This document shows, piece by piece, positions 1 through 64,000 of a DNA stretch of 64,000 bases (positions within the stretch are counted from its first letter, which is position 1; the number at the start of each line of letters is the position of its first letter). The notes beneath the pieces were generated by a model. It made no database searches. It saw only the letters and a program-made list of their open reading frames with translations, and had not been told where the DNA came from. Origin of the DNA: Psococerastis gibbosa. Taxonomy: Eukaryota; Arthropoda; Insecta; Psocodea; Psocidae. Location: contig OZ020490.1 in the NCBI GenBank assembly GCA_963971405.1, forward strand, positions 31,335,464-31,399,463, in the 5' to 3' direction. Both the position numbers and the translations under genes were made by a program.

Positions 1-2
1 AA

Positions 3-227
3 GTAATTTGTGGTGAAAAATTATTTGAAAAGTTGTCAGTTGAGAATGCAGTAAAAACTCTTCTCACGGCTGATGTCTATAACTGTACAATTTTGAAAAA
101 CCAAGTAGTCGAATTCATCAGTGAAAATATTAAAGATGTCATACAGACTGATGAGTTTAAAAGCTCAAATTTTAGTAGTGACTTGTATAAAGAGTTACTC
201 CTTTCAGTAGTTGAGAGTAAACCATGA
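3..227 (+). CDS. SPOP-like BTB/POZ protein, C-terminal part (gene runs off the left edge)
   Basis: The frame open from base 3 to the TGA at 225-227 reads VICGEKLFEKLSVENAVKTL and continues about 55 residues. It matches the end of the BTB fold and the start of the BACK-like region in SPOP and TD/POZ proteins (human SPOP has LSVENAAEIL at the same place, then a helix ending in LKTQAVDFI; here it is LKNQVVEFI). SPOP-type proteins are substrate adaptors of cullin-3 ubiquitin ligases. The protein ends shortly after this helix, as in the family. The MATH domain and BTB core would lie to the left of the window. The frame is intact, but TD/POZ genes are often retroduplicated, so a retrocopy cannot be excluded. 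A repeat of the GTACCCC family begins immediately after the stop. Confidence 0.62.
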   Translation, partial: VICGEKLFEKLSVENAVKTLLTADVYNCTILKNQVVEFISENIKDVIQTDEFKSSNFSSDLYKELLLSVVESKP

Positions 228-3044
228 GACAATCGGACCCCCCCCCCCCCACAAGACGTGTTTTCGTACAAAGTTGAATTTTTCATAAAATATCGAGTAT
301 TGAGCGAAAAATGTGTGCCTAGAAAATTTAGAACTAGAAGAAATGCTCCTCTATATTTTACGATTAATACATAGTATGAAGCCCGCACTAGTACCAATTG
401 CTCAAAGTATATGTAGACCCAAGCATTTATTCCATGTCTTTATGATCAATACATGATGAGAAAGTCAACTTCAACTGTAAAAAAAATGTGTAGTTGGAAT
501 GATCGATTTGCTCTAGATCTATCATCAGGTTTTGTTTAATAAAATAAAATTTCGCCGGAGATATAAATTGTAGACTAGAGCTGAAAAATTTCATATCCAT
601 AGGAGACAGCTTTAATTTTCATTTACAGAACAAAAGACAACCAGATTGGCGCAGAAGGTTTATTCTATACTCACATTCCGACATTTTTCCGGTTAATTGA
701 TAGTTTTGGTTCCGAAGAGAACATTTTAGTACCCCCCACTACGTTATGTTAGTAAAATTCCATTTTCATAGAAAATATGGATCGATAAGTCGTCAAAAAA
801 TTCATTAAATTAGCAGAAATGCTCATCTACATTTCGATATATGACATGCGGTCTTCACTAACACCAATATTGGCCACAGTTCTTGAACTTCTTCCTCGGG
901 ACCGATAGTTTTTTGTACAAATCTAATTCAATAATTGTGGTCAAACTCCAAGATCGATATTTAAAGCACCTACAGGCTAGGTGGTGCCAGTGACATTTTT
1001 AGCGATTTTGAGTTAAGTGCACTATGCCGTTACTCTTGCTGTTCTGTACCTTAGAAGCAAACAGGAATATCTATACATTTTCAATTGAGTTTCAAACTTG
1101 AGTCTCCTTAATTTCGAAACTTTATTTTTGTCACTTGCACTACTTGGTCTAGGCGCTTCAATTCATATTTGACTTTACACTTAAACGTCCTTTCCCCTTC
1201 AGATTGTCTCTTAAGACAGAGATATCCACTTATATTTAGTAAAGTATCAATTTGACGAAATTTATATTCCTTCCACAGCCACTAAGATATGAAAATGGCC
1301 AAATGATAAAATTCACTAATTATAAAAGCTCTTGCAGTAAATTTTCATTCTCTTACTTCAATGGAATCCAATGAAGTGCAGAAAAAAGATTTTATAGAGA
1401 ATAATAGAATAGAATTTCAGTCGGGTGAATAGCCTTTTTTTAACGAAAGCCTGCATTTTTTAAAATGAATTTTTATCTGACAACTTTCATGTCTTGGTCC
1501 TATTGGAACAAGGAATGGAGATGTTTCGTAGTGGCATCACATGCTTACAAATAGTAATGGTTGTTCGAAAGTTACATAAGCAAAGCATATGCAGTCCGAG
1601 CCATAGCAACATTTACTTCGACTGCATCTACAGCATCCCTGGTGGTTTTCTCTGCGCAACAACTCTTAATAGTTATAATTTCGTCAAAAATATATTACCA
1701 TTCCATGCCAATTATTTTGAAACTTCGCCCTTGTATCTGCTTTCGTAATTAGCATATCTGTTTGAATTAATACACTATAAAATATATTCATAATAACGTA
1801 ATTTTTTTACCCTTTGTTCAATCCTGTGCCCTGCATGATTTACAAATAGGAAGTTAAAAAACTTTGAATGTAATCTAACAACATGATTTATTAAGTTAGT
1901 GAGTTGCTTACATGTTAAAAACGACTAGAAGTTGAAGCATGGACACCATGCTAATACTGTCGTCATTATCATATAAAAATGTTAGATGCCGCTTACAACT
2001 AATTAATTACAAAATCATCGTACAGTGTAATGTTTTACATACTTAGAGTACCTCTAGGTTACGTTTTTGGAACCCATTATCACCCTGAACGGAATCATGG
2101 GGTCGGGTGGGAGAAGATAAGTAGGTTTTTTTTTTAACGCAGAACTTTGTCATGGCGTTACACCCCACATAGTACATGTGAAGAGTTCGGTAGAAGAAGG
2201 CATGACGCACACTCTTCTACGATAAAATCAATTCTTATTGCGCCTTCTTCCACATTTTATATTTAGAATATCGACAATATCCGAGAGATTGATACAGTGA
2301 GTATGTAAAACATCGTATCTATTCCTACACATAAATTAATATCAGTGCTTCACATTTACAACAAGGGTAGTCTCTACTTATGTACACAGCGGGCCCCTCT
2401 AAAAAACATAAGCTTCAAAGCATTACAATCAATTTTGTGCATTTGCTGTTGTACCTCAACTAAATTGAAAAGACGCCAGATGAAAGCACATTTTTAAGCT
2501 AAATCTAAATCAATGAAAGTCTTAAATGAATGAAATCCATTCAAGTTTTACGTAACTACTAGTAGCTTAATATGCATCATATCGCAGGGAAGGTTCAATA
2601 ATTGGTTCATTTTTCATAATTTGATGCAATGGTAAACAATTCTCACTCTTGCAAAAAATAAATAAATTGATTAATTAATTAATACTCTCAGAAACACTCC
2701 AACATTAAAATGTCTCTATAATCTGTTGCATATGCTAGTTATCCAAAACTTGCCTGAATAAATTACATTAAAAATGAAATAAAGCTTTTTTTTTAAATTA
2801 GTATTTAGGAGCGGAACTCTCGAGTATATTCGCCGGAAATAGAATTATAAAGTATCGGATTAACGTCCAATCAGGAGTGATCATAATTCATAGTGTATAA
2901 TACAACATATCCTCCTAGCTTGGGCCCAATCAAACATTTACACAAAAGGAAAAGAGAAAAAAACCAACCTCAATTAAACATCAGTGCACAGACTACCCTG
3001 GAACATACACAGCTTATCAAACGAAACCAACACTAATACACATC
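228..3044. other. Intergenic: degenerate repeats and probable BAG3 3' UTR
   Basis: No gene was recognised. At about 229-470 and 716-945 lie two decayed copies of a repeat seen elsewhere at 3805-4170, 13290-13520, 21100-21330, 44050-44245 and 50930-51290. Its hallmarks are GCTCCTCTAYATTT and TTGGCCACAGTTCTTGAACT. Two overlapping small ORFs at 1494-1752 have no recognisable domain. The right part, up to 3044, must include the 3' UTR of the BAG3 gene transcribed leftward; the first clear AATAAA on that strand is at 1887-1892. Confidence 0.5.
1887..1892 (-). terminator. Candidate polyadenylation signal for BAG3
   Basis: AATAAA on the minus strand, about 1.15 kb past the BAG3 stop. It is the nearest canonical hexamer I found there; a variant hexamer closer to the stop would be equally plausible. 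Confidence 0.25.
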
Positions 3045-6000
3045 TCACGTTGGTGGATCTCCTGTCGCGGTGACTGGGGCGTCACTGCTACCAACATCTG
3101 CAGTCTGCACAGCGTCCCCCTGTTCCACTGGTTCGTCCGTCATCGGCTCACCTGCTGCCACGGCATCTTCCGCCACGACTTCCATAGGCTCCCCTGGCAC
3201 CTTACTCTCCAAAACACTAATACACTTCTGTATCGAGCGGATAGCGTCCTTCCTGGCTTGCCGTACCGAGTCCTGCCCCGCTGTATCAATATCATCGAGT
3301 TTGATAAGTTCGCGCGTCAACATCTCGTCCAAATACATGTACTCCCGGTCTTTCCGCGAGCTAGGCTTCGCTACTTCCACTTTCTCCGCTAAGGCGTCTA
3401 CCTCTTTTTGTACTTCGGCTACTCTGGCCAGTGCCACGGTGGTTGGGTCAGCAGGTGGAGGTGGTGGGGGCGCGGGGGCACCGCGGTCCACCTCGTCAGT
3501 GTTTGTTTTCTGCATGGGGGGCGGCTGAGGAATCGGATCCTGCTGTTGCTGCTGCTGCTGTGGCTGCGGTTTTGGAGGCGGTTTTTTGGCTGGCGGGGGC
3601 GAGTGAGGTGCCCCGAATGAGGGAGGAGACTGGGACGCGCCAAATCTCGCCGAGTGTTTCCGATAGGGCCCAAAGTCTCGGGGTAGCCGGCCGTCAAAAC
3701 TGGGCGGTCGCTCCGATGCGAAATTCGATGTGTCGATGTTTTTGTTGACGAGGGGCTCTGCGCGGCCTTCCACCTGTTAAAAAAAAAGTACACATTGAAA
3801 ATTGGGAGTCTATTTGAAAGCAAATCGGACACCATCGCTACTCGTTTTATGTGCAAAGACAAATTTCGTCAGAAATAATCGTTGTAGAACTATAAAAATA
3901 TCATAGGCAATAGAAAAAATACTTCTCTACATTTTGATACATGATATGGGGCAAACACTAACACCGATTGGCCAGTTTTCGAATTCCTTCGATATGCGTA
4001 CGCCTTGCCAACAGGGTTTTTTACCATTTAATTCTAAATATAATGGCCAATCGGTGTAAATGACAGCCATATGTCATGTATAATAATGTAAACTATTTCT
4101 TCTAATACCCATGATATTTTTTTATAGCTCTGCAATGAATATTGTCTGTGAATTTCGACTTTGTTCAAAAAACTATTAGCGTGGATGTCGGATATGCTCT
4201 AAAGAGAATACAAACGAAAATTGGATTAATTTTCGTACAGTATATCCACAATCAATTATAGACGAGGTACAACTGACTGAACTGAGGACTGATCTCTCCC
4301 CCACAATTTTCAAATAGTAGGTCTACCCTCAGTCATGAGTCCAAGGGACCGCTAGTTTACTCCAATAATAAATATATTAGTGCGGCCTTGTGTACAAATT
4401 GTTTTTTGTATATTCAATACACGTTTATTCAGTTATTAATTTTCTTCTTATATAGAAGTATATATAATATAATCGATACTTTCTGTGAAAATCGACTTTA
4501 CACAAAAAACGCGTATTAGGGGTACTGCGAATTGCTATTCATTTATTGGAATTGATTTTAATCATTAAATACCTGTATGGGAATAACACGGACATTGCTC
4601 CCTTGTGTCTGTTGCTGTTGATGTTGCTGCTGCGGCTGCGCAGTAGCCTGCGGTTGGCCCGCAGGCTGTTGGACGGGAATTTCGCACGAGGAAACAAACC
4701 GCTGTGGGCGGTCACCGGGCGGTGCCGACATAGCTCGTGTCCGTTGAGATTCTTCTTTTACGGAATCCTGCAGGAAAACGAAAACAGAAATGAACAACTA
4801 AGCGGCTTAATTATTCATTGGCATAGCTTGTGGAAAGTGGTTTTGTAGGTAATGTTGACTTGCAGCAACTAACAGTCCGATCAATTTGAACGCTGTGATT
4901 CGTACAAAGTTCAAATGACCGTGTACATTTTTACTGAAATAGCCTAAACCTGCCAGAAATGGGAGTGTGTGACGGTTAATGAGCGGCTTTGCTACTGTAA
5001 GACATACCAGCAGCCTTATCATGGCGATTATAATACCGGTATTTATTTAATCCCCTGGTATTAAAAATGTAAACAAGACTTTACAATAACTTTATATGAA
5101 ACAATTGCTCCTGTATCGTTTCATAACAAACTCAACACCAGAAGGACAAGTCGATTTTATTCAATATGGCAGGGCGACTCGCTTAGGTGTGAATAACAAT
5201 CTACAAATACCCAAGTATCAAACATCCAATTTTCAACAGTCTCATGCATATTTATCTATCTTAGCCTACAACCGACTACCAGATGGTAGATCCCCCCGTC
5301 TTTCAAGCAAAACCGAAACAACATAACCGAGTACAGATACGAACGCTCTCTATGTCTATGCTCTTACTTCAAAAAATTAATTTCTACAGGATGTACCATT
5401 AGCTTTACTCCAAGTCGCCAACGCAGAAGAATACACATATCGCTGGATTCAACTTGGTAAGGCGGCCGGCTTTATACTTCCTATATTATTGTTTGGATTT
5501 CCTATTAACTATTATTATAATTAGTATTAACAATAACAGTTGTTCTGGACCCATCACGGGCCACGGCCTACCGGGTCCACAGTATTTTTTGTCTCTCAAA
5601 TGTACATGGTATGATTATATTATATTATTTGATAATTTTATAATGGAAAGTGCTATTCAAAATTTGGTTGTTTACATTTTTAATACCAGGGGATTAAATA
5701 AATACCGGTATTATAATCGCCATGAGCAGGCTGCAGGAGCATATTAGGAATTAGCTCAGCTACCTTAGCTGATAAAACATGTGTAACGTGAAAAGGGTTC
5801 GAATTCCCTCAAGGTCCTAGTCCTTCATACAGGAAAAACGTCTTGAAACACAAGTAAATAAAGAACCGGTACGAGTGAACCCGTATATGCTTTCCTATTT
5901 ATCACTTAGGATAGATACCGCAATCGATTACTGGTTAAATAATTGTCCTAGGGTTAGATTTCAGTTTACATTTTGTCGGCAATTAGCCCCATCTTATTTG

Positions 6001-9000
6001 TCGTAATTATGGACACCCTAACATGTGACATTCAGGGAGAAGCTCCAGCCAGCCTCCTATTTGCAGACGACATAGTCATAACATCACTAAGCCGAAATGA
6101 CGCTGAACAAGAGTTAGCCAAATGGGTTGAAGCGCTAGATATAGAGGGATTGAAAGTGAACCGTGCAAAAACTGAGTATATGGAGTGTGTACGACAGAAA
6201 CCAGGCACCATCCGCATTGGAAATCAACCCCTAAACAAAGTAGGCAAGTTCAAGACAAGTATCTAGGTAGTGTCATAGAGCAAAATGGGGGCTGTCAAGA
6301 AGATGTCAAAAGTCGGATAAAAGCCGGCTGGGCGAAGTTCCGAGATTTGTCCGGGATACTCACAGACCGAAAAATGCCCAAAAAGCTGAAAGGACGCATT
6401 TATAAACAAGTGGTTCGCCCGTGCCTGCTGTATGGGTCTGAGTGCTGGGCTGTACGACAGTGTGAAGAAAACATGATTTACGCAGCTGAAATGAGAATGC
6501 TGAGAGACCAACGTAACAACCAAGACATAAGACAAGAGATGAGAACCCGGGACGTACTGGAGAAACTCAGAGAAAAGAGGCTGAACTGGTGGGGGCACGT
6601 ACTCCGTACAGACGAAAACCACCTAGTCAAAAGAGTAATGAACTGGGAGATACAAGGAAGAAGACCACCAGGGAGGCCGAAAGTTACACTGGGAAGAAAA
6701 ACGCCGGAGATATGAGAAGTTTGGGGCTCTCCACCGTACAGGACAGGACTGTGTGGAAACGCTGCCGTCGTGCCACCGACCCTCCGCGCGGTAAAAGTAA
6801 AAGTATTTTGAGTTTGCTTATTCCAATGTATTGAATTGATCGTTGGGACGATTACATAGTCAAGAATGGACTGACAGAATAAATATAGTACGATACAAAA
6901 CAGTAATAGTGGAAAGGTATGCTACGCATAGTATATTATCTTATTGTTTCTTCAAAAATAATTTTTTGTTCAAAACCAAATCTTTATTTCGGAAAGTAAC
7001 CTGTTCGGTTTTGTTACTCTATTTAGGCGGCTACTCCACTTGTCATTGTTTCTTCATTTGTGCATTAAAAAATGATGAGATTTTTGTTTTAAGGAGACTA
7101 TTATGTAGATACTAAACTTATCTATTATTAATTAAGTTTTAACTTATTAGAGACTTGTTATTAATGTCTCTACCATAGTATAACTTAATTTATAATAGAT
7201 AAGTTAAGTATCTACATAAGTCTCCTTAAAGCAAAAATCTCATCATCTTTTAATGCACAAATGAAGAAAAAATGACAAGTGAAATAGCCCCCATACCAAA
7301 AACGCACCTTAAAGTCAGAAGTACCGATAGAACGGTTCCACAGAAAAAATATTTTCTTGTAATTTTTCTTCAAAATTGAGCATTTTCTTATTAGTAAGGG
7401 GTGTTAATACCCAGCAGGGGGTACGATATGCCATAAGAGGGGCAGGAAGGAGCATCGGAGGTTCATGTATCACATCAGACGGGCTATTATTCTGCTTCTG
7501 TAATATCTTTGATTTTCCAGCTAAATTGAATTATGGGCCAGCACTTACTTGTGGCTGCGCAAGCGGCACTGTGTTACGTAGTCCGTGCTGTTTCAGTCCC
7601 GGCGCATGCGCAGGCTTGCCAGGAGATTTATGCCTCTTCCTAGACAGTTCCTCTTCTTCCCAATCGGTATTATCGCGGTGCGCGTCGAACACAGGGGAAC
7701 CGTCACTCCCAAACCCAGCAGGTCGGCTATGCCCGGGCGGATCGTGATGTGCGTCGAATGAAGACGAGCCGAACTCAGTGGGTCGGCGACCGCGCGGGTC
7801 GTCCCAGCGAGCGCGGCGTGGACGAATATCGTCGTCGTCGTCACTGAATGGGAAGCCCTGCAACGAAACGGCCCCCATCAGCAACAACAGTACTTTCATC
7901 GACAAAAACAATATTTTCTATACCCCTGACATTTCTTCCTTCTAACACAAGTAGTGAGTACACATAGCACAGTCACAGTCTTAGAAATTTTGAAATCGTG
8001 AAACTATTGTGTTTAATACGTTTGACTGCGGATAATGACGTGTATTGTAGAGTAGTGGAACGGACTCTGACTTCCACCCGAAAGGTTGTTGGTTCGAGTC
8101 CTACACCATAGCTACATGTTATGGCCATGCTTCGGAGGGCATGTAAAGCAAGCGGTCCCGGGCTTTCCTAGTTGAGTGTAAGAGAGGGCTTTATAGCCCA
8201 AACTTCTTGGTAGTAATAGAATTAGTAATAGAACAAAAATTCTTTATTTATTTATGTATAATGGATCTCAAGAAATTTGAAATGAAATCCTTAATAACTT
8301 TGTAAAACTTACTGTCACTTATGGTAAAAATTAAAATTTTAAGTAGTTTTAATTTTTTACCATGAGTTTAAGAATCAATTTAAGCATTAAAAAAAAACTT
8401 AAAGTAACGTGGGAATTAGATGATGCTGAGACATTGTATTGAGAATGACCAAGACTAAGACCAAGACTCAATGTTTATCGGTTTGGCTTTGATTCATGTG
8501 CATTGGGGCGTAGCCATTAATGTGGAGAAGACCGCCCGATTTGCAATAACGTCGTTTTTGCTTTCCTATTTATACGTTAATATAAGGAAAGCTATGTGAT
8601 GCTCGAGATTTTCCATTTTAAGATTTCAACGAAATTTTACCTTTCCAGTGGGCCGATTATGGCGATTGTTATAAACGTACTGGGGTTAAAACTGTAAACA
8701 AACAAATTTTGAATAGTACTTTCCATTGTAAAATTATCTTGTTTACATTTTTAATACCAGGGTATTATATTAACCCCGGTATTATAATCGCCATGATCGG
8801 GCCGCAGTCAGCCCTTGTTTTTCCCCACTCATGGAACAAAAGTGTACGTTGCTTGTGTCACACAAGTCGGCCAGTTCGTTGTTCCCCGATGTCGTAGATG
8901 GTAGTATTTAGTACACTTCTAACACGCCCGACCCGTTCTTTTTAAAATGTTCAAATTGAGCAGGATTGCGCAGATTTTCTTCAGGCGAGTCGGTAAAATC

Positions 9001-12000
9001 TAAACCATGCTGCATTAAAAATAAAACCCCAATATTTCAGTCAATTGTTTTCAAAAAATTCCCCTTTGCTTGCTAAACCTACCTTAACTACTGACAAAAT
9101 GAAATTAGGACAGGGTGAAAACACCCCACTATTTGGACCGACCATAAAAAAAACCTTTTTGCTGTTATGTGAATCTCTGCCGGTGAAATCTAAATCTTAC
9201 TGCTATCAAAATGCGTAAAACCAATTATTTCTGGCCTTTTCTAAAATAAATTTCATTGGGGAGACCCCGAACCCCCCTGTTTGCCTTTAAATTTGTGACT
9301 TATACCTGGATGTTGAATACATGGGCTTTAATTTTACTACAGTATTGCACTGTGGACTGAAACCCCCTCTCAAAATTTCTTGGGTTCGTTCGCCTACCGA
9401 AATTGGACAATGCAGTTGTTCCGTTAAAAAATCTAGTCCTTCGGGATAGGGAAATTAGTGGCAACCTAAATATACCCCTAGGACAATTTATTCGCCATGG
9501 ATGGTCATAGCCACTCCCCATTCACTACACTAATAATATAAAATAAATAGGAAAGCATGTATACGTTCTTTTATAGTGGTAGTAAGCTAAGTAGTAATTA
9601 TAAGAGAGCATTTCCAAGCAAAATTCTCAATTGGTTTTCTTCTCCAGAATTAATTTCTAAATCCACATCAACCCTCAATGAATAGACCATAAACAGCGCC
9701 AACTCCTTGAACTCAATGGGAATTCCAGCTAAAGTGAATGAGAGATCGTTGACGCGACAGCCAGTGAAGGGATTCCCACCTACAGCACCCATCAAAGCCA
9801 GCTGGCGACAGCCCAAACAAACTTTGGTCATGGTTGCAGCCCTGACACATATTATAGCCAGGTCTGCCAACTCAAACAGATTAACCCAAACATAGGAAAC
9901 ATAATTGTCACCAGTTATCAACACGTCGGTTATGATTTCTAAGACAGAGTACAGTGACAAGCCAAAATCGAATTGAGGCCGGGGGTTCAGGATTTTCAGG
10001 GGGGGGGGGAACAGTTGAGTTCAGATAGCCAACCAGGTAAACTTTCGCGGGGAGTGTGGCTCAGTGGCCATCCAGTTCCAGAGGAAAATTTCTTAATATG
10101 CCGGTACGAAAAAGCACTTAAATATGACATTTTCTATTTCCAACATGCCTCAATAGAAAAATAGATTTGTCACCAACACCCCAAAACCAAGGGTGACATC
10201 AGTTACCGTATGCGGAACTCTCTTGAGGGGTAGATTTGAGCAATAAAGATGACAAGTAAATATGCTGAAAATTACCCCCAAATAACTGCCCGTACATACG
10301 GTGGTAAGCTACCTAGCAGGAAGAAATCCCCGAAGAATACTAAAAATATCATGGAGATGCCTCATAACAAACGAAGAGATACTCCAAAAATAAACAAAGT
10401 AAGGTCTCTAATTACTGCCATATCCGTGAGAAGAGTCTGAAGGCATGAAGGACTCATTTACACCAAAATATAAGGCACCATTGAGAGCAATAATTCCACG
10501 GGCCAAACAAGGAAGGCATAATCAGAAGATTCAGCTAGATATGAAATGAGGAACCTGCTAGGAACTCAAGAGAACGGCTTAAGGCAGAGATGAGTGGAGA
10601 AGATGGAAAGATTTGCTGCAAAACAATCGATAGATTGCTACTACAGAAGACCTGCGAAGACCTGACAGGTTGGAATTAATGATGTTAAGATTAGCAAAGA
10701 TTGTCAAGACGAGCAAATTTTTTCAAAGGTTTATGGATTGCTGCCAATTTTTTGACCCAATGCATAACGTTTATGTGACTTTTACGATTTAAAGAAATAA
10801 CCTGCTTATTTTTATTACGTCGAGCCAGCGTAAAAAGATGGGTTTGTGAACATATTGTACAGACAGATACTGAAGGAATATTCGGCCATGGTCAACAAGC
10901 TTACAAAAGTCATTGGAACAGCTTGTAGAAACACAGTGGAAACAGCGATTATCAGCAACTTGCGGTCCGAGCAATTTAAACGCTGTGCACTCGATTTCTG
11001 CTATGTATTATGGTCTCAATGAAAGACTTGCTAGTGTGATGAGAGTTGACAAAAGAGGAGGTTATTGAACGGCTTCGCTATGGTAAGACATGCCCGTGTA
11101 GTATAAATAAATAATAATAATAACAATTCTTTATTTCCAACAAATACAATTGTTAGACAAAATACAATTAGGGCTCCCATGCCTTCATAGAGGCGTGCGG
11201 GATACACCCTACAAAGTACAGTTAAACATTATTCTATTATTACAACCGTGATATAATATTAGTTACATTGCCATTAGTGTTTGGTTGATATATACTGTAT
11301 ATCAATGTAACCTTTTATGCTCGTAGTTGGCCTTGCGAAGTTATTGTAGCTACTAATGAATTCGTTGTAATAGTAATATGATTTGTACAAGAATGAGACT
11401 GCTGTATATAAATATTAATAAAAATATGTGATATTATTGTAATATTGGCATGAAGTGTAGGCCGATGACGCCTCTTGATGGCTTGCCATACTTCGGGCGT
11501 GGTCTGTTGAACCTGCTGACAACCGCTGACAATGGGAGCCGAGTTGGTAGCGATTGTATAGCAGGAGTCAGGGGAAAAAGGACGAAACAGACTCGAGGGG
11601 AGAAGGCAATCCAGAGGGTGAAGATCTCGGCCTGCGCCTGTCGTTTTTCAAATACATCCATATAGAATATACCAGCCTCGTCTTCTTATTTATAGGGTAA
11701 GTTCCATATTTACTATTGCATAGTTTATTTAGGTGTTACATGGACATGGTACCTTAGCTCAGATTCACCCTGACCTCTGAATCTGAGGAATCATACGACA
11801 CCCGGACCATAGCGAAGCCGAAGCAAACTAGGACTTACCGTATAACGACCCTCTAACTATTCAAGGACATGCACCAGAAGGACCATGGTTTCAGAAAATC
11901 ACTTTTCCCAGAAAGGTGCAAATCCCTGCTATAAGGTTACGGCTAAGCGACGCCTCTTTCTCTTGCCATCTGGGAGTACATTGCCGTGTGCGCGAAACGC

Positions 12001-14685
12001 CTCTATATGAGTGTGAACAGCAAGTTGGCACCCCAGACATCACTTTTGAGTGCTAACACCACAGGACTGAGGAATATTACAGCCATTCTCATACACAGGC
12101 ATATTCCAAGAACAAGGCAAGAAAATTTTTTAGGTGGTCCCGAGCAACCGTGATATCCAGCTCACTCCTGAGAGCAGTTTCAGAAAACAGGGAGGAGCAG
12201 GTAAAACCCAAACAATACAGTCATTCTCATGCATTGACAGACTCCAGTAACAGGACAAAATGCTGTAACCATGGTGGTTCAGTTCCTGGATAAGATCGGA
12301 GGTATGTAGGCAAGGAAACAGTTTTAGGCGGCGTTTCCACTGACCTCGTGTTGCAGAATGCACATGACGTCGACGTGGTAGCAGACATTAAAGACTTATT
12401 AATGATGTGTCAACATCATGTGCATTCTGCAATACGAGGTCAATGGAAACGCAGCCTTAGACAGCGCTGCTGATAGCTGTTCGCCTACTGTAGGATATTC
12501 GCACGGATAAGTAGAAATACAGGCCAAACATCTAGGCACAGGTTCAGCAGAGAATGATAACAGATAATATATAAGTATAGAGTGCACCAGCACCTGTGTA
12601 CATGAAATATATAACGTCGGTTTGACCGTTGGAGATCCAGCACGAGGGAATGGGATGACTCAGTGACTCACTAATTTGTGTACCGGGGAAAAAAGGTACC
12701 CTGCAGGTGGCCCAAAGGGCTGAGGTGGTCTACAGACTATGTGAAAATACGATATTATGTATTTTGGACTTGTTGGTCCCCTGCCGCAACACCTACCAAA
12801 ACAGGTGAAGCCCAAAAAATAGAGAAAGCTGCATAATTAATGGTCAGTAAATAAAAAAAAAGGAAGAAGTTTCTACACATCTCTATTTCCAACCTGTATA
12901 ATTATCGAGCGACCCACTGTCATCACACAATTAGCTCCGGCACTCCTGTATTACGCAAAACCATTTTTATAGAAATAATAAGATTATAATCAACACTTCT
13001 GGCTCATCAAAATCGTTAAGAGTCGTTGTAAAAGATATTAATTTGGTGGACAGCGCGCAGTTAGCGTCTTATTCACTCATACAATCAGGCAAATCATGCA
13101 ATGCAGTGGGACCCATGCCAAATGCTGCAATGACCGAGCACAATTTCAGAATAATTCGAAACCAAGTCGAACAAAATCAAAACCGTGGAATTTAAAAACA
13201 GTCATAAAAACCATTGGGACAAAAGCCAACAAGGTGAAATTTTGGAAACCACTGTTAAGTCAACACTCATTTGAACAGTAGGGCTGGATATATGGGCATT
13301 GGGAATCAACGGACTTGATATTAACAGCAGAAGCTTCATTCCATTGAAATATCGATCATAGAGCCACAAATGTGTTGTCATAAAGTAGAAGAAATGTTCA
13401 TCTACATTTAATGCGCAATATGTAGCCGTCACTAACTCCGATTAGCCACAGTAGTAGAATTTGAATTAGTAAAAAATAGCGAACACTAAGAATGACAATC
13501 GATTTCAGTCATAACGGTGCTCACAGTTCTAGAAATCAACATACGAAACGCTGCTGTCACTAAGAATGGGAAACCTATACAAGGCCGTAGCAGGATTTTT
13601 TTCGGGGGGAGTTTCAGAAATTTCATTGGATATTGCATAGTTTTTATTTTTCCTCTCAAAATCCGATTCTATCTAGTGTCAAGACATTTCATTTCGGGGG
13701 GGGGGGAGGAGGTTGAACCCCCATGAACCCCCCTCTTGGCTACGGCCTTGAACCTATTGGAAAGGATGATTGGTATCATTTAAAGGGTCGCTATGATGGC
13801 TAACAAAGAGAAATCCGTTAGAAACGGTTTTTGAAAATTAATTAATTAAGTTAATTTGCAGCATAACACCTCTTTGCATTGATGGTGTAACAAACCAATT
13901 TAATAAACATTACCGAAAACTCATAGGTAAATTTGGTATTTATAAAAATTACAGACAAGATCTCTATTTTGGTTTAAAACTGAAAATATCAACATTTGTT
14001 TATTAATAATATTTTTAATTGAGTAGAACCGGAGAATATTTAGACTTAATTTAATAGTAAACCTGCTAGTGTATCCAATGTTTCCATGCTTCTAATTGAA
14101 AGAGACAATGCAGGATTTTCTAGGTGTCTTACGAATATGCGAGCACGCTAACAGGACTTACGAAACACAAATGGTAGGAAAATATAATGCAGACATAGTT
14201 CACAAGCCCACAGATTATTTTACCAATTTGATACGAAAACCTACTACAGTAAAGCTTGCAATCCCTTGTTAATATTTCAAACGATTTCCCTGTTAAGTTC
14301 TTCACACGTCAAATCACTTTTAAAAAGTGCTAAACCAAACAATCTGTAGTAAGAAAAAATTATGTGCCCACATAACACTAAACCAAATATGAAAAGTAAA
14401 CAAATCTACCATCACCACACAAGAGAATGTCCACACCATGCAAATGAGGACTGACCAATGGATGAGACGAAATATTGTATTATTAGGAGCGTAATCAAAG
14501 ACTACCACACATTTATGGATGGGGATAGGATATAATTATTTTCTTACCCTAGGGAATGCAGGATTTCTATCACTCCAAGCAGGCCGATCAAAAAACATTC
14601 TTCTGTCAGTATCAAAAGCAGACTTCACCTCGTTTAGTAAATCGTCACCAGACTTTCCACGAAGTCGTTCAATGAGTCGCGGCAT
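3045..14685 (-). CDS. BAG3: BAG-domain co-chaperone, BAG3/starvin type
   Basis: Four coding exons on the minus strand: 14548-14685, 7549-7857, 4573-4767 and 3045-3773. All junctions are phase 0 with GT-AG borders, giving 456 aa. BAG3 proteins bind the Hsc70 ATPase domain through the BAG helices and small heat-shock proteins through IPV motifs, serving chaperone-assisted autophagy of damaged muscle proteins. Seen here: two IPV-type motifs, EIPVQQ at about 178-183 and RVIPIQV at 209-215 (the second is completed across the exon 3/4 junction); a glutamine-rich stretch at about 195-205; proline-rich runs at 270-325 (PPPPPPADP, a possible SH3 ligand); and a BAG domain at about 327-405 with [17 protein letters not shown] and [17 protein letters not shown]. 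Exon 2 holds an acidic [10 protein letters not shown] block. No WW domain is visible, unlike vertebrate BAG3. RAMSAP at about 160-165 resembles a 14-3-3 site. Intron 1 (6.7 kb) is repeat-rich. A perfect heat-shock element lies just upstream. Confidence 0.86.
3538..3566 (-). repeat. CAG/CAA glutamine repeat inside BAG3 exon 4
   Basis: A trinucleotide run (CTG on +, CAG on the coding strand) encodes PQQQQQQQD. Exon 3 has a second, interrupted glutamine tract (QQQHQQQQ) near 4610-4640. Both are likely length-polymorphic. Confidence 0.7.
5010..5734. mobile_element. Long MITE of the CCGGTATTATAATCGCC family
   Basis: Inverted ends of about 60 bp (GCAGCCTTATCATGGCGATT on the left and its near complement ending at 5734) bound a 725-bp element. 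The ends contain GGCGATTATAATACCGGTAT followed by a block related to CCCTGGTATTAAAAATGTAA. Shorter copies of the family are at 8651-8803, 16628-17192 (interrupted), 25617-25786, 29993-30163 and 62414-62499. The interior here is unrelated to the short copies and has no recognisable protein. Confidence 0.6.
5973..6715 (+). pseudogene. RTE-like LINE reverse transcriptase fragment, frameshifted
   Basis: A first frame (5973-6266) contains the reverse transcriptase palm motif [10 protein letters not shown]. Coding then shifts near 6264 to a second frame with [23 protein letters not shown] and [19 protein letters not shown], which is the thumb and C-terminal tail of RTE/BovB-type elements. Only the last part of the ORF survives, as expected of a 5'-truncated insertion. 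It lies in BAG3 intron 2 (4768-7548), in antisense orientation. Confidence 0.78.
7026..7292. mobile_element. Palindromic MITE A1 (GGCGGCTACTCCACTTGTC type)
   Basis: A near-palindrome of 267 bp preceded by TTA. The arms contain TTAAGGAGACTATTATGTAG and TTAACTTATCTATTAT-like blocks. It is a close relative of the copy at 58179-58443. The right flank is ATA rather than TTA, so the target duplication is decayed. Located in BAG3 intron 2. Confidence 0.7.
8044..8245 (+). repeat. tRNA-derived SINE (family SINE1)
   Basis: The tRNA-like head has a box B match, GGTTCGAGTCCTAC, followed by the family body CATGCTTCGGAGGGCATGTA and GTAAGAGAGGGCTTTATAGC, ending in a TTTATTTATTTA tail. Other copies of the family: 33852-34000, 43217-43425, 44396-44616, 51715-51885, and decayed pieces near 27890-28040 and 28655-28760. 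In BAG3 intron 1. Confidence 0.7.
8651..8803. mobile_element. Short MITE of the CCGGTATTATAATCGCC family
   Basis: A 153-bp imperfect palindrome. The ends are GGCCGATTATGGCG and CGCCATGATCGGGCC, with internal GTAAAC/GTTTAC blocks and CCCCGGTATTATAATCGCC at right. It is more diverged than the copy at 29993-30163. Confidence 0.6.
9598..9960 (-). other. Uninterrupted 120-codon ORF, unrecognised
   Basis: The frame is open for 120 codons in BAG3 intron 1 and is hydrophobic in its first half ([16 protein letters not shown]), with a later segment [19 protein letters not shown]. The last segment faintly recalls the C-terminal region of insect gustatory receptors, but I see no diagnostic TYhhhhhQF motif and do not assign it. 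It could be a decayed chemoreceptor, part of a transposon, or chance. Confidence 0.25.
10490..10645 (+). pseudogene. LINE C-terminal tail, decayed
   Basis: The translation includes [12 protein letters not shown] text and ends in [12 protein letters not shown]. It is homologous to the better preserved tail at 50300-50490 ([14 protein letters not shown]). Stop codons interrupt it. In BAG3 intron 1. Confidence 0.5.
11107..11230 (-). repeat. Probable 3' end of a minus-strand retroelement with (ATT)n tail
   Basis: On the minus strand the sequence runs into GGAAATAAAGAATTGTTATT followed by ATT repeats (11107-11130 on +). That layout, a polyadenylation-like hexamer and then a short-repeat tail, is typical of a LINE or SINE 3' end. 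No coding sequence could be tied to it. Confidence 0.35.
12327..12456. mobile_element. Palindromic MITE A2 with TTA duplication
   Basis: Ends are GGCGGCGTTTCCACTGACCT and its near complement, with TTA on both sides (12324-12326, 12457-12459). The arm is TTGCAGAATGCACATGACGT; the centre is GTAGCAGACATTAAAGACTT. The right half of the central hairpin is partly deleted. Closest relative: 62086-62225. In BAG3 intron 1. Confidence 0.8.
13580..13750. mobile_element. hAT-type MITE with 8-bp target duplication
   Basis: It begins CAAGGCCGTAGCAGG and ends CTTGGCTACGGCCTTG, a hAT-like terminal inverted repeat. It is flanked by AACCTATA (13572-13579) and AACCTATT (13751-13758), a 7/8 match at the 8-bp length expected of hAT insertions. 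The interior carries long G and C runs and the block GATTCTATCTAGTGT, shared with the copy at 25952-26501. In BAG3 intron 1. Confidence 0.75.
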
Positions 14686-14748
14686 ACTGAATTAGAAAGG
14701 TAAGGTTTTGTGTTTATGAATAAGCAAAGATGGGTCTAGAGTGAAGTC

Positions 14749-14766
14749 GAAGCTTCCAGAATTTTC
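14749..14766. promoter_or_regulatory. Perfect four-unit heat-shock element
   Basis: GAAGCTTCCAGAATTTTC is a run of GAA-nn-TTC-nn-GAA-nn-TTC with no mismatch, the HSF1 binding pattern of inverted nGAAn units. It lies 64-81 bp upstream of the BAG3 start codon. BAG3 genes are established HSF1 targets, which supports the site being real. It is symmetric, so it could also act on METTL3, about 500 bp away. Confidence 0.75.
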
Positions 14767-15181
14767 TGTCGGCAACCTTGAATCGCGGCAACTTTACCGT
14801 GTGTTTAGTCTATTATTTCTTTTAGTTGTATTAAATTTATATACAAAAACAACTTACTCAACAACTTTAGCACGCAAAATTCACCTTGAATCAGAATCAA
14901 GTTAATTATTAATTTATTTTTCTTCAAATACAACCCACGTTCAGAATGCAGAGGCGGCCATTATTATTTTATTTCCTGATCATAACGACAACACGAGAAA
15001 AATATAATGTAATAAATGTAAAACAATTAAAGCACACATTTAACTATTTTAAACTTAGAAATTTGAAAAAATTATAAAATATTTTAATAATATTAATGTA
15101 CAATTGCAAATTAAATTAAATTAACCAAATTCAATATTTAAGTTGACAGCAGTGGTGCCAACATTATCTACCTAAATATTA

Positions 15182-15192
15182 AATATGGCGGC
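15182..15192 (+). promoter_or_regulatory. YY1/Pho-like box upstream of METTL3
   Basis: AATATGGCGGC fits the AAnATGGCGGC form of the YY1 motif, which sits at or just after the transcription start of many housekeeping genes. Here it is 76-86 bp before the METTL3 ATG and in the gene's orientation. A shorter version (AAATATGGCGAA, 53986-53997) lies upstream of ELP6. Confidence 0.45.
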
Positions 15193-15267
15193 TATTTGTC
15201 TGTTGTGTACAAAACAATAACAAACTGTAAACATTTAAATATTTTTCAATAAATTAATTTTTTAGCT

Positions 15268-18200
15268 ATGTCAGACGCATGGGAGGAAATTCAAGCTATA
15301 AAAAGTAAAAGACTTACTTTACGTGAAAAGTTAGAGAAGAGAAAAAAAGAACGTGAAGGAATTCTCGGCTTAGACCTTAGCAGTAAATCTCAAGAAGGGC
15401 CGTCACCTAAGAGAACAGCTCCAGCTAAGGATATTGCTAACGCAAGTCCGTTGTCACTGGTTTTAAAAGAGGATAGTTCACCAGATAAAGAAGACTTGAA
15501 GCTATCTCCTGAAATAGAGACATCCCTGTTGGAGCACTTATGCGATGCCACCCTTCAGTTCCCAGTCACTTCCGACCTTCTCACACAATCCTTGTGCCAG
15601 TTGGTTAACAGTGAAGTTGCGGAGCAAGTGGTCGTAAACTTTCTGCAAAAATTCGCAACTCAGCATCTTTTGGCGTTGAAAGATGTGACCCATGGTAAAG
15701 TAGTAGAAGTTGTGTCTGCTGATCACACAAAGCTCATGGCAATGGTTAACGAAGTGAAGGGTAAGGGGAGAGATGATAGCTTAGAGAATGAAAAAGCTGG
15801 CGTTAAAGAGGAAGTGGATGAGGATGCGTCATTAGATAAAACTACAATTGAAAAGCATATTGACCCTAGTGATATCATGAGTTTGTTGTCTATGCCAACA
15901 ATTAAAGAAAAAGAAACTAAAAAAGTAAGCAGGCTACCTAATCATTGATATATTGATTTATAATAGTTAGATTTAATATAATTATACAAGTTTTTTCACG
16001 GCTGGAGTCGGATAATGAAGCAGACGAATCCTGAATCAATCAATCTTTGTCCATGGCCCACCAAGGTGGGATAGACGGCGTCCAGTGTTAGCCCTGGTCG
16101 ATCTGAAAGCTTATTTCCAACGGTTTTGTTTTCATCTATGGCCGACATCTTCAGTGGTACTACGTCGAAAACTAAGATTGTATCTCGTTGGCTCAGTAGC
16201 TACTGAGATGTCGACCGCAGACGATACTCTTGTAAGGACGCTTTCAGATCAACCACAGCCCATCAGTCCGGATTCTACAGCTTCATCAGTTGGACAATGT
16301 AGTCACGATTGAGGAGTAACTAAGTTTGTGCTGTTCCTCGGCCTCCTATTGGCTTAGCCAAGTGGCATTAAAAAAAATAAAAGGACAAAATAATTATTTT
16401 CAGACTGGGCTAGAATACAACATGCCCGGGTAATGCTGGCCCATAGCACTTCTTCCAATGTGATTATATTAAATATGATCATGATTGGAAAAAGAACCAA
16501 TACCAGTTATGCGTCGACGCGCTCATTCAACTTGCCATATTGCTTTTTTTCCCCTGAACTTTCCTGCCTTAGGCGACTTTGTCCCGCGGGTAATTGTAAT
16601 CATCGCCTGTAAAATCTAAATGTTACTGCAGCCTGATCGAGGCGATTATAATACCGGTATTTATTTAATCCCTGGTAATAAAAATGTAAACAAGATAATT
16701 TTATAATGGAAAGTGCTATTCAAATTTGTTTGTTTACAGTTATAATCCTAGGGTATTTATTTAAGGCGGGGATTCCACCGACCGGCTAGGGCTAAATACA
16801 AATACGGTGACGTGGTAGCAGACATTCAAGACTTAGGTGGCGTTTCCACCGACCTCGCATTGCAGAATGCAAATGACATTGACGGAAATTAGAATTTTTC
16901 TTTTTATAGAAATCTATTAAAATGTTTGTACTTAACATATCCCATGACGCATTTTTTAAGTTTAGTTTGTTTGTTTGTGATTTTACTGTATGATCATTGA
17001 TCAATTTTAACTATGGAATAGAGAAAACAAACATTTCCGTCAATGTCATTTGCATTCTGCAATGCGAGGTAGGTGGAAACCCCGCCTAAGTCTTGAATGC
17101 CTGCTACCTCGTCACCGTTTTTGTATTTAGCCCTAGCCGGTCGGTGGAATCCCGGCCTAACCCCGGTATTATAATCGCCTCGATCAGGCTGCTGCTATCA
17201 AAATTTTCATGCATATTTTTTTTAAATATCTCACCCCTCCTTTGAGGCTCATGCGCAAAGGACACCAAAGTCATTAATTTAAAAGCTGCGTACGTCCATG
17301 AGAACGGGTTTCCCATTTTTCAATACTTTTAGGGGGGCAGGCGCCAAATTATATACAGCTACTACCTGATTTTGACGATACTCTGACGATTTTATTTTAC
17401 ACTTTACATGTATTGTATAATTTAAAGGAAATATATATTGTATTGTATCGTTAAGCCTCTGCTCGTGTCTCAGGACCTCGGGCCAGTTCGGGAGTCGTCT
17501 GCTCCCCTATCGCCCGGGAATCCCCGTGTTTCATTTCGTTCGTCAAGTCTGGACAAAGGGCCTCGCAATGACCTGCCGCCCGGAGCCTCGCAATGGCTAA
17601 GGCCGCCTCTGTATCCTGGGACAACTTTTCAGTATTTCTTCAGGATAGCCGTGTCATATTTTCCTACTGTGGGCTAAGTTCTGGTTAAGGTCTTTCTTCT
17701 TTCATCTTGCGGTTCAAGATGAGCCATGCCAACTCCTTCACAGCACACCAATCCACCTCTGACTGAATCATTTTGCGCACTATGTTCACATTTAGAGTTC
17801 CGACCTTGGCTTCACATGCCCTCCTCTCGTTTTCCCACCACCGACAGTGAAAGAAAGTATGTGCCGCCGTGTCCTCTTCCCCGTCGTATATGCACCGGTT
17901 AGTAGTACTTCTTTTCCGCTCATGGAAGAAAGCCCGGAAACTGCCATGTCCAGTTAGAAACTGTGTTAGGTAGAAGTCGAGCTGTCCATGCTTTCTACTC
18001 ATCCATGCCCGCAAGTCTTTAATTAGGCTCCAGGTCCAACGTCCATTTAGGCTGTCGTTCCATTTTCTTCGCCACCGTTCCAAGAGCTCTTCCCGCGCCC
18101 TGCTCTTCTGTGCTCCATAGTATATTTGGGACCGCTCTTGCATTAGTAAGTCAATAGGCGGGAGTTTAGCCAGGACGAAAGCCGCGTCTGTCGAAACCGT

Positions 18201-21200
18201 CCTGTAGCTACTTGTGACCCTTAGCGCCATTTGCCTCCGTACTGTTTCCATTTTCTTCCGATATTTGGCTGTGGCTATTGCTCTACTCCAGTTTGGTGCT
18301 GCATACAGCAATGCAGAGGTCGTTACTGAGGCTAGCAGTCTCCACTTTTTTTCACCCAGTCCCCCAATATTCCTCATTAGCCTACTTAATGCATTACTTG
18401 TTTTTAAGGCTTTTTCTGTGGTTTTTATGATATGTGTATAAAAGTCTCTGTTTTTGTCCAATCATACTCCTAGATATTTGATCGCCGGCTTAGGCGTAAT
18501 ATTTTTGCCGCACACCGTGAATGTAATGGGTCGTAGGCGCCTTCTCACTGTGAAAACCACCGCTTCTGTCTTCTCTGGTGCAAGCTGGTTGTCATGAGCC
18601 TCAAGCCCTGCGATTATTTTTCTTGCTGCTGCCGCAATTTTGTTTTCTAATTCGTCTTCGTCTTTAGCTGCCGCAACTATGGCTATGTCATCCGCATATC
18701 CCACAAGTTCGATGCCCTTTGGGAGTCTTAAACGTAGCAGCCCATCGTAGAGGATATTCCATAGCTTTGGGCCTACAACGGATCCTTGAGGGACTCCTGC
18801 AGTCATCTCTATTTCAATTTGTAAGCCCTCCGCCTCCGCTCTTACGACGCGTTCCTCAAGGTAGGCCTGTATCAACCGTACCGGGTATTCACTTATGCCC
18901 ATTTCCCGGATTGTCGCTAGAATGTGGAACCAGGATGCACTGTTGAAAGCATTTCTGATATCAAGGGTGACCACAGCTGGTATTTTGCGTGTGTACCTGG
19001 TGCCTGCTGCTGCATTATCGACAGCCCTCATTACCTTCTCGATGGCGGCAATTGTCGATTTACCCTTCTTAAATCCAAACTAATTTGGAGCAAGGTCCCC
19101 TACACTTTCAAGCTCCCCTTGGAGTCTACCAAGAGTCAAGTGTTCAAATAATTTACTCTCTGTATCTAGAAGGCAAAGCGGTCTATAGGACGTAGGTTCC
19201 TCTATGGGTTTGCCAGGTTTTTGGATCAGCACTAGATTGGCAATTTTCCACTGCACAGGAAAATCTTCAGTGAGAAGTAAGTTGTTAAATATTTCTAAAA
19301 TTTTCTCGGGTTGGCAATTACAAGCTATTTTAATAACTTCAGCTAGAATACCATTTGGCCCCGGACTTTTCCTCGCCTTCATTTTATTACTTGCATTTTT
19401 TAGCTCTTCGGCTGTGAATAGGGGGATGTGCGTTGCTGCAATCTCTTCTCTCGGTGGCGGTGCCTGTACACGGGAAGAGTGCCGCAGCTGCTGCTCTTGT
19501 TAACTGAACTGAGAGTTTGGGGGCGATTTTTCCAAATCTGCCCATGACTATTTTACATACGGATTTCTGTCCACGCTATTGCCTTATCTTATACTGTGTG
19601 CTGCTTTATGCCGTATGAGCTGTTTCAATATTCCTTTTAATTATCCCTATCGTCCATTAGTAAGTACGCAAAGGATATCATTGACAATTTTTCAGGTTGG
19701 CGAAGAAATAATGGACCTACTCAGTAAACCGACCGCAAAAGAGCGTTCACTGGCAGAGCGGTTTCGTTCGCAAGGCGGTGCAACAGTGATGGAATTTTGT
19801 CCACACGGGACGAAAGCCGAGTGCAACAAGCTGGGCAAGGAGCCATGTAAGAAGCTGCACTTTAAGAAAATCATTCAAGGTCACACGGACGAGAGTTTGG
19901 GCGACTGCTCCTTCTTAAATACCTGCTTTCATATGGACACTTGCAAATATGTGCATTACGAGGTACGTTTAAGCAACAATTTAAGGGAGATTTTCGGCTA
20001 CCCGTTGTTGCCGGTATGATGGGGGTTGGTGAAGAATATGGGGCGGTTGTTGAGTAACTACACTGCGGAGAAGAATGATACCCAGACTGCAACTAAACCG
20101 AAAAATAGGACATAGCTCGCGGGCTATGACTACTAACGCTACCAAAGCTAAGGAAAGATTTAACCTGAAGAATATAATCCATAGAGAAAAGAATGGAGAA
20201 CAAGCAGTTACAATGGTTCGGCCACGTCCAAAGGATGGACGAGAACAGGACCACCCGGAGGTTGGCGGAAGTAAGGCCGCAAGGAAGAAGACCCATTGGC
20301 AGACCGAGAACAACTCTTGAGGAAAGGATTGTACAACTCGCCGGAGCAAGAGGGAGGCCGCCGAGCTCAAGGTGTTAACGTCCGACAGGGGCGAATTGGC
20401 GAATTCAGGAAATGGGTTCGAGGCGACCCCCCCCCCCCCACGCTGCGCACGCGGCACTAAGAGAAGGGTCAGGCAGTGCACCGTGCACCCTCTGCACCTA
20501 AACCAGTTTTACCTATGGGCCCTTTATTCTGAACAACCTTCTTCTCGCGGCCTTTAAGAAGGAATGGGAGACGACCGGAGAGTTGTTACACTCAAGAGCT
20601 GTCATTCCGGGCCCGAGCAAGATAAGTATGGCTTCCACTTGCTTAGACATGGACCAAGGACCATCAAAACTCTAACGGCACTCCTACCAGGGCACGGGCC
20701 ATTTCGTGTTCACTTGGAAAGAATGGGCTTGGCTACAAAGAGAGAATATCTGGAACTGGAAGAGGAAACAACAGAATACCTTCACTGCAAGTGTAGTGCT
20801 CTCTGGAGGGAGAGACTCGAGTGCCAGGGGGCTGCCTTTACGGATCTCCTTCAAGTCAAGGCCATCGGCTTGGAGAACTTGGCTGTGTTTGTCAATAAAA
20901 TTAAACTCACCGCCTTGCGAAGTGACTTATGGCAGTTAAAAGGCTTTAGCCTACATCAGCCTATTTAAAAAAAAATTAATAATATTAATGTTTCATTTTG
21001 GCTAAGATAGGAATCAAACCCTAGAGGTTAAGTTAATTATTAGTCATTGTAAAAAAGTTTGGTAAAGAAATGACGCCTTTGTCTTGCAATATAATCATTA
21101 AAAACAATCGGACACCCCACAGTAATTTTGAATAAAATCCCATTTCACAGGAAAGATCGTTCACAGGTCATAAAATAGGTGTCATAAAGTTAAAGAAATC

Positions 21201-24200
21201 CTATTTTACAATTTTTGAACTCTTGACTTGACATCAGCATCCGTTATATTCTACAATTAAAGTTCATTAACTGTGGCCGATCAGTGTTAGTGATAATGAA
21301 AACCCAAATAAAGAGGAACATTTCCTATACTTTATGACACCTCAGTTGTGTAGGCTTTCAAAACGGGAGTTACATGATGAATCAGTAAAATCCGGGATGA
21401 TAGGCCGTGTACTTCCAAACGTTTCGTTGACCGCAGCAGATGTTGAATTCCACTTTCAGAACGACCACGGCCTATCCATCCCGCAGATTCTACTGATTCA
21501 TCACTTCAGTTACTGATTTACGAACGATGTTTCCTGTGAAATTAGATTTTTTTTTTACACCGTTTGGTTCTTAACAAGTATGGACATTTCATACGTAGGT
21601 AGACGGCCCTAGGACGGGTACAAAAGATGTTACCCGCTGCGAGCCTGGCCACGTGATGCCGCGATCAGGTACGGTCCTGTACCCGGCCCAGTGGATTCAG
21701 TGTGATTTGAGGTACTTCGATGTGTCGACACTAGGCAAGTTTGCTGTGGTGATGGCGGACCCACCGTGGGACATCCATATGGAGCTGCCCTATGGAACCA
21801 TGTCTGATGATGAAGTAAGTACTATGTTACCAAGGTAACGGCCTTACCATGTTGAGTCCATTGGAGCAGAGCATGTTTTAAACTGCGGCAAACTTGGCAG
21901 TGTGCACAGCGTTGGCAGGGGAACATGGTGGGACATGATAACGCGCTGAGACTGTACCAGTCAGTCTACGTCCCTACGAGCGTGTGGGGTCCTGGTCACC
22001 TCCGATTTAATCGTGTGACTACCATGTTCCCCAAGTGGTTCGCAATCCACTATAATCAGGAGGTCAACTCCTCTTTCCCCTAATGTGAAGGAGTCTACCC
22101 TTAGGATGCCTCAAGTTAACAAACAGACTCACTCCCTCCCCCCGCCAGTCTGATAGGGTTGCTTAAATGCTGAAATCAGGCGTTGGACACAACAACAACA
22201 ATGTTACCAAGGTAAAAAATACTATGAGGAATGAAACAAGGGCAATGATAAGAACCGTAGGCACCATATGATGGTTGTACGATCGAAGTTTCCTGTGAAA
22301 ATCGACCTTTTACAAAAAACCCTTATTGGGGTACTCCGATTGACTCTTAAGAGCGGTTCCCTAAGAGGTTTTGCCTACAAATGAGCTGCACAACGCGGAA
22401 ATAATGGATTTTTAACTAAATATTTCATTTAATGGGTAATAAAAACTAATTTTACATTGTTTTCAGATGCGACAGCTAGGTATTCCTCAACTGCAGGACG
22501 ACGGCCTAATTTTTCTATGGGTGACAGGTCGAGCTATGGAGCTGGGTCGCGAGTGCCTGAAGCTGTGGGGCTACGGCCGTGTGGACGAACTCATATGGGT
22601 CAAAACCAACCAGCTGCAGCGCATCATAAGGACGGGGCGAACCGGCCACTGGCTTAACCACGGAAAGGTATTAGGAGCTGATAAATAATTTTTTTTAAAT
22701 AAATACATCTATGGCCTACGTCGAATATAATAATAGCATTATCATGCTCGGGGCCGTGCTGTGGAATATTACACGGCGAGGCCCCACCCGAACACATATC
22801 TTAGGTTACTGGAGAACGGCCCCCGATAGCAAGAGCTAATGACGGGGGCGCATCGGCAACCGCTTCCAGCATCCATATGACATGTATTTAAAAACTCGTG
22901 GTGTTAGTGTGACGCAACCCGGGGTGTTAGTAAAGAGTAACAGGAGATATGGTCAACAATTATACGTAAGCTGAGATAAACAGAAAATCGACTAGGTGTT
23001 GCGTCATTTGGTGATGTATACTAACAGTTAGATATGATACAAGAGTGGAGATAAATTAACGAAGAGTGTAAATTAACAAGGAATAAATGAATAGATTATT
23101 TATGAAACCAGTTAAGTGACACTTTTCCCGGTTTTTTATTTTTTGTTATTTGTATGTTCTTTGTGACATGACGCATCGTTGAGTTGTGGAACCAGTTATA
23201 TCCCACTCTAACTAATGCGTTGGAATCCTCTTGAATATTTCATTTATTTTTGAAACCAGTCATGTCCGGGACTTAACTGGTTTCATAAGTAAAACCACAG
23301 AACAACATAATATATAATAATATGTATATATGGTAAAACCTGTGTGAGCATTCCACGCATTGTTTTTTTAATATGGCATGACAACCACAATCAACACGTG
23401 TCTTGTAATTTTCTCTCATAAAATGAGCGATTCAGAAGTTTCATTGGCCTGATCAGATGCGGAAAGCCCTCAAAAAAGAAAACGAGGAGTCATAAACCCT
23501 CATAATTATAAAGTTAACCGAATTAAGAAGGCAAGATTGGAAGGGGTTTCCTATACGAATTTATCTTTAATACAAAAAATAAAGGCTACGTGACAACTTC
23601 AGAATTTATTGGCGGCCTTAAAACGTCTACGTTCAATTTTGTAAAAACTAATGTTGGAAGAGAAGACGTGGACTTGCGGGAAGTGAGCATCTACAAAAGC
23701 TGTGCGAAAGTGCCAATTCTCAAGGCAAAGCTTGAAGATTTGGGATATTGGAAAGTCACGGTCCTGAAGGTAATTTTTTTTTTTGCCACTATATTGAAGT
23801 GGTCTTCGAGGGAAAAAGAAGAAAACTCGTAAAAAACTAAGTCTGGTATGACTTAATGTCTGATTTTGTGACCTAATGTTAACTTGAGAATCATTAAAGT
23901 TTGTAAAACGTAAATTGCTGAGTGTTAATTTTTGAAAGCAGTCAAGTCCAGCAACTTTAAAGCTCTCCCTAGGTTAGAAAAAACTATCATTAACGATGCT
24001 GGATAGCTCATTATATGCAGCTCATGACTAGAAACTAGCTGAGCCTAAAAGGAAAAACATCAGAGCCGTACTAGAGAAACTAAACGGTTTTTCATCTCTC
24101 CTGAAAAATTAGTGTTTCAGGACATGACTGGTTTCATAAATAATCGATTCAAATGTGAATTACAATAAATAACAACCATAAATTTAACATTTAAACAGAA

Positions 24201-24729
24201 TTAAAATTGGCAACAAACTAAAATATAACCACCTGAACACAGATCGGCCACAATTATTGAATTTGATTTTCATTGTTGGGATGGTAGGCCTGAGTAAGGA
24301 GTTCAAGAATTGGTGAAGGCCACTTGTCATAGATCAAAATGTATAGGAGCATTTCTGCTAACTTAGCGGCTTTTTTGACGGCTCCACAATCGATTTTCGC
24401 TCTTAAGTTATTTTTACTTTCAGGAACACTGCCTGGTGGGTTTGAAGGGAAATCCGCCAAACCTTAACCGCGGTCTGGACTGTGACGTCATCGTGGCGGA
24501 AGTTAGAGCAACGAGCCATAAACCTGACGAGATCTACGGAATCATCGAACGGCTCAGTCCAGGGACGAGGAAGATCGAACTGTTCGGACGGCCCCACAAC
24601 GTTCAGCCCAACTGGATCACGTTAGGCAATCAGGTGGACGGCGTTCGGCTGGTCGATCCCGACCTGATTGAGGCGTTCAGAAAGGCTTATCCCGATGGAA
24701 ACTGCATGCTTCCACCGACAAAACAGTAG
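15268..24729 (+). CDS. METTL3: METTL3, catalytic subunit of the m6A mRNA methyltransferase
   Basis: Five coding exons: 15268-15924, 19696-19962, 21599-21814, 22467-22667 and 24424-24729. Every junction is phase 0 with GT-AG borders; the sum is 548 aa (human METTL3 has 580). METTL3 transfers a methyl group from S-adenosylmethionine to adenosine N6 in mRNA, as a heterodimer with METTL14 in the nucleus. Seen here: leader helix from [20 protein letters not shown]; a possible nuclear signal SPKRTAP; two CCCH zinc fingers at about 254-274 and 290-306 ([17 protein letters not shown]); catalytic DPPW at 362-365 in [17 protein letters not shown]; the RNA-groove segment [20 protein letters not shown]; and the SAM-contact segment [16 protein letters not shown] near the C-terminus. 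No key residue is missing. Intron 1 holds an antisense LINE and nested MITEs; intron 3 begins with a SINE only 10 bases inside; intron 4 holds a 1-kb DNA transposon. Confidence 0.95.
16628..17192. mobile_element. CCGGTATTATAATCGCC-family MITE split by a nested insertion
   Basis: The left part (16628-16764) and right part (17158-17192) together equal the uninterrupted copy at 29993-30163. Between them sits composite MITE A3. Ends: GCAGCCTGATCGAGGCGATT and its complement. In METTL3 intron 1. Confidence 0.85.
16765..17157. mobile_element. Composite palindromic MITE A3, flanked by TAA
   Basis: Outer ends GGCGGGGATTCCACCGACCG and complement, flanked by TAA (16762-16764 and 17158-17160). The outer arms read GGCTAGGGCTAAATACAAAT and GGTGACGTGGTAGCAGACAT. 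An inner element with its own ends (16836-17086, GGTGGCGTTTCCACCGACCT) occupies the centre. The inner part carries, on the minus strand, an ORF start related to [19 protein letters not shown], here with a 1-base deletion right after its ATG. Confidence 0.85.
17685..19505 (-). pseudogene. R1-like LINE reverse transcriptase and C-terminal region, two nonsense codons
   Basis: The reading frame on the minus strand runs about 600 codons: finger motif [66 protein letters not shown], catalytic [16 protein letters not shown], then [16 protein letters not shown] near the end. The style fits the R1/I group of non-LTR elements; clade is tentative. Two in-frame stops break it: NQFGF has become N-stop-FGF at about 19081, and the residue after KYLGV is TGA at about 18462. 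Each is a single transition from CAG and TGG. The endonuclease half is missing. It sits antisense in METTL3 intron 1. Confidence 0.85.
20080..20390 (+). pseudogene. LINE C-terminal tail
   Basis: One frame reads [19 protein letters not shown] and then [16 protein letters not shown], the typical C-terminal tail of RTE-like LINE ORFs. A frameshift near 20190 separates it from preceding text. METTL3 intron 2. Confidence 0.65.
20564..20968 (+). pseudogene. LINE C-terminal fragment with [12 protein letters not shown] motif
   Basis: A 134-codon open frame contains [20 protein letters not shown] and a spaced pattern ([17 protein letters not shown]) matching the region downstream of the RNase H domain in R1/I-group LINEs, comparable with [17 protein letters not shown] in the element at 17685-19505 on the other strand. 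METTL3 intron 2. Confidence 0.65.
21352..21518. mobile_element. Small palindromic MITE (GATGATAGGCCGTG family)
   Basis: Inverted arms: GATGAATCAGTAAAATCCGG and GATGATAGGCCGTG at left, with the near complement ending TACTGATTCATCA at right. Half copies are at about 30640-30735 and 31215-31275. METTL3 intron 2. Confidence 0.55.
21839..22200 (+). repeat. SINE2 copy inside METTL3 intron 3, 15-bp target duplication
   Basis: Flanked by exact copies of ATGTTACCAAGGTAA (21824-21838 and 22201-22215). The body has GTGCACAGCGTTGGCAGGGG and CCCAAGTGGTTCGCAATCCAC and ends in a (CAA)n tail. The insertion point is only 10 bases into the intron, whose 5' splice site is at 21815. Other copies: 39589-39827, 52076-52343 (-), 59898-60279 (-). 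Confidence 0.88.
23089..24149 (+). mobile_element. Unclassified DNA transposon remnant with terminal inverted repeats
   Basis: Ends GATTATTTATGAAACCAGT (left) and ACTGGTTTCATAAATAATCG (right) are inverted. Within it a coding start on + (about 23424 onward) reads MSDSEVSLA, a stop, then [19 protein letters not shown], and a later open segment (23590-23769) ends at a possible splice donor CTGAAG/GTAATT. This looks like the first exon or exons of a transposase-type gene with basic N-terminus. The superfamily is unknown. METTL3 intron 4. Confidence 0.5.
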
Positions 24730-25252
24730 AGATGTGACTGGAGAAAAGCATTAGCCGTGCTTGACTCGCTGACCCTGCGTGGAGGCATTCAGGTTGCGTC
24801 TGCCTAGGGTCGGACCGGGGGGTACATATTGTATCTCACCCTACAGTCCATATAGGACTTCACAGTCATGGAATTCATGAAAATAGGTATTTGCCTCAGT
24901 AGTAAAAGGAAGAAGAAAAGGTAAAGAAATTCATTGAAACCCCTTGGGCCATTACTTTAGAGTGGGGTAAAGAAATTTGGCCCAAAAACGGGCCGGAAGC
25001 AAAGAAGCATAAGACAGCTTTCACCTAAAGCGTAGGAGCGCATCTTCCCCTAAGGTAACAGTATCATATAATTGTGACGACAGTTAATCCCCCCCCCCCC
25101 CCCGTATATATTTTAACCTTCTTTTTTCCTCTCTCTTCTCTAGTTTCTTCTGTATTAAATTTTAAGCATCTATCTATAATTAATACAATATTTTTGTTTT
25201 TAAGGTTAGCATGAAAAGAAGACTACATAGTCTTATTGTTCGCCTTTTTTTC

Positions 25253-25258
25253 AATAAA
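25253..25258 (+). terminator. Candidate METTL3 polyadenylation signal
   Basis: AATAAA about 525 bp past the METTL3 stop, in a T-rich context and before the first clear transposon. It is the first canonical hexamer I see downstream of the stop on this strand. Confidence 0.5.
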
Positions 25259-25616
25259 GTCCTTTTCAATTCAATACAATGCAATGAGTTTTAAGAACCC
25301 TGCTAACCCTATTAGAAGCATGTAGAAAGTTATTTTTGTCAAAAATAAAATTAAAATAAACTAATATCTCCTTCTTTAACTTAAAAAAATTAGCCCTACC
25401 CGTTTGGCGCTCAAAATAAGTCGTCAGTTGTGTTCACTTAGTAAAAAGGATTTTTTTAAATGAACTCATCCTATCAGTGCAATTCATAAAACGGAAGTAC
25501 ATTTTGAGAAATCTAATCCCAAAATGGTATGCAAAAGCCATATTTGTCACCATTGCTCTACTGCGCATGTCACGAGATCTATGGTTTTGGTGATCTGTTT
25601 CCTCCTTTACATCTGC

Positions 25617-25786
25617 GGGCCTACGATGGCGTTTAGTATGAACTTAATCCTGGGGTGTAAAATGTAAACCAAACTATCAAAATATCATTTTTTAAAAATT
25701 TAAAATAGCGTTTAGCCATTGTAAAATTATCTTGTTTAAATTTTTAATCCCGGGTTAGGATTAAAAATAATCGCCATAGTAGGCCC
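25617..25786. mobile_element. Diverged MITE of the CCGGTATTATAATCGCC family
   Basis: Ends GGGCCTACGATGGCG and CGCCATAGTAGGCCC are inverted. The interior has the family's GTAAAC and TTGTAAAATTATCTTGTTTA blocks. The CCGG core is decayed. Confidence 0.5.
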
Positions 25787-25951
25787 ACTGAAGTAAAGGA
25801 ACAAAATTATGGTCTGATTCAGAATTTCCCTGTAAATACCTTACACCTTGAACTCTGACCACATCATTTCCAATATAGAACTCTGGTGATGAACTGCATT
25901 TCAATCGCTTGTATTTTACTTGTTTGTTGATTGTGACCACTGTGTCAACAC

Positions 25952-26501
25952 CAAGGCCGTATCCAGAAATTATTTTCGGGACGGGTCCATCTGACGCCAC
26001 TGGAGATGAGTTAAGGCGCCCATTCCACCGACCGGCTAGGGCTATTTACAAAAACGGTGACGTGGTAGCAGACATTCAAGACTTAGGTGGGGTTTCCACC
26101 GACCACGCATTGCAGAATTGACGGAAATGTTTATTTACCTCTATGCCATAGTTAAAATTGATCAATGATCATACAGTAAAATTACAAACCAACATACTAA
26201 AATTAAAAAATGGCGTCATGGGATAAGTTAAGTAAAAACATTTTAATAGATTTCTGTAAAAAGAAAAATTCTAATTTCCGTCAATGTCATTTGCATTGTG
26301 CAATGCGAGGTTGATGGAGACGCCACCTAAGTCTTGAATGTCTGCTACCACGTCACCGTTTTTGTAAATAGCCCTAGCCGGTCGGTGGAATGGGCACCTT
26401 ACCTCAATATATTTAAAACTCAATTCTATCTAGTGTACACTGCAAATATTTCGGGAGGGGTTCTGACCCCCTGCCCCCCCCCCCCCTCTGGCTACGGCTT
26501 T
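25952..26501. mobile_element. hAT-type MITE interrupted by composite MITE A4
   Basis: It begins CAAGGCCGTATCCAG and ends CTCTGGCTACGGCTTTG, with the shared block AATTCTATCTAGTGTACACT at right, so it is a homolog of the intact copy at 13580-13750. The interval 26015-26398 is a separate composite MITE inserted in its interior. Confidence 0.7.
26015..26398. mobile_element. Composite palindromic MITE A4
   Basis: Outer ends GGCGCCCATTCCACCGACCG and complement; inner element 26086-26327 with ends GGTGGGGTTTCCACCGACCA. Flanking trinucleotides are TAA at left and TTA at right, so not a clean duplication. The inner part encodes MASWDKLSKNILIDFCKKK on +. Same composite architecture as A3, A9 and A10. 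Confidence 0.8.
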
Positions 26502-26529
26502 GCTCTAAACTACAAAAGTCATACTTGGT

Positions 26530-27150
26530 ATGAAGTATGCATATCAATGCAATTGCCAGGCAGCAATTATAGCACTAACTTCCAACAAATACACAGACTG
26601 TCTAAGGACTATCCAATGCCGTAACAAGCTCGCTAACCTGATAAAACTCGGGTGGATTATTACACTGCAATGGATCCCAAGCCATGTGGGTGTAGAAGGG
26701 AACGAGAAAGCCGACGAACTGGCAAAGAATGGCACAACCCTCCAGCAACCACCCTGCGCTCAATCCTACTCTGCTAAATCCGCCATCAGGCAGAATATAC
26801 TATAAAAGCATGGATCCAGAGGCAAAACACTGAAGCCAGAGCAGGAAAGCCCTGGTCGAAGCTAAGTAAAAATCCAATCCCACACAGTCTACCCAGGGCC
26901 ATCAGTGTTGCGGCGTTCAGGACCACGACGGGCCATGACTACCTCGCTGCACACCTCAACCGCATTGGAGTCCGCGATTCCTGCGCTTGCGACCTATGTG
27001 GACACCCCCGGATGGACGCTGAACACCTCTCGTCATGCCCGGCGATCGACCACACGCCGACAAATGAAGGCGAGTTCGAAAAGATCGCACGTCGCTACTG
27101 GTCAGCGCGTCACCAAATGGCCGACATGCCAAGGATGGGCGTTGGGTAGT
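26530..27150 (+). pseudogene. LINE RNase H domain and C-terminal zinc-knuckle region, frameshifted
   Basis: The frame at 26530-26805 contains LQWIPSHVGVEGNEKADELA, the diagnostic C-terminal half of a retroelement RNase H. After a frameshift near 26800, a second frame reads GHDYLAAHLNRIGV and CDLCGHPRMDAEHLSSCPAI, ending ARHQMADMPRMGVG. A related end is at 40140-40327 (-). Immediately followed by a TATACC microsatellite. Confidence 0.82.
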
Positions 27151-27514
27151 AAGTAAGTATATCAATGCCTTCCTTGATATACCTATACCTATATACTATA
27201 CCTATACCTATATCTTGATAAAAAACCTTTAAAAGCTATAAAAAGTTGCTTATCTGATCATTACCTATGGGATGTAATAACATTTTTCATTGCATCAATC
27301 CTGTCTACCTATACTATTTAATTACCTATTTAATTGATAACCTTCTTGTAATTAATAAACATTGTATTTTCTTGTAACGCGTTTTTACATTAAATTTCAT
27401 GCAGACACGCTGTTGATCTAGTATTCTCTTGGAATTGGTACAGGAAGCTTTGACGGCTGACCGATTCTGAAACATGAAACATAAGTAGGCAGTCTCAGAA
27501 ATGAAATAAAATAT

Positions 27515-27560
27515 ATTATATATATATACATATACATACATATATATATATATATACCTA
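27515..27560. repeat. AT-rich microsatellite
   Basis: (AT)n and (ATAC)n run. A TATACC-type run lies close by at 27175-27220, directly after a LINE fragment, where it may be that element's tail. Confidence 0.7.
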
Positions 27561-27700
27561 CAATATTCCTTATGGGGCACCAGTTAACCATAAGTGAACT
27601 AGAACAGACAGGTACTAACGTAAAATAATCAAAACCTAAAACATTGTAGCAAAGCAAAATAGATACCCGGACTAGTGCAACACTCTTTTCTTGTCAGTAA

Positions 27701-27706
27701 TTTATT
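27701..27706 (-). terminator. AATAAA next to the KIF19 stop
   Basis: AATAAA on the minus strand lies only 5 bases past the TGA that ends KIF19 exon 13. If used, the 3' UTR would be extremely short. It may instead be irrelevant if the GTGAGT there is a splice donor. Confidence 0.3.
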
Positions 27707-27710
27707 TTAC

Positions 27711-30700
27711 TCACCGTATTTCCTGCAGTGATTTTGAAATTGGCGGGAAGATGACGTGTGCAGGCGGAAGTCCTGGACTGGCCGGATACGGACTGTCCAT
27801 GATGGGTGGCAGACCAAGCCATTCCGAGCCTGCGGAGCTGGGGGTGCGGACACTGCTCTCGCTGTCGTCCATAACTGTAACAGTTCACAAAATTAGGACA
27901 TGCAGAGTTTCACAAGAAAGGTTGTTGGTTTCTGTCCCACACTTGCTGTAATTTCTGGCCATGCAGGCAGTCCCGGCCCTTCCTAGTTGAGTGATAGCGA
28001 TGACTTTGCAGTCCTAACTCCGCTAGGTTTTTTTTTCCTACCGCCTACCCGGTCGGCAGGGTGCATATATTTGAATTTAAAAAAAAAACAAAACAATTGT
28101 ACACTTCAATTGGACCTCATGGGTCCCAAGAAAATGCTTTTATGTTATCAAAAAAGAAAAAAAAAACAATAATCCATCGTACTGCTACATTTTAGAAGAG
28201 AAACTTTTTTTTAAGTCTTTTACATTCTGAAACTTTCTTGTGCATGAGAAGATTTTTTGGAATACTGTTGAATAGTTCAGGAATAACGTACTTTAAGGCT
28301 CTTTTGCCATGTTTGTTTCTAAATCTTGGTAGATCAAAGCACGGGAATAAAAGATTTCTGTCAAAGCGCTTTTTCACGTCTTTAAACCTTCCATCGAAAT
28401 AGTATAATTGCGCCGTACGATATTTGCTTTGTAGTGACAGAGGCAAAATATCTAGATACATATAGTGGTCTTTAATGTCTCTGCAACTAGCTTTCTTAGG
28501 TACAAGAACTTTAACAATAGCATCCTGTAGGCTTTTGAGAGGTGCAAGCAGATGTTGAGAGGTCAGTGTATATGTATCAATGCCATAATTTAAATGAGAC
28601 TCAACTAGAGCATGATAGGTTGGCTTAGTAATAGATTTATTTATTTATTACGAGTAGGGGTGTGGTACGGACTTCGACTTCCACCCGAAAGGTTCGATTC
28701 CCACATTTGCTAAATATTCTTTCTCATAATGCTGACGGTTCACCCGACTGAATTACCGTACTACTACAGTATAAAATCAGTATAAAAGCACTTGATCGTG
28801 TTTTTAGAGTACGGTAATAATATTTCAGGGGAAAAAATTTAAGCCAACTGCCAAACCTTATATTTATTTTCATCTTTTCATCTGACCATTTTCATATCAT
28901 GAAATATTTTGAAATCACTACAGTAATACAGTAGGATACATACCGCTATCAATGTTGGGGGCGAGATTTCTCTTTGAATACATATGGTCAATAGGCGGTA
29001 ATTTCTGTGCACTGCCAATCGGCGTCGGGAAGCTCCTTCTTGTAAACAATTCATTTCCACTTCGATTATTCTCACGACTGCCACTTCGATTGTTTCGACT
29101 GGCGCGAGACGAGACTCGATCTGTGTGGTGTATTGTATAGGTTTCTGACGGGTCACTTAGCGAGGTGGCATGGAGTTCTTGCTGGTAAAGCTGGTACAAC
29201 ACTTGTAGATCAGCTGGCAGGCCTAAACGCCCTTCTGAAAATTTAGTTTTTAAATCAGGATAGTCGAACAGCTCCAAAAAAGGATGCAAGAACCAAATTT
29301 TATGACCTTAATTATGTGACCATTTATAATTTGCCTTGAACCTTGAAAACACCACATATGCTTTTGAGCGGGAAGTCTTGGAAGCCCCTCGGCGAAAAAA
29401 TTCTAAATTTAGAACTAGAAAAACTAATTTGCGTTTACTACTGTATTAAGAGAATATGGGAGGGGAAAAGCCTTACAAGTGTAAAAATCAAATATGCCAC
29501 CAATGGTCGTCAAAAATATCATTTCAAAACCTTACCTTCCATAATTTGCCTTTGTCTGGTAATGATTTCTTCGCAGATTTGCCGCTGTCTGTCGTATCGT
29601 AAGATGGCTAGATCTCGCTGTCGTAACTCATGTTGCTTCATCATCCGCTCACTCTGCAGCTCGATCTTTTCAATTTCCAGCTCGTGTACTCTGACCAATA
29701 GCCGCAACACCTCGTGTTCTTCTTCCGTGCTCATGTCTGGGGGTAAACTCTAAAAGAAAAACCATAATGATTGGAATTTACTTTACAAAATTCAGGAGCA
29801 GAATTTCCTTGGATGAGTAAAGGCGGTTCTGTACATAGGTGACGCAAAAATTAACGCAGACATAGACAAAAGAATAATTGCTACCAACAGTGCAGACTTC
29901 GCAAACCTGAAATTACTTAATTAGGGCATGTAGAAGACTATATATATATAACTTCTTTTTTTAATTTTGAGATAACTGCACCATGTCTTCCTGCAGCCTG
30001 ATCGAGGCGATTATAATACCGGTATTTATTTAATCCCCTGGTATTAACAATGTAAACAAGATAATTTTATAATGGAAAGTGCTATTCAAAATTTGTTTGT
30101 TTACAGTTTTAATCCTAGGGCATTTATTTAACCCCGGTATTATAATCACCTCGATCAGGCTGCAGAAGCACTTATCTATTTAAGAGGCCAATCAGTGTAA
30201 CAGTAGCATGTTCAGTTCCTGAATAAAATGCATTTGAAAATAAGTTCATCAATGAAAAAAGAGTTTCTTAACTTCAAGTGCGTTTATCTCAAAATGCGTT
30301 AGGCCGCAGTTATACGCTTCAATTCAAGACTGATATCCAGAACCAAGAAGTTAAAGATCTACAAAACCCTTATGGGACCGGTTGCAATATACAGCTCAGA
30401 AACTTGGAATCTGAAAAATCATACGACAGTGGCCTTTGGGTGGAAAAATGTCCTACTTTTTCCAGTTGCTGTGCCCTGTCCCTGCATTCCACGAGCTGCC
30501 GTTCTGTTGTAGTCCTCAGCTCCGCATACCTCTCCTGTTCCTTCTCGATAAAAGTTATTTCATCCCAAGCCTTTTCCACAGTTGTGTCTCCCGTACCTGC
30601 AACGATCAATGCCATATAATTACAAAGGCTTTTACGGCCGGAGTTACGTGACGAATCAGTAGAATCCGAGATGATAGGCCGTGGTCGTTCGGAAAGAGTA

Positions 30701-33700
30701 CTTCCATCTGCATGTCGAACGCAGATGTCGACGAAATAATAATAATAATAATAATACGTGTTATTTAAAAAAAAATACATAACACATTTTTCTAATAACC
30801 GGTGCCACAAAGCCAATAAAGGCGCGTTGGGATCACCGCACAATTCACTTTATTATGTTAGTTTTTAATCTGTACCTGTGAGTAGACTTAAAATATAGTT
30901 CTTAATGTGTCCCCTATTCCACGACTCCGCCAAAAGTGCAGGCATGGAAACCACCGCCCAAAAGTTAGGTGATATAATTTATTGTCTGTATTGTTGTAAA
31001 TTATTAATTCGCTAAATAAATAGGTCAATAGGTCATACAATTACAGACAATGTAATATTTTCTAGGTATCCGGCCCTGATCAATTCATTGTAGTAACTCA
31101 AACCTCTATAGTTGACAGAATTTCTGCTGTGTGTTAATTTGTAATTAGGAACCGTGAGGAAACCACGTCCTGTTTGCCTAGTGCTTATGTTATTAGCAGA
31201 AATTCAGTCACCTTGTAAGTTTGGAAGTACGCTTCATCATCCCGGATTCTACTGATTTGTCACGATTAACTCCATGTCAGCATTCCGGCGCGCTATGGAA
31301 GTTGTATTGCATTTTAGAGCCCCTTTTATCGATAGCGTTTTTTGAACAGATAGAAACGTCAAACCTATACTACTAGTAGTACATACGGTTTATTCTTTTT
31401 CAAAATGGATAAGCGTTTTGCCCTACTGGGTTTCCGCACTGATGTTGCTGTCGGCCCCAGGTTCTCCTCAGTGTTCTGAAGAGGAGGGAGTGACATGAGG
31501 TACGCAATGACTAGAGGTATGCCCCTTTCGCCATTTTCAAGCAGCAGATGTTGCAGTGTGTACGGAAGTGGCAGAAGTGCTTAGACCGGGCAGCTCAGCA
31601 GGACATGCGCCACTGTCACTGTTACGGCAACTCAGTGGGGGTTGCTTACTGGAGTGGCCCAGACGCTTGCGCGACAGCAGAATTTCCACTCGTCTGTGGG
31701 AACGGCAGCCCAGACGCGGCTTAGTGACGCGTAGCTTGTTGGGATCATGCGAAGGGCAATTCCAAAATATATACAATATATAAAATCACACCTAACCTAA
31801 ACTAATAAACCTATATATAAAACATAGTACAAGCTGAGCACCTTGGTCACGTGAAAAATGACTAAGTCAATCGGGGTAGCTGAAATATAAGCCTATCAAT
31901 GGTTTTTTGCGACTCAAGCATCTTTGCTATAGTGTATGTCAGAAAGAACGAGTCATATTTATTTTGTTTTGAAATTGAAAAGCTAAACCCAAGCCTAATA
32001 CTCACGCGAGGCACTGTCCTGGTACAGCCTATTGGACTTGCTCTCCCACTCAGCGATAATGTCGTGCAACCGACTCGCTTCCACTTCTAAGCCCAGCAAA
32101 CTGCTGTCAATGTTCAACAGTTTTCTTCTAAGCCGCATCTGTTCCTTAAACGTTTGCACGATCTCGGATCGTAAGTGCTTAAGTTCTTCAGACCTCGACA
32201 AGAGCTACAATAAAATAAAACAATTACTAGTTTAGTCACGGGTAATTTATGAAAAACTTTAATTTTTACAAGCACTGAAATAGAATGGTCAACTTTCCTA
32301 TAAAAATGTATATAATGTATTTTATTGTAGAAAACAGTACCAATTCCATTATCAGGGCTGGAACCAATTATACTCATACGAAAATGTGACTTTTATGACC
32401 ACCAGCAATGAAATTTATGACTAATTTATGACTTAAAGCAGTACAAAAAAGATGTCTTAAGAAGTAGAATAGTAGGTAGGTAGGCCTACATATCGAAATC
32501 AAAAGAGATAATATCAAAAGAAAGCATGCTACTATAATTACAAAATGAAAAATTAGGCTACTTTTTTACTTTTTTTAAAAAAATGTGAAATAAGTATAGT
32601 TTTTTTTTCTACAGTTTTTTCGGTTGCATCAATGTTTTTCTTTTCTTACTTTGGAGACACCATCTAGGAGTGCAGTAGCAACGGCTACTTCACTCAGGTC
32701 ATTTTTTTGTAAATCTGTCTTTTGTTGGCTTCTTCGAATAGTTTATTTTCTATTTTCCTTTTGGCAGTCTCGTTGTTTTTCATCTCTTTTAATTTCAATT
32801 CCTCGTCTTGAAGCACAGTTCTAGTAGCTGCCATTTTAGCTTGTACCTCTTTTTCATTCAATGTTTGCTCTTCTGCTTCCTTAATTTTCTTGGCTTCTTC
32901 ATCTTTTCTCTTCTTCTCATCTTCAAGGTGCATTTTATATGTACTGCAGGCATTTCTCGTCAATTTCACTAGATTTTGGGTGGCTGGCACCAACTGGGCT
33001 TGATTTCCATATTTTTTAAACTACTTTTTACCTGCATAGCAGCATTGAGCGTCCGCTCGCTCATACTTGCCCTATCTTCCAGTAAATAACGAGCAGAGTC
33101 AGAGAATCCTCCCTCTACGTTCGCGTTACCATGCCAGAGAGATAACACTGCCTTGACAACCTTTGTGACAGTTGGATAGGACAGCTTTCCAGTAGCAGTT
33201 TTGATGGGGGGGAAAAATGAGTCATCAATGGGTATACTTTTAACGTTCTCTTCAAACTTGATAGAGTCTGTTTCTAACTGTAGAAGTCGCCACTCGTCTT
33301 GTAAGAGATCTTCATCGATTTGAAGAGGCAGTGAGCGAGCTACTGTCACCAACCACCCAATGCTAACAGCTTTCCTGCGCTCATCAGGATGCAAGCAGCG
33401 GCAGGCCTTTATGAACTTATTATTGATTGAGCTTTTCTCTAGTAAGTGCTTGCAAGCGAAAACGAAACGGTTTTGAAAATTCAAGAGAAAAGCTGATCGA
33501 TCAAAATCGGTTAAACGGCCGATTTCTTCAACTATCTCTTCATCTAGAATAATTTGAGTAGACGGAAGTAGGTGATTTTTCGACAGAACATCCGTGCTAA
33601 CTCCAAGTTTAGCCACAGCATCAGGTTTGCAGACCTTTAATATTAAAGTTTTAGCCAAGCGATTTAACTCCAAATACAGTAAATGAATCATCGGATCAGA

Positions 33701-36700
33701 CGACTGGAAAAAGCCATTAAAACGAGTGAAAATCCTCGCGCTTTTGCAGATGAATATTATCTGAGCACGCATGTTGCTGGTCTTCAAGAGCGAAACGATG
33801 CGGATGTACGATCGGCTCTTCAGTAGCTGGCTTCTTTGTGTAGGTGCAAATAAATAAGGACTTTTTTTGTTCTATTAGTAAGCCAGCCTAGCGGAGTTAA
33901 GGCTATAAAGCCCTCTCTTACACTCAACTAGCAAGACCCGGACCACCTGCTTTACATGCCCTCCGAAACATGACCAGAAAATGTAGCCAGTGTGGGAGCT
34001 CCATCAAAGAAGGGCAAGTGCATGTGAATGCCAGCATGATGTGCCCTTATAATATGGAGGCATGCTTGCAAGCTCCCGATGCTTCTACCCACAGAATACT
34101 ATAATACATAAGAATATATAAGAAGTTCTAATATAATATAGGTACAATAAGTATAATGCTTCTACCACGACGTTTATGTTGGCGCAAATTACTTTTAAAT
34201 TTAAAAAACGTGAAATTTACGGTTTTAAGCTAATAAGATATAATAAGTTGATTATTTCCGACAAGGGAAAATATGACTTTTGTGACCAAGTAAAGAAAAT
34301 AATGACATTTTATGACTGCCAATGAAAAATATGACTTTTTAGGAAAAATATGACCTGGTTCCAGCCCTGCATTATGCAACCATAAAAGTTTATAAATTAT
34401 AAAACTAGATCGCACCAATCAGATCATTTGCTCAACCGTACTCAACCAATCAAAAGATTTGGATTTGAAGTCCTCACTCCATGGATTTCTCTACGAAAGT
34501 TGTCGAGAATTGCGGAACCAACCGCTGTGGCTGAGGTCAAGAAACCTCGTATCAGAGGGCTGGACCACGTGCCACGCATGCCAGATGACCAAGTGGCGAG
34601 GAGAACCCTGCCAACGACACATCAGGGGCCAGGGCAGAAGAAGCGTCGGCAGACAATGCCTACAATGGCAAGCTGAAGTCGAGAGCGTCTGTAACTGGAA
34701 GGGCGATGGACAGGGCAGTGTTGTGGTGCCGGCCGAAACCCAACATGACTGTAGAATTTGAATGTAACCCTCGTCATAGCACGTCACAGAATAATAGGGG
34801 ATAGGATTATAAATAAAGTGATGATTAATTATTACTGGCGGATGCATTGAATTATTAGAAAGAGGATATACTAGCCTGAGCTAGTGTTTTGTTGCCGTGA
34901 GGAAGCCAAATAGCTGCTGACTGTTAAGAAACGGAAACTAACTTTCGTCAATGTTATGAGGAACGAAAAAGATCACTTTCTATATGTCCAAGGAAAGATA
35001 GAAGAACTGAGGGCTCCTGGCAGAAGAACATACTGGTTGAAAAACCTGCCAGTGGTTAGGCAAAAGCATGACGTCCCTTTTCAGAGCAGCTGTGGTCTAA
35101 ATTGCTATGATGATCTTTGCTAGAAGAAGCATTTAAAGAAGAAGGCTACATACGTGGCCTAGTGCTTGGTTGCCGTGAATATCATTAGGCAGTCGGTTGA
35201 TGTTATATGGCCGAGACTCGTTGTCATCTTTCGTTTCTTCCTCCATCTTCGTGCGCAGTCGTGAAATTTCGTCTCTCAGCTCAGATATAATAGTTCTATA
35301 TTGCGACACGTGGTACGAAATGTCCAGAACATTTTGGCCAACCTGCAATTAAATCAACCCCACTGTTATTGTCGTTTCTTATCTTTTCTTGCTTTCCTAT
35401 TACTATGTTAGTTTTTACGAAATACATGTCGGTCGATCAGTAACTCGATTTGCTGAAACGACAAACGAATAAGTTTTCAAAAATATTATCCAGGTATTTC
35501 TTTCACATTCACATTATATTGTAGTCCTTATTAATTCAGTATGTATCGTGTAGTTCGAATCCAGCCAGTTTTTTCTACATTTTTTAATTTCGGTTATAAC
35601 GAGGAGATTACCTCTTCGACCAAACTTAATTTAATGCCAGTGTTACACATACCATATAACACTGCAATATAATTCATTATGAGTGTTTTTCACTATGAAT
35701 CAATACAGATATTTTCAATACTATGCATTTACCTTATTGGAAATATTCTTAGCCCTGTCGGCGTACTGCAGCGTGTTTTTACTCTCCTCCCTGTGCACAG
35801 ACGCCGGGCTGACATGCGCAATCATACAGGTCTTGCTGTTGCCCGACAGCGCATCCTTAAGAAGCCTTGTCAATTTACTGTCCCTGTAGTTAACGTAGCG
35901 CGCACCGCCAGAGAGCGCATTGATGCAATTCCCTAATGCCAATAGGGACCGGTTGATGTGCCCTCCTTCCACAAGTCTCTTTCCTCTATTCTGAAAAATA
36001 CACTAGCCTTAGCCCCGGTACACACTGACGATTCTGACAGTCGCCATTTGTCGATGTCTTTTATTTTATTATATTATTTTTATTTTTTAAATAAAAGATT
36101 AATCGCATGCAAACAATTTAATGAATGTATCCGATGGATCTCTTCAGTCGCCTCTGTAGGTTAATACCCGTGATACACGTGTTGAGTTACAACACGTCTC
36201 CAATCACAAGGCGTGTAAAGACTCGCGCAAGTGCAAACTCGTTACCACCTGCCCTTCGAAGTCGATTAGACTCTGTCGAGTAGACTCTGTGGGTTTGCAC
36301 CAACCATTCACGAAGCCCTATGTCTACAACGGAAAGGCTTCGTGTGTACCAGGCTTATTGCTTGTACTTACTAATACTACTACTACTACTATTACTACTA
36401 CATGGACGGGTAGCCCCCCCCCCCAAAAAAAAAGAAATTAGTAAATCTACTGTAAGTTAATTTATTACGCTCTGATTTTATCTATCCTACATTGTGTACG
36501 TTTACCCAAATGGGCTGGATCTGTCCCTGTACTAATAAACAACTATACAACAAAATAGTGTTGAGGGGTTGCCACAAAGAAGAAAATAGCGGCAAATGAA
36601 AAGCAAATGAACAATTCAGCAGGCAGCGCAGGCAACAGAAGCAGGCTCAGAAGTTCGGCGCACTTGACCTTGGGTCCCTGGCCATCTTAATAGCATAATT

Positions 36701-39700
36701 TTGACTCTATTTGGCTTACGGCGAGGACCACCCACTTACACTCGGTCACAGCTTTTTGCTGCTTCATTGCATCATGCACTTTGGATGGCCCACTTTCCCG
36801 CCTGCTTGGACAAGAGACTCTGCGTCAATAATCTTTGTGTCATCTGCCAATACTTGAGTCATTATTTTCTCTTACAAAAACAAATAGACGGCAAGTTTCC
36901 CTTATGCACACGCTGCTACCCCGCAGTGTGGCAACCGTTACTAGGGCTCGCAGCCACTCTTTAAGGATACCCCCGGGTTTATGCCACAGATCAGCCAGTT
37001 GTTCAAGGATATCACGAGTAGTTTTTCCTCCCTCATTCTAACCCGCACTCTCTCTGCCTTCCCTCCAATTCCAAACATGCAGCGTTTGTCGCACCGTTAC
37101 GCTCAAGACAACAATGCGTACTTACATTAGTTTGGGAAGCTCTCTCCGACCCTGCCAGGTCGATCATGAACAGTTTTCCCTCCTTCACTCTAGCCCGCAC
37201 TCTCTACCTTCCCTTCAATCCCGAACATGCAGCGTTTGTAGCATCGTTACGTTGAATACAACAATGCTTACGTACACTAGTTTGGGAAGCTCTCTCCGAC
37301 CCTGCCAGGTCGATTATGAACAGTTTTCCCTCCTTCACGCTAGCCAGCACTTTCTGCCTTCCCTCCAATTCCAAACATGCAGCGTTTGTCGCACTGTTAC
37401 GCTCAAGACAACAATGCATACTTACATTAGTTTGGGAAGCTCTCTCCGACCCTGCCAGGTCGATCATGAACAGTTTTCCCTCCTTCACTCTAGCCCTCAC
37501 TCTCTGCCCTCCCTCCACATGCAGCGTATGTCGCACTGTTACGCTCATTAGAGCGTGGCTTCTGCTGGAAGTCTTGTTAGCAGCTGTAGACTCCATTGTG
37601 CGCGCTTTGTTTCCTTTTTGAAGAAGGTGCATCACCTGAAAATTAGTTTCAATCGTTAAATACACTAAATAGGCTAGCCGCTAGATAGATAATGTATTAT
37701 TCTCCTTCTTTCTAGCGAAAATTGGTGAACATCATGGCAATTTGGACCTTGGAGACTGGTGTTCTGAAAAGAGAAGTCGTGCTCTTGCAAAACTTTTGCC
37801 GCAGATTTTTCAACCAGAATGTTCTTCTTCTGCCGGGAGCCCTCAGTCCTATCCTTCCCCTGGATGATAACATACCGTGGGCGATATTTGGTCAAAGTAT
37901 GTTAGTTTGGTTAGCAGCAACTCAGGACCTCGACATAGATTGCATATGGCAGTAAAATTGGGTATTGTACCTCGGCTGTGGAAGCAGTGGACACTTCAGT
38001 TAGCTTGACTACTTGAATAGTCTTCTCTCGGTGGTCTTCGCGCAGCTCCAAGTAGCCTGAACTAGGGTTTAGAAGATCTCGGATGTTTTCGTTGTAGATT
38101 TCCAAATATGACATCGACACCTAAAACAGCAAGAATAATACATAAATCATTCTAGGTACTCTAATTCATTGAATAGGCTCATCCCACGAGATGGAGCCAA
38201 AATAGGTCTACATAAATAGAGATTTTATCTGATTCGCTATGGTTATTTTTTAGGTTGGCACTTGACGCTGACAGGCAACGGCCCCTCCGTAAAGAATATG
38301 AGTCGTCTAGTATCAAAGTCGCCAATGTAATTTTTGATCAATTTTTCAAAAACAACAAAACCTGTAAATACAGTAAAAATAATATACTGTATTAAACTAA
38401 ACTGATAGTTCAGTAACTGTATTGCCAGTTGAGTTTAAAACAGTACATGATTTTTACAGTTTTTACAGGTTTTGTGGTTTCTGATAAATTGGTCAAAAAT
38501 TACATTGGCGCCTTCGATACTAGACGACTCATATAGGATCAGCGATTTCTCGGAATAAATTCCGTTGGTGTCAGTGAAATTAAGTTTTCAATGTTGACAA
38601 ACTTTATGACCCTTCTGTTAACTGTAACGTAGTTTTTTTTCACTTGTGCCCATAAACTAAGCATGGTAATGTTTCCATTTCTCTCTCTCTCTCTGACCTT
38701 TAACAGAACTTTTGGTATGTCTTGAAATGTAGGTTTACTGTTAACAGGATACAATACAATACAATACAATAAATGTATATTTCCATAAAAAGATAAGTTA
38801 TACGGTAATCGTAATATGCTGCAGGTAGTTTTGGTATACTGTATGTTTTGAAATGGTTACTGTATTTTGTATTGTACCAAATTGACGAATGTACAATTGT
38901 CTCGACAATTTTAACATTATAACATTTCATTCATTCATTCCATATATTTCACTATACAAAATCTGGATTTAGGTACTAACGTTAACATCTTCAGGCTCAG
39001 CATTCTCCTGGACAAACTGGAATAAGTCATTGAGTGCGCGGAACATGATGCCTGGGTTGTTGTCGCCTCCGAGCATGCTGTGTGTCTTGCCTGAGCCTGT
39101 AGCGCCATACGCGAATACGGTCGCGTTGTAACCTACGAAATCATAGAAATACAATAGAAAAACGTGGATTTCCAAATGAAATACAATTTTTAACCCAGAG
39201 ATAGCAAACCCAATTCGCGAAAGAGCTAACCACAAAAAAAATGTGCGACAGATAGCGCCACCCATATTTTCTCCTTCTGCATTCCTTTTAGGTTTACTAT
39301 CGACACGTATGAACAACAGAAAAGTGAAACAAAAGTCGCTGTAATGAAGTTCATGAGAACAACCAGTTTGAGGACAAGGGAAGTGATGTAAATAAAAGAG
39401 ATTATACGGCGGAATGGAATCAATGCTGGTGGAGAATACTAGGGAGGAGACTAGAATTGTTCGGATAGATAAAGAGAATAGTTTTGCAATAGAAGAAGTG
39501 GCTGGAATAGAAAAGAGAGGGTACAACAAACAATAAACAAAAAATACACGTCATGTAAAATAAATTAATAAATGTACCGTAGGTACGTGGCCGGCCGCCT
39601 TACCAAGTTGAATCCAGCGGACCAGAGCAGGTTCAAAGATGCAGATAACTTGGTAGTGTGCACAGTGCCGGTAGGGAAACATGGTAGGACTTGTCCTGGT

Positions 39701-42700
39701 CACCTCCGAACTAATCGTGTGACTTCACTGTGTTTCCCAAGTGGTTCGAAATCCACTCTAATCAGGAGGTCCACTGTCCTATGGGCCCACACCGTGGCCT
39801 GAGACTGTGCCCAACCATACTACTACTACCGTAGGTACGTCGCATTATAAAAATGTCTTCACATTCCAGACATTTGGAGCTGGAGACCCACATTAGTTCG
39901 GTATTCGATGTCATGAGGTGTTAGGGAATGACGCCTTTTCAACCCACCAGGGAAAGATCACCGGGAAAGTCTCCAAGATATGTACCTGGCTCAGAGAAGT
40001 GTTCACACAGCACACAGTCGCAGGCATCAAAACACGAACATTCATCAAGAGCTTTAGATCCGAAAGAAGAAGAAACCTGGATCCTGGGACGTCAAAACGT
40101 ATAAATTAGTTTAAATCTCGACTATTACCTTCCATTCTAGTCTTCTTCTTCTTCTTCGGCCAACGCCCGTCCTTGGCTGGTAGGCCATTTGACGCCGTGC
40201 CGCGTAATAGAGCTGGGCCAACCCCTCCTGTGTCTCAGTTCGGTATTCTACCTCAATGCCAGTGCAGCTGAATAGGTGATCGGCATTCCCCTCCCCTTGG
40301 AAGCAGAGGTGGCATAGGCATTCCCTTAGGCGGGGTTTCCATTGACCTCGTATTGCAGAATGACATCGACGTAGCAGATATCATTAATAAGTCTTGAATG
40401 TCTGCTACCACGTCAATGTCGATGTCATTCTGAAATACTAGGTCACTGGAAACCCCACCATATAGTAATGTATAAACATATTTTGTTACCTTGCAGGACA
40501 TCCTGGACCAAGCTCCTCGTGGTGAGATCATACACGGACTGCTGGTCGTCATTCTCGTTGAAGACCGCGTCAAACACAAACTGCTTGTCTCCACCGCGGT
40601 TCTGCCGCAGAACGTCCCCTGGGACCACTTCTACGTCCTCTAGAACGACTACCTGAAACATCATCAACAATTAATGGAAAGTTGCACGATTTAATAGTTC
40701 TAAGGATTGTAAAGGCTCCTTTGTAATAAAAGTCCAATAAAACACCTGTTCGGACTAATTTGAACCCAATTGCCCACCAAATTTGTTTTCTTCCAACGTC
40801 CGAGTAGTTGACAATGACACACTTAGTCAAACATCACCAATTTGTTTTGCTCCGACGTCCGAGTAGTTGCATGACGCAGGCGAATATTACACACTTACCT
40901 GGTGGAGGGTGTGTTCTATTCGCTTGATGAGTTTCTGGGGAATGCGTAAATAATTTTGGCCGATTTGTTTCTTATAATGGACTAATTTTAAATTTTATAT
41001 TTTTATATTTTATTGTTGTTAGTTATTTAAGTTAAATGTTAGATTTTAAGTGTTTTTAGTTTAGTTAAAATTGTATTGCACTGCATTGTACCGTGTGTTT
41101 CAATATAATTATTCAATCAATCATTTAGTCGCACATTTAGCACAAAAGTTTTATTATCTAACTCGAAACGGATCGGGTTTGGTAGACGTTTGGCAGTCAT
41201 TGAACTGAAACGGCTGATGTAGTATTGAGCAACCAGCAAAACCAGATACATAACGCCAATTTGAAAACATAAGCCCGCATTGCATGACATTAAGAAGCGT
41301 TAAATTTAACGTTGTCGTGTTGGCGGCTCCTTGAAAAAATACCCCCGGGAGGAATAAAGGTCAAGAGGTGATTAAGGGGATAATGGTCTGAAGGGGGAAG
41401 GGGTGGCCTTCAAATTTCATCAGTTGCTGCTTAAATAAGGTTTCCTAATTATTCACGAGAAATAGAAAAAAGAAAAGTTTGGTTCTGGTTTCGGTACTGC
41501 AAAAAACAAAAGACTCAATTTTCATAGAAATATGACTAAAAATAAAAACCATAGGCAATGAGGATCCTTGTAAATATGACCGAGGAGTAAAGACCGTGGG
41601 GCTCGTATCTGTATTCTGTACTTGGTTAAGAGTGTACAGCAAGGACGGATACAGGGGGGGGGGGGTAGGGGGGTAGCTGCCCCCCCCCCTGTATCCGTCC
41701 CCAAAAATTTGGTAAATCTATTGTAAATTAATTTATTACGCTCTGATTTAATCGATCCTACATATGTTTTTCCTATTTTGACCCACAACTACCCCCCCCC
41801 CCCCCCTCCCAAAAAAATGGGCTGGATCGCCCCTGGTGTACAGTCCACTGTACAGCCCGTAGGAAATTGGCAGCCCGAAATTTAATACTTCTTATTTTTT
41901 ATTTAATTAACTACGCATGTTATTAAAGTTTTGGCTCATTAAAGTTGTAGCAGACTACGTCTTCATGCATCATATAATAAGGCATTTTTAGTTTTCGAAA
42001 TTGTAGTTTTTTCATAATCACATGATAATATTTTATAAACAATGACTTTTCATGTATAATCGATTTTATAAAAAAAAAAAAAAAAAAAAATACTATTTCG
42101 AATACTATATGTACCTACCTTATTATATGATGCATGAAGTAGTCATTTACAACTTAAATGAGCAAAATCATTAATAACATGCTTAGTTAATAAAATAAAA
42201 AGTAATAAATTTCGAGCTGCCAATTTCCTACGGGCTGTACACTCTTATGTCATGCTTTCGCCTGTTTCATCGCGTCAATGGTAAGCTTGTCTCAGCTTGT
42301 CCATTATCGCTTGTAGCCGGTGTAGGTTGAAATCGAGAACGTATACCAGTTTGCCAATGGCCAAAAATTTATACGGAAACAATATAAATAATGTCGTAAA
42401 TCCATGGGGTCGTTGGCATTGGACAAGGGACCTATGGGCCTGGGTCCATAACAAGTCCTTCAAAAATAGAAATACTCAAAGGCCATGGAGCAATACAATA
42501 ATTAAGGGGTATTGCTGGGGGGAGCGGGGCGAGGGAGCGGCCTTCAGCAGGGGTTACGTCTAACTGCAAGCTGGCGGCCGTGATTTAACTGATTTTGTGC
42601 TGATAGCCGAGAAACATATCATTAACCTCTAACCACCGGCCTTGCATATAATGCATGTCTTGCCAACATTTCAGACAAAACGCTGACCAATTTTTTATCA

Positions 42701-45700
42701 AACTTTACACCATCTAAGGTTTTGAAATCACAAACATATTAGATGAAGAATTTTTTTAAGGTTACTAATTGTGCAGCAAGGATGTTTACATAAATTATAT
42801 GTCCACGTTGAGCAGTAGGCCTACCTAATTATACAAACAAGTGCCATTATGACAAAAAAACACTGGGAGCGCCCGAGTGTCGTTTTATATATTGTTTATT
42901 TTTTATCAATCTTTACACCATCTAAGGTTTTGATTATTTGTCTTAGCGCAACAAAATTCATAAACATTTTAGATGAAGAAATATCGTAAAAGGCTATTAA
43001 TTGTACGGTACAGTAATTGGACCACATTTATGAAAAAAAAACACTGCCGTTGTATTTATTATTTTTGCAGGGGTAGGTTTTTGCTTCTTTGCATTAAGTC
43101 TTGTGTCCAATTGGGCCCCTGCCGAGTATTAGACTACTTGTTCCTTTTCACTTTTCAACATGGAAATTAAAAAGTTTATTTTTGGCTGGAAGCAAATGTC
43201 CCACCTATCCAACAAATAAATAAATAAGGTCTGTTTTTGTTCCATTACTAAGCCAACCTAGCGGAGTTAGGGCTATAAAGCCCTCTCTTACACTCAACTT
43301 GGAAGACCCGGTACCACCTGCTTTACACGCCCCCCGAATCATGGCCAGAAAATATAGCAAGTGTGGAACTGCAACCAACTACCTTTCGGGTGAAAGTCAA
43401 AGTCTGTACCACTACTCTACATGTCCAAATACCTACAGAAGACCAATTATAGTTCAGTGGTAACTATAACGAAGCTAATGTGCAGATTATTGATTATTGA
43501 CCGGCCACCTTGTCATTAACAACGTGTAGAACCCATTGTAATGTGCCGACGACAAAATTACCATTGATTTCATCTACCAATGAAGTTGAGTGCTTCTAAA
43601 TTCGTTAACACATATCGCATGCATTTCGTTTGTTTGTGTAGGACTATTATGGAATTTTGGAACAGTCACTACCTAATTACTATCGATTAAACACTTAAGA
43701 TACAATTTCACAGTTGAATTCAAGGCAGGAGTGGATGCATCTTGACTTGACTTAATGAGGCGCGATCAGCCCAGGGGGACTTTTAGCCGCTCTGACAACT
43801 TCCCTCCATCTTTGTCGATCCTCAGCAGCCGCTGTCCAAACTGCTGCCTCGACGCCAACTCGAAGGAGGTCCTCCTGGAACTGGTCCGCCCATCTTCGCC
43901 TAAGTCTTCCCCTTGGCCTTCTTCCGAGGGGGGATTGCTTCCCACCCGGCCTTTGGGGGTCTGTAGTCCGGCATCCGGTGCACATGTCCTATTCCTTTTG
44001 GATGCATCTAGGTGGAGCAAATTGGGGTACCCCTACTATGGTTTATTGTTTTGAATTACCGATCGTAGAGTCGTCAAAAACACACATTAGATCAGTACAG
44101 AAGAAATGCTCCTCTACATTTCGATGTATGACATGTAGCCTTCACTAATACCAATTGGCCACAGTTCTTGAACTCCTTCCTCGGGACTACCACACCAATC
44201 GGTTTTTTTTTAGAAAGTCAATATAAAAGTGGCCAATCTATGTATGTTAGTAATCTATGTATGTTAGCAAGAGGTACATATCATGTATCAACATATGCTC
44301 TGAACATTTCTTCTGTTTGTCCTGACACTTTCGACAACCGTACAATTGATATTTCATGAGATATTTGATTTTTAAAGCTTTAAGGCTTTTGATCGCAGGA
44401 GATGGGGCGTAGTGGTACAGACTCCGACTTTCACCCGAAGGGTTGCTGGTTCGAGTCCCACACTTGTTGCATTTTCTGGCCATGCTTCGGGGGGCATGTA
44501 AAGCAGGCGGTCCCGGGTCTTCCTAGTTGAGTGTAAGAGAGGGCTTTATAGCCCTAACTCCGCTAGGTTGGCTTAGTAATGGAAGAAGCAAAGTCAATAT
44601 TTATTTATTTATTTTACTTACAAGGCTTTTGAACTTTTGCCATTAAACACCTGCATCCGCCCGCCACTTGTGTCTTATACCCAGGTAGCGGTAATCATGT
44701 CTTACACCCAGGTAGTGGTAATCATGTCTTACACCCAGGTTGTTGAAAAGTTTTTTTACCTGTTATATTTAGTGTTTAATTTTAGCTTAGTTTAAAAAAT
44801 TTTGTTACTTTGATAATATTTTAGGGCTAAAATTTTGTTAATGCCCAGAAATAGTTTAGGTACGTTACGCTGTCAATTCTTTTTTGTCGGTGTGTACTAC
44901 TACTGTACTTCTTCACCATTACTGTTTACTTTCAGTAATGCTGTATTATTAATATTCATTCTAGGTGGTTTACTAACAAAATCTAAGTTTAATTATAGGC
45001 AAATTCATCAGTGACTACATGCAGGAAATGGCTTCAAGATAAACTAAAGAGTGAACGATTGTGAAATTGAATGAGCAGTGGAAAACTTATTAGTGCATTG
45101 CAATACTAATTTCCTACAACACACACACACACCTAAATTGGCTACAGCAATGAACCCGACTCTTTGGTGTACATAATTAGCCTATATTTATTCTGTCTAT
45201 CCTGATTTAGTAATCATGTCTTTCACCCAGGTATAGTGGCAATCAATTAAACTGTTGACTGACTTACGTACATTATTATCGACGCTATGAACGACACGTC
45301 CAGTCTCGCTCCCCTTCAAGGGTCGAATCCGAACCGCAACCTACAAAATACAGACAATTATAGCACCTAACGATAACATCTCTGAATTTGCCAGGAGCAA
45401 AGAATGTGCTAATACCAGGTGTTTTATGTGTTTAGGGCGAATGGATAACTTTGCTATAGATTCACCTGCTGTCATTGGGTCTTCGATTGCCTATGATAGC
45501 ACCCATGATTAACTTTTGGAGAATCCTCGCTCTGATTGTAGATTGGTTGCCTTGGATAGAGCAATCTTTCCCGCCATAAATATTTTTTTGTATTTACAGC
45601 AACTAAAGTTGATACGGCGGCTATTCCACTTGTCAATATTTCGTCATTTGTGCATCAATAATTGATGAGATTTTGGTTTTTATATAGAGTAAAAAAAACT

Positions 45701-45953
45701 CATTAATTATTGAAACAAAAATGACGGATTAATAACAAGTGGAATAGCTGCCTTATCCACACATAAATTATAGGCTAATTATAGCTAATCTACAGTATAC
45801 ATATAAGCGTCATTTAAAAAGTCTTCAAGTCACTTCCTCTAGTACGTTGATAAATTATATAGCCTAAAAAATTATTTCTGTACTTACAAACAGTCTTTTT
45901 TGGGAAGACTTGGTGGGCTGCTTGCTCACGCGAGTTTCCGTTAGAAAAGCCAT
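27711..45953 (-). CDS. KIF19: KIF19, kinesin-8-type motor
   Basis: Thirteen coding exons (minus): 45888-45953, 45272-45340, 40490-40652, 38981-39132, 37971-38120, 37426-37635, 35733-35990, 35154-35342, 32006-32204, 30457-30596, 29536-29749, 28944-29234 and 27711-27874. Phases agree at every junction; the product is 754 aa if it stops at the TGA in the last exon. KIF19 is a plus-end kinesin that depolymerises microtubules and sets cilium length. Seen: N-terminal strand [11 protein letters not shown]-loop [10 protein letters not shown] at 109-118; [20 protein letters not shown]; switch [10 protein letters not shown] at 220-228; switch [12 protein letters not shown] at 259-268; [20 protein letters not shown] at 281-300; and [20 protein letters not shown]. 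Residues about 357-600 are heptad-rich coiled coil ([17 protein letters not shown]), then a serine- and proline-rich tail. Introns carry many MITEs, SINEs and LINE relics. The C-terminal end is the least certain part. Confidence 0.93.
28192..28630 (-). pseudogene. LINE reverse transcriptase thumb fragment
   Basis: On minus the text starts [20 protein letters not shown], the thumb motif of CR1/Jockey-group reverse transcriptases, and continues to [16 protein letters not shown]. About 145 codons, largely open. In KIF19 intron 12 (27875-28943). Confidence 0.7.
29993..30163. mobile_element. Intact copy of the CCGGTATTATAATCGCC MITE
   Basis: A 171-bp element with near-perfect inverted ends (GCAGCCTGATCGAGGCGATT). 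It is the uninterrupted reference for the interrupted copy at 16628-17192. KIF19 intron 10. Confidence 0.85.
31480..31780 (-). pseudogene. Decayed LINE C-terminal fragment
   Basis: Across two frames the minus strand gives [15 protein letters not shown] and, after a shift, a [13 protein letters not shown] piece. This resembles the RLGHS...LLxCP region after the RNase H domain in I/LOA-group LINEs. KIF19 intron 9. Confidence 0.45.
32694..33787 (-). pseudogene. hAT-like transposase C-terminal relic, one frameshift
   Basis: The 272-codon open frame has a segment [20 protein letters not shown] then [13 protein letters not shown], which resembles the hAT dimerisation region (the NADSER/NVERxFS block). 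It then shifts one base near 32985 into a lysine/glutamate-rich tail ([20 protein letters not shown]). The N-terminal part is cut off at about 33850 by a SINE. In KIF19 intron 8, same strand as the gene. It could be a decayed domesticated copy, but nothing shows use. Confidence 0.6.
33852..34000 (-). repeat. SINE1 copy abutting the hAT-like relic
   Basis: Reverse copy of the family body (GGGCTTTATAGCC, GGGCATGTAAAGCAGGTGGT). The tRNA-like head is truncated. KIF19 intron 8. Confidence 0.65.
34440..35115 (+). pseudogene. Two decayed LINE C-terminal tails
   Basis: At 34440-34700 a frame reads [18 protein letters not shown], a diverged form of the WLGHVxRM tail. At 34985-35115 the text [12 protein letters not shown], with frameshift to FRAAVV and [10 protein letters not shown], is the extreme C-terminus of another LINE. 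A relative of the second piece lies reversed at 37725-37905. KIF19 intron 8. Confidence 0.5.
36012..36354. mobile_element. MITE with GCCCCGGTACACAC ends and TTA duplication
   Basis: The left end GCCCCGGTACACAC is inverted at the right end GTGTGTACCAGGC; TTA flanks both sides (36009-36011, 36355-36357). Length 343 bp. A three-base TTA duplication fits PIF/Harbinger. KIF19 intron 6. Confidence 0.6.
36404..36533. mobile_element. Partial hAT-type MITE (homolog of 41640-41835)
   Basis: It shares TTAATTTATTACGCTCTGAT and AAATGGGCTGGATC with the copy at 41640-41835 and ends CTGTCCCTG. Preceded by (TAC)n repeats. No clean duplication seen. KIF19 intron 6. Confidence 0.55.
37018..37425 (-). repeat. 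Tandem 150-bp partial duplications of KIF19 exon 6 and its donor site
   Basis: Units start at 37121, 37271 and 37421 (the last is the true exon end), exactly 150 bp apart, with a fourth partial unit from about 37018. Each unit repeats coding text for KEGKLF(M/I)[10 protein letters not shown] plus the following donor (GTAAGT or GTACGTAAG) and about 25 intron bases. Because 150 is divisible by 3, the frame stays open from the true exon through the first extra unit. Units carry a 10-bp insertion (AATTCCAAAC on +) absent from the real exon. Confidence 0.9.
37725..37905 (-). pseudogene. LINE extreme C-terminus, reversed relative of 34985-35115
   Basis: Minus-strand text [20 protein letters not shown] aligns with [20 protein letters not shown] of the other copy. 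Frameshifts are present. KIF19 intron 5. Confidence 0.5.
38299..38531. mobile_element. Palindromic MITE with TA duplication
   Basis: Ends TGAGTCGTCTAGTATC and its near complement, followed by GCCAATGTAATTTTTGATCA on both arms. TA lies at 38297-38298 and 38532-38533, as in Tc1/mariner-type insertions. Length 233 bp. KIF19 intron 4. Confidence 0.65.
39589..39827 (+). repeat. SINE2 copy with 13-bp target duplication
   Basis: ACCGTAGGTACGT flanks both sides (39576-39588, 39828-39840). The body includes CCCAAGTGGTTCGAAATCCA (box-B-like GGTTCGAAATCC) and ends in a (TAC)n tail. KIF19 intron 3. Confidence 0.88.
40140..40327 (-). pseudogene. LINE C-terminal zinc-knuckle fragment
   Basis: Minus text [20 protein letters not shown] then [14 protein letters not shown] matches the end of the fragment at 26530-27150. 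It abuts MITE A5. KIF19 intron 3. Confidence 0.7.
40329..40459. mobile_element. Palindromic MITE A5
   Basis: Ends GGCGGGGTTTCCATTGACCT and near complement; arm TTGCAGAATGACATCGACGT; centre AGACATTCAAGACTTATTAA (read on -). Left flank TTA, right flank ATA. It ends 31 bp from the 3' border of KIF19 exon 3 (40490), inside intron 3. Confidence 0.75.
40790..40885. repeat. Short tandem duplication (about 60-bp unit)
   Basis: CGTCCGAGTAGTTG with surrounding text (AATTTGTTTT...) occurs twice about 60 bp apart. In KIF19 intron 2, adjacent to a candidate unused exon. Confidence 0.55.
40911..41005 (-). other. Candidate alternative KIF19 exon or decayed coding piece
   Basis: On minus a frame reads [20 protein letters not shown], then EHTLHQ followed directly by GTAAGT, a strong donor. 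It lies in KIF19 intron 2, but exons 2 and 3 already join in frame as [15 protein letters not shown], as in the kinesin fold, so it is not needed. No clear acceptor was identified. Confidence 0.25.
41626..42247. mobile_element. MITE with TTAAGAGTGTACAGCCCGTAGG ends, itself interrupted
   Basis: The right end CCTACGGGCTGTACACTCTTA (42227-42247) mirrors the left end, which is split by the hAT MITE at 41640-41835. Interior blocks GATGCATGAAGTAGTC and AAATTGTAGTTTTTTCATAA are shared with 57833-58178 and a decayed copy at 46850-47160. KIF19 intron 2. Confidence 0.75.
41640..41835. mobile_element. hAT MITE with exact 8-bp duplication GTGTACAG
   Basis: CAAGGACGGATAC starts and GGATCGCCCCTG ends the element. 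GTGTACAG is at 41632-41639 and 41836-41843. Long G and C runs inside form a perfect hairpin (GGACGGATACAGGGG and complement). Confidence 0.85.
43217..43425 (-). repeat. SINE1 copy, nearly full length
   Basis: The body (GTAAGAGAGGGCTTTATAGC, AACTCCGCTAGGTTGG) and tRNA-like head (GTAGAGTAGTGGTACAGACT) are both present on minus; box B is mutated. The (TTTA)n tail is at 43217-43230. KIF19 intron 2. Confidence 0.75.
43752..44000 (-). pseudogene. LINE C-terminal tail (RTE-like)
   Basis: Minus text [20 protein letters not shown] then [20 protein letters not shown] is a well-known tail of RTE-like LINE ORF proteins, here open for about 75 codons. KIF19 intron 2. Confidence 0.78.
44396..44616 (+). 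repeat. SINE1 copy, best preserved
   Basis: Box-A-like GGCGTAGTGGTACAG and box B GGTTCGAGTCCC are followed by the family body and a (TTTA)n tail. It is the clearest evidence that the family is tRNA-derived. KIF19 intron 2. Confidence 0.82.
45616..45752. mobile_element. Palindromic MITE A6
   Basis: GGCGGCTATTCCACTTGTCA and near complement; the arms share TCATTTGTGCAT with A1 and A13 but lack their GGAGACTATTATGTAG module. Right flank TTA, left flank TAC. KIF19 intron 1, 136 bp from exon 1. Confidence 0.7.
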
Positions 45954-46178
45954 TCTCTCTTCGGAATTACGTTTTCTTCTTTTTACGCGATTTTAACTTC
46001 CGCATAGATGGATAGGTGTATACAGAGCAGCGAGAATCGAGACAAAAACTTTAAAAACTTGCCATATCGGAGCGTTCGGAAGACAAACAAGCAGTGGTGT
46101 TGGTGGGTTAATGCACCTTCCACAACTTCGTAACTCCTTACTATCCTGCCCCCACCCTACATGTAGTACAATGCGTAA

Positions 46179-46315
46179 GGCGGCGTTTCCACCGACCTCG
46201 TTTGTGAAAGCTACCGTGATATTGACGTGGTGGCAGACATTAAAGACAGTCTAATGTCTGCTAATACGTCAATATCACGGTAGCTTTCACAAACGAGGTT
46301 GTTGGAAACGCCGCC
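46179..46315. mobile_element. Palindromic MITE A7, flanked by TAA
   Basis: Arms GGCGGCGTTTCCACCGACCT, then TGTGAAAGCTACCGTGATAT, then TGACGTGGTGGCAGACATTA. TAA flanks both sides (46176-46178, 46316-46318). Same ends and core as A2 and A15 but a different arm. About 220 bp upstream of the KIF19 start codon. Confidence 0.82.
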
Positions 46316-46510
46316 TAAGCAAGGGAACGAAAAAATAATGACAATGCAACGATTTGAAAGAGCTACCTTCCGGGCGAGTGTCAGAGACTATACCACTAGG
46401 CTATAAATTGACCTTGAATTAAATACGTGGCAAAACTGTGTTGATATTCACACACACTTCGTAACAAACAATAAATGTTTTGATGAAACCTTTTATGTAC
46501 AGTTGCGTTA

Positions 46511-46653
46511 GGCGGGTATTCCATATACGTACAACGTCAATGAAAATTATGAAATTGAAGGTGGTAGCAGAATTTTTAGTATGTCTTTAATGTCTGCTAC
46601 CACCTTCAATTTCATAATTTTCATTGACGTTGTACGTATGTGGAATGGGCACC
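46511..46653. mobile_element. Palindromic MITE A8, flanked by TTA
   Basis: Ends GGCGGGTATTCC; arm ACGTACAACGTCAATGAAAA; core AAGGTGGTAGCAGA. TTA at 46508-46510 and 46654-46656. The arms are almost perfectly complementary. Confidence 0.82.
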
Positions 46654-47644
46654 TTAGTAAAACCATTTTTTATGAATTCTTCATCTGGTTACTTTAGTAT
46701 CTCTGTGGAACGAGAAACTAATTAATTTCGTCAAAAGTACACACAATCATTCCTCGTCAACAAAAAAATTTTGAAATTCTGCTGTATCATTTGTTTACAA
46801 AATATTTGGAAAGTTACTTTAGAAAATTAGCACCCCAACATTTGTTGATTTTCTTGACTTTTTATTTTTATTTAATTAACAAAGCAAGTCATTAAAGATT
46901 TGGCTCGAGCAAGTTGTAGAAGACTACTTCATTCATCATATAATAGGATATATTAAATTTTTGGTACCTTAGTTCTTTCACAAAAGCCATTGGGGACTAA
47001 ATTTTTTATTATTATTATTCTTTAAATTTTGGAAAAACTACGAACCAGGAAAGTAAAAATACTCGATGCCAATTTTTTTTTTTTGTAACTTGCTGAGTTA
47101 ATGAAATAAAGAATAAAAAGTATTTAATTTTGGGGGGGGCGGCAATTTCCTCTTAAGTTTTTAACGTTTATTTTAAGTATAAAGGTCATACAGTAAGGTT
47201 TATAATTTATTATTTGCTCACTCAAATGAAATGCCACAAAGGCACGAGTAACTTAATCTACTGTATAAACACTAACCGTCGCAAAACGTTTCAAAAAGAC
47301 TATTAGGTTTTTAGTACAGTCAGTTCGTTTGATGTCGAGTACCGTGGATACAACGACCGCACTGAAGCGTAGCCCACCAACTGAGATTGTGGTTTGGAGG
47401 GGTGGCATGTGTGCCCTTTCTTCACACCGCCCAGCCAACAATCAATACGCCACCCCCACAAGAGAATTTAGTTTATCGCCTACACTGCAGGACAGACACG
47501 CGAGAAACGTTAGCTTAATGTGTAGACACCGCCCCAAACTTATAACTTTAGATAATTGAAGGATTGGTTTACACGTTGAAATTGTTTATTATGTGACCAT
47601 GAATCAGAAAAAAGAAGCGGCACGAGTGAAGCGGTCCTAGCTTT

Positions 47645-48046
47645 GGCACATATTCCACCGACCGGCTAGGGCTAAATACAAAAACGGTGACGTGGTAGCA
47701 GACATTCAAGACTTAGGCGGGGTTTCCACCAACCTCACATTGCAGAATGCAATTGACATTGACGGAAATGTTTGTTTTACTCTATGCCATAGGCCCTAGT
47801 TAAAATTTATCAATGATCATAGAGTAAAATCACAAACAAACAAAGTAAAATTAAAAAAATGGCGTCATGGGATATGTTAATTACAAACATTTTTATAGAT
47901 TTCTATACAAAGAAAAACAAACATTTCCATCAATGTCATTTGCATTCTGCAATGCGAGGTCGGTGGAACCCCGCCTAAGTCTTGAATGTCTGCTACCACG
48001 TCACCGTATTTGTATTCAGCCCTAGCCGGTAGGTGGAATATGCGCC
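47645..48046. mobile_element. Composite palindromic MITE A9
   Basis: Outer arms with GGCTAGGGCTAAATACAAAA and inner element 47716-47975 (GGCGGGGTTTCCACCAACCT). The inner part encodes MASWDMLITNIFIDFYTKKN on +. Flanks TTT and TTA. Confidence 0.82.
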
Positions 48047-49134
48047 TTACCAATTAATCTAATAGTAGAGGTGCCGTAATAGATAGAATAGTTCCACGGT
48101 AGCTGTATAATTCTACTAGTGTTCAATTTCGGCTCTTTTTCCCTATCCTAAAGCATTGGATTGATCGATGAGACATTTGCATTGGGGTATGCCTTGCTTA
48201 TAGTTTATTCAAAAAATATTTTTGCCTTCAAAAAGAAGGAGCTGTTCAGTTTTGTTACTCTACTTAGCACCTAGACTATACCTTTAGGTTCCACAGAAAA
48301 AATATTTTTTCGTAATCATTCATGAAAATTGAGCATACTATAATATTATTATTTTGGCCCTGAAGCAAACTCTTAAGGGGGAAGAGACCTAGTTCTAGAC
48401 TATGCAATCGTACCATCGATCATTTCAGTGCTTTGGGATAGGGAATGGCTAAAAAAGGAGACCAATGCTACTTTAACCATTATGAAATATTATGCATACC
48501 TCTGATCAAATATGACGGACTAATGTACGCCATGTAGAAGAGTGTAGCAATTCAATAACCACTGTGGACGGGGAAATTAAAAAAAATTATAAAATATAAG
48601 ATTTTGTATTAGGTATTTACTTGTGATTTTGAAATAAAAATCATGAATAGTCAAATTTGACTTCACCGCTATTGAATTAGCTGTGAAGCCATTCATTGAA
48701 CTTGGAAGTAAACCTTCACCTTTAAACTTGGCAGTGGTGTACACAAAAGGCTCTTTACTGGCAACATTAGCGGTGGTTGCCTCTACATCAATTATTTATT
48801 GATTTATAACCAGGCTAATTTGATTAATATATCAAGGTCACCCATGTCTGTTGCCATAATAAATTGGTACAATGTCAAAGTCAATAACTTTCACGCATTA
48901 GTCAATTAATTATAGACAGATCGTTCTACAAAGACGTAGCTATACAATAGAAAACTTGTTAGATTCAAACCATTTAGGGTCAGTAGCCCACAGACTTTCT
49001 AATCCAATGCAGCAGTAAGATATCTAAAATATTACCAAATCAATTTTTTAGCGGACAAAAAGAGTTTATACAAGAAAACAAACTCTACCCAAAATTAATC
49101 AGATATGTATTACCATTTCCTTTTAACTTGGTAA

Positions 49135-49510
49135 GGTGCCCATTCCATTGACCGGCTAGGGCTATTTCCAACAACGGTGACGTGGTAGCAGACATTCAAG
49201 ACTTAGGTGGCGTTTCCAACGACCTCGCATTGCAGAATTGACGGAAATATTTATTTTCCAATAGTTAAAATTGATCAATGATCATACAGTAAAATCACAA
49301 ACAAAAAAATTAAAATTAAAAAATGGCGTCATGGGATGTGTTAAGTACAAACATTTTAATAGATTTCTATAAAAAGAAAATTCTAATTTCGGTCAATGTC
49401 ATTTGCATTCTGCAATGCGAGATCGGTGGAAACGCCACCTAAGTCTTGAATGTCTGCTACCACGTCACAGTTGTTGGAAATAGCCCTAGCCGGTCAATGG
49501 AATGGGCGCC
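49135..49510. mobile_element. Composite palindromic MITE A10
   Basis: Outer arms with GGCTAGGGCTATTTCCAACA; inner element 49206-49439. The inner part encodes [19 protein letters not shown] on +. Flanks TAA and TTA. Confidence 0.82.
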
Positions 49511-49732
49511 TTAATAAGTAGACCTAGTAGAGGAATTCACTGTGTTTGGTTTACCCTAAGTAGGAAACTGAGGGAACATAGAAAAATAGAACTGAATTGA
49601 CACTGAAAAATAATGCGATAAGGAAGCGTATTTCCCAACATTCCCATTTTACCCAACCCGAATGTTGGGGAACTGCACTTGGGGAATCGTAAACGGCCAT
49701 ATTTGTTATTGTTTAGCTTTTATATTTTACTT

Positions 49733-49738
49733 TTTATT
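49733..49738 (-). terminator. Candidate ELP6 polyadenylation signal
   Basis: AATAAA on minus, about 330 bp past the ELP6 stop. If used, the 3' UTR contains most of the SINE at 49885-50046. Confidence 0.45.
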
Positions 49739-49884
49739 TTGTTTCATTTTAAAAATGGGGGAAGATAAAAAAATTATAAAATCATACCTAAAAAGTAAAT
49801 TCGTGTCGGGGTGGTACTACCCGTGGTACAGGAGTTTTCAGGTTGCATCAACAGCCTCCTGTTTAACCTATCGACAGTCAGGGA

Positions 49885-50046
49885 AGACTGCCGGGACCGC
49901 CGGCTTTACATGCCCTCCGAAGCATGGTAGTCAGAAGATAAATAATTGTACCACTAGAAAATTTTGGCATTCGGGTGGGACTCGAACCAGTCACCTTCTG
50001 GATGATAGTCCGAGTCGTTACCTCTACGCCATTCTGACTATTCATA
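49885..50046 (-). repeat. tRNA-derived SINE in the ELP6 3' UTR
   Basis: On minus: box A ATGGCGTAGAGGTAACGACT, box B GGTTCGAGTCCCACC, then GCTTCGGAGGGCATGTAAAG and GGCGGTCCCGG. The head differs from SINE1, but the body core is shared, so this is a second subfamily. It begins 22 bp after the ELP6 stop codon. Confidence 0.75.
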
Positions 50047-50067
50047 ATCATACCTGAACGCACTGTA

Positions 50068-53000
50068 TTACCGGATTTGCACAAAACCAGGGGCAAACAG
50101 CCGCACCCTTTTATCGAGCAATTGAAAATGATAACAATTTTCACTATCCCACGATTCATTTACATTTTTGCGTAAAACCACCAGCATTCCATGGATATCT
50201 GACGCTGATCCTGTATTAAGTCCTTTAACCTGAAAGTAGAAGAAAAAATCCTTTTAGAGCTAATTTATAATAACACCTGATCAGACAAGAAGGACGCCTG
50301 TGCACCATAACAGCAGGCACAATCGAGGGCACCAATACAAGAGGGAGACCAAGGAAGGCGTACGCAAGAGACCTCAAGAAAGATTTGAGATGCGGAACCT
50401 ACTTGGAACTAAAGAGAACGGCCCAAGAAAGGGAGGAGTGGAGAAGGAGGTGGAAAGATTTGCTGCAAACCAATCGTTAGATTGAAACCAAACAAGAAGA
50501 CAGTAACACATGAATCCGGTGTGTCACGAAATAAAGAACCGGTATGAGCGAACATTGCGTTCTATTTATCAATTAGTGTAGGTACCGATACACTGTTTTG
50601 TTCTACGCTAAAAACCCTCAATTAGCGAACGGTTTCGGTTAAAATATCATCAACAGATTCAATACGCTTGAGATTTCTAGTTAACGGTAGATTATAGTTA
50701 GACTAGGGTTCTTACCTGTATAGAAATATTGGCATGGTAGTGTAGTGAATTCGTAAATGCACATAAATCTTGGCTATCTGGCAACTGTTTAGTAAGGCAC
50801 AATAATCCCACGTTTTCCGTTACCAAACTACGCATGTAGAGTCCAAACATCATCACAGAAGGCACGTTTTCCCCTAAAAAAAATTAATCTTAATTTACGT
50901 AGAGGTAAAAGGGGACATTTTTTTTAAAATCAAATCGAAAACCTCATAAAATATCGACCCTAGAGATAAATCAATGAGGCGCCGTAAAGTAGAAGAACTT
51001 TCTAAGACAGATGTAGCCGTCTCTTTCTAAGACGATTGACCACAATTATCGAATTAGATTTGTAAAAAAAACTATTGGCGTGGTAGTCCCGAGGAAGGAG
51101 TTTAAGAACTTTGACCAATTAGTGCTAGTGAAAGCCACTTGTCATCCATATGTACATACAGTAATCAGTATAAGAGTATTTCTTCTAATTTAACGAATAT
51201 TTTTGACGGCTCTAAGGTCGATTATTTCCAGTTAAAATCGACTTCGTACAAAAAACGCGTAGTGGGGTACTCTGATTTGCTTTTTAGGGCATAACACCAC
51301 ATTTTCGCGATGATTATTGTTGATTACTGAAAGCTAAAATAAAATTGCTTCAGCATTTTAAAACTTAACTATAACAGTGAAGTATTGACCAAAAGGCATC
51401 TTGTGAAAAATAATTATAATAGATCTAGGTACCTGCTATTATTATGTCGGTAGGGTGTTCCAAAACGACTGTTACATTGTCCTCCTTTCTAAATCTTTCG
51501 ACTGCGTTCTTTGCGTTCAAGAAAATATTTTGTAATTTGGAACAATTATCTTGGAGATGAGCTTTACTTCCAAATGGATTCTCACAGAGCTATAAAAAAA
51601 ACATAAATATTGAACTAACAGTTGGTAAAAAAGAGTCGGATGAAAAAAATGAAAAGTGGAAAGGAAACGTCTCGTTGGCAAGACAATTTATATTTAAAGC
51701 AAGGATTGTAGAGTAGTGGTAGTCAGGACATGTAGAGTAGTGGTATGGACTCCGACTTTCGCCGGAAATGTTGTTGGTTCGAGTCCTACATTTTCTGGCC
51801 ATGATTCGGAGGGCATGCAAAGCCCTAACTCCGCTAGGTTGGCTTAGTAATAGAACAAAAAGTCCTTATTTATTTATTTAACTGAATTCGCTTGGCATGT
51901 TCCATCCATGAAAATCTCACAAACAATAACTGCTAGACCTGCCAATGCAAAAATGCAACATAAAATCGGCTTTAAATAAATAAACTTATGTTTCGCCGAC
52001 ACTTATTTCTTTAAAAAATGCATTTTTCTTAAGGTAAATAAACGATAAATAACCATGTATTTGTTACTTTATAATATGTAGTAGTAGTAGTGTTCGTCGG
52101 GTTAACAACGACTTAGGCCTCATATTGGGGCCCATAGAGCGACCCCGACTTGGCTGTCCTATGCCAGCCCATAGGACAGTGGACCTCCTGATTATGGTGG
52201 ATTCCGAACCACTTGGGAAACACAGTGAAGTCACACGATTAGTTCGGAGGTGACCCCAGGACAAGTCCTACCATGTTTCCCTACCGGCACTGTACACACG
52301 ACCAAGTTATCTGCAGCTTTGAACCTGCTGTGGTCCGCTGGATTTACTTTATAATGGGGAGGTTAACTTCACCTTTACCCAATAATTTAATATAAAAAAT
52401 ACCCGGGAGTCTATTTGCCTAAAGGTTTCGAGTTTTAAACAAAAACAGGTTCACTTTAGTTCCTCTAGCAAAACCCATTTCTGAAAGAATTTAAGGTTGG
52501 CCTAGTCTATAGGCGGCTAAAATGTTGCGTTATTTGGTGTTAATTGCTACAAGTTAAGGTCAGATGCCGTAATACGATTTATGATTTACGCGGAAAGAAA
52601 ATGGTAAGTAGTCTAAACGCCTCGCAAGAATTAGGTGAATCTTTTAGGGGCTTACTTTATATGAGGCTAATATAAGCCTAAGCGTATAGGCTAACTGCAG
52701 TCAAACTCATTTTGAGACAAACGCACTTGACCTTTTTCATTCAGATTCAGATTTTTCAAATGCATTTTATTGAGGAACTGAGCACGATACAGTTATACTG
52801 ATTGGACTCTAAAATAGATGAGTGCTACAGGAAGACCATGGTGCAGTTATCTCAAAATTTTAAAAAAATTGCAGTTATACGCTTTGGTTTCTATACGCCT
52901 CAATAATGCTTGCTTACTGCATGATGTTGAGCAGGATTTATAAAAATGTATTTAGGTGAAGGTCAAGTCAAGCTACTCCGCGGTACAAAAAGTGGGGTTC

Positions 53001-53913
53001 TCTTAAGCTTAAAGGATGCATTTACCAAATTTTGTTATTTTATTAGTGGTAGCTAGTTGTTGTTGTTGACAGTAGCATGTAATGCTAATGATTGCCAATA
53101 ATCGATCTATCACGGTATAGTTGATTTAGTGGTGCCACAAAGAGCCGTGCAATGAACTATTCCGCAAAATTTTCATCAAAGCCCTCCTGAAGCCGTCCAA
53201 CTTGTCGAATCTCTTGATTTCAGCCGGGAGTTTATTATAAGGACTAATTCCAAGGTCAAACACGGAATTTTTATGTTCTGAAATAAAGTTATCAGCATTC
53301 CTGGTGTCATAACTATGAACATCTTTAATTTTTTTTTTTTTTATTCAAATATGCCGGAGAAGATTCTTTCTTATATATAAAAGTCATAACATCCAGAAAT
53401 TCTTGGTCTTCAAAATTTAACCACTCTAGTTCTTGCAGCATCCTATCCTTAGAGGTGTCCCACGGTAGGTTTAAGATGCACCTCATACATTTATTTTTAA
53501 TGACTTGCATTTTTTCAAGGGCCTCCTTACTAGAACCTGAACAAGGTACTGCAATAACAGAAGTGAGGTCGAATTACAGAGTGATAAACCATTTTTTTCT
53601 GTTTCACTGGAACTTGACATTTACAGATTTACCATTATTTCTTACTTACTGCTGAAAGTCCATTTATAACATGCACTTTTCCTTGCTGCTTGTAATTTTC
53701 TAAATTGTATCCTAATTTGACTCCAACTCCGTGATAGTGACCAAATGTATGATGAAACAACACCAGTACGATCCGTTCACTGCGTTTTACGCAAGCTTCC
53801 AAAATACTCGATATTACAAAGCCTCCATCTATGCATTTATGCTCTTCTACAACTACTAAATGTTTGGCTGGCAGGGAATTCAGATTTAAAATGCTTTCAA
53901 TTGATAAATCCAT
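50068..53913 (-). CDS. ELP6: ELP6, Elongator complex subunit
   Basis: Four coding exons on minus: 53650-53913, 51433-51589, 50716-50873 and 50068-50229. Phases 0, 1 and 0 agree at the junctions, giving 246 aa (human ELP6 has 266). ELP6 forms a ring with ELP4 and ELP5 in Elongator, which modifies wobble uridines of tRNAs; these subunits have a RecA-like fold without ATPase motifs. Matches to the family: early segment SERIVLVLFHHTFGHYHGVG (human has a CFVALIQSFSHYSIVGQKLG-like stretch), GKVHVINGL, the central strand DNVTVVLEHPTDIIIAG, and the C-terminal YHFQLLDKRVRLFAPGF. No Walker A motif is seen, as expected. A SINE starts 22 bp past the stop, and a LINE tail lies in intron 3. Start codon: first Met of the open exon, MDLSIESILNLN. 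Confidence 0.88.
50300..50490 (+). pseudogene. LINE C-terminal tail
   Basis: The text GTNTRGRPRKAYARDLKKDL then [15 protein letters not shown] is a LINE ORF end, followed by a stop. Related to 10490-10645. In ELP6 intron 3, antisense. Confidence 0.7.
50930..51290. repeat. Long imperfect palindrome (GTACCCC repeat family)
   Basis: The right end (GCAAATCAGAGTACCCCACT read on -) and the blocks TTTGACGGCTCTAAGGTCGA and GTAGTCCCGAGGAAGGAG recur at many places in the window, as half or whole copies (229-945, 3805-4170, 4488-4540, 13290-13520, 21100-21330, 22275-22350, 24238-24420, 44050-44245, 57243-57330, 58700-58900). ELP6 intron 2. Confidence 0.6.
51715..51885 (+). repeat. SINE1 copy
   Basis: GTAGAGTAGTGGTATGGACT head, box B GGTTCGAGTCCTAC and a shortened body, ending in a (TTTA)n tail. 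ELP6 intron 1. Confidence 0.75.
52076..52343 (-). repeat. SINE2 copy with 12-bp target duplication
   Basis: TTACTTTATAAT flanks both sides (52064-52075 and 52344-52355). The tail is (ACT)n on minus. ELP6 intron 1. Confidence 0.85.
53110..53510 (-). pseudogene. LINE reverse transcriptase thumb and C-terminus
   Basis: Minus text: NKCMRCILNLPWDTSKDRML, YDTRNADNFISEHKNSVFDL, LGISPYNKLPAEIKRFD and LRNSSLHGSLWHH followed by a stop. This is the C-terminal end of a CR1/Jockey-group LINE with one frameshift in a poly-T run at about 53335. ELP6 intron 1. Confidence 0.75.
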
Positions 53914-54419
53914 CGATAAAAATTATAATTGACCTGAAGGCTGAAAGACAAGTATTGAATATTGATAAATGTTACTAATAAACAAATATGGCGAAGGGAC
54001 CCCATTTTCCTTTATTCTTTCTTGCGACAATTGTCTAATTGCGACAAATTTAAACAACAGTTTTGGTGGGAAGTTTGTTTACTCTCAGTGCCAAGCTATC
54101 AAGGGGGAGCGACCAAAGAACTTCTAATATAATATAGCGAAGCGACTTATACACTGTATTTGCATAATGCATTGGCACGACAGCCTAATATGAGGACTGG
54201 TGGGGGATCCCCTCTGCCTTAGATAAATAAGTAACCTCTACTCTGATTCGGATATTGAATCAGTTAAATCAGTTATATTCGTGCCATTTTCAAGCTAGCT
54301 AGGGCTAGCTTCTGGGCGTCATCATCAAATTCTGTCGTCTAAAACAAATAATATAAATAAATAACACAATCACAGTAATATCGGGTTCGTCAAAAATTCC
54401 CTAACCGAGTAGGGAACTT

Positions 54420-54970
54420 GTTCCAGCAGTAGCCGTCGGCCGGCCCTGGAAAAACCTTTACCTCATCCTGTGTCCTTATATCCCGGGGTAGCTTGTCAAA
54501 CAACCGGATACCCATCTCCCCAGGATACCTAAGGGTAGCCGTGAGACGACTGCTCTCCCGTAGGAAACAGTCCCTATTTCTGGTCCCATAAGTGTGGGTG
54601 TTACCTAATCTCGGGGGCGGGTTTTCCGCAAGTGCACTAATGTCTCCAAGATATAGAGCGGGTAGAGTTAGTATACCAAATTCCTTAAATAAGGGCCGGC
54701 AAGATACTCTATGGTCTTTGATACCCGCAATGGTTCTAATTGCCCTCTTTTGTAAGCGGAAAACCCGGAGGGAGTCAGTAGAGTTACCCCAACAGATAAT
54801 GCCATATCGGATGTGACTTTCAAACAGACCAAAGTACGCAAGCCTTGTGGCAACATGTCCGTCAGCTGCGTTGTCCCCCTACCGATGAAGGTAAGGTATC
54901 CATTAGGGTAGACATTGTCCAGACCCACGGAAAAATTCTTTTTATTTCGCGGCTCGAACCTCAACCATTC
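54420..54970 (-). pseudogene. LINE reverse transcriptase thumb fragment, frameshifted
   Basis: Minus text across frames: LFESHIRYGIICWGNSTDSL, LQKRAIRTIAGIKD, HTYGTRNRDCFLRESSRL and MGIRLFDKLPRDIR, a typical thumb of CR1/Jockey-group LINEs. At least one frameshift near 54820. Confidence 0.78.
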
Positions 54971-55122
54971 GTTCCATAGCCTAGTTCTCTACCAACTGTC
55001 TATTCCAGCCTCTACAAACAACGTCGTGGCACAACCCAAAGAAATGATTATGATCTAGGCCTGCAGATCACTGCTCAATCCTTGTGAGAGTTTCCTTGGT
55101 GACTTCGTGGAACTTGGAGAAC

Positions 55123-55553
55123 ATCATGAGTAGAGGAAGAACGCAACGATCCCACAGTAAAATACTTTAATAGTGACCGGTTTCGGTAAAAATGACTGTA
55201 CCTCAGCTTTTGCGGACCACCTCTCAAGTAACTCCCACTCATGTAATTTTGAAGATTTTAAAATTCTACATTGTTGTAATAAAGGTAGACTATTAGACAG
55301 GTTAGAAAGCTTAGAGATTAGAAAGGCTATTAGGAATAACGAGGTTCTCACGAACGATATAATGTTTCAAACTGTATCCCCACTACTCGATTTATGTACT
55401 CAACCCTCGCCTCCACCTCCCACTCCCATCCCGTATTTTATAAGCTGGCGTTTTTTCATGTGTTGTTAGTCTGATGATGGATTTTATCCGAAACCGGTCA
55501 CTATTAAAGTATTTAACTGTGGATTATTGTGTTCTTCTTCCTCTACTCATGAT
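55123..55553 (+). mobile_element. Penelope-like element remnant with inverted ends
   Basis: Inverted ends of about 65 bp (ATCATGAGTAGAGGAAGAAC and complement) include ACCGGTTTCGGT and CCGAAACCGGTCACTATTAA. Inside, a + frame reads CTSAFADHLSSNSHSCNFED then LLDRLESLEIRKAIRN, resembling the end of the GIY-YIG endonuclease region of Penelope-like elements. A hammerhead-ribozyme-like core lies in the right end. Confidence 0.6.
55471..55499 (+). ncRNA. Hammerhead-ribozyme-like core
   Basis: CTGATGA (55471-55477), a short hairpin GGAT-TTT-ATCC, GAAAC (55490-55494) and GTC (55497-55499) follow the order of a hammerhead core, with stem III very short as in the minimal motifs known from Penelope-like elements. 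Confidence 0.5.
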
Positions 55554-55990
55554 CACTGCTCAACTTGGGATGTCGCGTTTCCCCCTAATATAACAAACTC
55601 AATTAGTTTCCGTTTTGCCGTTGATAACACGTGCATCGCTGTACTTACTTTTTCTTAGCTTTTATCCCTAAGAGGGGTCACCGATACGGCATGTTCTCTT
55701 CCACTCCTTGCGATTCTGCGGTCCGACTGCAGTTGCTCCTACAATTTCTGAGGTCTACCGTCAGCCAGGGCCGTCTTCGTCTTTTTCCCTCAGCAGTTAG
55801 CGGTCTTCATTTCAGCTCTTATTTCATCGTTCCGGCGCCTATCAGCTGATGTGAAGCCCAGGGACACGGACATGGAACACGCTCAACGCTGCGACAGCAA
55901 AAATAGCCCAGAATGTTTACGAGCTTATATTGTAATAATGCAGCACGTCTTGTTTCAGAGTGCAAATGACAAGTAGCCCATATCCTCTTA

Positions 55991-56130
55991 GGCGGGGATT
56001 CCACCAACGTCAATAGTGATAGTAAATGTAGTTTTGACGTAGTAGCAGACATTTTTAGCATGTCTTTAATGTCTGCTACCACGTCAAAACTACATTTACT
56101 ATCACTATTGACGTTGGTGGAGTCCCCGCC
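55991..56130. mobile_element. Palindromic MITE A11, flanked by TTA
   Basis: Ends GGCGGGGATTCCACC; arm AACGTCAATAGTGATAGTAA; then TAGTTTTGACGTAGTAGCAG. TTA at 55988-55990 and 56131-56133. The arms are almost perfect complements. Confidence 0.82.
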
Positions 56131-56918
56131 TTAGGCCGTTCCCATCAACTTCCAAATGACTAGCTTGCCAACTTCAATATGGTTCAAACTTTTGGAAAGG
56201 TTAACTGGTTCATTTGCTTACTGGAAATAGAGGACACGCTAGGATCCAAAGATTTATCGTTTATTTATAAATTAAATAAAACTTCCGATTTTGAACCTAC
56301 TGAAAAACGCGGGGAAAGCACTTATGACGTCTCGCGTGCATAAATTCCTCAGCCCCTATGTGAAGGAAAGTTTTCTAGAAGCTGGTGTTTTCCATTAATT
56401 CAGAACAATTTTCCTTCAAATAACCAACGGCTATAACTACCATTCCTTCGGTCTGAACCCATTACTGATCACAGGCTAACAACGGTTTTTATTACTGCTT
56501 ACATTCCCCCCAAAAGTCTCTGTCATTGGCTCGCCAAATGTATAACCATAAAAGGAATAAAATCATAATACGTGCGTTTCGATTAATACAAATTCAATTT
56601 ACTTTCAATAGATAAAAGTAACAAAACCTTCTTAGGGTAGCTCCGACCATGCTGGGTGCAATAAATTGCCGGTGTCATATTGATATTCTCATCACTGATG
56701 GTTAGCTACGGAAATGGGAATCCGAATAAAGACGTTAGATTTGTCCTTATTCGGTTTTCCGTGCTCATTTGAGGATATTCATGAAACAATCGGAGGGAGA
56801 AAGTATTATAAAGTGTACAAATCAATCTCATAAAGTACGGTATCAATCGTAGCCCGTAAAAACATAAGGACAAACTGAAAAATTCATGTGAGCATTTTAA
56901 TACATGATATTCTTCTTA

Positions 56919-57236
56919 GGCGGGGTTTCCACCGACCTCTAATTGCAGAATGCAAATGACATTGACGGAAATTTGAATTTTTCTTTTTATAGAAATCTAT
57001 TAAAATGTTTGTACTTAACATATCCCATGACGCCATTTTTTAATTTTAGTTTGTTTGTTTGTGATTTTACTGTATGATCATTGATCAATTTTAACTATGG
57101 CATAGAGAGAAAAAAACATTTCCGTCAATGTCATTTGCATTCTGCAATGCTGTGGAATACCCGCCTAAGTCTTGAATGTCTGCTACCACGCCAATGTCTT
57201 TGCTTTCTGCAATGAGAGGCCGGTGGAAACCCCGCC
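56919..57236. mobile_element. Asymmetric composite MITE A12, flanked by TTA
   Basis: The left end is the inner-type end; the right side continues past the inner end (57165) through AAGTCTTGAATGTCTGCTAC to a further outer end (57236). TTA is at 56916-56918 and 57237-57239. Encodes [20 protein letters not shown] on minus. Confidence 0.82.
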
Positions 57237-57339
57237 TTACTATACTATCGCAGATTTGCCACAATTATTGAATACCATTTGTAAAAAAAAAAAAAATTGT
57301 GTGGTAGTCCCGAGGAAGGAGTTCAAAAACTGTGGCCAA

Positions 57340-57380
<41 letters not shown>

Positions 57381-57832
57381 GTCGGCGATGGGGAGCCATT
57401 CATCCACTAAACTACTAAAACTAACCAATAGCTGTTAATGAAGGCCACACGTCATATGTTGAAATGCAGAGTTCCAGCTAAAAATATCATACATCAAAAT
57501 GCCCATAAAAAAATTTCTTTTGCTGGTCCTGATATTTTTTGGCCGCTTGATTTATATTTAAAGAGAAATTTGATTGTTCTCCTACGATTGCCTAAGTATT
57601 TTAATTATTTACAGTACATACCTACTGTATGTGTTAATTTACTTGTGTTTACATATGGTACAAAATGCATTGACAATGTAGATATTTGACAAAGTTGTAT
57701 ATAACCTTTTCATAAGCAGGCGGCCAGCCGCGCTGCGCAGACATAAAACAACCATAGGATAAACTTGTCATTCCATGTTTACATTGGGCAGTGTTTCAAT
57801 CTTATAAGCATTGTGAAACTTCTCTCTTAAGA

Positions 57833-58178
57833 GTGTACAGCCCGTAGGAAATTGGCAACCCGAAATTTATTCCTTTTTAATTTTTATTTAATTAACTAAG
57901 CATGTTATTAAAGATTTGGCTCATCAAAGTTGTAGAAGACTACTTCATGCATCATATTGTAAGATATTTTTAATTTTCGAAATTGTAGTTTTTTCATAAA
58001 CATGCAGATATTTTATAAACAATAACTTTTCACGTAAAAGCAATTTTATAAAAAAACTACAATTTCGAAAACTAAATAACCTTATTATATGATGCATGAA
58101 GTAGTCTTCTACAACTTTAATAACATGCTTAGTTAATTAAATAAAAAGTAATAAATTTCGGGTTGCCAATTTCCTACG
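57833..58178. mobile_element. Second copy of the GTGTACAGCCCGTAGG MITE, right end missing
   Basis: It begins TTAAGAGTGTACAGCCCGTA and shares its interior with 41849-42247. It is cut at CCTAC, where MITE A13 begins. Confidence 0.7.
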
Positions 58179-58443
58179 GGCGGTTATTTCACTTGTCATT
58201 TTTTCTTCAGTTGTGCATTAAAAATTGATGAGATTTTTGTTTTGAGGAGACTATTATGTAGATACTTAACTTATCTATTATAAATTAAGTTATGCTATGC
58301 TAGAGACATCAATAATAAGTCTCTACCATATTATAACTTAATTTATAATAGATAAGTTAAGTATCTACATAATAGTCTCCTTAAAACAAAAATTTCATCA
58401 ATGTACAAATTATGAAGAAAAAATGACAAGTGGAATAACCACC
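58179..58443. mobile_element. Palindromic MITE A13
   Basis: Relative of A1, with GGAGACTATTATGTAGATAC modules in both arms. Right flank TAA, left flank ACG, so the duplication is lost. Confidence 0.72.
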
Positions 58444-59897
58444 TAATAAGAGACTGCGTTCTACGTAAATAAACAAAATGCAAGCTTTTCTTATGTTTCT
58501 TTTATGTTAGGGCCGGGCGGTAAGCCGCCTGTTATGGAAGGGCCTATAGGAATGCACTTTACCAACGATGGTTGGATCCACCCTTCGAATACATTTTCAC
58601 TAATTATCTTATTGCCTTTATGCACGGAGTTGCAGACAATTTGTGTTAAAACAATATCTCTTCGTCGCTGTTACAGCTAAGAGTCAATTGGACCCACTGT
58701 CCGTTTTTTGAACAAAATCAAAATTCGCAGGACAAACCGATCGTGGAGCTAATGAAAAATTTAACTTCCGTTCGAAAGAATGTTCCTGCCCATTTTGATG
58801 CAGAAAAGTGGCCGTTACTAACATCAATCGGTCACAGTTTTTCGAGTATTCAGAAATATTTTACAAATCAAATTCATCAACTGATTGGTGCTAAAACTAC
58901 GCTGGGTTGACAGGTATACGCGAACGGTAATTGTGGTGTATTGCTTAACCTTATTAACAGGGTTATATATACTGTATGTGTCATTCGTAAAACCAAATCA
59001 GTTTAAAATACAGAAAATAGCTTCAAATGAAATGGTACTATTTTTTAAAATTTGGTAATGAGTGAAGATTTTTATTTTCTAACACTTCTACTTTCCTCTT
59101 CAATGATACTTCTTTATCTTTGCCAACATTCAGTCGTTGTAATATTTTAAATATTACGGCCGGCGCCAAATATTTTATTGCACGTGATTGCATGAAAAGC
59201 AATTTTTAATGGTTAAAATTTTTTAAATGTATCGAAAAACACTCAAAAAAGTAACTAAATGTAACAAAATTTTAAAGAAGCAACCAAAAAGTTACCTACA
59301 CAGAAAAATGTAACCAATAGTTGAAAAAGTGGAGGCCCTGCCGGGCTTATATTTTACCTTCAGTGACGGCCACAAGTCCACATACTCTACATAAAAATAC
59401 AGAGAAACATGTCTTGTAATGGACGTGGTATTTTATATAGCTCTACGATCAATATTTGTTGTGAATTATGAATTTTCACACCCCTCCGATTGTATAAGCA
59501 AAGTAGGGCAGTACATATTTAACACATCCACATCATCTTGGCACTACATTCCGCGAAGAACCTTGGCCACTGCAATAACATTCTCACGCCTATAGTGATA
59601 ATTAATTATAAAATACAATTGGACCTAGGTGGTATGCATACAAAGAAGCAAAACCTTTTCACATCACAAATTTGGAGCAAATGCTTCAAAAAGGTTTTGC
59701 TTCGAGGAGTTGGTGAACATTAATTCGGCTTAGGTTCAAGAGGCAACCACCTCAGAAAATTATATCCAAAAAAGAAGTCAAGAAAAATCTGGACAACGCG
59801 GGACTCATGATCTATGCCTTTCTTTCCGGGTAACAATATTCTATATAAGTGTTTCCCAACCCCAGGGAGTCGGCAGATTATCATTGGAATACAAAAT

Positions 59898-60279
59898 GTT
59901 GTTGTTTCCAACACCTGCTTTCAGCATTTCTGCTTTTAAGCAACCCTGTCAGCCTGGCGGAGGGAGTGAGTCTGTTCATTAACTTGAGGCACCCTAAAGG
60001 CAGACTCTTTCACCTCGGGGGAAGGGGAGTTGACTGACAGGGTGGGCCTCCTGATTATAGTGGATTCCGAACCCCTTGGGGAACATAGTAAAGTCACACT
60101 ATTAAATCGGAGGTGACCAGGACTCGACACGCACGTAGACTGACTGGTATATACAACCTAACCTCGTATAGTCTCAGCGCGTAATCATCTCCCACCATGT
60201 TCCCCTGCCAACACTATGCACACTACCAAGTTTGCTGCAGTTCCAAACATGCTCTTCAACATGGTAAGGCCGTTGGCAG
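59898..60279 (-). repeat. SINE2 copy with 12-bp target duplication
   Basis: GGAATACAAAAT at 59886-59897 and 60280-60291. The tail on minus is (CAA)n. Closest in sequence to the copy in METTL3 intron 3. Confidence 0.87.
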
Positions 60280-60798
60280 GGAATACAAAATAAGATGTAT
60301 TTGGTACAGTCACTCTGGTCTTTGCAGCTTTCTGAGTGCTTCAGCTTTATTTTGTCTAGCATACCCATTCGAAACTAGTTTTTTTAAATGTAAATAAATA
60401 TTATATTCATTCATATTTAAAATGTAGTATTTTCTGCGTTATTAGGCGCTTCAAATATGTAGGCTATGATGCGGATCGCGTTTTTAAATTCTTGGATCCT
60501 GGATTTTTTTTGTTGGGAACCCCTATACAGATTTTTCTTGATTCCTTAATGTTGTGAGGCTCTGCCCTTCAACCTAAATCAATAGATAGTTAAAAATGTA
60601 TAACCCTTCATTCCATTTGGTAACTCGCAGGCCTGCTTAGATAGTTGTGCAGCTGTGCTTAATCTGCAGAACAATATAAATATTATCAATGAGCATCATA
60701 GAGGGAATCACGTCAAGCCTGGGTGAGGCGGACTATTGGTGTATATGGTAACATGATACGGTCATTGGCCATAGCTTGTCGAAACACAATGCTTCTTA

Positions 60799-61082
60799 GG
60801 CGGCTATTCCACCGACCATTTGCCTCACTTGTGAAAGTGCTTGTGAAACAGTGAATTTTGTCATTGACGTTTGTTTTGTTTTAAGGAGACTATTATGTAG
60901 ATACTTAACTTAATTATTATAAATTAAGTTTTAATATAGTAGCAGACATCATTAATAATATTATAACTTAGATAAGTTAAGTATCTATATAATAGTCTCA
61001 AACAAAACAAACGTCAATGACAAAATTCACTGCTTCACAAGCACTTTCACAAGTGAGGCAAATGGTCGGTGGAGTAGCCGCC
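60799..61082. mobile_element. Hybrid palindromic MITE A14, flanked by TTA
   Basis: Outer end GGCGGCTATTCCACCGACCA; arm TGCCTCACTTGTGAAAGTGC and TGTCATTGACGTTTGTTTTG; then the AAGGAGACTATTATGTAGAT module of A1/A13; then a remnant AGTAGCAGACATCATTAATA of the other core. TTA at 60796-60798 and 61083-61085. Confidence 0.82.
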
Positions 61083-62085
61083 TTATCGGTAATCTGACAA
61101 CACTGTGTATCCAATATTTGCTATGTTCAGTGACCTCAATGGCCGTGTACATGATGGATATTGCCACTAACCTATCAGACTTGTCTAACTTGCTGGTCTG
61201 ATCGAATTTGGTAATTATGTGAGGCGGTCATTGAGTTGCTTCGCTATGGTTGGAAGATCCAACCGATAGCAAAGTAAACAACTTAATATAAGGACTTGGT
61301 TGAGCATACCTCAACTATGAAAGTGCATATTAAACAAAGAAAAGAAAAATAATAATAATAATAATAATAATGAATGTCGTAGAAATGCTCTGTAGGGGCA
61401 AAATGGACCAATAAAGCTTAGTGCTTACCATATGCCATACATATGTACCCCAATTAAGAAAAACGAACGGAAAGGCAGCATGGTAGATTTTTTTTGGATT
61501 CCTTATATTCAGATTTAAGAGTAAAAGGTGGTTTTGAACTTAAGGAAGAGAAGAAATGGTTCAGGTTAGCATCATGCCCGTATCTTTTTATTCAACATTT
61601 TGTTCATGAAGCAAATACCTCTATGAATTTTACTGTCAAAGAAAACGACCCAGCAATTAAGTAATGCTGAAAAAAAAGTGCAGCACTTACCAAAATCCTT
61701 CTCCTACAAGTTGGAGACCATTTCCATAGCACATTATATCAATAAATAACAAAAAGAAAAAAACATCCTGACGTTTTTTTTGTTTAAAAACAAACATTGC
61801 CCTTTTCAGAAATACACAACGCCAAGCCATTATATTTAGAATTTAAAAACTCACATAAAACACCGTTAATGTTTAAAGTACTTTAGAATTTTGATTAAAA
61901 CTGTTTTCATTAAGGTTTAACTATGAACAACGCTACAGTTCTGCAGCCTAACGTTAACCTCCGTCAATAAACCTGTTTATAGAAGATGAACACATTTATG
62001 CAGGACCTATCCCTCTAACGCCATTTTGTTATTTACAAATGGAAATACCGATAGCTGGGCTGTCAGCAAGATAGTCGATTACTAA

Positions 62086-62225
62086 GGTGGCGTTTCCATT
62101 GACCTCATTTTGCAGAATGCACATGACGTTGACGTGGTAGCAGACATTAAAGACTTATTAATGATGTCTGCTAACACGTCAACGTCATGTGCATTCTGCA
62201 AAACGAGGTCAATGGAAACGCCGCC
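62086..62225. mobile_element. Palindromic MITE A15, flanked by TAA
   Basis: Ends GGTGGCGTTTCCATTGACCT and near complement; arm TTGCAGAATGCACATGACGT; centre GTAGCAGACATTAAAGACTT and full complement. TAA at 62083-62085 and 62226-62228. Best example of the family core. Confidence 0.85.
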
Positions 62226-62413
62226 TAATCGCTGGGTTCATAAGCTGAAACTCTTGGAATCGAATCTCTGTCATTAACAAAATGAACCAAAACACAATCA
62301 TTTCAGTAAACAAATAAAACTGGAGGGATAGGTCTAGCATACACAATGTTTGTTATAGAAGTACAACGTATATTTCAGTATGTCAGCAGCGGTAGCATGT
62401 GGCATCAAGTTAA

Positions 62414-62499
62414 CTCATTACCGGGGTTAAATATGTAAACAAAATATTAACAAAGGGCTACTCTAAAAAATGTTTACATTTTCGATTCCGGTAATAAGT
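62414..62499. mobile_element. Minimal copy of the CCGGTATTATAATCGCC MITE family
   Basis: Left ATTACCGGGGTTAAATATGT, right TTTACATTTTCGATTCCGGT, inverted. Only the inner part of the family remains. Confidence 0.4.
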
Positions 62500-64000
62500 T
62501 GGTACATCGTGCTACGGCTGAAGCTGTTTTAAATTGCTTTCATTCCAGGAATATGTAGTTGTTGAATGAAGAATGTCATTAAAAAAACAAAGGTCACCAT
62601 TCCGTATTTTTAATTTACGGGGAGACTGATCTATCGAGAAAAGCCAAATTATACTAGGGGCTAAAACAATGGAAGGCATTTGAAAGACATTATTAAATAC
62701 AATTTTTTGGCTTCCCCTTTCGAACTGCAACAGTCCTGACTGCAAGCCTTACAATCCTTACATCAAAACAGTAAATAAATATACTTGAATTTGAATGAGA
62801 ACTCAAATCTTTTGTAAGCAAAGTTATTTTGACAAAATTAATAAATATCTCGGCCTACAGCCACAAACCTATTAGAATAGTATTTTAAAGAATTCATAAT
62901 AAATTCAAGCTTTTACAGGAAATTTCTATGTTCTCACATGGAATATTATTGCTGTAAAAACACGATTAAGTGCATAGAATAGATTTTACAGAATAGCGAG
63001 TACGCGGGGAAAATATTCAGAATCTCTAGAAAGTTCATCCAATGCCTCCTCTTGGCATTTCAGTAATTTAGCAGAATGATGCCAGTGTTTTTTCGGGGTT
63101 GCTTAATAAATTGAAGGCCGGACCTGTCTAAACAATGATACAAATGTCAATTTCTTGCTTGTAATCATTTGACAACACTATTCCTGAAAAGGCTGTATTT
63201 GGGCTCTTTATTAGACAGTTATTGTCATCCGCCATTTTGAATCCATTGTCAAACATGTCATCGTCAACAGCATTACATTTTTATTTTTAGAAATTAATAA
63301 ATATTAATCAGTTTTTGCCATAAAAACTGCGCAACAATGGCACTGCTTCATTAAAAAACTTCTTAGATCTTTTTAATATTTGGTTATTTTTACCACTATT
63401 ATTAAATACCTACCACATGGAATCAAAATGGCGGATGACAGTACCCGGTGATAGTGCCTTAAGCTATATTACACAGTCACAGTTCCAATCAACCATCCAA
63501 TCCAAATTCGAAAATATTTCCGAAACACCTCGTGAAATTTCAGTTTTTTTTTAATTTAAAAAAAAATTAAATGAATAGATAGAATTAAGGCAGAAATTTC
63601 AAATACTTAGAAGAATTGGGCATTCATTCCGCAACCACAAAGGTATGAAAATGACAAGATAAAAAATTAGTAGAAATGCAAACTTTCTCAATACGTTGAC
63701 TTCGTATACGACAGATTTACTAAAATTGTGTGTTATCGATTCAATTCACTTTATCGGATTTCAGGTGATAATATCTATATTTACAGTCGAAGGGTTTACT
63801 TGTGAATTTTTGATCTTTTTATATCTTTGTGTCTGTGAAAGGAAGAAATTAATTAAATATTATTTACTAAATATTTTGAAATCCCTGCCTTTAGGATAAT
63901 TGCTATTAATTGATTGCGGATACGATTAGATATATCTAACAACATGAACTTCAAATATAACGCATAGACACACCACAACTAAATTTTAAGTCATCGCGTA

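Follow-up and report, generated by a model that had tools for sequence, protein, structure and literature searches.

Palindromic MITEs with common ends, conflicting arm and core combinations and nested composites in the genome of Psococerastis gibbosa

The window analysed here, a 64-kb stretch of the Psococerastis gibbosa genome, contains no fewer than 15 palindromic MITEs whose ends read GGYG...TTCCA (Table 1). The presence of such palindromes at definite positions, put forward in an earlier sequence-only reading, is confirmed by a self-comparison of the window that recovered them; among the six copies on which that reading was built, A7, A8, A11 and A15 lie within 46179-62225, and A2 and A5 lie outside it. 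A terminal GGCGG...TTCCA had been proposed, and a common end does exist, its exact form being GGYGNNN(A/T)TTCCA with bases 5-7 variable; even the two sides of A8 end differently. Decay at CpG was considered as a source of GGTGCCC ends and rejected, the opposite product GGCACCC being absent from the element-boundary listing, where GGCACAT occurs once. The proposed common hairpin core, GTAGCAGACATT, was identified 25 times in the window with up to two mismatches (5.5 expected), a number reached in none of 100 shuffles. The paired arms had also been described as nearly perfect complements, which holds for four of the six copies (end-plus-arm identity 0.90-0.98) and not for A2 (0.86) and A5 (0.82).

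Table 1. Palindromic elements and nested composites in the window (positions within the 64-kb stretch)
Feature	Positions	Arm	Core and interior	Flanks (left/right)
A2	12327..12456	a	short core S, loop AAAGACTTATTAATGATG	TTA/TTA
A5	40329..40459	a	S; loop GACATTCAAGACTTATTAATGATATC, exact halves A + B as around the composites' nested MITE	
A7	46179..46315	c	S	TAA/TAA
A8	46511..46653	d	S; 143 bp, ends GGCGGGT / GGTGCCC	TTA/TTA
A11	55991..56130	e	S	TTA/TTA
A15	62086..62225	a	S, loop AAAGACTTATTAATGATG	TAA/TAA
Palindrome	60799..61082	g	core 3, GTAGCAGACATC near centre	TTA/TTA
Palindrome	7026..7292	f	core 3 (GAGACTATTATGTAGATAC)	
Palindrome	58179..58443	f	core 3	
Palindrome	45616..45752	f	another short core	
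Symmetric A-A composite	16765..17157	b	S loop split by nested a-L element 16836-17086	
Symmetric A-A composite	26015..26398	b	nested a-L 26086-26327	
Symmetric A-A composite	47645..48046	b	nested a-L; right half-loop assigned by eye, not by script	
Symmetric A-A composite	49135..49510	b	nested a-L 49206-49439	
Composite without left outer arm and half-core	56919..57236		inner left end, outer right end	TTA/TTA

These elements are abundant in the 409-Mb genome, with at least 2,292 exact-core palindromes and 598 matches to the 16-mer GGTGGTAGCAGACATT, against 3 for its reversed control. They display the generic traits of MITEs, being short (mostly 118-467 bp, longer calls representing pairs across arrays, or composites), non-coding, bounded by inverted repeats and present in high copy number. 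A scan of IMG/VR with a 15-mer returned 65 stretches, which are probably chance matches to a short pattern.

Among 85 outer elements, 29 are flanked on both sides by identical TTA or TAA, as expected for a target-site duplication, 14 by TAA/TTA or TTA/TAA, and 42 by other flanks, 8 of which are identical. A duplication of TA with an optional extra A/T would fit all 43 TWA-flanked elements, including the 14 in which the 3-bp duplication does not match. Such flanks resemble those of PIF/Harbinger elements as generally described, and a plain TA duplication is also possible. The genome contains DDE_Tnp_4 and MADF domains, both characteristic of Harbinger elements. At one of the two DDE_Tnp_4 loci inspected among at least 150 listed, an S-core MITE is present in the repeat as a passenger only, and at the other no GGYG-type ends were found within 3.7 kb. 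The possibility that the core marks a terminus of an autonomous Harbinger transposon, raised because the 16-mer and a DDE domain recur ~3,033 bp apart, was discarded, as one such locus proved to be a complete MITE inside a large repeat.

Different copies were previously thought to carry unrelated arms. This view does not hold for most arms, which form homologous chains connected via intermediates at a near-constant length of ~36 nt. Clustering of 22 representatives at z >= 4, a value reached by none of 231 shuffled pairs, yielded clusters of 10 and 8 and four singles. Intermediates join the arm of A8 to that of A11, and the arm of A7 alone among these three remains unlinked, as had been claimed. 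Given these chains, mutation accounts for much of the arm diversity. Identity within copies exceeds that between copies, in a comparison that the same reading had called for, with a mean of 0.90 and median of 0.94 within 106 elements versus a mean of 0.61 over 5,565 pairs. Of the 104 elements that could be classified (two of the 106 could not), 103 have both arms in one class, and an arm matches its own partner at least as well as that of any other copy in just 47 of the 106, since many copies share one family.

The combinations of arms and cores are in conflict, as would be expected from modules shuffled relative to each other: arms d and e each occur on two unrelated cores, the short hairpin S and the longer L. 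Genome-wide, arm e forms 465 exact junctions with S and 221 with L, by patterns that each extend over 19 arm nucleotides; for d-type arms the counts are 451 palindromes with S and 1,639 junctions with L, by patterns that hold just the last 7 nt (S) or 10 nt (L) of the arm. Reversed-pattern controls gave no matches. Between d-S and e-S elements, identity is 0.53 in the arms and 0.85 in the cores. In a local sample, full-length d arms were found 31 times on S and 4 times on L, and arm a was likewise identified with both cores. Because the arms and cores combine in this conflicting manner, parts must have been exchanged. The same observation counts against a tree without exchange, in which several autonomous parents would each have had their own arms, ends and core, the common core being ancestral. 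Such separate families would agree with the homologous chains of arms and with the L elements that keep a remnant starting MASWDMLST...LIDFYKKK, like deletion derivatives of a coding parent. A possible 4.1-kb e-armed element (C3:6743195-6747295), which may be no more than two solo arms paired by chance, would also be in their favour; it had no match to the DDE_Tnp_4 or MADF domains among the matches listed. With large numbers of one arm on two unrelated interiors, we consider separate families very unlikely.

The arms had been proposed to be replaced and then mirrored. While module shuffling is borne out, a swap of the interior behind retained arms is simpler for d and e. Interior replacement alone would proceed by gap repair following excision or breakage, with the interior of another family member copied by entry and exit at the short TTGACG motif, and requires no mirror copying because both arms stay. 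In agreement with this scenario, the arms of d-S match those of d-L at 0.97-1.00 identity and the interiors do not align, and the junctions of d, e and a fall at one motif, TTGACG / TTGAAGG, which is the arm terminus. Exact d/TTGACG hybrids are rare (2 versus 2,292 symmetric palindromes), which speaks against the earlier reading. Of 36 elements, 26 (17.9 expected) have a third base of GG(C/T)GC that is mixed between their two ends, and such elements are found in d-S, d-L and b; mixed ends count against doubling of one half, since doubling would erase them and interior replacement would preserve them. A parallel is provided by Galileo, for which copies with two TIRs of one subfamily and the interior of another are described in passages of PMC3573991 and PMC4168063.

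Changes confined to one arm or present in both are informative on how symmetry arises. Changes private to a copy were one-armed in all 50 cases in the three better-sampled families, d (9), b (18) and aL (23), and 24 d-S copies showed 17 changes on one arm, one identical on both arms and one differing. Symmetry is not maintained in place in these three families, and the arm-to-arm copying after insertion that had been suggested is not supported there. Continuous conversion between arms at the insertion site, by extrusion of a cruciform or hairpin, would explain the higher identity within copies and may be reflected in family e, in which 5 of 15 private changes in five copies are on both arms and 10 on one; against the 50 one-armed changes of the other families, it appears very unlikely. 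Among shared changes, one-armed cases outnumber both-armed cases in aL (55 to 11) and d (28 to 10), so asymmetric lineages multiply too, and this pattern is also compatible with interior replacement. In family b, 46 shared changes are on both arms, none of them private, and 25 are on one arm; interior replacement alone leaves these inherited both-arm changes unexplained.

It also leaves unexplained a nested family in which a two-part loop, A plus B, took in another MITE, and in which A-A and B-B composites exist beside A-B. Genome-wide, 243 exact asymmetric A-B composites were counted, and 77 exact symmetric B-B composites were found by pattern; an asymmetric A-B composite at L105 719-1256 was read whole. 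The A-A form was counted in the local sample only, where it was seen in 17 of 17 readable composites. For these reasons interior replacement as the sole process seems rather unlikely. Four empty loops were found, that of A5 being exact and three having small differences; no empty A-A or B-B loop was found in a ~360-kb sample, which is small for this purpose, and an origin of the symmetric composites by independent insertions was set aside on this basis. The composite at 56919..57236 may have transposed as one unit or have been trimmed later.

The coexistence of A-B, A-A and B-B composites fits half-doubling at inverted repeats, whereby an asymmetric parent, presumably A-B as the first form, would yield A-A and B-B, template switching would pivot on the inverted repeats, and the products would found their own lineages. 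The excess of A-B over B-B composites weighs against it, and we propose half-doubling only tentatively. If it is correct, the symmetry would be largely a by-product of founder formation, the presumed moment of doubling, and not of per-copy correction or selection.

Taken together, the earlier arm-swap-and-copy interpretation is partly supported, and we regard as somewhat probable a broader account in which non-autonomous palindromic MITEs with common short ends diversify by mutation, interior replacement and mirror-wise copying of one half. A putative transposase would move them; lineages would diverge via mutation, and parts would be exchanged via recombination. The interior between the inverted arms may be swapped, with junctions at the arm-terminal motif and in a direction that we infer for each exchange, placing S and L behind identical arms. 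One half (end, arm and half-core) may be copied mirror-wise over the other, plausibly by recombination between centrally placed inverted repeats, by synthesis primed from a hairpin or by a switch of template. Both kinds of product, symmetric and asymmetric, would multiply, with later mutations striking single arms. These elements bear on the high symmetry of MITEs and on the birth of new MITE families: a single genome contains the empty loop together with the asymmetric and the mirror-symmetric form of one nested insertion, both of which number in the tens to hundreds, so that the direction of symmetrisation and of core exchange, and their rates, could be measured.

The present elements resemble PIF/Harbinger (Tourist-like) MITEs in their small size, lack of coding sequence, inverted repeats and TTA/TAA flanks. 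They differ in the 14 of 43 elements without a matching 3-bp duplication, and neither of the two loci inspected contained a Harbinger element with such ends. A literature search on modular or chimeric MITEs with TIR gene conversion returned no paper. The earlier statement that no named system of this kind was known to the reader does not mean that none exists, as Galileo and the coral CMITEs show much of it (passages of PMC3573991, PMC4168063 and PMC2872659). Galileo, a foldback-like element of the P superfamily in Drosophila mojavensis and D. willistoni, is similar in having subfamilies with different TIRs, exchange of interiors, hybrids carrying two unlike TIRs, and secondary insertions in one TIR and later in both (PMC3573991, PMC4168063). 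Its TIRs span hundreds of bases or more and its duplications 7-8 bp, unlike the mostly 118-467-bp elements with TWA flanks described here, and mirror products of one loop, counted here, are not mentioned for Galileo in those passages. The piggyBac-like CMITEs of Acropora comprise families with different TIRs and a common, more conserved internal region, and they likewise form tandem arrays and include a new element born from a nested insertion (PMC2872659). They are ~100 bp long with TIRs of 13-14 bp; the present elements do not share their TTAA duplications and CC(C/T)T ends, having mostly TTA/TAA flanks and GGYG ends, and the passages of PMC2872659 on CMITEs describe neither arms that form palindromes nor a pair of unrelated interiors carried by identical arms. 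With close precedents in both systems, the present set may be regarded as a variant on their pattern.

At least 15 palindromic elements occur in the window, with ends that read GGYGNNN(A/T)TTCCA or nearly so, and 46 element rows, with nested elements and a small number of false pairings among them, were listed in 244 kb chosen irrespective of elements (the window and 18 evenly spaced 10-kb stretches). From outside to inside, an element comprises a flank, in many cases TTA or TAA, then a 13-bp end, an arm and a core, and the arm measures 36-39 nt from end to core in 163 of 187 halves, as determined before the removal of false ends. Core S consists of a hairpin, TGGTAGCAGACATT-loop-AATGTCTGCTACCA, and core L of a longer interior with the inverted repeat TTTTACTCTATG...CATAGAGTAAAA and a start-codon remnant (MASWDMLST...LIDFYKKK), L elements being mostly 234-467 bp long, and core 3 includes GAGACTATTATGTAGATAC. 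The same arm class was present on both sides in 103 of 104 classified elements, with 2 of 106 unclassified.

The sequence-only reading proposed that parts are shuffled among copies, and this is borne out, as arms d and e each occur on S and on L and the identities agree. Beyond the window 52 genome pieces were read, 34 of them chosen (32 for holding the core, 2 for transposase genes), which inflates the local counts of S and d: arm d was found with S 31 times and with L 4 times, arm e 6 times and once, and arm a 3 and 21 times, plus 3 nested forms, some of which are pairings across neighbours. Across the 409-Mb genome, exact matches on both strands, which are lower bounds, numbered 465 for e-S and 221 for e-L junctions (patterns with 19 nt of arm), and 451 for d-S-d palindromes and 1,639 for d-L junctions, where the patterns cover just the final 7 to 10 arm nucleotides and may also occur in relatives of d; reversed-pattern controls gave 0 matches. 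Arms are 0.97-1.00 identical between d-S and d-L, whose interiors are unalignable, 0.94 between e-S and e-L, and 0.75-0.81 between a-S and a-L. Between d-S and e-S, arm identity is 0.53 and core identity 0.85, and between d-L and e-L the values are 0.53 for arms and 0.68-0.71 for interiors. At the level of sequence, this comparison confirms the conflict between arm and core modules; a tree without exchange could not produce such a pattern.

For the arms themselves, a lack of relationship had been claimed. Arms adjoining S or L (f and g were outside the comparison) were clustered at 85% into 22 representatives and compared with common edges trimmed. At z of at least 4 they formed clusters of 10 (d, e, h and relatives) and 8 (a, b, j and relatives), plus four singles: c of window element A7, one arm from piece L083, one i arm and one short arm. 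In the shuffled null of 231 arm pairs, a single pair got as far as 3.5 and no pair to 4. The d and e groups split apart again at z 5, while at z 3, 21 of the 22 representatives were joined, to which no weight is given because two null pairs reach 3 as well. By eye, arm a can be traced through j to b (CACATACGTTGACG, CACATACGGTGACG, CAAATACGGTGACG). Judged by these similarities, the arms are mostly homologous, with c of A7 among those left unlinked.

It had also been suggested that a swapped arm is copied to the other side. Under mutual correction after insertion, private changes would often lie on both arms; the one-arm and both-arm counts, which include a few segmental duplicates (L069 with L070, L090 with L095), were 9 and 0 in family d (32 copies), 18 and 0 in b (19 copies) and 23 and 0 in a-L (24 copies), which argues against such correction in these three families, with the opposite trend (10 and 5) in the small, diverse family e (5 copies). 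Changes common to several copies lay on both arms 46 times and on one arm 25 times in b, 10 and 28 times in d, and 11 and 55 times in a-L; thus b inherits new symmetric variants, and asymmetric variants multiply too. Elements that combine very different arms are uncommon, with 2 exact d-S-TTGACG hybrids versus 451 and 1,841 symmetric palindromes. Among d copies, GGCGGGT stands in for the end GGCGCCC on a single arm in 5 copies and on both arms in 3, and 24 copies lack it; this is one visible partial step.

The loop of window element A5 is GACATTCAAGACTTATTAATGATATC; its left half, termed A, is CAAGACTTA, and its right half, termed B, is ATATCATTAATAA when read inwards. In composites, an a-L element is inserted at the TTA of an A5-type loop. 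The b-armed composites, four of them within the window, have half A at both sides. A script yielded 26 candidate composites in the local sample, and all 17 with both halves readable were A-A, single changes allowed; an additional window copy, at 47645-48046, is likewise A-A as judged by eye. The asymmetric composite in L105 is not one of the 26, since the element list lacks its outer pair. Genome-wide, exact patterns of both halves, between which the length alone is known, gave 243 A-B and 77 B-B composites. Four empty A5-type loops were found in the sample, A5's exact one and three slightly different, and none of the four was A-A or B-B. Most simply, these forms can be read as an original A-B composite whose halves were each doubled afterwards as mirror images, inverted repeats close to the centre acting as pivot.

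Two routes are proposed here: the interior may be exchanged between two inverted arms that stay intact, and one half of an element may be doubled as a mirror image. Gap repair, template switching and ectopic recombination between inverted repeats are known to yield both interior replacement and mirror doubling. Where ends are of the GG(C/T)GC type, 26 of 36 elements differ at the third base, with C at one end and T at the opposite end, versus 17.9 expected (binomial p 0.005, a rough value as the copies are related and not independent). Such elements occur in d-S, d-L and b, and d-S copies include both orientations relative to the loop. The mixed ends count against doubling at every founding event, since doubling erases the end difference and interior replacement keeps it.

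Flanks of 85 outer elements were identical TTA or TAA in 29, TAA/TTA in 12, TTA/TAA in 2 and other in 42; a TWA duplication explains 29 elements, and 43 are accounted for by a TA duplication to which an extra A/T is optionally added. DDE_Tnp_4 and MADF domains occur in the genome among the 150 scored candidates listed, and MITE ends were not found as the own ends of DDE loci at the two loci read. A large repeat, read in L090 with L116 and again in L095 (L090 and L095 are 99.9% identical over 3 kb), has a 384-aa DDE_Tnp_4 open frame, a 191-aa frame that presumably resembles a YqaJ-type exonuclease, and a MITE as passenger. Elsewhere in the window, the kinesin and BAG frames are likely host-gene exons; together with the genome size, these domains mark the genome as presumably eukaryotic.

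Coordinates of elements and neighbouring features
Feature	Location	Remarks
A-A composite	window 47645-48046	
A-B composite	L105 719-1256	half A one side, half B other; nested element with further insertion
Mixed C/T ends	window 26015-26398; 49135-49510	examples
Facing e-L arms	C3:6743195-6747295	4.1 kb apart
Several d-type S-core MITEs	L114 4583-5331 (C1:47040583-47041331); L115 4527-5302 (C1:22437527-22438302)	within ~800 bp, partly adjacent
Large repeat, L090 with L116	C1:11895351-11903300	
Second palindromic family	window 57837-58184; 41849-42241	ends near CAGCCCGTAGGAAATTGGCA, unlike GGYG MITE ends; one copy adjoins MITE at 58179
Frames matching kinesin motor and BAG domains	window 38972-39529 and 3048-3773, minus strand	
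Tandem array	window 37020-37517	150-bp unit, 3.3 copies

Several of these features have counterparts in known systems. For Galileo, PMC3573991 describes copies with both TIRs of one subfamily and the interior of another, as well as hybrids with TIRs drawn from two subfamilies, and PMC4168063 describes secondary insertions in one TIR that later became part of both TIRs in D. willistoni. Coral CMITEs share a common interior between different TIRs and form tandem arrays, according to PMC2872659, and the d-type clusters of L114 and L115 resemble these arrays. Beyond Galileo and CMITEs, the present elements add both mirror forms of one loop, for which no earlier report was found in a literature search with most subscription journals outside its reach, and they add palindromic arms as variable modules and the association, in large numbers, of one arm type with two unrelated interiors.
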